A DNA stretch of 64,000 nt, from NCBI GenBank assembly GCA_963971425.1, contig OZ020520.1, forward strand, positions 25,190,754-25,254,753, read 5' to 3'. Every line of letters begins with the position of its first letter. Position 1 is the first letter of the stretch. Made by a program: the position numbers and the translations under genes. Below the pieces are notes generated by a model. The model did not search any database and was not told where the DNA came from. It saw only the letters and a program-made list of their open reading frames with translations. Positions 1-64,000 of the stretch are shown one piece after another. The DNA is from Bryoerythrophyllum caledonicum. Taxonomy: Eukaryota; Streptophyta; Bryopsida; Pottiales; Pottiaceae.

Positions 1-2
1 AA

Positions 3-143
3 TGGGAGGACACCGGATCTTTGTTGACTGCATGGAAGTCTAAAAGTAGGAGTGAATTTCCTGTTGTGAAGATACCTAGAAATCAAGTTCAAATCATCCA
101 AGATAGTTTGATCAGGGATGGCGAGCCGTCTTCTTCGCAATGA
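3..143 (+). CDS. Possible 3' terminal exon of a gene cut by the window edge
   Basis: An open frame enters from the left edge and stops at TGA 141-143. Its roughly 46 residues are hydrophilic and end in GEPSSSQ, as a normal protein tail might. I do not recognise the family. There is no splice acceptor inside the window to confirm it, and the frame is short enough to be chance. Confidence 0.25.
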   Translation, partial: WEDTGSLLTAWKSKSRSEFPVVKIPRNQVQIIQDSLIRDGEPSSSQ

Positions 144-220
144 TTTTTTAGTACAAAGATGTTACTCTTATACTAGTATCTAAGAATGTGTGCATAAGAT
201 CGAAATTTGTTGGCGTGATT

Positions 221-602
221 TTAGCTCGAATCGAGCTGAAAGTGTACACCCATTTCTTGTGGAGTTTAATACATTTCAGAGTTTTGATATTTTATTATTT
301 GCTATGCTGAATGGTTTATTGCATAGGAATTGCTTGGGCACATTCAGCTCAACTCGAGCTGAATGTGTATGGCTTTCTTCTTGGAGAGAAGTGAATTCTG
401 GGCTTGATGATTTGCCCTTTGATATTTGCTATTCTGAATGTTTTATCGTATAGGAATTGTTGGGGCACATTCAGCTCGACTCGAGCTGATAGTGTGTTTC
501 GATTTGAGAAATGCATTTTCGTACCTTGACATTTGATCTTTTGTTTTTGAATGATATTTGGAAATGTAAGTGTTGCTTGCTTTCAGCTTGACTGGAGCTA
601 AA
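221..602. repeat. Four tandem units of about 120 bp, each with a palindromic core
   Basis: Imperfect palindromes built on CAGCTCGACTCGAGCTG recur at about 221-240, 342-363, 469-490 and 581-602. The AT-rich spacers between the first three also resemble each other (shared motifs such as TTGGGGCACATTCAGCTC). The spacing is 117-126 bp. The cores decay from unit to unit; the last is the most degenerate. No gene is visible in the stretch. Confidence 0.7.
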
Positions 603-1867
603 AATGTACTTCAATTTCTTTCAAGCCTGATTTTACATTGAAAATAATTCCGCACCTCCCATTTTAGTGGACACCAAATTGGAAAGATAGTATTCAAAGG
701 TTACTATGCAGATCACTAAACATTTGCATATTTAGGTTTGCTCAAGTTTTTCATATTATTTTGGGAGGCTCCCAATCTCCCAATATAATGAATATGGTGT
801 TATCTTCCTCTGTATCGCTAAGAATATGGACGCTTGGGTTAGACCTAGTGCCTAAACCGGGCACGAGCTCGGTATCACCTGAATCAACTGGAGGAGTCAT
901 CACGGCTACGGACGCATGAGCGGCCATTTGAACATCTGTAACACCAAATACTTTGAATGAACCACGACACAAGCTCCAGAAAAATCCTACCGCGTCACTG
1001 TCTTTCACTTGATAAATGGACTGCTCAAGAATACCTACGCTATCATAGACCTCTTGTTTAATGTGGACTGTACCAGCCCGATAACCATAACGGACACACA
1101 GCAATGACTCTGAGATACAGACTGTGCCATTGTCGCCAATGGGCACGACAAGTGGAGCGCCGCCTTGATGGGAAGTAAGAGACGCCATGTACATCGACTA
1201 CCAGAGGCGGTGTTAGGTGAGGGTAGGGTGCAATGACAATGGAATTGCAAAAGAGAGATTGAACTAGCTGAATGCACTTGTTCAAATACAATACTGGTAA
1301 ACAATTGATTACGGCCAAAATATATTATCTTATCAAGGGTCTCTGATTTCGGCAAAAATCTTAAATTTACCAAAGAGAGAAATTACGGCTGAAATATATA
1401 AATAATTCATGAGTTATTCCTTTCCAGCCTGTTGGCGGCTTGAATGTACTATGCCATTAATTAATCTTCTAGTTTAATTTGGAATAGGAAAGTCCTGAGC
1501 TGAAATACCAATTACCAATATTGTTATTTGACTCGTTCTAGTGGAAGAGAAATAGCAATTTCGATTTTCTGGCCGTCAATATTCATATATGAAGATGCTT
1601 TACTTAAATTGTACCCTATAATTGACGGTAGGCAAAAATAATATTATATGGGCAGCTATTGTAGGGGCTTTCGACAGCGTGTAAACTAAAAGATCTGAGA
1701 AGAGCTTAAAAATAAATAGTAAGGTTTAGGGTGTAAACGGAAGCAAGCTGGAGTAGAACAAGGGCTCTATAACCGCATTGGAGGAGTCTTCCACTGAGTA
1801 GTTTGGATTCATAGAGAGGCTCTGATGTTGATAGGCAGTGCGGATGAGTGGTTTGGCTATCTTGTAG
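603..1867. other. Intergenic stretch, one unconvincing minus-strand ORF
   Basis: The only sizeable frame is 147 codons on the minus strand (1194 to 751), starting MYMASLTSHQGG. Its composition is protein-like, but I recognise no motif and find no splice or promoter support. The rest is AT-rich with nothing recognisable. Confidence 0.3.
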
Positions 1868-3013
1868 ATGATGACTAAGATAGGTGGCCGGAAGAAGCGA
1901 AGTACCAATTTCTCTAATCCGAAGCAGACGCGGGCTCAAAAGGATCGGCGCAGACATCAATCATTGTTGGCTGCTCAAAACCAGGAAGTGGAAACATCGG
2001 AATTGGGCGAACGATATAGGAATTTGTCAAGTATCCACCAGGGAATGCAACCCGACCAATCAAGGATTAAGGTATGTTTTGTGTTTCAAGGTATTTTTTT
2101 TATTACATGTGGCTCAATAGAAGAATGTCAATAGATTTATCTGAATCTGGCGTCTTGGATTGTTGTTCAGGAGTCTTCCACCTTCGTTAGTATTCATGAG
2201 CATTTTGAAGAGGCATACCCTATAAAAGATAACTCCAGGAAAATGTATCTAAGATCGAGTACTTCTGAGACCTCGTTGCAAGTAGATAAGGGATCTGATG
2301 GCAGTAAAGGTCAGTCTGACTGCCAAAATGGTGACTCAAGTGAAGCATATGGGAGCCTGGAAAATCAATCACGACCTAAACTGGTTGGAAATAGTTCCTC
2401 ATCAAAGGCATCCGGTAAAGGAGTAACGTCTCATCGAAGAGGCGTTGAGGACCTCGTGGAGAAATCAGTGGAACCAGAGAGGGACCCACCAAATCAGGTA
2501 TGTCACATTACGACCCTTCTCGTCGTGATTGTTTTTGGTCAATGAGCTCCAGACCGGTCTTTGAGCTCTAGACCGGTCTTTGAGCTCCCGAGAATTCACC
2601 TTTCTGATTCGTAAGTCACCTTATGGAAATCAGCTCTAGACTGCTTAGTTATTGTGCTCCAAACCGGTCATAGGCCCCCCGAAAATTAGGGCTCGGGAAT
2701 CGTGATTCACCTGTGAGAGACGAGGTCCGCAGCTATTGTCATTATGCTCCATACGGGCAAAAGTGCACCTGTGAGTAGGGTTTCGGGTTCGTCATTCACC
2801 ACGCGGGCTCGGTTCTTCGCAGGGGACTCAATTCTGAAATACCCTAAAGCTAGTGCTCGTCAGATGTGTGTCGTGCTTTGGTTCTTCTTAGTGATGGAAG
2901 TGCTCAATCTTGTGAGATTCTCTGGCCTTGCAGGTTGTGAGCGCGGGGAGTAAACGAGGGACTTCAAGGGCGGCCGAGGCGGAACTGGAGAGAATGGAAG
3001 CACTTCATGTATG

Positions 3014-3703
3014 TCATCACGAACTCTTGTGCTCGTTTTTTTTGTAGTTGCCTGAATGAACTGACGTGTTCTTAAGCACTGTAGACTGCTTAAGAATGGG
3101 GAGACTGAGTGGAGAGGTGGGGAGTGTGTGCTAGGCTGGGTGCTGAGGGAGTGTAGGCCGGGTAGGGACAATGAGTGGGGAGGGAGGTGAGCGAGTGTGA
3201 GGAGGGTGGGGAGAGTGTGTTTGGTGGGGTGGGTTGGGGTGTGAGTGCTCATGAGTGGTAGTGACCCGGGTGGGGGAGGGGCCATGCTCGTGTTTGCTTG
3301 TGTGAATTACGTGCTTGATTAGTTAAACATGGATGTTGATGAGAGAGTGCGAGCGAAGGAATGAACAGCTGGGAGGAGATTCTCGTTTTTTTACCAAAAT
3401 CAGTGACCTCTGAAAATGGCTTTCAGATCCAAAAGCCATTTTCAGGGGTCACTGATTTATCTAAAATACTGAGAATCGTCTCCCAACTCAAAGGTTTTGT
3501 GTCGCGCGATAATCGTTTAAGCTAGATTGTTGCAGCTCGTCACGAACTCTTGTGCTCATTTTTTTTTGTTGCCTGAATGCAGTGAGGGAGCATTGTAGGA
3601 AAGCACTGTAGACTGCTTAAGAATGGAGAGACTGAGTGGGGAGGTGGGGAGTGTGTGCTAGGCTGGGTGCTGAGGGACTGTAGGCCGGGTGGGGGGAGGG
3701 GGA
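3014..3703. repeat. Direct duplication inside the third intron of the methylase-like gene
   Basis: About 160 bp at 3014-3175 recurs at 3538-3703: both begin TCACGAACTCTTGTGCTC and run through TGTAGACTGCTTAAGAATGG to a purine-rich GGTGGGGAGTGTGTGCTAGG block. The copies differ by small indels and substitutions. The 816-bp intron (3009-3824) is mostly made of these two copies plus a foldback between them. Confidence 0.75.
3370..3486. repeat. Foldback of about 115 bp
   Basis: Inverted arms read GGGAGGAGATTCTCG...CAGTGACCTCTGAAAATGGC and, after a loop of a few bases near 3424-3431, GCCATTTTCAGGGGTCACTG...GAGAATCGTCTCCC. The inner arms pair over about 27 bp with few mismatches. It may be a miniature inverted-repeat element or a small-RNA precursor; no adjacent target duplication was recognised. 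Confidence 0.75.
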
Positions 3704-6700
3704 ATGCTCGTCTTGTGGATGATGCTGCATTGCATGATATCGATTTTTTTCTTGTTTGTTTTCCAATTTCTGGTTCAACTGGATGCATTATGTTGCTTCT
3801 ATTTTTCACGCATATCTACTGCAGGTTGAGAATATGGAACCTCGTGCGACTTCTTCACGTGAGGACCTTGAGATTATAGAGGATGACGCACACGTCACTG
3901 AACTTGTTAATGAGCATGGGCTGGCTCCAACACTTCAATCTTTGCGGAGGTCCATCCGTGGGAGCTCTTACGACATCCTACAGAGCAGCATTTGCTCCTT
4001 CGATGGTGATCTCCCCATTCCCCTCTGCCGGAAAGTGCCCATGACTGAGGTTAGATTACCTCTTCGTAGTGATGTCGAGAAATTGATGGGGGAGTTTGTC
4101 AATAGGTATCGGCCTGGTTCTGCATGTTTTTATGTGTCGGTTAAGAGTTTCTATCTTGAGAAGAAGCGGGTGCAACCACCGGACAGGTCAACGTAGTGTG
4201 AGCTTTGGATAGAAGAGGACCGGAAGTTCGAGGCATTGTTGAAGAGCAGGGAGGAGTACTCCGCATTTTCAGAGAAGTTCTTCTTCGTGTGGGATGGCAA
4301 TCATTGCCATATGGCTTGGATTGAGGTGATTTCCCAACTACACCCATCTGATGTCACCTTTCACGTGCCTGTTAGAGCCGTGGTTATCGAGCCCACTATT
4401 GAGAACCGGCACATCTTGCTCAACGTGATGACCGACTTGAACAGGTACGCACGAACTATTATACTCCGAACTTCGTTTGTTTCAGTTGCTTTTACTCTTG
4501 TACTCCATTTAATGACACTGAAGACTTCTTTTGTCGTAGGCAAAAAGAATCAGATCACGTTGTGCAACACCTTATACATGACATAAAGCGTGTTCAGCAT
4601 TTTGGTCTCTTAGAGTTTGAGCAGCTGAAGGGGCTCATCAGCGATGAAGATTATGAAGTTAGTGTCCTTGAGTGGTCGAAGAAGGGAGTACAAAAGTGGT
4701 ATCATATGACTCTCGAAGCATTTGTGAAGCTCATGTATGAGGTACGGAATTATCTTTTTGTCCATGTAGCACTGGCCATTCATTTTCTTTTGATACTCGT
4801 GTTCTAACTATTAAACCTGATCACGACCTTATGTTGACCACAACGGGACCTGATTGTTGTTCAAGAAGAGCAGATCCAAAAATTTAAGGACACCTTGGTC
4901 ACGGGTGTTAGTGAAGATCGGCATGGAAGTGCCTCAGAGTTGGTGAGCCGTTGCACTGAAGCTGTGCAAAAAAAGAAGACAACTTGCGAGACCATGCTCA
5001 CTCGGATGTTGGCAATTGCCAAGCCGACTAACGGGGAGGATTTCTTCAAAGAGGTAGGTTATATGTAATTTATTTAATCCTTGTTTTACGTGAATTTCTA
5101 ACTCCTGGCCTTGAATATTCCACTCTAATGATTGATATATGTCTGTAGGTAAATCGTCACTTTGATGTTTATCAGCTATGGCCCGAGATGACTCCAGAGA
5201 AACTCCAGCTTATCGCCACGGCTAGGGTAGCTGCGAAGTTCAAGTCGCGCTGGTGCAGGTGGTGGAACATGAGCAAGGGTAGCAGGGTGGAGTATAACTT
5301 CCCCGCGTCGCCAACGTCGAATAAGGTTCTTCGTGGCTGGATTGACAAGGCAACGTTCTGGGCTGGGGTAAGGTTCAATCTTTTTTTTCATTCACCACAT
5401 TTTTTTAATCTATTTCTACGCTCAATTTCTAACTGTCTGGGTTTTGTTATACAACTAGAAGAAGAGGCTGAGAAGCTCTACGCTGAGATTCTCCTTGAGG
5501 ACAACATTGTCCTCAAGACTGAAGGGCTTTCGAATCCCGCCCCCACCATTGGAAAATGGATTGAGGCAAAGAACATGACGTTGTGGACGAAGGTGTTCTC
5601 CACTCACATCGGGAAGGGGGGCTTCTACACGAAGAGCGAGGAGTTTATGGCGCAGGACGGTTGCGAGAAGGCTCTGAAGCGAGCAGTGATGTGGTATTTT
5701 TGGAGGGTGCTCGTGGCCCATGGATCCTTGTTAGCCGGAGACCTACCCATCCGTTTCACAAATTAGATAGATTCTTCTGCTCCGGAGTGTATCTTCACAG
5801 ATACTCAGAGGCGTCAATTTTATGTGCACCACCTCCTCCAATGCCCGTGGTACTTGGAGATGCGAGAGGCGGATCCCACCCCTGGAGACGAGGTCCAGCT
5901 ACGAGTGGCCTGCGAATCCATTGCGGTTCCTCCTGTTGTTGGCAGCGTCCTTCCCACGTTGGCGGCTCTTGTGGCAGCGTCTGAGGAGCAATCCGAGAAG
6001 GCCAAAGCCAAGGCTGCTAAGAAAGCAGCTAAAGCAGTTATTAAGGAGCAGAAGAGGGAGGCTGCTAGGCTGGAGAATGAGAGTTCAAAGAAGGAGAAGA
6101 AAGAGACAAAGGAGAGGTATTAGGAGTTCGCGGCGTTGGTGGCGAAGGAGGGGCCTCAGAAGCTGTTTATCCAACTTGGGGGATTTGGAGGATTCGCAGT
6201 CCCTCCCCCGGTGGCACTCACGATGGGTGTTTCATCGTCAGCTAGCAGCCGACCTTCTAACTTTGATGTGAAGCCCTCTCAGACGGTGTACTCGATTCCG
6301 ATCTTCGATCTTCCTCAGTCTTCTGCTCCTGTGAAGGTGATGTGTGAGAGTGCCTTCTCCATCATGTCTGAATTGGATAGTGTTGTTGTGGAGGGTGACG
6401 AACCGGTAGCTTGGAAGGAGCTTCGGCTATTTTTGAAGGAGCACTCGGGCTCACGGCATCGGCGGCATGAGGCTTTGGATTGCGCTCTTGGTTTGGCAGA
6501 TATGGTACTCTTCAACATACCGGAGGATTTACCAGTCCCCGACATTGATGGTGGCATCGACGTACCGAATTGGAACAAGCTTCCAACCCGATTATCAGAT
6601 GGAGGTAAAAAAGAATCTCATTGGATTTACCGGGCCTTTGAGATGGTTGGGGCGTTGCTTTGTGACGGGGCACCGATTATCGTTTTCTATCCGGATTCGA

Positions 6701-7504
6701 AGTTCATCTCCAATGAACTTGTAGCCTGGGCCGATTTGGCGGGATTTGTCGAGGAGACAAAGTGGTTTGCCATCAACGGGCTGCCACTCTTCCGCGATGG
6801 CCACCATGGGCGCACCCACAAGTGCTTCCTTGTGAAGTGCTTCGTGAGGAAACTAGAGCCCGCAGTTCCATTCTCATTCTTTGATAGGATGGAGCTGCAA
6901 AGAGAAGGGATTCACTTGTCTTCAGATGGTCACATGACCAATCTGATTACTCAAGAGACGCTGACCATGAAGGCGGATAGCAACGTACCATGGCGTGGTG
7001 CGCGAGAGAAGTCTACAAACCTCATGGAGGCTCTGATTGATCTCTGCACTCAGGAGGAGGACATTGTCCTAGATCTCACAGCGTCTATTGGTAAGTTCAT
7101 TCCATTACAAAATTCTTATGTTTTTTTGTCGCTTTCTAATGCTAACATCGTCTGAATTGTTATTTTCATGAAGGGGCGTCTATTAAGGCCTGCAAGGCTC
7201 TTAAGCGGCACATTTTGGCACTGGAGGAGGACCGAGAGTTGGTGGAAGAAGTCCTTCTTCCATTGATCCCTGATACTATGGAGGTCGAGTCAGCTCCGCC
7301 ACTGGTGGTAGCAGAAGGCTCTCGCAAGCGCCCGTTAGAGGTTGATGACGACGAGCCAGAGGTGAAGACCGTCCCCAAGAGACGTTGTGAGTAAGTCCTA
7401 CCCTTATTTGGTTCCTGATTTGGAATGCGGTTAACAGTTTTAGCTTGTCTACGGTTTAAATTCTTAACAAGGCTTTATTTTGTGCAGTCGGCCTTCGTCG
7501 TTGA

Positions 7505-8089
7505 TGGCATCATTGTCAAGGACTCATGTTGGAGTGCTTTCTCCCTTGTTGTTGGAGGTGAAGAGCCCCACGTGACGATTCACGTTGAATCCCTGGGATG
7601 TCGCTGTTGCAGACGCCATGGCAGCAGAACATTCCCCTCTACGTCTTCAAACAGTAGTCCCACGTAGGTTTACTACATGTCCGTTCATAGATGGGGAGGC
7701 TTGCGTTAGTGGCTCGGAGAATAGTGACAGTTTTTCGCACGATAGTGACTCCTAGTACCTTCTCGTGTAGGGATCTTGATTCCTCTGCATTGGTTTGTTG
7801 TTTTGTTTACCATCACAGTACCTGTTGGTTTCTTTTATTATTGTTTCTTTGTGAGTCATCTTCATTCATGTCTAAATCCCATTCTTTTCACGTATGTCTA
7901 TCAAATAACATCATACGTCATGCTGCGTGGTGAGAAGATTTCGTTCAATCTACGATTTAATATATGATTAATTATAAATATCCTTTGTAACCAAGCCACA
8001 TGTTCTCTGAGTTTACATGCTTTGTATCTTACGCTCATGATCTTTTTTAAACAACCGTTGTCGAAGAATTGGAATGTTTCAATTTAGAG
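7505..8089. other. Intergenic, nothing recognised
   Basis: 3' flank of the decayed methylase-like gene. It is AT-rich, with short frames only and no motif I can name. Confidence 0.4.
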
Positions 8090-8215
8090 TGGTTTGGCCA
8101 CGACGGGTATCTCCATGGTATCACATATTTATCCCCTAGGTATCACATAGATATCACCAAGGTATTATAAGGGTATGAGCTAGGTATCACATGGATACTG
8201 CCTACTGCCCTAAAC
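8090..8215. repeat. GGTATC-rich irregular repeat
   Basis: Copies of GGTATCACAT(A/G) and relatives (GGGTATCTCC, ATATCACC, GGTATTAT) recur every 15-25 bp. A similar patch with GGGTATC, GGTATATC and GGATATC stands at 27355-27445. Both are within decayed repeat DNA. Confidence 0.5.
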
Positions 8216-8469
8216 CACATAATTTCGATTTGTTTCCATTGTATTTCACAGTCAATTGACTTGTCGCAGTACCCTGAACTCTAAATCCTCACCCATAAGC
8301 GTCCCTTCCAATTTCAATTGTATTGGTGCAATCAATCCTAAACTACTCATACCTCCATATGTCCAAGTATTCTATCGTTGTAAATTTCAGTTTTTTTTTC
8401 ATATGTCAGCACAGTCTAAAACATACCCACGGCCATAGGCGACCCTTTCCAAATTCATCAAAAAACACT

Positions 8470-8700
8470 ACCAAAAAAATTTCAAAAATTCAATGCTCAA
8501 CGCTCGCCGCTCACAAGATAGCAATCCCGATCAACAAACGTCTCGCAAGTTGGTGTACTTGGTGCAATTGGAGCGGCTATGATATCAATGAACCAACAAG
8601 GGAACCAACTGAGAATCTTGTAAATGCGCCACAAATGGTACAAGAATTTCATTGACTTTATCCAAAGAAACCCAAAAATACGCAATGATAATTTCTCATC
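8470..8700 (+). pseudogene. Relic of a chromodomain from a Ty3/gypsy chromovirus integrase
   Basis: The frame around 8497-8655 contains WSGYDINEPTREPTENLVNA followed by PQMVQEFH, a stop, then LYPKKPKN. This matches the C-terminal half of integrase chromodomains (consensus WKGY...TWEP..NL.NA...V..F). It is a short fragment with a substituted Trp in the TWEP motif and an in-frame stop. No other part of that element was found nearby. Confidence 0.6.
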
Positions 8701-9019
8701 AGTGTGCAATTATTGTTCCCAATGGAATTAGGATCATAAATCCTCAGAGACCATGAGCTCCTCTTCGGACTTGTTGCTAGAGAAGGAGATAATGTAAGAT
8801 GACGTATTCAACTAAATCAAGACTATGCAAAGTTTAGAAATTATGACCGATTATCACATCAAATGATGATTTGAGAAACCTCCGGATGATTCTAGTGTAA
8901 TTCAACCGGAGATCTCCCAATGATGCGTTTAGTCCAAAGTCCAAAATTCACTAAATTTTATAGATTAACCCAAATGATGCGTTAAGGGAAATAGTCTTTA
9001 AAACCTTGTACCTCACTTC

Positions 9020-9180
9020 AACTTTAGTTTACATTCACTTTACTTTTATTATAAACTAGCGCGTATTTCTCTCTTATTTTAGACTAGAGTATAATTATCT
9101 TTTACTTTACTTTTACTTTAGACTAAAGTAAAATTCTTCATTTACTTTACTTTTACTTTTATAATAAAGTATATATAAGA
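9020..9180 (+). promoter_or_regulatory. Putative promoter of the F-box gene: TTTACTTT repeats and a TATA box
   Basis: CTTTACTTTTA-type repeats occupy about 9045-9160 and are followed by TATATATAAG at 9170-9179. The start codon is at 9315, leaving a 5' leader of roughly 105-115 bases if transcription starts about 30 bases after the TATA box. Similar repeats in reverse complement lie upstream of the dirigent gene. Confidence 0.5.
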
Positions 9181-9314
9181 GTCGACCCTGAAAGAGTTCT
9201 CACTGATCTCAACAACGCATCTCTTGGAGCTCTAGCTTGCCTCTCTTGGTGTTGATCGTGTACTCCTCTTAATTGAGAAGAGTTATAAAAACTCACCTTG
9301 AGTGGGAGGAAACA

Positions 9315-10583
9315 ATGTCAACTTCAGCCAAAAGGATGAGAGAGGTCACGGTTGAGGGAGCCCCTGACAAGTTACAGGAAATCCATCTTTTTTACATGCA
9401 AAAGCTTCAATCTCTTGAGGATGAGCTTGCTTCAATCAAAGCAAGAGAAGCAGAAAGCAGCTCTTGTGTTTGTGCACCGATGGCCTCCAAGCTGTGGAGC
9501 ACTTTGCCGAACGAGCTTCTGCAACTTATCTTTGCACGTCTGCCTCTGGCACAGATATTCCGTCTCCAATGCTTGTCCAAAACATGGAAGTGGAATCTGA
9601 CTTCAACAAACTCGGAGTTCAAGCGGGCATGCGCAGAAGCAAGCCCTCGAATGTTTGCAATGGTGTCGGTAAGGTATGGCAAATTGCCTGGTCCAGTGCA
9701 GCTATACGATATCAAGGAAAAGAGATGGCACTCGTATGAATTACATGAGTTTTTATTGAAAGATGATATTTTGTACGCCGGCGATGGAGGACTGGTGTGC
9801 GTCATTTCCTTTGATAAACGTCCGCATGAGTGGGTGGCGCCATCGATCACAGTGTTTAATCCATTGGATCCAGGGCGGAGTAGAGTGATTCCGCATGAAG
9901 CCCTGCAAGAGCTTGGCGTACAGATGGTGCAATTGGTGATGGACCGGGACAAGAGATGCTACAAGGTGTTAGTTGTCGGTTGTGAGAGGAATGGCGGTGT
10001 GGTTGCCAAGATTTTCAGCTCAGAGACTGGAGCGTGGAGTGGTGAAATACCTGGGGGTCTGATTTTTGGCTATTGGAGTACTATCGATGTTCTCGGTTTG
10101 GAGGAAAGCGTCGGTCCGTGTACATATGACTGTGAGGGGCGTCAGCTGCTGGAGCTCGATGACGGCAGCCATCCGTATGTCCCCCCGGCGAGCTATGCTC
10201 TCGTGGAAGACCATCTTTTTGTGCTGCACGATGAGGCGACCGGCAGCAGAGGGAGCTATCGTACATGCCGACGGTACTGCATCTCGGAGTACCGGGGCCA
10301 GAAGTGCAAGCCGCACTGGGTAAAGGTGAGGACGCACAGATGCAAAGAATTCGAGCGCCCTCCGAGATCCGTTGCGACGTATTCGATGAGCCTCTATGCT
10401 TGCAAAGGCTTCCTCCTTGTGAGGGCGGAGAACGACGAAGACAAGGTGTATCAACATGTGCTCACCTGGCTTTACGACATGGCGACGGAGAAGTGGCAGG
10501 CCATTCCTCCTTTTGCAGATCGGGACAAAGACCCAAGTTTGTCGAACGCCATGTTTGAGCTTCAGTGGGATGCTATTCCTTAG
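9315..10583 (+). CDS. F-box protein with a beta-propeller-like C-terminal region
   Basis: This intronless frame gives 422 residues from ATG 9315; the frame is open further upstream but without an earlier ATG. An N-terminal segment of about 45 residues is Glu/Lys-rich and helix-prone. The F-box follows at about residues 60-100 (WSTLPNELLQLIFARLPLAQ, then RLQCLSKTWK), the usual Skp1-binding surface of SCF ubiquitin ligases. The remaining roughly 320 residues have repeating patterns such as QLYDIKEKRWHSYEL and TWLYDMATEKWQAIPP, resembling kelch or F-box-associated domains that bind substrates. No frame damage is seen, and a TATA box and leader are in place. The substrate is unknown. Confidence 0.85.
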   Translation: MSTSAKRMREVTVEGAPDKLQEIHLFYMQKLQSLEDELASIKAREAESSSCVCAPMASKLWSTLPNELLQLIFARLPLAQIFRLQCLSKTWKWNLTSTNSEFKRACAEASPRMFAMVSVRYGKLPGPVQLYDIKEKRWHSYELHEFLLKDDILYAGDGGLVCVISFDKRPHEWVAPSITVFNPLDPGRSRVIPHEALQELGVQMVQLVMDRDKRCYKVLVVGCERNGGVVAKIFSSETGAWSGEIPGGLIFGYWSTIDVLGLEESVGPCTYDCEGRQLLELDDGSHPYVPPASYALVEDHLFVLHDEATGSRGSYRTCRRYCISEYRGQKCKPHWVKVRTHRCKEFERPPRSVATYSMSLYACKGFLLVRAENDEDKVYQHVLTWLYDMATEKWQAIPPFADRDKDPSLSNAMFELQWDAIP

Positions 10584-11589
10584 AGCACTTTACACGACTT
10601 ATCCTCGAGTTACAGTCTTACAGATGCTAGCTGGAGTTGCTAGATTATGGACCTGTGTTTTGAGCTGTTTCCTAAGTCACAGATTGTTGGAAGAAGATTG
10701 GCTTTTAGATTAGAATCAAGGTACTAATTCCTTGACGTCTTTCCACATCTGCACCTGGATATATACCAGATTGTATCAGAATCTCTGCAACCATGGAACG
10801 CTACATTTTTTTTACTGAAAATGACGTTTTTTTAAATGAACCATGATAATATTGCAGGCTATAGAGAGAGAATTGCAATGTAGCTTGATTCGGAAACGTG
10901 TCTAACATCGTGTGTGATCCCAACCGGAGCCTTGAAAATAGCGTAGAACATTGGTTGGCAAGAACATTGCAGAACATTGGTTGGCAAGAAGTGAAGTTGG
11001 TTACATGATGAAGAGCTGCATTACTGTGGTTGCTTTGCATCTAAGACTTCCGTTGTACGTCCATTGTGTGTCCTGAATCTGCTTCCAACCCTGAACATGC
11101 TCGTCTGCCTTCCTCAGTTCTCGTGTTTGCCACCAACTGATCATCTTTTGATCAAATTTAATGTTGTTTTGAAGTTTTGCTGGAGAATCTTTGTATGGCG
11201 TGGCGGACTTCACAGTACAGTCTTGTGTAATTGCGAGTAATCAATGAAAAGTGTGAACCTTGAAGATTTGTATGCAGGATGTCATTCAGAATTTGGAACA
11301 TTAGTGTGAGTCGAGCTCTTTGCTTCAAATGTCTTGTCCCAGCTGCTGAGGTTATTGAAGTAGGACACTATCTCATTTTTCTCCTGAACACATTATCCAA
11401 TTCCGTCTTTTATTGGTGTGTAGCCAGACTGTTGCAAAGTCTATTGAAATTAACAATTGCTTAGAGTTGCAGTACTATGCAGACCAGTTCCACATCTTTC
11501 TGTATTCTGTTAGGTGCAACCATTCTGAACTCATGCAACCATTGCATCATCCTTGGTTGAAAGTATCTTCACTGTTTCGTAACTGTAGA
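10584..11589. other. Intergenic, no gene recognised
   Basis: 3' flank of the F-box gene. A short direct repeat, AGAACATTGGTTGGCAAGAA, occurs twice at about 10947-10990. No coding signal. Confidence 0.45.
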
Positions 11590-12180
11590 TCTGCCGAGCT
11601 TGAGTTTAACATTTATGGTCTTGTGCAGGTTCACCATATCCTCCGGCGGCCACCAGTCGAAGGCGTATAGCACGTGGGCCAGCTTGAGCGAGGCTATGAT
11701 GTTTCCAAGCTTCTCACTCGGGCACATGCATCGGCCTGCTCCGAAGGGGATGAGCTGGGAGAACTCGTTGCCGCCGAACCTTGGGGCTGATCTGCGGATG
11801 CTCCAGAAATCTATCGGGATTATTCGTATCCGGGTCCATGTAGCTAGCGCTCTCTTCGCGGTGGATCGCGTGGACACTCTCGAGAATGCTGCTGTAGTTT
11901 CCGCCGGGAAATGGTGGAACGGAAGCTCTGCGAGGTGGTTTGATGTGTGGGGCAGCAGAAATGCCAGCTCGATGGATGCAGACGGTAGTACTTTTCTTTG
12001 ATGACGGCTTGCAAAAATGAAAGGTGCGCAAGGTCGGACTCCGAGACAGCGTTACGGTTCGTGGCACGCACCACGGCGTCGAGCTTCGCTTCACGGGATC
12101 AGGTGAGGTCATGAGCTCTGCCATAGCCCACTCTATCAGCGTCGCAGTCGTCTCCCTCCCCACACTCAGCGGCTCCTGTG
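11590..12180 (-). pseudogene. Cytochrome P450 pseudogene, C-terminal half, clan-71 type
   Basis: Read on the minus strand, the P450 landmarks come in order but in three different frames. An I-helix-like GRETTATLIEWAMAEL lies near 12150, SDLAHLSFLQAVIKE followed by YRLHP (K-helix) near 12010, and the heme-binding loop FGAGRCMCPSEKLGN with its cysteine near 11740, then LKLAHVLYAFDW. At least two frameshifts separate them, and the N-terminal half is absent. The ordinary clan-71 spelling around the heme cysteine ends in PG, here PS. A dead copy. Confidence 0.85.
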
Positions 12181-12983
12181 TCGTTACATGTCATTGACAC
12201 CATTCTTTGAAATCTTCGACACAGAAGCACAAGTGAAATTGAAACTTCTTTTTCTTCTTTGCAGCCTGAGCTTCTCACAAACAAGTCTATCCACCTGCAG
12301 AATCTTCTGTGCGGTGTGTGCATACATGTGGTGGAAGACCAATTGTCTCGTTTTTGTTTCGTACTTTTACTGATGGACCAGCAACTACCTGCAAATCTAA
12401 TGCTTACACATTCAAGCATTAGATGACATTAAAAAAAATTGGATGAAAAATCACAACTTTCCATCTCGTATCATGTATTCAAAGTCATCCAAGAAGCCAC
12501 ATTTTGGCTCCTTGGACGTTCTAGGGCTAAGATACACTAATACAACCATAGTTTGCTAGAATATTGTTAGATTGTGAAAATAATAAAATCACCTGGCTTA
12601 AAATTGTAAATCTATTGGCTACCACTGAAAAATAAATATGTCATTCTTTCCATTTTCCATATATGCACATTGCTAAACTCAATGTTGATGATGGGGGTTA
12701 ACCTTGGTCCTCAAGGGGATGTGATTTGCAAGGTCGCTGTGATCACAGTTGCAGTTCTGTCGACGCAGAGTGTGAGAACTTCTACCTTTTTGCATGTAAA
12801 GCTGGAGATAACTAGTACGAAATGCATGCATTCGTGCGCAGGAGTAACTATGATCCCTGAGTTGGCGAGTTGATTAACTCGAAGAATATGTAACGAACAA
12901 GTTCGTGAGCTACTTTGCAAAGTCTTCTCAATTGTCAAGGTATAAGAATTAGTACATAGATCGACGAGATTCTGAGTATGTTC
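12181..12983. other. Intergenic; one dispersed repeat copy
   Basis: No gene recognised. The segment at about 12578-12642 (containing TCTATTGGCTACCACTGAAA) has a diverged partner at 27955-28020, so both are copies of a dispersed repeat. Confidence 0.45.
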
Positions 12984-13355
12984 GCCACAGACTTCGAAGA
13001 GGAGAGACGCACTGGATTGAATCTAGCAATCAACAGTTGATATTTTTACACGTCGAGGAGTGTGTCTGTCAATGCAACTTAGCACATTCTTGTCAAGACC
13101 TAGAGATCGAGATGGGTCGTTGTTGAAATCAGCTTCCTTTATCTTCCACCTCTGTCGCGGATTTTCGAACTTGAGAGGCGCACTGGATAGGATCTAGAAA
13201 TCTGCAGTTGAATCGATCATATGATATTATTACACGTCGAGCTTGTGTGTCTGTGAATGCAACTTAGCACATTCTGGGCACGACCTAGAGATCGAGATGG
13301 GTCAACGACGTTGTGATCAGCTTCCTCTTCGACCTCTGTCCTGGCAGGTTTTCGA
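12984..13355. repeat. Tandem duplication of about 185 bp upstream of the endoglucanase gene
   Basis: Two head-to-tail copies (about 12984-13163 and 13164-13350) share AGGCGCACTGGAT..ATCTAG, TTACACGTCGAG, GAATGCAACTTAGCACATTC and CCTAGAGATCGAGATGGGTC. A third partial copy starts at 13351 (TTTTCGACCTTGAGGAG). The copies have diverged by perhaps 15 percent. The block ends about 90 bp before the start codon of the GH9 fragment, so it may have been part of its leader or promoter. Confidence 0.75.
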
Positions 13356-13443
13356 CCTTGAGGAGAGAACTGACGAAATATGGGATCGAGATTAGATGAG
13401 TTCTGATCACGTTTCGGTCATTTCATGTCTGTAGAGGTTGAGG

Positions 13444-14886
13444 ATGATGCATGAGGGGGATCACGCGAGCGGCGAGACGTCGACGTACAAGGTGCAGTCA
13501 TCGTCGACATGGGAGAGCTCCATGCGCTCCGCCTCGTTCGCCAGCGACGACCAGAGTGCGTCGTTCTCGGACCTGGCCCGCAGCATGAGCGTGCGCACGG
13601 ACGTGAACAGTACTTTTGCGCCCGGCTCGCGCCGCGTCCTGGACGAGACGCAGCAGAGCTGGCTGCTGCAGGCGCCGGGGAACCGTGACGAGAAGAAGAA
13701 GATGCGGCGGTTGATGCCGCGGGGGTGCAGCCGACGTCGCCTCGTCTGGGCCATCGTGTGCGTCTTCGTCTTCGTCGCGGCTCTCTCGCTCATCGTCTGG
13801 AAGGTCGCGCTGCGGACGCAACGTGAGGTAGATCAGGACTTGGACGAGTACGCGGTTGTTTTGCGAAAGGCGCTCACGTTCTTCGACATCCAGAAATGTG
13901 AGATCATTCCAGCTCTTCGTATTTGTGACGTGATGGGATATCTACCCTAGGTGTTGCAGGTTTAGGGTTTGGGGTTTTGAGAGAGGTGTGGCATCGTTTT
14001 AAGCCTGGCAACATTACCAACTAATTCGTATGTAATTATTGGTTGCAGCTGGTGATCTACAAAGTGCTAGTGGCAGGACCAGCGTTTCATGGCGAGCATC
14101 CTCAGGCTTGTCAGACGGCGATGGCACCCTCTCCGGCGGCTACTACGACGCAGGAGACAACATCAAGTTCACCTTCACAACAGCGTACGACATGACGCTC
14201 CTCAGCTGGAGCGTGATCGAGTATAAGGCCAAGTTCATGGCCCTCGGCGAGCTCAACCACGCCAAGGAGCTCATCAAATGGGGCTCGGATTACCTGCTCA
14301 AAACCTTCAACTCATCTGCACTCGACAGAGTCGTTTGTCAGGTATTGCTCACTACTTGATTTTGAAGTCATCGCAAGTTTCACCACCTCCTTCCTCACTG
14401 ATTTATGTATGTGTTTTGAAGGTGGGCACAGGAGGAGGTGAGATTCCGAACGACCATTACTGCTGGGAACGGCCCGAGGACCTGGACTACATGAACGACA
14501 CGCGCCGGTCCGCCATCGCCGTGCGCTCGGGCTCCGACTTGGCGGGCGAGATGGCGGCCGCGTTGGCTTCGGCGTCCATCGTCTTCAAGTCGCAGGCCAG
14601 TTACGCCCAGGCGCTTCGCACCGGCGCGGAAGCGCTCTACAGATTCGCCAGGGAGCGCCCGGCTCTCTACGTCAACAGCAGCGACGTCGCGCCTTCGGAG
14701 AGGACCCTGTACAACTCCTCCAGCTTCGGCGATGAGTTGGTGTGGGGGAGCGCCTGGTTGTCCTTTGCCACGGGGAATCTGACGTACCTGGACGAGGCTA
14801 CCGTCGGTGCGGCTCATGCCTTTGGAGGGGGTCGTACTACTGCGTTCGGCGCCTTCGATTGGGATAGCAAGCTCGTGGGTGCGCAG
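13444..14886 (+). pseudogene. Truncated membrane-anchored endo-1,4-beta-glucanase (GH9, KORRIGAN type), 5' half only
   Basis: Three exons splice in phase (13444-13897, 14049-14341, 14422-14886) into 404 codons. A cytosolic tail of about 100 residues is followed by a type II anchor (VWAIVCVFVFVAALSLIVW) and then the GH9 catalytic domain. [12 protein letters not shown] carries the DAGD acid, [12 protein letters not shown] and [15 protein letters not shown] follow, then PNDHYCWERPEDLDY and SDLAGEMAAALASAS. Full-length KORRIGAN proteins are about 620 residues. Everything after LVGAQ is missing, including the C-terminal His and Asp/Glu catalytic motifs. The last exon ends at a GT donor but no matching exon follows before the retroelement at 15204, nor beyond it at 27 kb. 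Family role: cellulose synthesis and wall assembly at the plasma membrane. This copy should be non-functional. Confidence 0.8.
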
Positions 14887-15200
14887 GTTGGTGATCACGA
14901 GGCTTTTCATATCCTTTGTGCACTCTAATAGTGGGCTACTATATGTATTGTGTGGATGCTACTTATACCAAAAAAATTCAGGATGAGGGGAGTATTGACC
15001 TTTGAACCATTTCAAACAACAGTGAGCAGGCTTGGTGCAGGATAAGTCTCAAGAAGGCAGGAACAAAAGGGTCTCCATGGGCGGCTCGCCGAGCTATACT
15101 ACCAACCTTTGCAGTGACATGTAATTTTGTAGTCGGCTTCCATCATAAAGATGAACACGATGACAACCAATGAAAGCAAGCGGGGGGCGAGGGAACAAAA
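14887..15200. other. Short gap between truncated GH9 and retroelement
   Basis: No coding sequence is recognised. It ends in the purine-rich run GCGGGGGGCGAGGGAACAAAA just before the element's left end. Confidence 0.4.
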
Positions 15201-15203
15201 CCT

Positions 15204-15574
15204 TGTCAGGTTCGACGCGTTGGAGGGTTTGTGGAGGTTGGTTTACGCGTTGTAAACCAACTAGGAGGTTAAATGGCCCAAGGAAACCCTAGATGCTAGC
15301 TTTAGTTGTTAATTAGAGTTAGTATTAGTGTTATTTGACTTTTAGGGCCTTGGTGGTGTCTTTTGACACCTCATTTGAGACTTGGAGTCCAAATGACCTC
15401 CACGTGTAGTGTGGGGAGACTCATCTTTCTCAAGTTGAGTCTCCCACGTGATGGAGTGAGAGAGTGCGTGCTTGCGTGCACTTCTTAAACTTCATTGTTA
15501 TTATGCAACCATTCTTTAAGAATGGCATTGGCTTGACTATGTGTAATTTATGAGTATTTTCTACTTGTTCATTA
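15204..15574 (+). repeat. Left terminal repeat, first 371 bp of the LTR only
   Basis: Starts TGTCAGGTTCGACGCG and matches 26384-26754 with a single mismatch that I can find by eye (AATTTA against AGTTTA). The second LTR segment (232 bp), which follows directly in the right-hand LTR, is absent here; the leader begins instead at ACTTGAGAAAGATC. Confidence 0.85.
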
Positions 15575-16181
15575 CTTGAGAAAGATCATTACTAAAATAT
15601 GAGTGTATTCCTAGTGATTTAGTGACACTTAAAACCCTCAAAATGTTGTGTTTAGAGTGTTTTTGAGCAATGTTTTAGTGCTGAAATTTTGTGGCAAAAC
15701 CTCAAGTGTGCTTAGCTAAGCGGATGAAATCCATTGGATAAGGGTGAGAATGAGTGGCGGATGTCAACTCTAAACCAATCCAAGTGGATGATAGTTCGTT
15801 GACCTTAGCCTTCATCCACACTTTCTGTGAGGATCTCAGATCCGCTTTCACAGGAGAGAGACGACGCAGGCTGTGCGAGTGGGGGAGCTGCTCACGTCGC
15901 TGGCGGAGGCGAGGGAGTTCTTGCGCGGGAGTCTGGAGGTGGTCGCGTTCAAGTCAAGGAGGTGCGGTGGTGGAGTTCGATGATTGCAGGGGCTGCACAC
16001 GGTGCCGGTGAGCGCGTCCGCGGTGGAGGTGAAGACGCCGTCGTCGGTCGCTGCTGCAGAGCCGGGATTCTTCGGGAGCAGAATTAGCCATACTACTTCA
16101 CAACGATCTTGGGAGCGCGAGGCGGCGGAGAAGGGACGACGACGGCGGTGCAGAAGGAAACACGAAAAGGATCTTGTTCTG

Positions 16182-16380
16182 GCGACGACATTTGCCCATC
16201 TGCAGACGACGACGGCACTGTCCCGTCAGATTTCGGAGCTGGGTATCTACCCTGCGCTGGGTTCTCTGGATTCGACTATCTACGCGTGACGTGCAGAAGG
16301 TGCTACAGCACTACAAGAACCTGCAGGACATCATCACGAGTTTGGGAATGGATGAGCTGCAGCGGTTGTCTTTGACAGTT
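16182..16380 (+). pseudogene. Captured fragment of mitochondrial ATP synthase beta subunit
   Basis: One frame reads [20 protein letters not shown] followed by [12 protein letters not shown] shifted frame then reads DVQKVLQHYKNLQDIITSLG followed by MDEL. The beta subunit of mitochondrial F1 has [30 protein letters not shown] and VQKVLQ.YK.LQDIIAILG in the same order, so the match is unmistakable. The stretch between the two parts is shortened and the frame is lost. It lies in the retroelement leader on the element's sense strand, as expected of a host transcript fragment picked up by the element. Outer limits of the captured segment were not determined. Confidence 0.85.
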
Positions 16381-16879
16381 CTGCATTTGTGTTATTCACC
16401 GTGGAGACCCAATGCGGCCATGAGTACGACTGGGCGAAATCAGTAGTTGTTCCTCCTGATTTTCAAGTGCTTGTGGAGGAAGGGCCTACGCAGTGCGAAG
16501 TTTTCCTCTGTGGAAGATGCTGGTGTTTGAGAGCGGCACATTCGATAGAATTTTTATTTTTGTGTGCGCAGGTTGGAGCTCGGAGTGAATCGCGAGACAT
16601 TGGGGTCTGGATATATTGCAAGCAGATCTGGAGCGGGGTGCTTCTTTTGGGTTTGGAGCTCCTGGAGTGGGAGTGTTGGGTGAGAGAGTTCTGGGCGTTG
16701 GGGTTAGGGTCGTGTTGAGAGTGCCGGGTTGGTGATCACAGAAACGATCCTTGTTCACACAGACGCAGGGTCTGTGTATCGACGCGGGAGTCTGTGCAGA
16801 CAGGTGCGGGCAGGGATTCGGCGTTCACAGACGCGGCGCAGACACCATCTACGCAGTACCCGTACCCACACCCGGACCC

Positions 16880-17745
16880 CTACTGTATACCGGCTGCTTC
16901 AGTATACCCGGCTGGAATGATACCCTCTTGTTATTTGATATCCGCCTTGTCTCGATACCCGCTGGTCTATGATACCCTGCAGTACTAATCATACCCTGGT
17001 TTTGGCACTTATACCCAGTCCTTTGGATCATGCCCGGGAGCTAAAACCCTGATTGAGTTTCTCGTACCCTGTTTGTGTTGATACCCGGTACCAGCTGAGA
17101 CCCGGTGAGGACTATGGTACCCAGATTTGGGGTCTGATACCATGGTGCAGGTTTAATACCCTGGTTCGGGCTTGATACCCTTGTGGGTCTGATACCCGGT
17201 GGGTACTGATACCCTGCCACTAACTAGTACCCGGTTGACTGTTTCATACCCGGGCAAGGTATGATACCCGGGGCAGTTATTTGATATCCCGGACAGCTGG
17301 TTCATACCCTGTGCTGATACTTATGCCCCGTACTGCTGAGACCCGATCCTTGTGCTAGTACCCGGAGTTAAATTGGAACCCGGCAGCGAAAGCTGATACC
17401 CTCCTGTGATTGATACCCCGGTGTGGGTTGATACCTTGGGGCCTCTTAGATACCCCGTTCTCTGTGATACCATGTCCTCTGCTGGTACGCAGTCCATGGT
17501 TGTATATCCGGCAGTCGGATTGATGACCGACGGTGGGGTTGATGACCGGCTGTGGGTTTGCAGACCGGCAGTCGGGTTGATGACCGGCAGCCAGGCTGAT
17601 AACCTGCAGTGAGATTGCTAACCGGCGGAGTTGATGCCCCGTATAGAGTTTGATATCCGGGATGTCGGGTTGATGACCGGCAGTCGGGTTGATAACCTGT
17701 AGTGTGGGTTGAAAATCCGAAGTGAGACTGATAACCAATAGTTAT
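16880..17745 (+). repeat. GATACCC minisatellite, about 20-bp period
   Basis: Roughly 40 degenerate units with consensus near TTGATACCCGGTGNGGG run through the leader; the 3' third drifts to TTGATGACCGGCAGTCGGG. Many units contain CCGG or another CG. No protein reading is convincing. Confidence 0.85.
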
Positions 17746-18035
17746 GATACTCACATGGCAGTAGACACCCATATTTGCACACGTTGCCCAATTCCGCTAG
17801 AGATATGCGGCCACTATAGCTCGTCACCCGTAGCTTCTTCATAAACGGAAAGTCTGGCATTTGTGGTCGCCATATTTTCGTATGTGGTCAGGAAGGGCTT
17901 GCATGTGAGATCACCTGAGGATCAACGTTGATTATGAGGAGGTTGAGAGGTAACTCATGGTCATCGGGTGTGGTGGGGGGTAAAGTAGAAGCCTGCAGGG
18001 ATTTTATTAACATGGTTTGAGTAATTCAAGGACAT

Positions 18036-18919
18036 TTGGAACTTAAGTTATGGACTATGGAGGGAAGAGGTAAGTCCATGAAACCCGAGGAGACTCGTGG
18101 GGAAAAGGTGGAAATTGATGGCCAGGTTTTGGACACCTTGATCGATTGTTTGCAGAGCTTACGAGTGAAAGGTTCTCCAGCCACAGCAAGTGGTAGCCAC
18201 GGGAACTTTGAACTTTCTCCCATAGCAAAATCTCGCTCGGGGCCTCAGAGCTTGCACAAACCAGGCACGAAGGTGTTGAGTGCAGAATCAGTGAAGTATT
18301 GGACTTCACTAGGTGGGGTTCAGAAGATTCGTTCACTTCGGACAAAGGAGGGAATTCCAGCACCACTGTGCCGTGCTCGTGAGCAAGTGGGGGTCGAAGA
18401 CTTGGTAACTGGAAGTAAGGCCGTGGTTCTTCGAAATTCTGGATCCAGATACGGTATAGAGGTTGAGGACTTCTCTTCAGGCATCCAGTTACCCACCTTC
18501 TCCCTCATTTTCACCGAGTTCGAGAGCGAAGGGTTTTTATTCCACACTACCTGGCAGTGGGAGATTAACACGTGGCAGGAGCGTGCCTCGAGTGTGTGGG
18601 ATACTCTTACCTTAGAGTTATTGGACTGGGAAGTCACACCTACGATTTATGCTCCAGAGATGAGAGGAACCCATGAGGCTTGGCATTTGTTCGAGTAGAT
18701 CACGAAACTAGCAATCTGGAGAATTGGAAGGGTCCCGGGTTTACACGTAGAAACACCCCCTTCTCAGTAGATGCTAGTGAGAGAGTGTTGTCTGAAATTC
18801 GTGGTCAATCGGAAGAGGTAGAGGAGAGTGCTTTGCCACTGGTGGAAGAGGAGGAATTTTTAGAAAGCCCGCAAGTGAGTGTTCAGGTTCCAGTTTTACC
18901 CATAAAGCCTTACCAATGA
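18036..18919 (+). pseudogene. N-terminal gag extension of the retroelement
   Basis: A 220-codon frame (18036-18698) starts near MEGRGKSMKPEE and overlaps a second frame (18680-18919) that is in phase with gag; a one-base shift near 18690 breaks the protein. TGA 18917-18919 then separates it from the next Met. The text is hydrophilic and plant-gag-like but matches no domain I know. It probably formed the first 300 residues of the Gag polyprotein before damage. A separate accessory ORF is possible. Confidence 0.55.
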
Positions 18920-18937
18920 TATTTTGATTGGGAGGAA

Positions 18938-20410
18938 ATGGCTTCACCATATGGAGGTGGAGAAAGAGGGGTACGGAGATTTTCGGGTGCCACGGGCACC
19001 ATCGAAGTCGATGATTTCAAGAGGGAGTTCACCATGTGGTGTGAATTCCAGAAGTCACGTAACCCCAACTTCAATCCGTACATGGTGTGGAGAGCCTTGT
19101 TTGGGTGTCTGGAGGGAGCGCCACTGGCGGACTACGGAGAATTCGAGGCGGCTCATTTCACTAAGATCATGGCCTGGAGAGACTTCTACGCACCTATCTA
19201 CGTGGATGTGTTCGGTGGAGCACCGAGGGTGACACCCCCACTCTTGTCCAAGGGGAAGATGGAGGAAGGTACGAGCTCAACGGAGGATGTGGAGCAGCCA
19301 GAGGTACTGGTAAATCATCCACCTCCATTCAATCCCACCGTGGGATTTTTCGTGCAACTCCATAGAGATTATCAAGGACAGAGGGCGGATAAGATGAAGG
19401 CCCTTCGTTCCTTCACACGTGGAGGTGACGAGTCTCTGAGAGAGGCTCATGCGAGATTAAAGAGACTAATTTCAGCCACTCACGGAGTCACAGAACAACA
19501 GGCAGTGCAACATTGGTACAGTATCCTGGATAAGGAGTTGAAGACCTTAGTTCGCAATGAGGCGTTGCGATTGGGTGTACCCACGACACTACGGTTTGTT
19601 TTTGAGACTTCGGAGCGGATTGAGATAAACTTACTGGAAGAGAAGGCAGCCATGGGCTTTTTCAAACGTGAGGAGAAGGTCCCAGAGAAGGTTAAGGTGG
19701 CCAAGGTGGCCATTCCTTCGTATACTGCGGAGTCTGGTGCCTTGTGCTTCAAATGTGGGAAGCCAGGACATCAGAGGAAAGATTGCAAGGAAGGCAAAAC
19801 TTCCACACCTCAGACTGGAGGTTTTTGCTTAGGTTGTGGTGCCAAGGGGCATGCAGAGGCCAGCTGCTGGAAGCTCCATCCAGAGTTGAATCCCACGGGG
19901 AGTAAGGGGGCTAAAAGAGGGAAGGACAAGGAGTCCAAGACCACTAGGGGGGAGAAGAAGAGTTGGAAGGCCAAATTTGCCGAGTTGGAGGCCAAGATGG
20001 AAGCTATGAGTGCCAATACCAATGTGGTAGGTAGCAAGCCTCAGATTACTCCCAGTTTTCATACTGGGGGCGGGTTTAGCTCCGTAGATGATGAATTTGG
20101 AGACTTTATGTTGAGTGGTACGGCACTTGCCATCAGGGATGGCACACAGGAGGCCTATGCCCTCACACGGAGTCATACTCCAAGTTCTAAGGATGTTCCA
20201 CGTGGAGCTAGTCCAACTCTGGATCCCCACCATGGAAAGGATAATCGACAAGCAAGGTTGCCTCAATCCTTCACGTTAGAAGAGATGGTACCGACGTCAT
20301 CCATGGTACATCCACCACGACCAGTGGCAACCCCCACACAAGCCTTACCACGAGCTGGAGGACTCACAGGAGGTTCTGGAGCACTTATGGAGGCAACTAC
20401 TTCCGTGTGA
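18938..20410 (+). CDS. Gag (capsid and nucleocapsid) of the retroelement
   Basis: 490 residues. The middle part (about 60-260) has the helical pattern of plant Retrotrans_gag domains (FVQLHRDYQGQ, SLREAHARLKRLI, HWYSILDKELK). Two zinc knuckles follow: CFKCGKPGHQRKDC (about 19748-19789), a perfect CCHC, and CLGCGAKGHAEASC (about 19829-19870). A long, low-complexity tail ends at TGA 20408-20410. The next frame continues in the same phase, so a readthrough or a mutated sense codon joined it to protease. It packages element RNA in a cytoplasmic particle. Confidence 0.85.
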   Translation: MASPYGGGERGVRRFSGATGTIEVDDFKREFTMWCEFQKSRNPNFNPYMVWRALFGCLEGAPLADYGEFEAAHFTKIMAWRDFYAPIYVDVFGGAPRVTPPLLSKGKMEEGTSSTEDVEQPEVLVNHPPPFNPTVGFFVQLHRDYQGQRADKMKALRSFTRGGDESLREAHARLKRLISATHGVTEQQAVQHWYSILDKELKTLVRNEALRLGVPTTLRFVFETSERIEINLLEEKAAMGFFKREEKVPEKVKVAKVAIPSYTAESGALCFKCGKPGHQRKDCKEGKTSTPQTGGFCLGCGAKGHAEASCWKLHPELNPTGSKGAKRGKDKESKTTRGEKKSWKAKFAELEAKMEAMSANTNVVGSKPQITPSFHTGGGFSSVDDEFGDFMLSGTALAIRDGTQEAYALTRSHTPSSKDVPRGASPTLDPHHGKDNRQARLPQSFTLEEMVPTSSMVHPPRPVATPTQALPRAGGLTGGSGALMEATTSV

Positions 20411-21343
20411 GAAGCCTCGTTATTTTTTGCTAAAATGTTGTCACAGGATGGCTTCCGTGTGGCAGAGGTCTTCAAAAGTGTGGCCTCAATGTGTGAGTTG
20501 GATAACTCCACGGGGGTTAATGTGTTGAAGATAGAGATAATCCAGGCAGAGGAGAGCCAGAGTGACAACGTGGAGGGGCTGCTTTCAGCAGCCATGCGTG
20601 TGAAGACAATAGCCGCTAGAACTGCGATTGAGAGATCATCCATTACCCCTGGTGTGGTAGTGGTTGATAATTCCCAAGGTATTTTCCAACTCGTTGGGCC
20701 TAAGGGGAAGATATTTGTACCTCGACGTGTGCTTCTGGATTCGGGAGCTCAACCTTTGATGCTGGGAGCGTCTGCTATGGAAGGATTGGGATTAACTGGG
20801 GATACTTTGGAGAAGTGTCCCTGGACCATTAGCACATCCATGGGGGGTACAGAGCACGCGACAGGGATCACAAGGGCTGAGTTGGTGTTACAACTCAACC
20901 AAAGTGATGTGGCAGATGCCAGTTCTATGAAGGTGAAGGCAATCGTTACGGAGGCCAAATCGTATGATGTCTTGGTAGGTTCGGCGGTGCTATATCCTAT
21001 GGGATTCACCTTGGATTTCTGGGAGGAGTCAACAAGCTATAGACCAGGATGGCAAGGAGGAGATGGGCGGAAGGCTCAGCTGCCAGCTCGATTTGTTCGA
21101 GTTCTTACTGGTAACTTAGCTAACGTGTTTGCCTTCTCTGGTTGTATGAACATGAAACCTTCATGGTTTCAGGCAGGTTTTGAGGATCCTTCTATGGTTG
21201 ACCACATTTCAGCGAAGGTGGATGTCTATATGGGCAACACAAGTGGTGGAGAGGAAGAAGGATACAAACTTGGGATTGAGGCGGCGTGGAGTAACACCAC
21301 CCAGTTGAGGGAGGTCGCGGAGTTAGCAGTGGAAGAGGCATGA
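20411..21343 (+). CDS. Aspartic protease module of the retroelement
   Basis: First Met at 20435, same phase as gag. The retropepsin active site is VLLDSGAQPLMLG (Asp at about 20738), followed by the hydrophobic flap and a second hydrophobic-Gly pattern (YDVLVGSAVLYPMGFTLDFW). Downstream residues to TGA 21341-21343 form an acidic linker. The length, about 300 residues including linkers, is ordinary for a protease with flanking spacers. The module is undamaged. It matures the polyprotein. Confidence 0.85.
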   Translation, partial: EASLFFAKMLSQDGFRVAEVFKSVASMCELDNSTGVNVLKIEIIQAEESQSDNVEGLLSAAMRVKTIAARTAIERSSITPGVVVVDNSQGIFQLVGPKGKIFVPRRVLLDSGAQPLMLGASAMEGLGLTGDTLEKCPWTISTSMGGTEHATGITRAELVLQLNQSDVADASSMKVKAIVTEAKSYDVLVGSAVLYPMGFTLDFWEESTSYRPGWQGGDGRKAQLPARFVRVLTGNLANVFAFSGCMNMKPSWFQAGFEDPSMVDHISAKVDVYMGNTSGGEEEGYKLGIEAAWSNTTQLREVAELAVEEA

Positions 21344-22792
21344 CAACAATCTATGCTACCAAAGATTCAACAGGAGACTGGAGTTGACCAAGACATGGGG
21401 CCTCCGTTAGACACTGCTACTATCCATTGGAAGGCACCAATGGATGGTATCGTATTATTGGAACTCTTCGGAGGAATTGGCACAGGCTTGGCAGTTGATT
21501 TACAAGCTGGGATCAAGGTTAAGCGCTACATTTACGTGGATGTGGATGAAACAGCAAAGCATGTCGCCAAACGTCACACACGGAGGCTGAGGACTCAATT
21601 CCCAGAATTGTTGGCCACTAATGCCATCAAAACCTCCTTCTCTACACTTGTGGGTGATATTTCCTTGTTGTCAGACGATGACATTCACCGAGTGGGTCAT
21701 GTAGACCTTGTCATTGCAGGATGGCCTTGCCAAGGCATGTCTATGGCAGACAATCAGAATGGGTTAAAGGATTCCCGTTCTTCAAGGTTCTTTGATATGA
21801 TTCGAGTGCTTCGATTGCTTCAGACTTCTCAGAGGCAACCCCCTGGTTATATTGTGGAGAACGTGCCCGTGGTGAGTAGTTCGAGGTCCAGGACACTCGA
21901 GAGTATGCATAGGGTCCATCAGACTCTAGGATTGCCAGTGTTAATTGATGCGGCTGCAGTAGGGTCCAGGGCACATAGACCACGCTTGTGGTGGACCAAC
22001 CTGGCACCAGCCGAGTTGCTACAGTCCGCGGTGGGTCGTATTAAACGCCCAGATGTGTATGTGAGTGACATTTTGGATCCTCACAGGACACCACGGCGCG
22101 TGTATCACGATGACCAGGCCCCATTAGCGGTGGTTAACCGCAAGGGGGAACCACGTCGGGCCTTGCCCACGTTGGTTAGTTTTGCAAGGTCTTATGCTTT
22201 CAAGGATAATGGACCTGGACTTGTATGGGATTCAATGTCCCAGGAGATGGTGGAGTCAAATGCAAATGAGCGAGAGAGAGCCATGGGGTTTCCCACTGGC
22301 ACCACCGATGTGCCCGGGATTTCAGAACCACAGAGACGATTTTTACTTGGTCAGGCCATGGATTTAAATTGCTTGACTTGGATTGTTTCATTAGTGGTTG
22401 CAGAACAGAAGCGGTTAGCTTCTAGTTTGACTAGTTACATGGGTTATTATGAGTTGCGGGCGGCAGGAGAACCACTTGCCTCTGTCAGGATGACAAGCAA
22501 GGTGGTTGGGGGCGAGACGGCCTTGGCACCTCATCCATGGAACATGTGGGATAACGCAAATATTTTTGCGACCACAAAGGCAATAGATCTTCACTATGGA
22601 GGGGAGAACTGGAGTGAAGGGAGCAGATTGGCTCACCAGAGGATGGATTTGGAGGATGTTGTGGAGAAGATTTTCTTGGAAGAACACACAGCTCTTCACA
22701 TGGAAGAAATTGACAAATTGGGACAATTGGAAGGACTTGGGAGTGTTATTGAGGAGGAAGGAGGGGAGTCTCTTTCACTGGGGATTCAATAG
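21344..22792 (+). CDS. C5-cytosine DNA methyltransferase encoded within the retroelement
   Basis: Uninterrupted frame, 479 residues from Met 21353. Motifs occur in the canonical, non-permuted order: motif I ELFGGIGTGL (Phe39-Gly43, SAM binding), motif II DVDE (63-66), motif IV GWPCQGMS with catalytic Cys126, motif VI ENV (169-171), motif VIII HRPRLWW (Arg209-Pro-Arg211), then a target-recognition stretch. Near the end come RERAMGFP, a motif IX-like AMGFP, and QRRFLLGQAMD, the motif X-like GQA/GN. No BAH, chromo, CXXC or PWWP domain is attached. The PCQ tripeptide is unlike classical DNMT3 (PCN), while IKVKRYIYVDVDE recalls DNMT3, so I leave the subfamily open. A last 70 acidic residues form the linker to RT. 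All key residues seem present, so this module may be active. TAG 22790-22792 ends it. Confidence 0.92.
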   Translation, partial: QQSMLPKIQQETGVDQDMGPPLDTATIHWKAPMDGIVLLELFGGIGTGLAVDLQAGIKVKRYIYVDVDETAKHVAKRHTRRLRTQFPELLATNAIKTSFSTLVGDISLLSDDDIHRVGHVDLVIAGWPCQGMSMADNQNGLKDSRSSRFFDMIRVLRLLQTSQRQPPGYIVENVPVVSSSRSRTLESMHRVHQTLGLPVLIDAAAVGSRAHRPRLWWTNLAPAELLQSAVGRIKRPDVYVSDILDPHRTPRRVYHDDQAPLAVVNRKGEPRRALPTLVSFARSYAFKDNGPGLVWDSMSQEMVESNANERERAMGFPTGTTDVPGISEPQRRFLLGQAMDLNCLTWIVSLVVAEQKRLASSLTSYMGYYELRAAGEPLASVRMTSKVVGGETALAPHPWNMWDNANIFATTKAIDLHYGGENWSEGSRLAHQRMDLEDVVEKIFLEEHTALHMEEIDKLGQLEGLGSVIEEEGGESLSLGIQ

Positions 22793-22798
22793 CAACCA
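22790..22798 (+). promoter_or_regulatory. TAG followed by CAACCA, a CARYYA stop-readthrough context
   Basis: The stop between methyltransferase and RT is TAG CAA CCA. UAG-CARYYA is the well-known leaky context of tobamovirus replicase readthrough. The two earlier junction stops are TGA GAA GCC (20408) and TGA CAA CAA (21341); the second matches only the CAR part. Alternatively TAG is simply a mutated CAG. Confidence 0.4.
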
Positions 22799-24949
22799 AG
22801 GGTGGAAAACCCTGCTCCAAAGGAACCGAAGGAGGTGGTGACTAAGGACACTTGGAAACCAAGAGTAGGCCTGGCGGATGGAGCAGTGGAGGTAGAGGAA
22901 CATGAGTTCCTGAAGGAGTATTTAGATTGTTTTGCTTTCAGTTTACATGATTTGGGAGTGTTGAAGGGGCAAGAAGTGCGTGTTAACTTAACCGACGAAG
23001 CACCAATTTATCGAAAGCCATACAAGTACAGCGACATGGAGCGGAAGATGATTCGTGTTCGCACTGAAGAATTGATGGCTGCAGGATTGGTAGAGTTGGC
23101 GCCTCCAGATTGTGAATATGCATCAGCAACGGTTATGCCATCCAAAAATGACATTTATGGTAATTGGACTGAGAAAAGGATGTGTGGTGACTATAGGAGA
23201 ATTAATAAATTCACTAAGTCAGACCGTTATGCAATGCCAACTCCTGAGGAGAATTTTGAGGCCATTGGCCATGCCAAGGTGTTTAGTACGTTGGATTTAC
23301 GCTCTAGATACCACCAGATTGGATTGAGAGAGGAAGACAAGGAGAAAACCGCGTTCTGGGGCATTGACAGGGATGGGAAGGACCGGTTGTTTCAATGGAA
23401 GTTTCTACCATTTGGATTGAAGAATGCTCCAGCAGAATTTCAAAGGGTCATGGACAGAGTATTCTCGGGGTTGGATTTCGTGAGATGCTATATTGATGAC
23501 ATCATTGTCTTTAGCAGGAATCGAAAACAACATAGACTACACTTGATGGAGGTTTTTGCTAGATTGAGGCTTCATGGATTAAAGTTGCACCCTGGTAAGT
23601 GCAAATTCTACTTTGATCGCATTGAGTATTTAGGCCACATGATTTATCCAAGTGGATTAGGTGTGGTAGCTAGCAAAGTGGAAGTAGTGATGTCTATTCC
23701 TAGACCACGAGATGTTAGTAGGTTGAGAGCATTTCTGGGGTTGTGTAACTATTATAGAAAGTTTGTCAAAACTTTCAGTGCTATCGCCAAGCCATTAACC
23801 ATGTTGACAAGAAATGATCAACCTTGGATCTGGGGAGATGAGCAAGAGGCGGCCTTTCAACAATTGAAAGACCGTTTGGCATCAGCACCAATACTTCGGA
23901 GGCCTATAGCAGGAAGGACATATCAGCTACACACAGATTGGAGCTCGTTGGGGATTGGTGCAGTATTGACGCAAATGGATGATGATGGTAAGGAATTTGT
24001 GATTGCGTATGCCAGCCGGTCCAACAACAATGCTGAGGCTCAGTACAGCTCGTATGAGGGGGAATGCTTGACTGCGATATGGACAATTGCTCATTTTCGG
24101 TGTTATCTTTATGGTAACGAATTTCTGTTAGTTACAGATCATCAGCCGTTGAAATGGTTGATGGAGTCTGATAAATTGACAGGAAAATTGGCACGGTGGG
24201 CCTTGATATTGATGGAGTATGACTTCAAGGTGGTTCATAGGGCAGGTTTGGTTAATATGGATGCAGATGGCCTTAGCCGCAATCCAATTCCAAACCAAGA
24301 GGATGATACAGGTGCTAGGTGGCATACTGAAGGTGAAACCGATCCGTTGCCAGGTTGGCATTGTTCAGGTTTTCTGGGAATATTGGCATTGAATGGAGAC
24401 ACCACCGGGGAAGCTACTGTGGCCACAGTAGATGAGGATGGAGGTGAGGAGTCTGGGGGCGCCAGAGATATTCACGAAGACACGAATGTGATGCAGTTTT
24501 TGCAAGATGGAGAAACGGTGGCTTCATGGTCTCATAAGGAGAGAGATAGGGTTCTACAACGAGCTAAGAGGTTTGTGTGGGAGAGGACTCACCTTGTGAG
24601 AGTGTGGCCAGATGGTACTAAGAAGGTAGTACCAACTCCAATAGAAAGAGTGAAACTGATTAAAGACACACATGAGGACCTTGGACACTTTGGAGTGCGG
24701 AGGACTTATAGTCTACTTCAGATTCACGACTGGTGGCGTGGAATGCAATCCGAAGTGCAAGCTTTAGTGGCTCGATGTATGGTGTGTGACCGGGTACGAG
24801 CGTCTTTTAACGCTCCAATGCCTCAGTTACAACCTTTGCCAATTATGGGCTTAGGATATAGATGGAGCTTGGATTTTGCAGGTCCATTGCCAGTGACACC
24901 TCGACACAACAAGTATGTGTTGGTAATCATAGAGCATTTCTCGAAATGA
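22793..24949 (+). CDS. Reverse transcriptase, RNase H and N-terminal integrase of the retroelement
   Basis: 715 residues from Met 22802. RT: RKPYKYSDMERKMI, RMCGDYRRINKFT, STLDLRSRYHQIGL, FGLKNAPAEFQRVMD and the catalytic YIDDI (Tyr230-Ile234). The RT thumb and connection are normal. RNase H: LHTDWSSLGIGAVLTQ, a Glu in YEGECLTAIW, and VTDHQPLKWL. The integrase zinc finger follows (HEDLGHFGVRR, then CMVCDR), and SLDFAGPLP carries the first catalytic Asp. TGA 24947-24949 stands where plant integrases have Trp in FSKW, so TGG became TGA. Up to that point the product is intact. Confidence 0.92.
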   Translation, partial: QPRVENPAPKEPKEVVTKDTWKPRVGLADGAVEVEEHEFLKEYLDCFAFSLHDLGVLKGQEVRVNLTDEAPIYRKPYKYSDMERKMIRVRTEELMAAGLVELAPPDCEYASATVMPSKNDIYGNWTEKRMCGDYRRINKFTKSDRYAMPTPEENFEAIGHAKVFSTLDLRSRYHQIGLREEDKEKTAFWGIDRDGKDRLFQWKFLPFGLKNAPAEFQRVMDRVFSGLDFVRCYIDDIIVFSRNRKQHRLHLMEVFARLRLHGLKLHPGKCKFYFDRIEYLGHMIYPSGLGVVASKVEVVMSIPRPRDVSRLRAFLGLCNYYRKFVKTFSAIAKPLTMLTRNDQPWIWGDEQEAAFQQLKDRLASAPILRRPIAGRTYQLHTDWSSLGIGAVLTQMDDDGKEFVIAYASRSNNNAEAQYSSYEGECLTAIWTIAHFRCYLYGNEFLLVTDHQPLKWLMESDKLTGKLARWALILMEYDFKVVHRAGLVNMDADGLSRNPIPNQEDDTGARWHTEGETDPLPGWHCSGFLGILALNGDTTGEATVATVDEDGGEESGGARDIHEDTNVMQFLQDGETVASWSHKERDRVLQRAKRFVWERTHLVRVWPDGTKKVVPTPIERVKLIKDTHEDLGHFGVRRTYSLLQIHDWWRGMQSEVQALVARCMVCDRVRASFNAPMPQLQPLPIMGLGYRWSLDFAGPLPVTPRHNKYVLVIIEHFSK

Positions 24950-25918
24950 ATAGAGTTAGTGGCATTACCTGATAAGTTCAGTGAGGGAGCTGCTTATTCA
25001 TTTCTTGACCGTGTTCTGAGTCGCTTTGGAGCTCCAGCAGAGGTACTTACAGACCAAGGCAGAGAATTCTTGGGTGAGTTTCAATCGTTGTGTGAGCAAG
25101 CGATGATTGATCATCGCACTACTTCAAGGGATCACCCCGAAGCAGATGGATTGGCGGAGCGCATGGTGCAAACCGTCAAGAGGGGGCTCCGGAAGTACAG
25201 CTTGAAGGAAGGACACCACCAGGATTAGGATTTACAGCTACCATGGATAGCAATGGGCTATCGGTTCAGCAAACAGGCATCCTTGGCGTCTTTTTCACCT
25301 TAATATCTATTGTTTGGAAGGCACCCGGTTTTACCGAAGGCCATTCAAGTAGATGCTGACACCGTGTTGGCTAACATGGACAATCCAGACACGTGGGCTC
25401 AAGTGTGTGAGCAACGTGCAGAGTTGTTCAAAAGGGTGATGCCTATGGCATTGGAGAACCTCTCCATTGCTCAACATCAGGATACGTTGCGCTATGCTAC
25501 AATACGAGGAGGTGGTTATCGACCGCAGGTGCGGCGTGTCACACCTGGAGACTATGTGTATTTGCAGCAAGCAGCGCCCACCACCTTGGATGTGACAGCA
25601 GGAAGGGTAATCTTGAGAGTTCGTGAGGTGAAGGACTCAGGAGTGTTAGTGTTGGAGGGTCGTGATGGCAAGAAGTGGAAGGATCACACACGTAATTGTG
25701 CACCTTGTCACTTGCCACACATTGATGGGACAATACACCCTGGTCTCTCTCACATCTCTGCTGGATTACGTTGTCGGTTGTGTGGTAGTGCCAAAAGGGC
25801 AGCCACTATGGTTATTTGTGACTTATGTTCTACGGGGTGGCATTTAGAATGCTTAACTCCACCTCTGTTGGAAGTACCAGTGGATCAATGGTCTTGTCCT
25901 GAGTGTTTAGCACGTTGA
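24950..25918 (+). pseudogene. C-terminal integrase and PHD finger of the retroelement, broken by two stops
   Basis: The frame continues from the previous module. The second catalytic Asp is in LTDQGREFLG (about 25050) and the Glu in HPEADGLAERMVQTVK (about 25140). TAG 25226 replaces a Trp and TAA 25301 probably a Tyr in the usual SP.Y.L.FGRHP motif. The last part (25310-25918) has the C-terminal DNA-binding SH3-like fold pattern (PGDYVYLQQ) and then a PHD finger at about 25755-25915: C-x2-C, C-x2-C, H-x2-C and W-x-C-P-x-C in RCRLCGS, MVICDLCSTGWHLECL and WSCPECL. A PHD finger reads histone tails and here takes the place of the chromodomain of chromoviruses. Confidence 0.88.
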
Positions 25919-26149
25919 GGGTCTGAGTGGACAAAGTCTAGCATTAAAAATATGTTAGAGGCGATTAACGATGGGGCTCTACTTGCACCCGGCCTACCCT
26001 TTGTTTGTTAAGTCTTTTAGCGCCTTTTCATGTGGATTACAGTGATTCTATGGTTTTGAGAGGTTTTCATTCGCGGTTATCATTCAGTTTACATGTAAAC
26101 TGTGTGGTTCGCCGGTGTGAAAGGGGCTTCAGCACGGGCGAAGGGGGCG
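25919..26149 (+). other. 3' untranslated part of the retroelement with purine-rich tract
   Basis: Non-coding. It ends in GAAAGGGGCTTC and GGGCGAAGGGGGCGAGTAAA (about 26120-26155), which resembles a polypurine tract, but the LTR-start sequence does not follow it. Confidence 0.55.
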
Positions 26150-26381
26150 AGTAAAGGGGTACTTGGAGACCGCTTACTACTTCTTGGTGTACGAGGTCAT
26201 GGGTCATTTATTTCTTTTCCCCAAGTCTGGATTGCTGAAAGCGTGTAAGTGTGCATTATATTATTGTTTTATAGAGGTAACGATGGTGGTTATGTCACCG
26301 TTGCTCTCGAGTTGTCTCTGATTGTGCGTTCTCACCTGATTAGCACGATGTTATCTTGGCACGATGCGGTTGTGCACGACA
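26150..26381 (+). repeat. LTR second segment (232 bp), left copy
   Basis: AGTAAAGGGGTACTTGGAGA to GTGCACGACA. The same 232 bp recurs at 26754-26985 with about seven differences by eye. Two bases (AC) then separate it from the start of the complete LTR. Confidence 0.85.
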
Positions 26382-26383
26382 AC

Positions 26384-26985
26384 TGTCAGGTTCGACGCGT
26401 TGGAGGGTTTGTGGAGGTTGGTTTACGCGTTGTAAACCAACTAGGAGGTTAAATGGCCCAAGGAAACCCTAGATGCTAGCTTTAGTTGTTAATTAGAGTT
26501 AGTATTAGTGTTATTTGACTTTTAGGGCCTTGGTGGTGTCTTTTGACACCTCATTTGAGACTTGGAGTCCAAATGACCTCCACGTGTAGTGTGGGGAGAC
26601 TCATCTTTCTCAAGTTGAGTCTCCCACGTGATGGAGTGAGAGAGTGCGTGCTTGCGTGCACTTCTTAAACTTCATTGTTATTATGCAACCATTCTTTAAG
26701 AATGGCATTGGCTTGACTATGTGTAGTTTATGAGTATTTTCTACTTGTTCATTAGTAAAGGGGTACTTGGAGACCGCTTACTACTTCTTGGTGTACGAGG
26801 TCATGGGTCATTTATTTCTTTTCCCCAAGTCTAGATTGCTGAAAGCGTGTAAGTGTGCATTGTATTATTGTTTTATAGAGGTAACGGTGGTGGTTATATC
26901 ACCGTTGCTCTCGAGTTGTCTCTGATTGTGCGTTCTCACCTGATTAGCACGATTGTATCTTCGCACGATGCGGTTGTGCACGACA
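26384..26985 (+). repeat. Complete LTR, 602 bp, TGTC...GACA
   Basis: It consists of the 371-bp segment (also at 15204) joined to the 232-bp segment (also at 26150). The ends form the short inverted repeat TGTC/GACA usual for LTRs. CCTTG follows directly. Confidence 0.85.
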
Positions 26986-26990
26986 CCTTG

Positions 26991-28457
26991 CACACCCATC
27001 GTGGACACTGTGCCGACCAAGTGGGGAGAGAGAGACAACGCTAGGGAAGAGAGGACTCTGTTCACCAAACCCTCTCTTCATATATCCAAGGGCCCATTGC
27101 CGCCTCTTACAGCTCCTATCGCACCATTGGGGCAAGGTGTACATCGCAGTGGATATTGCCAAAGCAACAGGGTATCTATGGGACGAGGAGCAACGAGGGA
27201 CAAAGCTCTACAACATCGAATCCTAAATTGGCTAATTTTAGTAGCAATGCTACAAGAAAAATTGGGCTATTGATATTACATTTTAAAATTTTAAAAAATA
27301 TAATGAAATTCAAACAAAATGCTATCCAACATAATAAGTATTTAGCTACCTTTTGAGATGATATCCACGGGTATCATATAGGTATATCATGGATATCAAA
27401 TAGGCATATGACAAACATTGCAGGATATGGCCTCGGTATCTCCACACACTATGTGCTTGAATAGCTTACTTAACTACTTCAAAGTGTAGGTTGTAGCATT
27501 TATACTGAGGTAGTCACGTCTAAAACCGACAATATTCCATGATTGACACCTATTTTTTCACTAGAAACTGCCAATAATTGCACATGTAACCAACTTCCTA
27601 ATTTAGCATCGGTAGCAAAAGGCATGGGTAGCGGAAGTTGGTTTCAAAGCTAGTGGTTTTAGGGGTAAATGAGTAGAAGGCCTCTTTCTTGGGTGGAATT
27701 GCCAAGTATTATTGGCCGTTTTGCATCATGGTATGAATGGGCATGGACTGTTGTCAGAAATACTGAATGCGTCAGAGCGCACGTAAAATAAAGGGAACTA
27801 GGATTTTCCAAATTTAATTTTAGTGTGAGCAATACCCGATTTCCACTTCTTTCGCCGGTGATTTTAGGCCATTTGTGGGAGGGTCATGGCCCCCACCTAC
27901 TGACCCAACTTTCTTCACATGTGACTTTGGAAATTCATAATTAATTTATAATACATCGGAAAAATATGAAATCACTTGGGTTGAAACAATAATTCTATTG
28001 GCTATCACTGAAAAATAATTTAATTACTATCTGGGCTCTTTATTAAACTGCTTAACTTGACGGTTATAGGGGGTTTTACCTTCATCTCAGAAATTGATTC
28101 TGAGATCGCTGCACTACATGAATCAATCGACGAACAAGGGATGGATGAAATACGTCCTTCATCATCAATCGGATGAACTTCAGTGGAAGGAGTGATCATC
28201 AACACCACCGTCCGAAGTCGGGGGAAACTTCCACGACCGCTGGACGAAGACCCCAACCACCGGGCGCGCCGTGAATTCATACAGAAACCTCCATCTACGT
28301 TTTCCGTCCTCCGGTCGTCGGGGAGCTCCAGAGCATTCCAGAGCCTTCCTTCGTCAATTTCAGGTGTCATGAAGTTGAGAGATGGTTGAGGATGATGGGT
28401 TTTTCAGGTGCAGAGGTTTAAGCTCCTTGTTGTGGTGGTGGTGAGGGTTTGGGAGCC
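26991..28457. other. Intergenic region between the retroelement and the Fes1-like gene
   Basis: It contains a GGTATC-rich patch (27355-27445) and a dispersed repeat (27955-28020). A 116-codon minus-strand frame (28370 to 28020) overlaps a 68-codon plus-strand frame; neither is recognised. The last few hundred bases should hold the promoter and leader of the Fes1-like gene, but no TATA box stands out. Confidence 0.4.
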
Positions 28458-30870
28458 ATGGATGGACCTGGACCAGACTGGAAGGGCCTGCTCAAATGGA
28501 GCGTCGCCAACAGCGACGGCACTCAGCGTCCTCGAGAAGTCAGGTGTGAATTGGTTGAAACTGTAAGGAAATGTGAAGGATTTGGAGGGTTTTAGGGTTT
28601 AAGAGATCCTTTTGTGTGATTGGAATTTGGCAATGCTTAGTGATTGTAAGGGAATGTGAGAGAGATTTCGTGATTGCTGAGGAAGGGATTAGGGTTTGGA
28701 GGACTTTTGCTGAGGTTCTTTGGTTTCTTGTTGCAGTGAGGAGGACAGGAGGTTTTTCGCGGAGGCGATGCAAGCGCAGACGGTGGATGTGATCAAGCGG
28801 ATGAAGGAGATTTCGTCGGTGATGAATCTGCCTGGGGAGGTCCTTGAGGCCCAGGGAATAACTTCCGAAGAACTTGAAGGTATGCTTAGTTTGATAGTTG
28901 CGAGGAGTAAGAGTGTTTGATTTGTTTGAAAATTTCGGATTTGGAGCTGAGTTTTGGTTCCTTCAGACCGTCGAAGATTTCGGAGACAGTCATGTGGTCT
29001 TGTCCACATCGTACAGAATTTGCACTTGCAGTTGGTCAAACTTTAGAAACATGTTTCAAGTTAAATTTTCTTTACCGTTAATTTTCTACTGAACTGCTCC
29101 CTTCTAAAAATATTTCATCTGATGATAGTATTCAACTTTTGGAAAATGAACTTTTGTCATTTTCAACAAAATTGATTTCCAAGTCAACCCTGTGGATTGA
29201 AAGATTATAGTGTGTATCGACAGCGTATGTGTAGCTTCAAAACTTGTTGGTTTGGGGACGGTGCTTCTCCTACATCAAACAGAACTTACATCACCTTTTT
29301 TCAACTTGTTCCCGGGTAGAGACATGTCCCCTTGTTTTTATTAGAATAAGCTTGTGTGTTTGCAAGCAAGGGTTGATTGATGTATATTTTGGATGGGTGT
29401 GTTCCACAGGCATGTTGGAGGAGCTTCAAGAACATGTAGAGTCCATCGACATGGCCAACGGTTTGACTCACTCACTTGCACATTCAGCATGGGTGCATCT
29501 TGTTCATATTGTAGCAGCTTGTGGAGGCCTTGCTGGAATTGTCCAGACTCTTTTGATTGGACTGACAGATGCATCATGTGTTGTGTTACAGACTTGCACT
29601 CAATCGGAGGCTTGGTGCCTCTTCTGAATTACTTGAAGAATCCGCATGCCAGCATCAGGGCTCGAGCAGCAGAAGTTGTGAGCACCATAGTACAAAACAA
29701 TCCCAAAAGTCAGCAGCAAGTGATAGAATGCAACGGCTTGGAAAGTTTGCTGGTGAACTTCAATTTCGACGACGACATAAAAGTGCGGACCAAGGCCTTG
29801 GGTGCCATTTCGTGTACGAAGCCTGTTTCCTTTACTGCCTATATATCATTTTGAAATATGGAGATCATGTGGAGAGTGTCATTGAGTTGATTTTGTGTTG
29901 TGACAGCTCTAATCAGGCATAATAAAATTGCTACGGATGCGTTTCGACTTTCTAATGGTTACGCGGGTTTACGAGAGGCCCTTGCATCTGAAGACACCAG
30001 ATTCCAGAGGTACGTGACGTCCACCGGTTTAATGAGATTATTTATAAGTCATTCAGAGTTTCACCCCCTCTTTTGACTACCTTTTCCCTACTCTAAATAG
30101 TCATTAGATCAATAGAAGATCTTGATGGTCCCTTAATCAGAACTTTTTATCAAGCTTGGTGGTGTCCAAACTAAAGTCAGTAGTTTTAGACGTCTTTGAG
30201 AGAAGAAAGAGTTTGCATGACATCAACCGCCGATTTTCTCTCCCTTGAGCTGATCTCTGACATTGAGAACTACTTGAAGCCAAATTTGATTAGAACGTAT
30301 GTCTTTTTGGATGTGTTTACAAAGAACTCTACTACTTTTCGAGGTCTCAATCACTACTACTGCTTCTGGAACTGCAGGAAAGCTCTGCAAGTCATGCAGT
30401 ATTTGCTCCAAGAGAATCCCAAAGACCACAACGTGGCCACGCAGCTGGGCTTCCTCCGATCCCTGACGAGCTTAGCGCACAGCTCAGACCTCGACATCCG
30501 GCAAGCAGCGCTGCAAGCTTTGGTAGAGATCGTCCGCAGCCAAGACACTCAGAGTCCAGGGAAATCTGATGACAACGCCCACCTCAAAGACGTGGTCGCC
30601 AAGCGGGTGGAGGAGATCAAACACTTAAACCCGGAGGATCTAGCAGCCGTGAAGGAGGAGCGGCAGCTGGTGGACGCGCTCTGGCAGCTCCTGTACAAGG
30701 AGCCCTCAGAGCTGAGGCAGGAAGGGTTGCTAGTGCTGGCGGAGGACAATCAGTTGCCTCCACAGGTTGCAAGCCGACAATTGCGAGGTTTGGGTGCTCC
30801 TCCTTCTCAACCTCCTAGTGAGTCTCCTGAAGAGAAGAAGCAACAGCCAGTTTTGCTCTTGGGTCCTTAG
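28458..30870 (+). CDS. FES1: Hsp70 nucleotide exchange factor of the Fes1/HspBP1 family
   Basis: Six coding exons splice in phase: 28458-28543, 28737-28879, 29410-29460, 29592-29813, 29907-30009 and 30378-30870, for 365 residues. The N-terminal Fes1 domain begins MDGPGPDWKGLLKWSVANSD. Armadillo-like repeats follow: EDRRFFAEAMQ, MLEELQEHVESIDMAN, DLHSIGGLVPLLNYL, RARAAEVVSTIVQNNPKSQQ, GAISSLIRHNK and AFRLSNGYAGLREAL, close to plant Fes1A. The tail is Pro/Gln-rich and ends LLLGP, where plant homologues vary. It releases ADP from cytosolic Hsp70 and protects clients in heat stress. The order, phases and lack of stops argue for a working gene. The 29814 donor (T|GTACG) was chosen because it alone keeps GAISSLIR in frame. 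Confidence 0.92.
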
Positions 30871-32315
30871 GTCACCAGTCGGTGCGCTTAAGCTCTGATT
30901 TATGTGCACACTCTAATTAATCTGTAAATATTCTCACAAACGGTAACAGTATGTCATGTTGTACAGTCTGTCTACACTGGAGTCAATTTTCTCGATCCTT
31001 CTGATGTTTAAGTTTCGAATCTGGAGTATTGTTGGTGTTGCCTGAAGCATATACAATCAGTCACTTTCCAGAGGTTGCAACTAGACACTTTGAACCTCCC
31101 TTTGAGTCTCCGAGTGGGCAAAGTGAGTCTGTTGATGAAGCCTGTTTTGCTTGTGGAACTTCAGTCGGTAGTACTTGTGGTTTTCTGCAGACTCTAATTA
31201 GTGGTTAATCTGCATACTACATTGTAATGTTGACTTCTGTTACGGTACTTTGTTCATAATGATCTTCACACAATTCGTATCATCCCCAGCACCACACTTT
31301 CAACAACTGGAGGATGACGTCATCACTCAAACCAACCGCATGAATGTACTCTGTAGGCACGCCTTTTGTGGTGGCGTGAAGCACGAGCACTAACGTCAAC
31401 TGAAATCCTGGAGTGAAGACTCAATAACTCAGTGGTCCCAAAAGTCCAAGAGGTCGCTGTAGCATCAATTTTAACCCTTTAATGACCAGGGACATCACTC
31501 TCGAGATTTGTGTTGATTTTTCCCCTTGGAAATGGAATGTCTAACTTTAGTATCCAACACTACAAAATTGAACTTTACCCATGATCTTGAATTTGAGAAA
31601 AAAATCTGCACAACATCCAACAGTTGATGGAATAGGCTACAATGTTTGAAGTCAATTACCAATTCTAGCTGCCCATTTTCCCCAATCATTGATGCAATTG
31701 GGTCCAATTTTTTTTTTTTAGCATCACCTCCTCTTTCATGAGCCAATCAAACTTGCTCCCTCTAGATTTAATCCACTACACTTATTTTGGTGTTTAGTGT
31801 TATGCACAATAAATGACTTGTAAATGCTACGAGTTTTTACTTTTGATGAAGAGTTTTACAAAGGGCACAACAATCTATACTACTCAAAGACCAGGATCAT
31901 TGTAGACATAGTTGGTAAAAATATTCATTGAGAGTAAAAAACTTGTAGCATTTACAACTCATTTACTGTACATATCATTGTAGAAAAGAAAAACTGATTG
32001 AAGCTTTGTGGAGAAGCACCAATGGGACGAGAGTCATCCATGAACGATGAGAAACCGTTCGTGTGGATGAATGTCATCCAAGTCGTTGGCGGTCGGTAGA
32101 GAACACGACTGACCACGAGTCGTGTGGCTTCAATTGAACGATCATCATCGGTTCGTGATGAATAATATCGACGATAAGATCGAAACTCACAACAAAGCAC
32201 TTCGAAAACGTGAATGAATCTCGTCGAGGAGATGAATGCTGTTCTTTTTGTGAAAGTGGCGGAATGGCAGAAGAGGCGGTGTTTTTCGAGCAGGAGGTAA
32301 ATTGCGGTAGCAGCA
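30871..32315. other. Intergenic, no gene recognised
   Basis: 3' flank of the Fes1-like gene, then AT-rich DNA. From about 32180 it becomes the leader of the next gene. Short frames only. Confidence 0.45.
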
Positions 32316-34354
32316 ATGGCGATGGATGCATCCGAGTTCGCCTTCCTCTTCGCGCCCCCGCATCAGCAGCTTCACCCGGACTTGCTGCGCCTCATCTTCG
32401 CGCGCCTCTCCCCCGCGCTGCTCGCCCGCGTCGCCTGCGTGAGCCGCGACTGGCGCGCCGCGGCTACGGACCCCGCGCTCCTCATGGCCTGCTGGAAGCT
32501 GCGCGACGTCGTGGCCGCGCCGTCGTCGTCGTCGTCGTCGGGGCGGAGCTTTGTCGCCCGCGGGCTGCGTCAGTTCGCAATTTCGCATCCGCTGCAGCGC
32601 TGGGATACCGTGGACACCTTGGCTGTAAAGTATGATGTGCAGGTCTGGAATTCACGTCCTCCTGCCGGTCAGGGTTATCGGAGGTGGTGTGCGTTTGCAT
32701 TTCTGCTTTTGTTGAGCGCGAATTTGAGACTCCAGTGATTGATTATGTTGCAGAGTAGAGTGAGATTGGAACCTGTGCGTAGCGCGAGATTGAAAACCAC
32801 TGAGCCTGTTCGTGTCTATTGGAAATCCTTTCATCGCTTTTGATTGATTCTATAACGAGCGAGTGTGTTGATCAGAGTGACTCAAATCGTAGCATGCGAA
32901 ATTAGAATGAGGAAGTGAGGTTTACGACATGGTTGCAGATTATTTGGTTATTTGCTTGTGAGGGTTGAGCGGTTTCTGGAGGGACTTGCTCTGCTACTCG
33001 TGTGTGTATTTATAGGTATGTTTTGTTGTCAATTGTAAGTGAGAAACGTCTACAGTCGATAGTTCTAGGGTTGGAGTCGATCTTCAGGTTAGAGTTTACA
33101 TGATAATGACTGGGATTTTGCATGACTGGCAGGCTTCAGAGATTAGGAACCTCAATAATATGAGCAGCGACCACGAGATACATCGCCGCAGGAGGCTTTT
33201 GATACCGGTATTGGAGCCGCAACTTCTGGTTGGAAAGACGTGCTACATAGAGTCTGATGAACACGCCAATTGCGAATTGGGAGTGTTATACTTGCTTAGC
33301 CCAAAGGACACTCGAAGAAAGGAACCGCAGAAGACCTTGATGTCAGGGGAAGTTCAAAATGAATCAAGCAGCAGCAGTGTTCGTGCGAGAGGTGTGGATG
33401 ATCTCAGGCATTCTGCAAGCGCTCAAGAGAAGGGCAAGTTTGTAAGTGTGCCTGTTCAAGAGAACGTTTCAGGCTTGACGGATGATCTGTGGAGGACGAT
33501 CTTGGAGCTTCTGCCAGTGACAACACTAGGGCAGGCTGCTTGTGTGTGTCGCCTCTGGCACTCTATTGCCACTGACCCTGCCGCTTTGGCATCAGCGTTC
33601 ATGGCCCCTTGGAAATTGAAGGAGGTCGTCGGAAGGCCCATGTCCAAAACCTTCTGGCGCGGTCAGCTGGGACAGGTTGCAATCTCCCATGCTCTGCAAC
33701 GCCAGGACACAATCGCAGGCCTTGCCGTGAAGTATGGAGTGCAGGTGAGTCAAATCTCACGTTCGGATCATTCTCTGAAGATAAGTGGAAACTGTTATAG
33801 CATAAAACAAAAAGGAGGTTGTCCTGTCGTGATGATTCAGCGGCGTGTTCTTTATTATTCTTAGTGTTTTTTGGTATGTTGCTCCATAACAAACAGTCGA
33901 AGCATTCATGAAGGAACATTAGACAAGGTGTAGCGCATCTGTTTTGTTTCCTTTCTCAGTACCTTTTTGTGTTATCACGCAACAGGTTCCCGAGATCCGG
34001 AGGGTGAACAACATGATGAGCGACCATGGCATTCACTCGCGGGAGCGTTTGCTCATCCCCATCTCCGACCCGGCGGTGCTGGCAGGCCAGACGTGCTTCA
34101 TCGAGGTGGACGCGTTCGCCAAGCGCGAGCTGGGAGTGGTGTACCTGGATGGGCCCAAGCCCAGATTCCGGAGGGAAGCCGTGGAGAAGGCGCAGCACAG
34201 GCTGAAGAAGGAGGTCATGGAGTCCCTGAAGCGGAGCCTCAAGCTGGATGAGAGCACCGCACGCTACTACTTCTCCCTTGACAACCACGGCGACCTGCGA
34301 GGCGCCTTGCAGGAGTTCGGCGAGGATCTTCAGTGGGAGCGCGATGCGCAGTGA
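32316..34354 (+). CDS. Protein with two F-box-LysM modules in tandem
   Basis: Three exons, all phase 0: 32316-32642, 33133-33744 and 33986-34354, for 435 residues. Module 1: F-box at about 18-60 (LHPDLLRLIFARLSPALLAR, then CVSRDWRAAA) and LysM (DTVDTLAVKYDVQ / ASEIRNLNNMSSD...RRLLIPV). Module 2: F-box (LTDDLWRTILELLPVTTLGQ, CVCRLWHSIATD) and LysM (DTIAGLAVKYGVQ / VPEIRRVNNMMSD...RLLIPI). In both modules the intron falls at the same codon of the LysM, so an exon-scale duplication made the gene. The C-terminus (STARYYFSLDNHGDLRGALQ) is UBA/CUE-like. The single-module plant form resembles Arabidopsis At1g55000. The F-box suggests an SCF subunit; intracellular LysM in this family has an unclear ligand. 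Exon 1 alone is very GC-rich. Confidence 0.85.
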
Positions 34355-34445
34355 GAGAGATCCGGTATGTCACATTTTCTATATTCCTTTCAGAGCCCAC
34401 TCTCTTATGTCACCTTCTGTAATATCACCAAAACTTTGAGCGCGT

Positions 34446-34572
34446 CCTCATATTTGTGATGATAAGGAGGGCCACAAACATTCCTTTCCTCATAATTGTG
34501 ATGATATGGAGGGCCACAAACATTCCTTTCCTCATACTTGTGATGATAAGGAGGGCCACAAACATTCCTTTT
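34446..34572. repeat. Three tandem copies of a 42-bp unit
   Basis: The unit contains TTGTGATGATAAGGAGGGCC and ACAAACATTCCTTT, with one or two changes between copies. It lies about 90 bp after the F-box-LysM stop codon, so it may sit in that gene's 3' UTR. The period is a multiple of three, which creates a repetitive but probably meaningless minus-strand frame. Confidence 0.9.
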
Positions 34573-35527
34573 CTCCGTTGTGTGACATCTTTTCTATGGG
34601 GGCATGTGATAGCGCAGGCCTTGGGTCTTGAGTTAGTGATAATGTAGAGATTGTAAGTGTACATATTCATTTTCATTGACAACATAGACTATGGTGTTAA
34701 TGTGAAGTAGGTTGGTGTTACATAAAGTTAGCTTAAAATTGATCAATGCATTTATTGTATTACTAGTGTAGATACATGGGCAAGGATGGTCCATTTTTGG
34801 TATTGGAAGTGTTGAGAGTCTCAACGACGTGGCGGGGTAGGGAGTCATGGGTATCACCCTATCCTGGCGTGATTCCCTGTCACGCATATCCTTAGTTGCC
34901 TTCAAATCTCGATGCATCTGACTTCATTGTGCAAAACTTTCAAGCCGTAAGAAATCTAGTTTAGCATTTTATAATGGACCCCACTTCACTCCACACTAAA
35001 ACAAAGAGTTGTAAAATTGGGCACTTTTGGAAGTGCAGTGGTTTTTTTGCTTTGGGATCTAATCCCTAAATCCATGGCATATGTTCCTTCCAAGACCGTT
35101 TGCTTGCTATGAAGCACATTTGGGTGGAAGAGTGTAGTTGAGCTTGGTTTCATAGAATTTAGGCTTCATTTGGGCTTGGTTTCTTTAAATTAGGCCCTAC
35201 TTCTGCCCCTAGAATTCTAGTTCCACACGACCTACGCAACTTGCGCACAAGGCGATAATACACTCGCTTGAATTGTGCACAAGAAGACAAACACATGCTC
35301 ACATACTGACAAGGTTTGGCGCGATCTCCGGTATGGTTGAGGGCAAGTTTGCGGACCCTAAATACAAGCCACTTTTTGACATGCACTTGAATATTTCAAA
35401 GGTGCCACAGAATTTTTTTGAGCATGAGGGTGTTGGTGGAGAGCCGTTCTTGAGAGAAGTGGTCCACAACCTGGAGAGTGAGGAATCCAGTGTGTGTTTG
35501 CAAGCACTACTGGCGATGCTTTGAGCC
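34573..35527. other. Intergenic with an unrecognised short frame
   Basis: A frame at 35273-35524 ends in FFEHEGVGGEPFLREVVHNL, which looks like real protein text, but it is short and I cannot place it. It is possibly an exon remnant. The piggyBac-like element begins 4 bp after its stop codon. Confidence 0.35.
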
Positions 35528-36362
35528 TTAACCCCTAAAGTCGAAATCGACTAGAATGTGGTCGATCTGACTCTGGTCAGGCTCTCAGTTACTAAATTTA
35601 GATCGTATGAAGTTACAATTTTAGAAGGTTGTAGAGTTTTCCCATACCCTTAAAATGACACCATTCATGCTTCAAAATTCCTCATACTTTAGGAGATATT
35701 CACGGTCAAAGTTTGAAAACACTGTTAGGCCATGCTGAAATCTGCCCAGAACTGCGATATGCTCATTTATTCTCAAAAATCAATTAGATCGCAGTAACTT
35801 CAAAAATTCACCAAAAATTGAGATTTTACTTTTTTTCGATTTTGTTTTTTCGTACATGTAAAAGAGGAAGTAAAGCATGATCTCACCGTTTGGATTTCCA
35901 ATCGGATAATTTTTTACATGCCTTTTTAATTGTTGAAAATGGGCATTTGTATTTTATTTCAGCATACCTCCATGTGAAAAATTAAGCATTTCTTTAGGTT
36001 TTATAGGTCCTATGAGGGTAAAAGTTATATGGACATATTCCTTACTCACATAGGAACAAGAATTTGAAGAGCCTCATGTCAAATTTCCTTTCAAAATTGG
36101 TTTTTTGGCCCCCAAAACATTAGTTTTTCATTCTACAACACGGAAAAAATCTTTTTTTTCAACTTTGAACATTACGATCTCACAAATGGAGAGGAATTTG
36201 ACTCTAAGATTCAGTATGCATGTACATGTACAAGTTAGGTACTAGATCTTACGGTTACATACTCGAAAATTTGTCAAAAGTTAAAAATGTTCACCTTGCA
36301 TTGAAAGAGGGCAGTTTTGAGGGTTTTTGGCAGTTTTGAGGGCTTTCGACTTTAGGGGTTAA
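35528..36362. mobile_element. piggyBac-like non-autonomous element (MITE), TTAA-flanked
   Basis: TTAA at 35528-35531 is followed by CCCCTAAAGTCGAAA; the exact inverse TTTCGACTTTAGGGG at 36344-36358 is followed by TTAA 36359-36362. Perfect 15-bp inverted ends directly inside TTAA are the hallmark of piggyBac-type transposons. The 827-bp interior has no coding frame. Length and lack of coding fit a MITE mobilised in trans. Confidence 0.75.
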
Positions 36363-39300
36363 CAAACTTAAGAAAACTCACCCCGGCCTTCCTACTGTAA
36401 CTAGGGGTGTGCCGAAGGTGGAGATGATATTTCTCCACAATGACAATCCTAAACCATCGCCACAAACATTGAAAACCAACACTCTTCACCAAATTTGCAC
36501 ATTTGCATCCCAAAATGAGTGGTTTAGCTCATAAAGAATCAACTGTCCTTTCATAGGACACTATCTTTTAAATTGACTGCAATTATCTTTCAATCTGTAT
36601 GGTCAAAATACACAAATGTTTAATACATCATCTCATATAAGCTTTGAACAAGCACATATTCAAAAGGCTCATCTTGGAAATTTTAAATCAATGGAGTAGA
36701 GATTCCTCAAAACGCCTTGGTCCTTTTAGGGTCAACCCTTTAAGACCGATGAGTTCACAAAGGCATGGGAAAATCCACAAGTGCATTAGATCATGCTTAA
36801 CACCATCCACACAACAGGTACATTTCATCATAACTCCACTTCGCGGAAATCACTATAGCTTCCAATGCTTCAAGAACAACAAGTAATATTATTTCCTTTC
36901 ATATTGTCAAAAAAATATTTATTGTTGTTAGTGAGAAATAGCATATTAACCCAAGTCAAACATTTTCACACATTGTCGCACATTGTCGAGCAAGGTACCA
37001 GAACAACTTCTTTTTATCCACATTAGACTTAGAGATCTTCATATTTTTACATTTTATTTTTAACACTACAAGATGCGGTGTAAACCTTCTTATTGACCGT
37101 TTGGATTCACATTCTAAAGCATATTTAGTTCACAAAAAATATAACATCAACTGGCAATTTTTGAACCTCCATTCCTTGCTCAATTGTTTTGAATATGCTA
37201 CCCCTTTGCTACCTCTAAAAATTGGTGTGCAAGGAAATAACATCATGATTAACACGATGTTAATGAATTTAGACCTTGTGCAGTGTAATAGCTTGACACC
37301 AAGTGAAGTCAAAGTGTGTTGATCCACCCAATGCAGGGAAGAAAATGAACCTTTTTTCTACTTCAAACACTATAATCTTTCAATTTGTCCAGTTAAAGTT
37401 TATGAAATTTTGTGAGGACGTTACTCAATAAGTCTTTATTGATATCTTATGGTTCGGTGCAGAAGTAACATTTTATGTTTCCCTCCTTACTCATTGCACT
37501 AGAACAAGCAATTTGGAAGTGTTTTTGGTATGAAAATACCTTGGGCCTTTAGAGGTCAAAGGATTAAGGCACACCCTCCTGACGTCAGTGTATTCCCATT
37601 TGGAACCTTCAAGAGTCTAATTGACAAATAACGCACCATCAAAACTGTCACACCGACAAAGAACTATAGAAACACGTAAATTCTCAAGGGAATTCTACAA
37701 AATCTGAAGAACTCAATTGTTTTAGGATGGAGTCTCAATTCTAGGTGCGGGGTCAGGCGGCATGACGACTTCCCAGCAAATCCCCCGGGCCGGCCCCTAG
37801 GGCCACGGTGTAGTGATCAACCGGTGACCCAGAAAAGCACGGAGTTGGCCCTTCGCCGTCTAACGCTTACCCGGAAGGGCCAAGTTGAGGTGCCATGTAG
37901 GATGGCGCATTGGAAATTGGTTGCAAGGCTTGTTGCGATGGAATGATGTGGCTGTTACGCTCTTCCTTAGACATCGCATCTGACTTTTTGGATCCCTCGA
38001 CATCTTCCGCTTGGCGGTTATTCCCTTTTTTGCCTCCCCACCGGCCCAATCAGTCATCAGGTTGGTTCCCCACCTCTTGTTTTTCTATCATTTCCACAAG
38101 CAAAACACGAACATTATGAGAAAACCCCGGCAAATGAAATAATAGGAAGGATGAAGGTTTCTTTTTTAATTTCTTCATTAAAAGTGGGTGATCAATTCGA
38201 GAAGGGTTCTTTTTCCATGGTGTGGATTTTTGTTTACATGTGCAAAGTTACATGTTATCGAAATTGAAAGGTTTATTTAACCAATGCTTGATGTAAATTA
38301 GCATGGATGTTTCACATTGGATTTTCTATAAGAGAAATGGTTTGGGGTGATCATTGGGTATCTTTCTATTTATAATATATTAGAATATATGTGATATCTT
38401 GTGAAGCTGAAACCTACTTGATATGGTCTTAGGGGAAGACAATGTATCGTGTTGGAACAAGTTTTTGCGCCAGAGCAGGATCTTGCGGCAAAGTAGGTGC
38501 TCGCTTCAGAATATGGTTTCACACTAGGACAAGGGGTCTTGGAGGACTGCTCTTGCTTCGTTGAGAATGGTGAGGATCTATGAGTCTCATATAACAACTT
38601 ATACAAAAGTCAGTTAGTTTTTGCTTTAATCGTTGATCATTCCATATTATCTTTCCAATACACTAATAAAGTTATATCTAGTGTTAGCTACACTAATTAA
38701 CTTAAACATGCTATAAATTTTTATTTGATGAATTTTTTTACCAACTATGGTCATGAGGGTACTCTGCACTTGTGACTATGGACGTGTTTATTGTAGGTAA
38801 AATCATTGGCCTTGGATAACAACTTATAGCTTTTCAAAAAAATTAGTATGAACAACACAAAATATCATTATTAAAGTGGTGTTTTCAAGCCACACCATGG
38901 AGTTATTATAACTGCATATAACTATACTTCATAGTTTTGGAAAGCTTATTGCACATCTTTTACTTTTTATATAACCAAATGTATGTATAGGTCGTGAATG
39001 TGTGAAGATTATTTCCATGAGAATATAATTTACCCGGTCTATGTGCAAAGATTCTTCAAACAAAATCTCTGATCTTGGTAGTTCATAAATTTTCTCTAAT
39101 ATAAAACAAGTGAAAAAATATATCTCATACCAAACGTGATTAGGGTTAATTATGCGGGGAAAAAAAAGAAAGAAAGAAAAAGAAAACTTAATTATGTTAG
39201 GTAGCTCTTTCTACAATTAACTCTTTAACGCCGAAGTGGACCATAAGAGCTTAGGAGAATCTACAAGGGTATTCGATTAGGCGGAACATCATCTACATAG

Positions 39301-40189
39301 AGGGTACATTTCAACACGACCCTACTTCACATAAATCACTGAAGTTTGCTAATGCCTACATGGATTGGAGATTGGAGAGACCTATTGGAAAGCTATTGAG
39401 GAGCTTCGAATCCGTTCAAAGTGCGCAAGAGACAATGACCAATTGTGGAAAGAGTTAGAAGAGCAAAAGCACGAGAATCGACCCCTGCCAGGGCCTCGTA
39501 GACGTTAAAGGTTTAAAACCCAGAGTAACAGCTGTAGGTCATAGCAAAAAAACAAGGTGAGGAGCGCCTAATTAGCACAGCTGCAACACTCATGATATAA
39601 GTAAAAACTAAATCACAATCAGCGCATGTGACGTGTGGAGAAAAAAAATTTAAAAGTAAAAAGTAAAAAAAATTAAACTAATAAGAAAAGCACTAAGACA
39701 CTGTGAGAAGGGAAAAAAGAGGGAACGAGAGGAAAATCATTGCAAGTAACGTGTGGAGAAAATAGTCGAATAATGTAAATGTAGAAGTAAAAGGATAAGA
39801 AAAACACGGTAAGATATTGTAAGAGGGAAATCTTGTCGCTTCGGCATCATTTCTATCATGACGATATAGGTGGCGAGCCTCGGGTCTAAGGTAGAGACAC
39901 CCATAACCGACATGTGACCAATAACCGATATATCCTAATTCCTAGATTGTGAAAGAACAGATGTACCTCATTTGTATATATCAATTATGGGTTCTGAAGT
40001 ACTTTTCACTTTGAAAAATTGTACAAATTTCAATATTGGGAGATAATTCATGGAAAAATGCTCATTCTTCATGAACCTTATTTTCCTACGAACCAAAATT
40101 ATCTCCTTATCGATAACCCAAGCTTTGATATGCTGAAATGCTTAAGTTGTCGGTTATAGGTGTCTGTACCTTAAGGGTTCCTTCGAATT
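36363..40189. other. AT-rich DNA made of diverged dispersed repeats, no gene
   Basis: Segments near 36745-36870 (GTACATTTCATCATAACTCC..CACTATAGCTTCCAATGC) and 39240-39350 (GTACATTTCAACACGACCCT..CACTGAAGTTTGCTAATGC) are homologous. 36885-36970 matches 52395-52495 (AAATAGCAT.TT.A.CCAAGTCAAACATTTTCACA). A GC-rich patch at 37745-37885 (CCCCCGGGCCGGCCCCTAGG) stands out from its surroundings; I do not recognise it. Confidence 0.5.
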
Positions 40190-40350
40190 GCAGTGGCGCC
40201 TCGCTACCCGGCTCTCCTATCCAGCCCAATGCCATGCCTTGCCAGTCGAATGACCGGGCCCCGCCTCTCTGCGCCACGTGGACTCACCCGAGTATCGTCC
40301 CTTGCCTCGCTCGGGTATCAGCTGTGGATCGCGGTCAGAGACTCTAGGGA
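40190..40350. repeat. Left terminal inverted repeat of the MULE
   Basis: It pairs in inverse with 43850-44160. It carries only about one GAGTATCGTCCC/GGGTATCAGC unit, against seven or so at the right end. Confidence 0.75.
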
Positions 40351-40974
40351 GTCAGTCCAGCCATTCAGAACTTTGAGAAGGACTTTAGAAAGTACTTAGT
40401 GCAATATATGGATTGATGAGTGACATCTATTGGGTGGTGTGAGTGAGGGTGACGGAAGGGACATGATAGATTAGTGTAGTGTTTTGTGGTGTGTTTAGCG
40501 TAATAAGGTTTAATTAGTTTCTAAGTAGTGTAGAGAGAGTTGAGGATTAGGATTTACAAGTGAAGGTACTTCAAATTCCACAAAAAATTGTAATCTTCTT
40601 TCAACATTTAAGCTTTGATATTCTAAACCATATTACTCCCATTTGAAAATGTGCACCTAGATTTAGGATCTACTGTGATGTGATTTGTCAATTTGTGATG
40701 ATTAGGGTTTTGAGAAGCAGAGGATTGGGAGGTTTCGCCATCATCTACAACAAATTCACATTGTGTTTTTGAACATTGAAGGTATGATACTCTAAAGTGT
40801 ACTATTTCAATAGATGTGCACATGAATGTATTTTGTGTATGAAATGGTATATTGTATTGAAAATTTATATTGAAATGGGTTTTTTGCACTTGTGGAATTT
40901 TGGTTTCAAGATAAGGGCAACATTGTGTTTATAAGCACATCTTTGTTTCATTCACAAATTTTTGGTCTTATACC

Positions 40975-43214
40975 ATGGATGAAGATAATGATATTCAGGA
41001 TTATGATTGCATCTATCCTTTCGATTTTAACGAAGAATTGGACGGTGTCATTGGAGTAGAAGAAATTCTACAAAATCACCAAAGTCATGGTGGTTTTGAG
41101 ACACATTTTACACTCCCGATTGTAAAACCCATACGGAAGGTGAAGAAGATTATGGAGAAGTATATAGATATGATGACAACGTAAATCTTTCAAGTGGGAA
41201 CATTGGTAATTGTACAAATGAGTCATCTTCTCCCTCTTTTGAGCGTGTTGCAATTGAAACTTTCCCGAAGTATGTGCAATTCACTATTGCAAGCATGAAA
41301 CTTATGGTTCGATGCTTGCAAAACAAAGTGTATCCCTCTTTTGGGGAAATTTGCAAAGCGGATTCAAATTTTTGTCCCCTTTCTAAAATTCATGGTCGTA
41401 TTGTGGATGTCAATGATGTTGTTCATACCACAAAGCGATGGAAAGTCCTCCAAGATAATGTGAAATTGATTTTTGTGAATGATGAAGCGTTCCAACTCTA
41501 GGAGAAGGGCACAAGTGTATTGCTTTGGAGTTTGCCCTCACTGCTGTATTTGCTATAATTGGGATGGTTAGACCTTCTGCAATTGTTATTGACAAACATA
41601 AGCCTTCCTTAAATTCTATTGGCATTGTTGTGAATATGGATCAACATTGTTGGACTGTGGAAAATGGAGAAAGGATGCAGGTGGCTGGAAAAGTTTTATT
41701 ATATCATTTCCATGTGATGAAAGTATGGAGTAAGAATCTTCTCACCCAATTTTCCATGATAGAAAAAGAGAAATTGTGAAGAGCTTTATATGTATTGGTG
41801 CATTGTCCTGAAGAACAACATTTCAATTTATACCTTCAAAGTTCAGAAGCTCTACGAAGACTTTGGATACAACCCACGTATTAAAAAACATATTCACAAA
41901 GGTTGGGCTTTAGAGAGTGTGCCATGGAGGATGTTATGGCCTCAGTTTAGCCGCCTCTTTGCTTATGTAGGCAGGGATACCAGAAATCATGTGGAAAGAA
42001 ATTCGGAATGGATAAAATACACTTTGCTTCAAGGCAAAGTGAATCGTGCTCTTTGAGACCTAATTGTTGCCATTGTTGGTAGCACGGCTAATGGAAGTCG
42101 AATTGGAAGGCCTACCGTCATGGATGATTTTGAGATAGTTCAACTTATAAGTAACTATATGCAAACGTTTATTTCAATGTTTATGTTATATTGATGATTT
42201 TAATTTTTACGTATTATTTGATACGGAAGGTAACGGATATTTAACAAAATTTGAACAAAATCACCATTTGTGGACGGATTAGACTCTGCATTCTTATCGG
42301 CTGCCAGCCGATACTTCTCTTCGTATGAAAATTTCAGACGGTCATAGCTTACTCAAATTTTGTCCAAATCAAGCTTATGAGGTGTTTTTTGACATCTACA
42401 TTTTCCGTAGATGCCAATAAAGATCTCATATGCTCCATTTGGATAGAAAATGAGTGAGTTAGGCACTTTAGAAGATTATTGATAAGACGCTTTGGCACCT
42501 CTCGGCTAGAAGCCGACTACTATTTTTGGACTTTCATTTCTCCATATTTTGATAAATATCGGTTAGTTATTATTGTTATGATTTTTAAAATATACGGTTT
42601 AATATATAGGTGATTCCAAAAGGTTTCAATAAGAGGCAATGACAAAGAACATCAACGGCTCCTGAAAGGAAGAGAAAGGATATTCAAAGCTTACAAAGAC
42701 AATCCCGATGCAATTTTGGAAGTTGTAAATGCAGAGCTTATGCTATTTTACATGACAAGCGAGTCCTCTCCTACCATCAAGTATAGTGATTCTTTGAACA
42801 CTTATTATTGTGATTGTCCGGCTCGACATTCAACTTGCAAGCATACTATAGGGCTCCAACTCATTGGGAAGGATATTTTCTCTCCTTCACAAGGCTTATA
42901 AAGTTGGAGTAGAGCCCATGGATGACGTACATTACCTCAACAATGAGGCATTGTCTCCATTACAAGAAGAAGTTCCAAGTGATAGTGAATTCAATGAGAA
43001 TGAGAGAAGAAGTGTATGCAAGAGAGAGACACATGATCTTTGTCGACAAGTGGAAGAGTTAATGTCACATTTAATATCATCTATGGATGATGGTACTATA
43101 GAAGAAGCGGAGCAAATGAAAGATTTATTGCTGAGGGTTGTGGCATCTAGTCAGCACGAGTTACATTTCAGAGACCCCATATCATTGACCTTCCCAGACG
43201 TGGAGCTTCTGTAA
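40975..43214 (+). pseudogene. MULE transposase remnants with SWIM zinc finger
   Basis: Open fragments in several frames (40975-41184, 41274-41501, 41525-41779, 41790-42056, 42716-42901, 42864-43214) follow the usual MULE order. A DDE-fold part has IVIDKHKPSLNSIGIVV and LLYHFHVMKVWSKNL, as in the H-containing FH..RAW motif. Then come WPQFSRLFAYV.RDTRNHVER and IKYTLLQGK, then the SWIM finger YYCDCPARHSTCKHTIGLQL (about 42805-42862). About 500 bp at 42130-42640 between the DDE and SWIM parts is non-coding, an intron or a later insertion. Stops and shifts make it non-functional. Confidence 0.8.
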
Positions 43215-43849
43215 CTCCATTACATGCAAATGTGAAACATACTAGAATGGGACATGGACAAAAACAGAAGACACCTGACGTTGAAGAAGGTTCTTCTTCA
43301 TAACCACCTTCAAAACGTCTAGCTCATGTAGCACATTCAAAGCGAAAGAGAACTGTATTTCCTCGAGTTCCTAAAGCTCATTGTCACATTCGTATGATGA
43401 ATACTTGGTTTGAAGGGGGAGATGAGAATGTGGTTTGCAAAAATTGCGAAACACCCTTGATTTTGGATAAACTTGATATGTTTTCATATATTGTACTACA
43501 ATTAAAACGTTGTATTTTTTTCCTTCTCTGTGTTGTTCATGAAAATTTAGAGTTATTGCACCTCAAACATCCCCACTTGAAATCTTGGAGTGCTCAAAAC
43601 CCAACTTAAGCCCTAAAACATCAAGGCATTTTAGAGGACTCTCTACTCCATTGAATCAAAAAATTCAAGATGAACATTTTGAGAATGTAACCATAGAATC
43701 TTCTTCTAATCTTGTATGAGATGGTGTGGAAAAAAATGTGTGAATTTTGACCGTGTAGATTGAAAGATAACTGTTGTCAAAGTGCAAACATATTTCCGTC
43801 CTCAAGAACCCAACTTCCTAGAGTTGCTAGACTTTGTTCTGGAGTTGGG

Positions 43850-44160
43850 CTTGCTAGACTAACTCCCTGGAGTCGATCGACAGCTGATACCCGGGCGAGG
43901 CGAGGAACGATACCATGGCGAGGCAAGGGAAGATACCCGGGTGAGGCAAGGGGAGATACCCGGGCCAGGCGAGGGACTATACCCGGGTGAGGCGAGGGAG
44001 AATACCCGGGCGATGCGATGGAATATACCCGGGTGAGGGGAGGGACGATACCGGGTGAGCCCACGTGGCGCGGCGAGGCGGGGCCCAGGCATCTGGCCGG
44101 CGAGGCGTCGGGCAGGACAGGAGAGCCGGGCAGACAGGGAGAGCCGGGCAGTGAGGCGCG
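43850..44160. repeat. Right terminal inverted repeat of the MULE, expanded by 22-bp tandem units
   Basis: At 43886-44052 about seven copies of GATACCCGGGYGAGGCGAGGG-like units stand head to tail. The core GATACCCGG is the same as in the minisatellite of the retroelement leader. Confidence 0.8.
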
Positions 44161-44427
44161 GCTCCGATGCGGATGAGGCCTTAGGCCCGAAGGCGCGTTC
44201 AGGAGGGATCTGTGTTTCTCGTGAAGTTGTCTTTTGTTGATCCAGTCATAAACGCCGTGAGCGGTCCAACGAAAGCGGCGCCAGTCCAGACCGAACCACG
44301 AAAGCATCGTGGAACTAGATAGAAAGCCGAGGAACCGGAGGCGTGTGAACTTGCAGTGTGTTAGTTGCTGTTCTTTTCTCGAGGAAAACTGTTGCGTGAG
44401 GTGATTACGATAAGTTTTTCGGTGAGA

Positions 44428-44870
44428 GTTGTATGCGCGGAGTCCACAGGTTCGGAGAGAACCTTTTGTAGGTAGTTTCTTCTGGAATTCGACGTGTTTT
44501 TTGGTGCACTTACTGCTGAGGAGGTCTGCGTGCTATGGTGTTAGGAGCGTGTTGTTGCAGGATCAGCCGCGTTTTTTCCCCCTTCTTATGGTTGATTTCA
44601 GGCGTTGTATCGTCTAAGTAGGAAGGTTTAGCTGGATTTTGCCGCGCTTCTTGATTAGGTGAAAGGTTTTTGGAGCGTGAAAGTTGTATCTACGGTGGAA
44701 TTGGAGTCCACAGGCTTGGAGAGAACTTCTTGTAATTAGTTTCTTCTAGATTCGATGTGCTTTTTGGTGCACATACTGAGGAGGCCTGCGTGCTATGGTT
44801 TCGGGCGCGTGTTGTTGCAGGATCAGCCGCGTTTTTTTCCACCTTCTTATGGTTGATTTCAGGCGTTGGA
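44428..44870 (+). repeat. Direct duplication of about 180 bp in the leader of the kinase gene
   Basis: 44430-44607 and 44690-44868 share GAGTCCACAGG.T.GGAGAGAA, TTTTTTGGTGCAC.TACTG, CTGCGTGCTATGGT, CGTGTTGTTGCAGGATCAGC and CTTCTTATGGTTGATTTCAG. Both copies carry TTGTTGCAG|GATCAG, a splice-acceptor-like site, so the 5' UTR may have alternative exons. Confidence 0.75.
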
Positions 44871-45368
44871 GTTGCAGGCGTTGTTGATCCTTTTCCGTTG
44901 AATCTCGTCTAAGTAGGAAGGTTAAGCTGAATTTTTTGCCGTCTTTGGTGGTTGAGCGCTTAGAAGGCTGACGTTGAGGTTTAGGAACGGATTATGTACG
45001 TCGAAGTGAGGCTTCGGAAAGAGTTAGGAAGGTTGAGTTTGAGGTTTTCTTGGAGGAAACGATTATGTCGGTTGAGGTTGAGATTTCGTTTGTAGAGAAG
45101 GAGTGGTGCAGTTTGTTTAGGATTATAGAGAGTTAGATTCTTTGCTATTTTGGATCTATGGCGAGACTTGCTAGTATCTTTGATGAACAGGTAATAAGCT
45201 TACAAGGTGTAGTTTACACAAGCAGCAATCTGATGGGCATTCCTGTGACCAAATTGTGCAGATGTGATTGATGGTCTTTTGAAAGCTAAGGAAAGTCAAG
45301 GAGAAGGTGAAGAAGGAGAAGGAGGAGGGGTTTGAAGGTGTGATAATAATCTTAGTTGTAGAGTCGCC

Positions 45369-48300
45369 ATGAATTCCAGTAATCTGCGTCTGCGTGTTGG
45401 AAAATATCAGCTTGGGAAAACTTTGGGCGAAGGAACTTTCGCCAAAGTCAAGGTGGCCAAGAATGTGGACACCGGCGAAAGTGTGGCCATCAAAATCCTG
45501 GACAAGGACAAAATCCTCAAGCACAAGATGGTTCAACAGGTATCACATCTTTTCTCTCCTTTAAAAAAAATCACAGAAGATTTGTTCAAGTCATAAAATT
45601 ACAATGATTGATGTATTTTTGGAAATAAAAGGAAGGCTGGTTCCAATTGGAAGTAGTTATAGTTCTTTGTAACTTGTTACTCTAAGTTTTAACAAGATCT
45701 ACCTTTCAATCAATTACTCCTTTATCACTCTAAGTAATTATTACGCTTACAGAAGCGCTTGGTGGTCTTGTCTTCAAATTAGTCAATGGATGAGTTTAGT
45801 GGTTTTTAAACTCAACTAAATGTAGTTTAAGGTGTCTTTGGGAGTGAAGAAAGAGTTTCTACCATAAATATTAGTTGCCATTCTCTCCTTTGAGCTGATC
45901 TTACAGAATTATTCAGAGGTGAATGATAAGGGGAGAGTATTTTCTTCAAATATTTTTCTAATATTTTTTTATATTTTTGGGGTGGAAGAAGTCATAGTAC
46001 ATCCACCTTGGAGCCAAGTCATTTGGATGGCAGAAACTTGACACTGTTGCAATTTGGACTGAAACCTGTGGTCTGTAATAATCTGCAGATCAAGAGAGAA
46101 ATCTCCACCATGAAGTTGGTGAAGCATCCTTATGTGGTGCAGCTGATTGAGGTCAACATTGACTTGTACCCACTTTTCACTTTGTTGCAAAACATGTGCT
46201 CTTCATGATGCTAAGTTATGAGCCATCTTTTCATAAATTACACATTGCTATTTTTGTTTTCTCTCCACAATGATTTATCAGCAGGGGTTTTAAAAATTAC
46301 AGTAACAGAGAGAAATTACTGTCTTCTTCCTGCTTTTGCGTCCTTTAGGAAACTGGTCCTAAACAGCTTTGTCTAGATTCATCCAAATCAAACTTTTGGA
46401 GCTTTACAACTTTCTAGTAAAATCAAGCAATTTTATTTTGGACCTGATCTCTACAAATGAACACCAGCTATCTTTGCATGAGTGCAAAGATGGTTTGAGA
46501 TGACCAACAACACGCCCAACTGGGTGTAAATGACCACGAGTTGGTATATTTGGTGGTTACTTGATACCATTTTTTCACTAGTGTTGTTTTGGACCAGATT
46601 TTACTTTGTGAACACCCATATAAAATTGTGTGCTAAATTGTTGGAACTTGACTATTGTTTGGTTGCTAAACTATTTGGGAGAATTAAACCTTTTTTTGTT
46701 CCTCAGGTGATGGCCAGTAAGACAAAGATCTACATTGTGTTGGAGTATGTGACTGGTGGGGAGCTCTTTGACAAGATTGTAAGTTATCTTTAAAGTCACC
46801 CACAGTTTCATAAAGATTCCCCTTCTTTTTATTTTACTCTTTTCTCACTCCTGGTAGTTATTAGATCAGTGGAAGAGCTTGGTGTCTCTCAGCTGAAGTT
46901 ATGAATAACTTCAGGTGTCTTTGGGGGGACGTAATATTGTACTCTAAATCTCAGCTGTCATGTCCCTTTTTGAGTTGAATATAGATCTAGAGAGCTTTTT
47001 AGGACTGGTTTTAGTAATATTTATATGAAAAAGATGCTTAAATTTATGGTATCTTTGTCTTTTCTATGAATATCGTTCTTGCCCTCATTAATCTCTACCT
47101 ATGTTTTTTTAAAATTATGAGATGCAATTTGGTTTTGCCAGGTTCATCAGACGCGGCTCAAAGAGGATGAAGCCAGGAAATATTTTCAGCAGCTTATAGA
47201 TGCAGTGGATTACTGTCATAGCCGAAATGTTTATCACAGAGATTTGAAGGTAAGGCTGATTAAATGCTTAAATTAAATATCAAATTAGTAAAATTATGCT
47301 CCCACATCTTCAAAATCTTGATTTAAAATTCAATATAATTACAATTATATTTCTATTGGTGGATTTTGGCAGCCGGAGAATCTGCTTGTGGATGCCAATG
47401 GCAACTTGAAGATATCAGATTTTGGTTTAAGTGCGCTACCTCAACAATGCAGGGTATGAATTCACTCTCACTTACAGAAATTTGGACTTTTGTTGGGAAT
47501 GACAACTCTTGTTGGGAATGATAAACTTTTTTTTTCTACAGGAACAAGTTGTCTTAGGAAAATAAGTGGTGTTTGTGACAGAATGCATAAGACTCAATTT
47601 TACATGTATGCATCTATTCTCAAGTGCATGGTTGTTGAGATGTTTTATCTTGTCAATTTGACAAATGTAATGGTAAAGCTTTGTTTGATAGAATAAAAAG
47701 ACCAAGTAATGTGTGCATGTAGCCTTTGGTAATCAGGGGCAGTATGGGGCATAATATTGTACTATACTGTTCTCCAGGCAGATGGTCTGCTCCACACAAC
47801 ATGTGGGACTCCCAATTACGTTGCGCCGGAGGTGATCAATGACAAGGGTTATAATGGAGCCACAGCAGACTTGTGGTCGTGCGGAGTGATTCTCTACGTG
47901 CTTATGGCTGGCTACCTGCCCTTTGATGAGCCCAATCTCATGACCCTCTACAAGAAGGTATGCAATTACGACAGTAATTAGAGTTATTTGTAAAGTCAAG
48001 CAAAGAGTTTTGACCTCTTTTCTCATTTTCAGTTATTTAATTACATATTTAACTATAGTCAACTCAAAGAGGAAAAAGGCGGTTAAGATTCACAATACAA
48101 CACATCCTCTCCTTCCTGCCAAGCTCTTCCATATATTCACTATTGAGAGTGAGAATAGTTTAGTATTCTAAATAAAAACAAGGGGTATCTTATTGAAACT
48201 TTGGGTGCCTTTACAATCAACTTTATCATCTTTCTTGTTTAACAATTGTGTTCTGGGATACTGATAGAATTTCCTTCTTTGCTTGCAGATACACAGAGCA

Positions 48301-50482
48301 GAATTTACATGTCCTGCCTGGTTCTCAAGTGGTGCTAGAAGACTAATTATGAAGATTCTTGACCCCAATCCAAAAACTGTAAGTAACATTTTATGTAATT
48401 AATTATGTTTGTTATTTGCTTGTTTTGGGCACAAATTATCCAATTGCCAAATGTTGTGTCATACAACAATTTCATCATGCATTAGTGTGATGTGGGAAAA
48501 TATGGTTGTAATTTGTTTGGCAGCGTATCACGGCTGCCTTGATCCACAAAAATGAGTGGTTCCGAAAAGGATACTCAACTGCCAAGTTTGACAACGATGC
48601 CAACATCAACCTTGATGACATTGATGCTGTTTTCAGCGAGTCAAATGTAAGATATTTACACCAAATGGATAGCTACACCAAAAATTACTTAAATCATCTT
48701 TGGAAAAAAAACCACTTTGGATAACATGCTAGAGCCTTGGGAAAATAAAAAGTAAACTAATTAAAAAATTTGACATAGCAAGGAACATTAGAATGTTGGG
48801 CGCAGGATTTTTGTTTGGTGAAGTTAGGGGATCTGGGATTTTTTTAGCACTTTTGTTATGAATACTTATTACGTTTGCTTATTTGACATCAGGAGCATAT
48901 GGTGACTGAGGAAAGGGATTCTAAGCCTGTTGCAATGAATGCATTTGAGCTCATTTCGCTTTCTCGTGGGCTTAACCTCTCTGGCCTGTTTGAAACACGT
49001 GACGAGGTCAGCAATTACACAACTTACATCAAGTTATTACTTTTATCTACTAATGTATCAAGTTTATACTTTACTAATTTATGTCACGTGGACATAGGCT
49101 CAGCAGTGGCTCAAAGACTAAAGCTCATTTTTTCTTTCTTTTCATTGTTAATTGCTTTTCTTGTTGGGAATTGTCACTATTAAATGTGAGCATATGCCTT
49201 CTTAATAAGGAGAACATGGTATCCTATTTTAATTTTTTTAATTTTTTGGTTGTATTTGGAATGAATCAACTCATCTTTAATGGGTCTGAGGTCAGAAAAA
49301 AGTTGCAATTTCAAGGTAGGATGTCCCAAAACTAACCAATGACGCAGTACTGCCCCCACTTCTCTACCTTTCTTACATCTTAGGGTGGGAATTTAGGGGA
49401 TCCTTACATGACTTATGCATTGAGCAATGAATTTGTAATTTATGTAATGAGGCTACATTTTTTTTCTGAAATCTAAGAATGGTATAGAAATGAGCAGTAT
49501 AGGGTCACTGGTTGGTTTTAGCTCGTTCTACCTTGGTTCTAGTGAGCTAGTGGGTCCCTAATCTGGAGCTTATTTGTTACGTAGAAAATACCAAAATGTA
49601 TGGTTCTGTAAATACTTCACATAATATGTTTGGGAGCTCATTTGATGGATGCTTGTATGTTTCCAGGAGGCTGGAGCAGGAAAAGAGACGAGGTTTACAA
49701 GCACGAAGCCTGCCAAGGAGATTATGAGTAGCATTGAGGAGGCTGCAAAGCCCTTGGGCTTCAATGTACAGAAACGTGATTATAAAATGAAATTGGAAGG
49801 GGACAAACACGGCAGAAAAGGGCATCTTTCTGTGGCTACTGAGGTTAGCTGTTTGTAGAATATGGAAATTTCAACTTTGGGAATTTTTTTTATTCATTCA
49901 ACTCAATAGAAAGGACACATTTTTGGTGTTGGTGTGATCATCAATGAACTAATGTTGTTTTCTTGTTTGCACAGGTTTTTGAAGTTGCACCCTCCCTTTT
50001 CATGGTTGAGTTGCGAAAGAAAGGAGGAGATACATTGGAGTATCATTCCGTAAGTACCTGCCTTATAAAAAGAATTTGTAACTGTATATCATTCAATTTT
50101 AGTTTGGGGAGATAGTAGGATAGTGATAATTTTGGTAGTTTTTCACAATTTGCAAATCTAAGGATATTAGGCATATGAAGTTGGTGGCTCTATGGTAACA
50201 ACCTTTGTTTATGTTGATGCAGAACCTATCAACTTTTTAGTCACATCCATAAAATTAATATAGTGAATTGATATAATTTTGATAAACTCCAACATCCTTA
50301 GATTCCTTCGGATGTCAGAGTTCTTCCTCCAATGCCTCAAAAATCTAGAGTTTATAGATTCAATTTTGTACTGATTATGTGTGGACATATTTTTGTCACA
50401 GTTTTACCGAAACCTCTCGAAAGGTCTGGAGGACATTGTCTGGAAATCGGAAGCTGACAGAAAACTGCCTCTACTGAAGTGA
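45369..50482 (+). CDS. CIPK: CBL-interacting protein kinase (SnRK3), intron-rich CIPK3/9/23-like
   Basis: Twelve coding exons, all phase 0: 45369-45539, 46089-46151, 46707-46778, 47142-47249, 47373-47453, 47778-47957, 48289-48378, 48524-48646, 48893-49006, 49667-49843, 49975-50049 and 50402-50482, for 444 residues. The kinase domain has [11 protein letters not shown]-binding Lys42, HRDLKPEN (Asp136), DFG (Asp154-Gly156) and the activation loop to APE (181-183). The NAF motif [20 protein letters not shown] (312-314 = NAF) binds calcium sensors of the CBL family, and a PPI region ([11 protein letters not shown]) binds PP2C phosphatases. [20 protein letters not shown] is typical of the CIPK3/9/23 group, whose members control K+ and nitrate transporters. 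All exons are undamaged. A long GC-moderate leader with a duplication precedes it. Confidence 0.95.
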
Positions 50483-52600
50483 GAATGATGTGAAAGCATT
50501 TGGGATATGTCAGTAGTTAAATTCTTTTTGTTATAATTTAGGCTCATTCTGATAGCTAAGTTGTACTATACATTTGTAAGCTGAGATAAGAAATTTTGGA
50601 AGTAGGAAGATGTAGGTGTAAACTTCGCTCACAAAGTGTGGACCAGTGTGTAATTGATGCATTATTGCTGCAACAGTTATGAAGGTAGCTCTTAGTTGTA
50701 ACAAAGTTACTTTGTAAATCCTCCACACATTGTTTTATTCCTCAACACATTGTTTTTATTTTCCTCATACCTTAAACCCCTCCAATACTTGTGATATTTG
50801 GCATGTGCTAAGTTAATTGAAGGTAGAATATATGTACATCAAATTTAGGCTATGCATAGTAGGAAATTTTGACATTACCGTATATTGAGTCAAAGTATGT
50901 TGACCTTGTTCAGACAGGATAGAAAGAACTATATTGCACTCTTCAAGTGGATAGATCTTACAACTTACTTGGTCAAAGATCATGAAATATTTTGAGTGTC
51001 TTCTTGTGGTAGTAAATTTTAAGATCCTATGGTAGAAAATAGTAAGAAGTTGTTTAAAAGTGTCTCATAATATTTCATCTTAACTCTAAAGGACTAGTAG
51101 TACTTGCAAGGTACAAATCAATCTGGGCAGGTTCCTAAAAATCCAATTTTGAAGATGGTTTCTTGAAATTTTTAGTGAGAACAGGCAATACGAGTTAGCT
51201 TTGCTGGAATTTTTTTTTTACTTTGGACTTATAGGGAAAAAGTTATGGTGCTTCAAACATAAAGAGCTCGACTTTGTGGCAACTGGGAAAGGTACAAAAG
51301 AGATAAATAGTAGTATTATAGAGTTGACTATTGCACATTTTTCAAGTGGGTAGTAGTGAAGGAAAGCTCTTAGCAACCTTGATTGTTTTCACTTAAAATG
51401 CATAGAAATTAGGAATACTAATTTTTTTGAAAATTATTTTTTTATTGTTCGAATATGTCATGATAATTCTATCCACCATTGGACTTTAGACGATCAATTA
51501 TTTCTCTAATTAAGAAATAATATTGCTTTTCTAGATAAAGGACCACTTTCTGTAGCCCTAACCACCTCCGATACTTGTGATTTTGGCATGCGATGACCTA
51601 ACACAAAATAAAACATATATCCATAAAATTTATGCAATGTGTAGTGTAAAAATATGCAATTATCTTGAGTCAAAGTTCGATGATCTTGTCTATTCAAGGA
51701 AGAAAAAAACTACATTGCACTCCTCAAATTCGTGTATCTTACAATCCTTGCAGTCAAAATTTACAATTTTTTTGGAGTACCCTTGTACTAGTGAACTTGG
51801 AAATCCTGCGGTTGAAAATAGATAAACAGGTGATTGAATTAGACTTCCAACGTCTCATCTTAGAGAGGCAATTTTTGGGTGGTTTTGGCGAAACATAGTT
51901 TTGGTCCTTTAGGGATTAAAAAAACAGTTTTGGGATATTACATAGCTTTTATTGCCCCAATAAACGACATTTCTTTATATATTAGTGACAATATAACGGG
52001 GTTATATAAAATACATTATTGGACCAACCAATACATTATTGACATTTAGTGTTTGGTGACACTAGAACCTCGGTAGACAATTTGAATTGACCAAGACAAT
52101 TTAAAATTCATGAAATTATTTACCATTTATAACCCCTAATGGACCAAGTGTCAAAAATGGGCTTTTAAAAAGTTTGGTCACGATCTCATGGTGTCAATTT
52201 ACATCATTCCTCTTTGAAATATTTACTGTAGATGGGCATTACTAAAACCTTAGTGGAAGAACATTTTTTTTCCTGAATCAGACATTTTATGAAAAAATAA
52301 TAGGGTTTTAATTTCAAACAGGGAATGCGGACACGTCTGGCACCTCCAAAAATTTTGCTAACTTAAAGACACTTTATCGAATTTAAGATTTTCAATACTA
52401 GCAAGCAATATTATTTCATTTCAAATTTTCAAAAAAGTTTGTGTTCTTAGTGAAAAATAGCATGTTGATCCAAGTCAAACATTTTCACATAGTATATGGA
52501 TTGCAGTGTTGAAAACCTAGATTTGGATCTTCAAACATACAAAGTTTCACATGCTACACAATTCAAAATTAAAAGTTTCACAGGCTACGCAATTCTAAAT
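50483..52600. repeat. Dispersed MITE-like repeats, no gene
   Basis: A segment at about 50772-51060 (ACTTGTGATATTTGGCATG.. GAGTCAAAGTATGTTGACCTTG) recurs diverged at 51565-51825 (ACTTGTGATTTTGGCATG.. GAGTCAAAGTTCGATGATCTTG). TTAA-CTCTAAAGGAC at 51080 and GTCCTTTAGGGA-TTAA at 51904-51919 are near-inverse, bounding an 840-bp unit like the 835-bp TTAA element at 35.5 kb. 52395-52495 matches 36885-36970. Confidence 0.6.
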
Positions 52601-53084
52601 TAAAAGGTTGATCAGAAAGACAAAATATAAAATCTAAAACAAACAACATATACAAATACACAGTGAGAAAGAAGAAACACAAGACGAGTACAGAAGATAT
52701 TAACTAGAAAGCTTTTGAAACCGCAGTCAGGCAATCTAGATAGTAGGTGGGCATAAGTTAAAAAAACGTGAAGGTCACAGTAAATGTTGATTGTCACTTG
52801 ATGGCGGCACGAGGCAAACTGCCCTGGCCCTCTACAATCTCTACTGCGTCTATTTGCAATAGCAGGTGTGACTACAACTTTGTTTATCCAATCCCGTTTG
52901 TAGGTTTTTCCTGCCAACGATGTGTTCAAATCCCTGCACGTTGTCGCCCGTTCCCGCTCTACTTGGGCATCATCTGGCCTAGTGTGGCCGGGTTGGAATC
53001 AACGATGGGGATGCTCTCAGAGGAGACAATTAAGGTACAATTCAATCCCTTTCTAGAAATGAAGTCATTAAAAGTAAGGCATCA

Positions 53085-53215
53085 AAGCAAAAGCAAGGTG
53101 GAAAAAGGTAAAAGAGAGGGAGAATATTGTAAAAGCGAAGGCAAAACAAAGTAAAAGAAAAATGAAACAAAGTAAAAGCAGAGGGGAAACAAAGTAAAAG
53201 TGAGGATACACAAAG
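53085..53215 (+). promoter_or_regulatory. Purine-rich repeats upstream of the dirigent gene
   Basis: Four or so copies of AACAAAGTAAAAG stand 140-270 bp before the start codon. They are close to the reverse complement of the CTTTTACTTTAC repeats before the F-box gene. A promoter role is inferred from position only. Confidence 0.4.
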
Positions 53216-53354
53216 TATATTAGCACAACATATCATTATTTTCATTATTATCATTAGAATCATTATATTTTCAATTTTTCACACATCTTCACGCTAGTTG
53301 AGGAGCAACGGTTCTCATTATCCCTTTCCTATCAAATTTGTTTGGATCTTTCAA

Positions 53355-53882
53355 ATGGCTCATCCTAAGGCCTTCTTTTTAGCACGTGTTATGTTCTTTT
53401 CCATGTTTTGTTTACTATCTCCGGTTGAGGCAACAACTTCTCCAATACAACAAATTTCTCTCAACTTTTCCGTTCACGAGATCCAAACGGGCCAAAATGC
53501 AACTCTCATTTTGACGTCGGGAACGGGAGGAATAGGCACCACAACCATATTCGACAACACAGTGCACGAGGGTCAAAGGCCGGACTCAAAGCTGTTAGGC
53601 AAAGCCACAGGCTCCGGGAGAGTGACGACATTGGATGGCATGGATGGTGGCTTGCAAATCCAAAGCCAAATTACGTTTGTTGAGGGATCCATGTACAATG
53701 GGTCAAGCATTCTCTTCATGGGCACCGTGTTGACCTCCATGTTGCCATGGGAGGTGGTAGTTGTAGGGGGCACCGGAGGGTTTCGGGGCATTCAAGGATT
53801 TGCTTACGTTGAGCCGGGAACAAGTTTTCCTCCTACCAACACGTATACATGGACTGTGCAAGCTTGGAAATGGAGGAGCTAG
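53355..53882 (+). CDS. Dirigent protein
   Basis: Single exon, 175 residues from ATG 53355; the frame is open upstream but the second Met gives a proper signal peptide (FFLARVMFFSMFCLLSPVEA), so it should be secreted to the cell wall. The dirigent barrel shows FSVHEIQTGQNATLIL, FDNTVHEGQRPDSKLLG, QITFVEGSMYNGSSI, WEVVVVGGTGGFRGIQGFAY and a final TYTWTVQAW. GGTG-FR-ARG is the family signature; here it reads GGTGGFRGIQG. Dirigents direct the stereochemistry of phenoxy radical coupling in lignan and related synthesis. The length is normal and undamaged. The particular substrate cannot be told from the sequence. Confidence 0.92.
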   Translation: MAHPKAFFLARVMFFSMFCLLSPVEATTSPIQQISLNFSVHEIQTGQNATLILTSGTGGIGTTTIFDNTVHEGQRPDSKLLGKATGSGRVTTLDGMDGGLQIQSQITFVEGSMYNGSSILFMGTVLTSMLPWEVVVVGGTGGFRGIQGFAYVEPGTSFPPTNTYTWTVQAWKWRS

Positions 53883-54464
53883 AAATAATTGTGAAGTATG
53901 GTTCAGAAGGGAAAGAATTCAACATTTCATAAAATTTGGCCCTAGTATCTCATACTTTGAAATTTGGCATTAGATTGATAGGATGGAAATGGAATTGGAT
54001 GGAACTGCAACATAGGGTCTGCAACCCTCAATTTGCATTTATCATCTGTTTTTGAGAAAAGATGTAACTATTCATGTACATAGTATTTTAGAATAATTTC
54101 TTAAGTATCATATTTGGGGAATTTTAGAATGAGAGGTAAACTTTAAGTGCCTATCCAAACCAGGAAAAAATCTACCTATACAAAGCAAAGTGAGAGTAAA
54201 AAAATACTTTTGAAGATCCTATACTGTTTCTAAGTGGAAACACCTCAAAACGGCACGTTTTTGAGCAAAGAGGAGAAATGATTTGTAAGAATTCTACTTC
54301 TATGTTTTATCATATGATTTTAATTAAAAATAATGGAAGAAAATGCTCTCTAAAATGCATGAAAGTTGAATACATGCTATATAGAATCCATTTAGAATTT
54401 TTTATACTAATTTCTAGACTTTAGGAGATTGAAGTAAATTAGTGACTTAGTTGGAAGATCCTTC
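53883..54464. other. Intergenic, nothing recognised
   Basis: AT-rich 3' flank of the dirigent gene up to the 3' end of the LINE. Confidence 0.45.
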
Positions 54465-54503
54465 AAGAAGAAGAAGAACGCCGGTTTCCGAAGGGAACCG
54501 GCG
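54465..54503 (-). other. LINE 3' terminus: hairpin and TTC tail
   Basis: On the element's sense strand, CGCCGGTT and AACCGGCG (54503-54479) form a perfect 8-bp stem, extended by a few C-G pairs around a short loop. TTCTTCTTCTTCTTG follows immediately. A terminal stem-loop followed by a short tandem repeat is how stringent-type LINE 3' ends are recognised by their own RT. Confidence 0.7.
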
Positions 54504-54715
54504 TGAATAAAGTGTCTGTTCGTTCCATTGCTAAGACCATGCCCACCGGACAAGGAATTAGCGAACTGGAACTACTTCCCCCTTTCGAGGGTAGACACTA
54601 TGTAACGAGTAGCCAGAAACCAACCAACAACGACCAGCCACGACCAAACTAACTAAACAACAAAAAACAAAATCAAACAGGCAGCCAATCAGGAAGAGAC
54701 AGAGTGGCGAAGTTC

Positions 54716-56190
54716 CTAAGGGGGGTCTTGCCTATCGGGGAGGACTTGGTTGTTTTCGATTTTGCGTTTATGCAGTAAAATAGACATGGCATGTTGAATA
54801 GCGATGGTGTTGATATTTTTAAAGGTAGTTTTAATTGTATCAATGGGTATCTTGAAGGTATCTTCGAGAGTTTTCATAGATGGGATAAAGGTGGTGGCAC
54901 GAGCGCCGGATGTGATAACAATAAGGGGGTCCACATTCCAACCGAGGGCAATGATGTCGTCTATGAGGGGTTGGTATTTATCTATTTTGTTTTGTATTGT
55001 TTCCGGGGAGAATCTATCGTTGCAATATGTAAATTCGATGAATTGAATGGTGTAGTCTTGGTTGATGTTCTCAGGTGGTGGGTCGTTGTATGGTAAACCT
55101 TTGACACAAAGAATGTCTGGTTTGAGCCTAGCGTTGCAATGACATCTTTGGGTCATACATGAGCATGGAAGTAGCCATGGGGGGACCGTGTTTTCTTGTG
55201 GATTGCTATTAAAAGTGCCGGCGTTCATAAGTATGAAACATCTCGATTTATTGTAGGAGGTGATTAGTTTTCGGACTTCCCATACCGCTTTGTTATGTCT
55301 TTTAACAATTAGAGAGTGTATGTGGTGGTTTTGGCATTTGAGTAGCACATGAAGCCATGTGTCGGGGTCCGTTGAGGGGCATATGGGGCATGTTATGGAT
55401 GGGAATCTTTCTATTCCAAAGAAGAGTTGTTTGCGAGCATTTCCCATGTACTGACCCGTACGGAATTTGATGAGGCACGTTATTTGTGAGTCTGAGATGA
55501 TGGGGTTTTTCCAAAAGTTTGTAGAGAGTTCATTGTCTATGTCGTTATTGTTAGTCCATTTTTCTATGTTAGGAATATTTTCTGAGATTGTATCCAGGTT
55601 GTTGTAGAGGTCTTGTTTTTTGAGATATTTGACCAAAAATCTAATTGGGCCTTTGTCGGGGGTATCTTCTTTGGAGGGCCAATCTTCTTTTTGAAAGTAG
55701 TATGGGGTGGCATGAGCATGTTCGTGAGGGTCTTTGGCGTTTTGGTGTGTTTTTTCTCGGCCTTCTTTTGCAAGTTTGTCTGCTTGTTCGTTGCCATCAA
55801 TGTTGGCATGGGCTCTGACTTTGTGAAGGGTTGTGATTTGTGTACGTTTTTGTAACATTTGTACCATTGATGTTAGTATGGTTTGGTCGGGGTGATTGTT
55901 GTGAAGGGTTGGATGTGTTATTTGAGTGTTTAGTAGGTAGAGTGCATTTATACAATCGGTGAATATATGTGCAGGTTCATTTTTGTATTTTGTTGTGATG
56001 ATTTGTAGTGTTTTGTGGATGGCCATGAGTTCTGCTTTGAGGATATTTTGTAGTCCATGGAGTCTTTTGGCTAGTTTAATTTCTTTGGTAGAATTATATA
56101 TGCCATAGCCAGCTTTTTCTCTTCGCCAAGAGCCCGGGCTAATTTGTTCCGGTGGTTTAAAGGAGCCGTCGGTGTAATAACTGTATGCGG
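54716..56190 (-). pseudogene. LINE ORF2 C-terminal part: RNase H, zinc knuckle, PD-(D/E)xK-like domain
   Basis: The frame continues upstream of its first Met and includes YYTDGSFKPP (catalytic Asp, about 56168), a Glu in LKAELMAIHKTL, the second Asp in IFTDCINALYLL and HKVRAHANIDGNEQADKLAK (His and Asp), a complete RNase H I set. Next is a knuckle, CPICPSTDPDTWLHVLLKCQ then NHH. Then come KRHNKAVWEV, RLKPDILCVKG, IQFIEFTYCNDRF and KIDKYQPLIDDI, the RHN...PD...E...K..KY spacing of restriction-like endonuclease ends of some LINEs. The call for that last domain is from pattern only. Confidence 0.75.
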
Positions 56191-57446
56191 GGTTAAATTT
56201 GGTGTGGTATGAGTTGGGTAGTCTGGGAGAGGGGGAGGTATGACGGAGTAGTTTAATGTGTTGTTGTCATAGTTTAATTTTGACCATTTTTTACTTTTGT
56301 TTACGGGGGTTTGTATGGGTGTTGGTGGGGCCGGTTTTGTGTATGGTCGTTGTATGTCTAGATTGTCTGTTATGGAGGTAAGTTCCGCAAGTTGTTCTAG
56401 GGAGCCCAGGTTTTGATTTTGATGATGGACGCATAGTATTTGTAATGTAGATGGCTCTATTCGGGGTTTTTTTAGCTCGGGTGGGATATTAGGTTCTTCG
56501 TATGGTATTGTGTCTGCTTCGAATAATGCAATGATGTGGGAATCTGGGAATGGGTTTGAATGTTGGTTGTTGTTTTGGTACCAATTGTTGTTCGGTGTGA
56601 CGATGATTGTTTTTGTGTTATTTGGATCGTGTTTGGCGGCAAGTCTAGCCCAATGTATGGCTTGTTCTATGTCTTTCTCGTTGTGGGGGTGAGCTATTCC
56701 ATTTCCGATCCATTTGTGTTCAAAGGCCTTGCCTAGGGATCCAAATATTTTGTCTCTTTTGTACGGTGAGTAGAATTTATTTAGTTTGGTAGGACATGTG
56801 ATCGGGGAGGAAAAGTATGAGTGTTCGATGTTAAAGGATGATATTAGTGAGTCTAAAATGGGGGTGGGTATTGTGTATTGCGCATTTTTGAGGGGGTCAG
56901 TTTTTGGTATTCGATATTTATATCTTTGGTAGAGCCATATTAGTTCGGTTTCAAAGGGTTGGGTTGTTGGTTCAATGTTTGTAGGGGATTGTAATTTTGT
57001 ATGATATTGGTTCCATAACCATTGGAGCCGGGTAATGGGTATGGTGTGTAGATGTCAGCCGTTTTCTTCGTATAGATGTGCTTGATTGTTATCTATTTGA
57101 ATTGTGTTTGAGGATGTAAGGATATCATTTTTGGGGTTGCATTCTGTTGTGTAGATGCTTAAGAGTGGGATAATTATGGGTGGCGTTACGGACCTTGAGT
57201 CTGAGGATTGTTCTTGTGGATGGTGGGCAAGGATGATATCTGAGTATATTTTGTTTTGGATCTTTTGGTAGTATTGTTTTAATTTTTCAGTGTTATGTGT
57301 GGAGGTATTGGTGTCATGCCGTGGAAAAAGGTCTCTTTGGGGGAGCCATTTATTGTATGTATTATCATTGTGTTGCCATTGGCATAGATATTTTGTGTAG
57401 GTATTTTGTATGTTATTTGTGTCTGTGTGTTGGATATGTTTATGGT
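56191..57446 (-). pseudogene. LINE ORF2 segment between RT and RNase H, function unknown
   Basis: About 400 codons in the RNase H frame with one TGA near 57055. Recognisable protein text includes EKDIEQAIHWARLAAKHDPN, then TKTIIVTPNNNWYQNN and FPDSHIIALFEADTIPYEE. I know no LINE domain with these motifs. The segment is longer than the usual RT-RNase H connection. Confidence 0.5.
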
Positions 57447-60058
57447 TTATGATATTATTAATGGGGTATGTGGTAGGGTTTTTGGGGATGTATTTTGGGG
57501 GGCGGGGGTGGTATGTATGTGGAGGGTTAGGGGGATTGGTTGGTGTGGGAATATTTCTTGGGATGATGTTATTGTTGAGGGTGATGAATGGACCTTAAGT
57601 GTATGAGAGTATGGGTGTATGTTGCAAGGAGTATGACATATAGTGGGGCATGTTATGTGGCAAAATAGTTGTTTAGCAACACTTAGGGCACTCTTTATTA
57701 GTTTAGATGGGGTGAAGTGGTAGGTTTTGAAGTCCTCATTGTTCATGATGTGTGTACCGTTAGGTAAGGTAATTTGGTTTAGTTCAAAATTATTTTTTAA
57801 GAGGAGTTTTTGTAGAAGCTTTTGGGAGAGTTGGGCATTGAGTGTGTTATGATTTAATGTTTCTTGGCGCCATAGTATTTCTAGTGTTGTAGGATTAGTG
57901 AGGAAGTTCGGGAGCGTATTTATAAGGTGGGCTTTAGCTATATGTTTTAATAAGAAGAATGTTCGTGTTATTGGTGATCTTATGCAGTCACTTTTTTTAA
58001 TTCTCGGTATGTTTTCAGCGCCACCATATTGGGCAAGGACATAGTGAGTTAATCCATTATATATTTTCCCAAGTCTTCCTTTATCGTTTAGAGCATTTTG
58101 CAGTTGTTCGCCTATACATCGGAGGTATGCGTTTTTTAGGGAGAAAGCTTCAAGTCCAAATAGGTTATGTGGTAGTTGGGTTATTGCGTTTGACATACAT
58201 TTTGGTAATCCACATATGGTTTTTTGTATGGCTATTATTTTTTGATCAAGTTTTTTAATAGCTGGCATAGAGTATGGTACACCGTAGAAACTGTATGCCA
58301 CACCTGGGCGTAGTACGGTATCAACCATTTTTATTTTTTGTTTCATGGTGGCTGGGCATGTTGTTAGTTCTTTGCATTGTTTGATGAGCTTTGTGGTTGT
58401 AGTGTGGATTTGGATTTTCCATTTTAGTGAGGGAACAAGATTTGTACCTAGGTATATGTATGGTTCGTTTTGGTGTAGTATAGGGATTGGTTGGTTGTGG
58501 TAGTAAATGTTAGAGGTTTGCATTAGGGCTTTGAAAGTGGTAGGGTTCAATTTAGATTTGTTTGGGCATCCGGTAGCGGCACATTTTGGAACTCCCACAT
58601 CCATGCCAGCCCATTTACAATATCTATCAATTTTATGGAGTTGTATTTGGATTGATTTGATTTTGTTAGTTATGGTGGCTAGGTCATCTGCGTATGCGGC
58701 GGAGTTTATTGTGACTTGTGATGTGCCGAAAGTATATCCATTATTGCCTCTTTCTAGCCATCTAAGTAGTGGTTCTAAAAATATAATAAATAGGTATGGG
58801 CTGAGGGTGTCCCCTTGTATAGTTCCTCTTTGGATGGGTATAGGTTTTGTTTTCCCAAAGTGTTCGCCGATATAGCAAGTAGATGATTGGGAATAGATGT
58901 TTCCAACAAGTGTAGTTGCATCTTTTGGGTAACCAAGGTCCATCATTATTGCTAGAAGCCTGGCATGATCAATTGAGCCAAAGGCATTTTTGAAGTCCAC
59001 GTATAGTATGTATATATCTTGGTTAGTAAATTTTGCGTCTTCTAATGCCGCTATTATAGTTTGTATTTGCCGTGCGGTACTTCTCTCCGCTCTAAATCCT
59101 TCTTGACTATCATGTAGGATTTTGAATTTTTCACCGTATGAGGATAGTATGTGGGTCAGTGTACTAGTAAAGAGCTTATATATTGTGTTAGCTAGTGCAA
59201 TTGGTCTATGATTGGGTAGCATGGATGGAGCCTTTTTTTTGTATATGGAAATTGTTGTACTAATTTTCCATGAATTTGGTATTTGTTTTTGTTTATAGCA
59301 GTGAGAAAAGAATAGGAATAGTAGTTTATGAAATCTTGAAGGCATGTTTTTGAGTATTGAGTTTGGTATGCGGTCAGGGCCTGGGGCTTTATTATTTCCA
59401 AGATTTTGGAGGCATGTGTCGTATGTGGCTCTGTTGAGGTATTATGTAGTGGAATTTCTGGTTCGCCCCGTTTGTCAAGGGTATATCCGTCCAGGTCGTG
59501 CCAAGGGTATTGGCGTATTGCACATGTGCATTCTATTGTATGTTGTGGCTGGTAATTACATGTTGGTACTGTTGGTCTATTGGTTTTTGTTTGTTGGTTG
59601 AATATTTCATTCGCAATGTCTTCGGGGCTAGTTAGAATATTATTATATTGATCTTTGATACAATCCATTGGTGGGGATTCAAGGTTTTTAAAGATTTTTT
59701 TGTTAATTTTTTTGGGGCTGATTTCATATAGTTGTCTGTATTTTGAGATGGCTTTTATAATGTTTTCTTTTGTATATTTTGTGATTATTTTCCGGGCTTG
59801 TATGTTGGCATTTTTTGCAATTATCGCAATATCTTTTATCCATGTATCGTGGGGAAGGTCCGGAAGCGGCGGGGTAGGGATTTGGATGTGTTGTATAGTT
59901 AGTAGTTCGTTGTGTATGGGGTGGTTACGCCATTGAGGGTTGTTTTTTACAATTCTAATGGTTTTACGTATGGTATGGTATGTGGTTAAGTGTTGTTTCC
60001 AAGTTTTAGAAAGTTTGCGGGGTAGATATCCGCCTTGTTGAGAGGTTCTGTTTGTCAT
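57447..60058 (-). pseudogene. LINE reverse transcriptase domain
   Basis: The N-terminal part (60058 to about 59440) and the core (59345-57447) are in different frames; GNNKAPGPDRIPNS, the classical LINE RT block, lies in the core frame upstream of its first Met. Then come NHRPIALANTIYKLF, GFRAERSTARQIQTI, YVDFKNAFGSIDH, GTIQGDTLSPYLF and the catalytic AAYADDLA (about 58690). The copy is broken by the frameshift but the conserved blocks are intact. Confidence 0.9.
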
Positions 60059-60199
60059 TTGGGGTATTGGGTGTGCTCTACAAGTTTGTTCTAGTGTATC
60101 AGAGATTTTATTGATGAGTTTGTCTAGAGAGTGGCATGCTTCTTGCCATTGTGCTTGTGTTAATTGACTATTGATTTCAAGAGTGTTTATGAGGGAGTC

Positions 60200-61090
60200 T
60201 ATTTGTACGGTGTTTTCTTCGAAGAATTTTGTGTTGAATTTTTCTATGTTGGTTTTTGGAATGGGGTTGAGTATGCGTATGGTGTCTTTGTTTGGGATTG
60301 TAGGAGTTCTACTAATTAGTGTGTTATTTGGGATGTGCAGTTGTACGGGTGAGTGGTCCGAATTGAGAATAATATCTTTGTTTGTTGTGGAGGTGTATTG
60401 TGTGTTGTTGTTTGTATTTATATAGAAACCATCTATTAGACTCCAATCACTATAATTGTAGCCACCTTGTTTAGAGAATTGTGTATCGGTATTGATGTAA
60501 GTGAAGTTTAAGTTTTCTGTGAAGCGGCGCCATTGGTAATCAATGTTTTGAAGGGGGGTGTGATGGTTTCCATTTTGGCGGCCAATTAGCGCTATGTCTC
60601 TATTGAAGTCTCCACATAATAGGTATGTATGATTGGGATGATTATTAATATGGGTTGTAATAGTGTTTGTATATCTAAGAGAAATCTAGTATCTTCGGGA
60701 TGGGATGGCATATACATGTGAAAGATTAAGCACGATTGTAGTGAGTGATTAGTGATTTTAATTATTTGAATGTATGGTGATATGTGCATTGGGGTAGGGA
60801 TTTTGTTGATGTTGCCGGGGAATGTATATTTTTTGTGTATTAATGTAAGGAGGCCACCGCGGCCCGGTGTGTATGGTCTCCTTTGTTGCATGCATCTTGT
60901 AAGTGCATGTGTATTATTAAAGATGAGTTTATAGTCTTGAAATATATTTTGTATATATTTTGTAGATTTTGTGGCAGTTAGTTTTGTTTCTTGTATAACT
61001 ATGAGGGCCGGTGGTGTGTCTGTGTTTTCGACTAGAGTTTGTAAGGTAGGAAGGGCAGTGTTTAGTGAAGAGGCATTCCATGTGATTATG
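60200..61090 (-). pseudogene. LINE APE-type endonuclease domain
   Basis: On the minus strand: ITWNASSLN (start block), IVIQETKLT with the catalytic Glu, GRGGLLTLIHKKYTFPG, HMYMPSHPED, then after a frameshift YLLCGDFNRD with the GDFN motif, GGYNYSDWSLIDGFYIN and ILNSDHSPV with the SDH motif. This is the full set of APE-like endonuclease residues that nick the target. Confidence 0.88.
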
Positions 61091-61111
61091 TATGTATTTT
61101 CTTGGTTTGGT

Positions 61112-61744
61112 CTAATGTTTTGATTTTGATTTTGAGGAGGGATGTAGGAAAGAGGTGGGGGTGGGTGGGTGCGTGTATTCTGGTATAGGGTCTAGGCATT
61201 TTAGTGATTCATTTATGAGGTTGTTAGGGAGGTAAGGGAATTTTAGTTTTATTATATCATTTGAGGGTGGTATGTCTTGACTATGTAAGAAGTCGTATAG
61301 TCTTTTATGTATTGAGTTCTCATGGTTTATAATATTTTGGTTGTCTATTAGGAATTCAGTATAGGGGTGTGGAGTGTAAATGTGTCGTTCTGGTGGGTTT
61401 TGTAAGGTTAGTAAGGTTTGTAGGAGTGTATTAGTCCATGTAATTGTGTTCCAATTTTGTGGATTTAGAAGTTGGGTATATTCATCTATGTTTGGATGAG
61501 TAGTGATTATTAGTGCATATAAGATGTGGGGTGGTGGATGCGTATTTTTTTGTTGTATGTATTGGACAATGTTTGGGTGGGAAGTGTTGTGTATGTGGTG
61601 TAATGTATGTGTGTTTTTTAGAAATGGTGCGAAGGGTTTTGCAATGTGTTCATATTCTGGTTGGAGTTTTATGGTATTAGGTATAAAGTAGATTTTGGCA
61701 TTTTTCTTATGTGATGTATGATGTCTTTTTAGTATATTGGGCAT
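61112..61744 (-). CDS. LINE ORF1 protein
   Basis: 210 residues from ATG 61744 directly behind the 2A-like motif, ending in PSSKSKSKH. Rich in His, Pro, Thr and Asn; no RRM or CCHC knuckle was recognised. Its end overlaps the start of the endonuclease frame by a few codons in another phase, so ORF2 is reached by a shift or by reinitiation. Confidence 0.6.
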   Translation of the reverse strand: MPNILKRHHTSHKKNAKIYFIPNTIKLQPEYEHIAKPFAPFLKNTHTLHHIHNTSHPNIVQYIQQKNTHPPPHILYALIITTHPNIDEYTQLLNPQNWNTITWTNTLLQTLLTLQNPPERHIYTPHPYTEFLIDNQNIINHENSIHKRLYDFLHSQDIPPSNDIIKLKFPYLPNNLINESLKCLDPIPEYTHPPTPTSFLHPSSKSKSKH

Positions 61745-61789
61745 GGGTCCCGGGTTGGTTTCAATGTCTCCTCCTAGAAGTAGTAGAAG
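61745..61789 (-). other. 2A-like ribosome-skipping motif
   Basis: The codons read LLLLLGGDIETNPGP, then ATG of ORF1 follows in frame. D-(V/I)-E-x-N-P-G-P is the invariant 2A signature: the ribosome fails to link the final Gly-Pro and continues. The frame stays open for about 30 codons upstream without an ATG before a TAA, so the original start is probably lost or shifted. Confidence 0.75.
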
Positions 61790-61960
61790 TTTGTGGTATA
61801 TATGTTTAGTGGTGTATTTTAAAGGCTTTATTGTATTATTAATGACTTGTTGGTTTGGGGGTAGGTGGATGTTTGTATTTTATGGGTGTACCGCATGTGT
61901 AACAGATTAAAAGGATGAGGACTGAGTAGAGCTCCGAGTTTTGTGGTGAGGGGAGTGGAG

Positions 61961-64000
61961 GGACTTAGTCTTAGAAACCAAACATTCGAATAGTAACAGG
62001 TGGCTGGAGTTGTTGTGGAGCTTTTGTTTGTGGTGGAGCTGAGGCTAGTCTGGATGTTTGCAAGAGCTGCGTGAGAGATTGGAGAAGTTGGAGAGGGCTC
62101 TTACCGAGATCTGTGTTGATACGTTCACAAAGAGTGATAGATGTACTAGATCTGAGGTGGTAAGGTGCTGAAAGCGGGGATACCAACGTTGGAACTCAGA
62201 TCTAAGCTTGCAGGTATACCTCTAAGTGGCGTAATCCTCCCAGATCTGATCTCCGTAGTCTTAATCTGCATATTTCTAACAGTCGCTCTACCTCCCCAAC
62301 CCACACAAGCAACACTCAACATTGAAGACCCACATCCCACACACAAGATAGAGCTGCCCTACGATAGCTACGTCACTCACGCCTCAACAACAACACCAGT
62401 GATAAGCTTTTCTCTTCCTTCCATTGTTTGCACCAGATTCATTTACTTTCCTTGCACATTATACATTTGCTCTCATTTGCAATCACTCATTAGAAACACC
62501 TTGCTTAGTGGATCCCTTAGACAACACAACACATACAATAGATGCACAGTATATCGTACTAGATTAAAAAATTTTGCAAAATTACATTGTGTGCGGAAGC
62601 GCTGCCAAAAATATTGCAGATCTACACAGATCACACATCTTCGCACGCATCTACTCGGGATCTGCACCAACATTGAAAGCCCACTCATCAGCTGCAGCAA
62701 CGATACAAGATCTGGAGAAAGGCAGCGACAGGAGAACAACAGACAAACAACAACGCTACAACAGCAAACACCACACAAGCAAGCAAGATCAAAAGCAAGG
62801 ACACAGAACGAGGTAAGCACTCTCACAGATCCATCATTTCTGTTTGCAAACCCCCCTTCCTTACTCTCCCCCTCCTCTCCCAATTCTATTGATCTCACCC
62901 CCCCCTCCCGCTATCCTATCCCTTCCCCTTCCCCCTCTCTCTTCTCCTCCCCCCCTCTCAACTCCCTCATAGCCCGCACTCTTCCCTGGCTTATTAAAAT
63001 CCGCACCAGACTCACAGCTCCTCCCTGCCTCGGAGACCCCAGACCTTCCCCCCATCCCGCAAGCACTCAATCAACCAGTAGCATCACTCCCCCTCCCTCC
63101 CCTAGAAAAATCTGTAGTTCTCTCCTCCCCACGAACCCTAAAAAATACGCCCCTACCAAAATCCCTCTCCCACCTCGACACAGAAACAGCTCACCCTCCC
63201 TAGTAACACCCCGAACCAACAACGCTCACTACCCCAGTCTGACCCATACATACACACAAACAGATAGGATAAATTTCCCGCAGACTAAACCAAGAAACCT
63301 CCCACAGTCACACGCTGAGAAAGGACACCCTGCAGAACCTGAGTTCCGTGAGAAAAAATACCTCCCGCCGACAGAATCTACGCGCCGACTCCCCCTGCTC
63401 CGATCCCGTCTCCCCCTGCTCCGATCCCGTAGACAGAACCCCCACAGTACAAACCGAACCCTGCGAAAACAAATAAGACGTCCACCCTCCCAAAAACTAC
63501 ACCCGCACCGGCCCCCCCTGCTAAAACCCCGTAGATAGAACCCCCACAGCAAAAGTTCAACCCTAGGAATAGAAACAGGACACCCTCCCTCCCCGAAACT
63601 AAACCCGCGCCGATCCCCGCTGCTCCAAACCCGTTGACAGAACCTTCACAGCACAAACTCAACATTGCGAACAGAAACTGGACGCCCCCCCCTCCTGAAA
63701 TTAAACCCTGTGTCCCCGATCTCATCCACCCTCTCAGTCGCTGCGTCTCTGCTATCACCTACCCTCTCCCTCCAGACAGACACTCAAATCCCCCTGCCCC
63801 CCTTCATCACCCTCCTTTCACAAGCTACGCCCACTCCCTCCCCTATCCCGACCTCACCTCCCCCAGCCGCTCCTAAGCAACTCACTGCACCTCCCCCACC
63901 TGATTCCCCCTCCCCACCCTCACTCTACCCTCGACCAACCCCACTATCTCCCTCAACCTCTCCCCCGCACTCACAGAATAACCCTCAACCACTCTCACCC
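61961..64000. other. C/T-rich DNA with a roughly 102-bp tandem repeat; no gene recognised
   Basis: From about 62250 the plus strand is increasingly C-rich and G-poor; from 62820 it is almost pure C/T/A. A 457-codon frame (62165-63538) is low-complexity Ser/Pro/Arg/Thr. At about 63399-63720 a roughly 102-bp unit containing CCGTAGACAGAACCCCCACA recurs at 63428, 63529 and 63631. A good donor (GAG|GTAAGC) stands at 62812. It could be the 5' region of a gene or another element running off the window. Confidence 0.4.

Follow-up and report, generated by a model that had tools for sequence, protein, structure and literature searches.

A gypsy-type retrotransposon of Bryoerythrophyllum caledonicum with a predicted DNMT3-type cytosine methyltransferase in its Gag frame, upstream of a putative leaky stop

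Positions 15204 to 26985 of the window, as we call the whole 64,000-nucleotide stretch of Bryoerythrophyllum caledonicum DNA analysed here, are occupied by a damaged retrotransposon, one of many copies of a green-plant lineage that has moved recently. Between protease and reverse transcriptase (RT), it holds what sequence and predicted fold identify as a complete C5 methyltransferase, nearest to DNMT3, and the amber stop separating this module from RT looks like a deliberate, leaky one. The features of the window copy, all on the plus strand, are:

15204..26985, +, whole element, damaged copy, with TGTC...GACA ends
15204..15574, +, repeat A1, with 1 difference in 371 from A2
18938..20410, +, Gag frame with a CCHC zinc knuckle at about 19745-19792 (PF00098 1.1e-5, PF03732 0.001)
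20435..21343, +, aspartic protease frame (PF13650 2.5e-4, below its cut-off)
21353..22792, +, predicted DNMT3-type C5 methyltransferase frame (PF00145 6e-13; PDB DNMT3A 1.6e-14; Foldseek DNMT3)
22790..22798, +, amber stop in TAG-CAA-CCA (UAG-CAR-YYA), with CAA before it, kept in 35 of 40 copies
22802..24949, +, RT, RNase H and the zinc-binding part of the integrase (RVT_1 3.1e-31, RT_RNaseH 2.4e-33, Integrase_H2C2 6.7e-14)
24959..25918, +, remaining integrase and a C-terminal PHD finger at about 25772-25906 (rve 2.5e-6, below its cut-off; PHD 3e-10)
26150..26381, +, repeat B1, beginning at a purine-rich stretch
26378..26387, +, inner joint GACA-AC-TGTC (the palindrome GACA-GC-TGTC in 13 other copies with a joint)
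26384..26754, +, repeat A2
26754..26985, +, repeat B2, 97% identical to B1

The Gag, protease, methyltransferase and RT-RNase H frames of this copy lie in a common reading frame, and the preliminary description rightly placed the module between protease (20435-21343) and RT-RNase H (22802-24949). The continuous protease-to-RT frame that it also described is not present, being interrupted by a TGA at 21341-21343 before the module and by the TAG at 22790-22792 after it. This TGA and another one between Gag and protease (20408-20410) represent damage of the window copy itself, because sister copies are open at both places over 1,371 residues; in relatives, protease and methyltransferase are joined in one protein. 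These two parts had been taken for the only undamaged ones, which needs correction, since the Gag and RT-RNase H frames are open too and the remaining damage consists of three in-frame stops breaking the integrase (24947, 25226 and 25301). L015, an undamaged relative on a contig of 9,285 bases whose two 127-base ends are identical, has the RT-RNase H-integrase-PHD order of the window without damage. The PHD finger after the integrase and the A-genes-B-A-B repeats had not been noted by the earlier reader.

The leader that separates A1 from Gag (3.4 kb) contains a minisatellite with a spacing of about 19 bases (17495-17743), and the counterpart of this leader in L015 has short tandem repeats too (27 and 38 bases). 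Just past the PHD frame, the stretch AGGCGATTAA.GATGGGGCTC...TTGCACCCGGCCTACC (window 25952-26015, L015 6750-6810) is strongly conserved between the two elements, which are otherwise widely divergent outside the genes. An Rfam scan of 15000-27100 gave no match at gathering scores. Elsewhere in the window, a piece of a GH9 (endoglucanase-type) gene lies at 14278-14928, about 275 bases upstream of the element, and frames with RVT_1 and RNase H and a strong GC skew at 54719-60058 on the minus strand probably belong to a LINE-like element. That this is a land-plant example, as the earlier reader held, is supported both by other genes of the window (dirigent, GH9 and F-box) and by named bryophyte relatives.

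The methyltransferase frame (21353-22792) is open over 479 amino acids. As claimed at first reading, it has the full C5 motif set in order and without an internal stop (FGGIG, DVDE, PCQ with Cys126, ENV, HRPR and GQAMDLN, non-permuted), and the Pfam search that had been suggested as a check matched PF00145 with E=6e-13. When the family profile was compared with PDB chains, DNMT3A ranked first (5.5e-27), followed by 4onj (3.5e-14), which we take to be tobacco DRM, and DRM2 (1.1e-11), with a DNMT2-type tRNA methyltransferase (5.7e-9), HaeIII (3.9e-8) and HhaI (4.8e-7) lower down. The AlphaFold2 model had a confident core, with 161 of 479 residues at a pLDDT of at least 90, a mean of 69.3 and a poorly modelled tail, and the best 50 of its 201 Foldseek matches (E up to 0.001) were all DNMT3 structures. 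DNMT3 methyltransferases, which share the non-permuted C5 order, thus appear to be the nearest solved relatives of the module. The DRM type was rejected because the motif order is not permuted and because DNMT3 is nearest in both sequence and structure matches. The CMT and DNMT1 types were rejected because DNMT3 is nearest and no DNMT1- or CMT-named chain was among the 59 PDB matches of the family profile; a chance ORF was rejected on the basis of 108 homologues and the structure match. Animal DNMT3 proteins have PWWP and ADD domains, whereas both are absent from the module, PF00145 being the only Pfam domain in the frame. GWPCQG was kept in all 36 rows analysed, and simple patterns for ENV and HRPR matched 31 and 33 of these rows, with 5 and 3 misses. 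The CpG observed/expected ratio was 0.52 in the window's module versus 0.68 in the window (0.67 and 0.89 in other copies), a depletion that is compatible with methylation and silent on who methylates.

A search of the 437-Mb genome assembly with the module gave at least 89 scored matches among 2,238 candidates, 84-100% identical. No internal stop was found in at least 28 of the 89, and the 1,371-residue Gag-protease-methyltransferase frame was present in at least 10 of these rows, at least 8 of them without an internal stop. The copy count proposed in the preliminary description therefore did not bear out a unique insertion, and its term 'full pol module' holds in part: the methyltransferase is a full module of the element, as the 89 matches indicate, but in undamaged copies it sits C-terminal in the Gag-protease frame rather than in pol. 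A PF00145 search of the genome gave at least 123 scored matches, from which 40 copies were fetched, mostly chosen for long frames. One full-length PF00145 match, L034 (G000:C14:16016358-16017317; 218 bits, 370-residue open frame), was unlike the element copies and is probably a host or contaminant methyltransferase gene.

Selection on the module, earlier called conceivable, finds support in these copies. With the Nei-Gojobori method, the two nearer subfamilies gave a median dN of 0.071, a dS of 1.72 and a ratio of 0.041 (208 pairs), which is approximate because a dS of about 1.7 approaches saturation; in comparisons with the L015 kind, dS was saturated. Within subfamilies, the ratios were 0.131 (120 pairs), 0.176 (78) and 0.208 (21). 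In matched sets, the module showed 0.039 (25 pairs) and RT-RNase H 0.019 (16 pairs). The module set leaves out 6 of the 40 copies (L046, L047, L052, L054, L087 and L091), and the RT set 2 of 10 (L105 and L109). Between the window and L015, codon positions 1, 2 and 3 of the module differed by 41, 30 and 64%. By these comparisons, the module is clearly under purifying selection, with a dN/dS of about 0.04 between subfamilies. A module without function, be it a passenger or a capture confined to this locus, would fit the damage of the window copy and the loss of the catalytic Cys in the relative P0003; with 89 scored genome matches, low dN/dS and relatives in bryophytes and algae against it, we regard this as very improbable, and the 89 matches refute the private capture.

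The Gag-protease-methyltransferase frame ends at the amber codon, with no run-on into RT. The sequence around it, UAG-CAR-YYA, is described in the available text of PMC3542737 as the classical type I readthrough signal of plant viruses, and was found at the border in 35 of 40 copies by DNA alignment, these copies having been picked for long frames. Of the 35, 28 fall in the window's own subfamily or in the sister one, and the other 7 are the complete set of the L015 kind. L015 itself, checked as a test after the signal had been sighted in the window, has TAG-CAA-TCA at the matching border, and the two families sharing the signal are only 52% identical. As for exceptions among the 40, the border was unaligned in L051 and not found in L091, and the last base differed in L101. 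L089 and L093 have a sense codon in place of amber, which would permanently fuse Gag to RT. In a first batch of 20 copies, the signal stood at the first stop past the module in 16, and in 15 of these 16 the frame continued beyond amber without a stop over the full 117-120 codons of the stretch. The signal is absent from the other five in-frame stops of the window.

Tobacco mosaic virus (TMV) and BNYVV share the type I readthrough signal UAG-CAR-YYA with the element; their in planta readthrough is 32% and 11%, respectively, and CAA codons flanking the stop matter for readthrough, according to the accessible part of PMC2754532, which also lists gypsy-type elements of rice among readthrough candidates. 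CAA codons lie on both sides of amber in the window and only after the stop in the L015 kind; TMV has CAA before amber, as in the window. The viral stops are in replicase or coat genes, whereas that of the element lies between methyltransferase and RT. Because the methyltransferase is in the Gag frame upstream of amber, it would be expected at Gag dosage.

This dosage argument would fail if amber were a plain gene end and RT-integrase were made by splicing or re-initiation. In L042, a copy from the sister subfamily, an in-frame ATG follows amber at a distance of 24 codons, so that re-initiation is possible there; two copies have a sense codon at the amber site, and some Marchantia and Closterium gene models at NCBI place methyltransferase and RT in one protein. 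However, the first in-frame ATG after amber is at codon 82 in the window and L044 and at codon 117 in L015, L082 and L083, and exact UAG-CAR-YYA is preserved across two distant families, so we give the plain gene end a small chance.

Outside the genes, the element has the repeat order A1-genes-B1-A2-B2, which is the DIRS-like A-genes-B-A-B. Right ends of 17 other copies were B-A-B in 12 (2 of them, of the L015 kind, identified solely from the sequences of joint and outer end), B-A-B-A-B-A-B in 1 and B alone in 2, with neither A nor B found in the remaining 2 (c5 and L113); in c3, the left end was not found. Insertions differ in how many BA units they have, as seen from copy c7 (L075 and L118; G000:C9), which ends in B-A-B-A-B-A-B and has a perfect 4-bp target duplication. 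All eight copies in which both ends were read start with TGTC, end with GACA and have exact 4-bp duplications (AGGA, CCTC, AACT, ATGC, AGTT, AGCT, TAGT and AAAT). The window copy is flanked by CCT (15201-15203 and 26986-26988), which is 3 bases of the usual duplication. The integrase therefore uses the start of A and the end of B, regardless of the inner units. The inner joint GACA-GC-TGTC, a 10-base palindrome, was present in 13 of 13 jointed copies and in L015, with AC in its middle in the window. This B|A joint resembles a junction between both ends of a single DNA, with two bases added, which a circle or concatemer would be expected to contain.

In 3 of 6 copies compared, A1 and A2 were exactly identical, which suggests recent movement. 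The window's own repeat pairs have 5 A/G and no C/T transitions, plus transversions, and had suggested strand-biased deamination; G-to-A hypermutation was dropped, as 16 repeat pairs of other copies gave 5 A/G versus 6 C/T.

These properties combine two kinds of element. With Ty3/gypsy LTR retrotransposons, the element shares the order of protease, RT, RNase H and DDE integrase, undamaged in L015, as well as TG...CA ends and a short target duplication of fixed length. Those elements have two identical full LTRs, whereas here the left end is A only and the right end is variable. With DIRS retrotransposons, it shares the split direct repeats. DIRS elements have a tyrosine recombinase, which was not among the Pfam matches of six frames over 18938-25915, and to our knowledge they make no target duplication, in contrast to the 4-bp duplications of the element.

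Protein searches identified named relatives in the liverworts Calypogeia fissa, Riccia sorocarpa and Marchantia polymorpha, in the peat moss Sphagnum, in the green alga Closterium and in the chlorophytes Monoraphidium neglectum and Cymbomonas tetramitiformis, as well as many metagenome proteins; no Klebsormidium-named record was among the matches listed. In 133 sequences of at least 1,100 residues (132 database proteins and ORF1 of L015), the module followed the protease in 33, lay between RNase H and integrase in 97, including fragments of that order, and preceded RT in 3, without a detected protease. As the searches were seeded with the module, these counts are silent on the share of gypsy elements that carry it. 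The module was seen ahead of RT in P0150, P0248 and P0250 and between RNase H and integrase in P0141 and others, and some polyproteins of the latter order have a G-patch domain too. In the methyltransferase tree (61 rows, one DNMT3A fragment as outgroup, P0250 dropped; 21 of 58 inner branches unresolved) and the RT tree (31 rows, P0146 and P0224 dropped; 11 of 28 unresolved), one branch (SH-aLRT 92 and 93) separates the RNase H-methyltransferase-integrase arrangement from the others, and thus the module appears to have moved along with RT.

L015 is 52% identical to the window in the methyltransferase and 62% in RT-RNase H. It was the only relative among 19 loci from GTDB contigs, the other 18 having no alignment to the element's RT; none of 14 loci returned from viral contigs aligned to that RT, and of the further searches for relatives, one gave no match and another no confirmed relative. 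The L015 contig (1-9285) is a retroelement of plant type and apparently circular. It has been assigned to a cyanobacterial MAG, and the related protein P0043 to an Obscuribacterales MAG; prokaryote bins contain eukaryotic element DNA as a contaminant.

The closest known system is KnitGypsy-Dnmt3 of the charophyte Klebsormidium nitens, compared here by its published description only (de Mendoza et al. 2018, PMC5890265). According to the available text, it likewise has Gypsy enzymes and a coding frame that includes a Dnmt3-type methyltransferase, together with DIRS-like repeats (Fig. 4 legend) and purifying selection with Ka/Ks below 0.2. Its methyltransferase is placed in Pol, unlike the Gag-frame module of the present element, and a leaky stop and PHD finger, as found here, are unmentioned in those parts of the description. 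SymbioDIRS-Dnmt3 of Symbiodinium shares the Dnmt3-type module and A-genes-B-A-B repeats and differs by its tyrosine recombinase in place of a DDE integrase (PMC5890265). Ginger1 DNA transposons, as far as the accessible part of PMC2836005 describes them, resemble the element in their Gypsy-type integrase, TGTNR ends, 4-bp duplications and, in at least one family, a PHD finger, but have no RT, have terminal inverted repeats and target CCGG-like sites, whereas the eight duplications found here are of mixed sequence. A 2025 survey again names streptophytes and dinoflagellates in its accessible part (PMC12344493). Among the matches listed from the open-licence literature, no title or abstract start reported bryophyte or chlorophyte members or the leaky stop.

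The reading that we consider best, and about evenly balanced between right and wrong, is a methyltransferase made at Gag level ahead of a leaky amber and carried in the particle, where it would methylate the element's new DNA before integration. Most ribosomes would stop at amber and yield Gag-protease-methyltransferase, and a minority would read through and add RT and integrase as a rarer product. The methyltransferase would enter the particle with the RNA and act on cytosines of the double-stranded cDNA, perhaps a circle with the B|A joint, and the integrase would then insert the A-start/B-end DNA after methylation. Each new copy would then be methylated from the moment of its insertion, which might serve to disguise it or act as a brake limiting harm to the host. 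Judged from the sequences, such self-marking is plausible, and self-methylation was proposed for the Dnmt3 captured by K. nitens gypsy and Symbiodinium elements (PMC5890265). The available parts of that source report de novo CG methylation in yeast by some retroelement Dnmt3s. Against the best reading stand the 5 of 40 copies without the exact stop signal, the rows missed by the simple ENV and HRPR patterns, the ATG soon after amber in L042, the damage of the window copy and the absence of activity of the KnitGypsy-Dnmt3 enzyme in yeast, a result that its authors call inconclusive (PMC5890265).

The enzyme could instead act in trans on host chromatin, on the methylome or at insertion sites, with the PHD finger aiding site choice. 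A DNMT3-type catalytic fold, as predicted, and a chromatin-reading PHD finger within the element would suit this role, and effects of such elements on host methylomes are discussed by de Mendoza et al. (PMC5890265, available text). That the enzyme is encoded together with Gag and protease speaks for the particle, however, and K. nitens, although it has such elements, shows a methylome like that of land plants (PMC5890265), which leaves the action on host chromatin unlikely in our view. Within the particle, the module could also methylate the element's RNA or be an architectural, DNMT3L-like part in assembly. In favour of the former, LINE enzymes of Symbiodinium have been suggested to methylate RNA (PMC5890265, available text), but sequence and fold are closer to DNMT3 than to DNMT2, and the catalytic motifs are kept, needless for an architectural role; we hold either role to be quite unlikely.

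Taking the particle-borne methyltransferase together with the other features, we tentatively propose an old and distinct green-plant lineage, in which split repeats with a palindromic joint would feed a DDE integrase from circular or concatemeric cDNA, the integrase would carry a PHD finger, and a DNMT3-type enzyme at Gag level, set by a TMV-type leaky stop, would methylate the cDNA before insertion, so that new copies would bear the mark on reaching chromatin. For bryophytes, the named records and the present genome contradict the absence of such elements from land plants stated in the available part of a 2019 article (PMC6338049).

Gene catalogues may count copies of the element as host methyltransferases; the UniRef names of one Marchantia and one Sphagnum record start with 'DNA (cytosine-5'. 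Methylation is a main weapon of plants against transposons. Here, selection maintains a methyltransferase of the de novo type in a transposon, apparently at the dosage of Gag, so that whether early self-methylation is a help or a restraint to a transposon becomes testable, with relatives of the element in Marchantia, a laboratory model.
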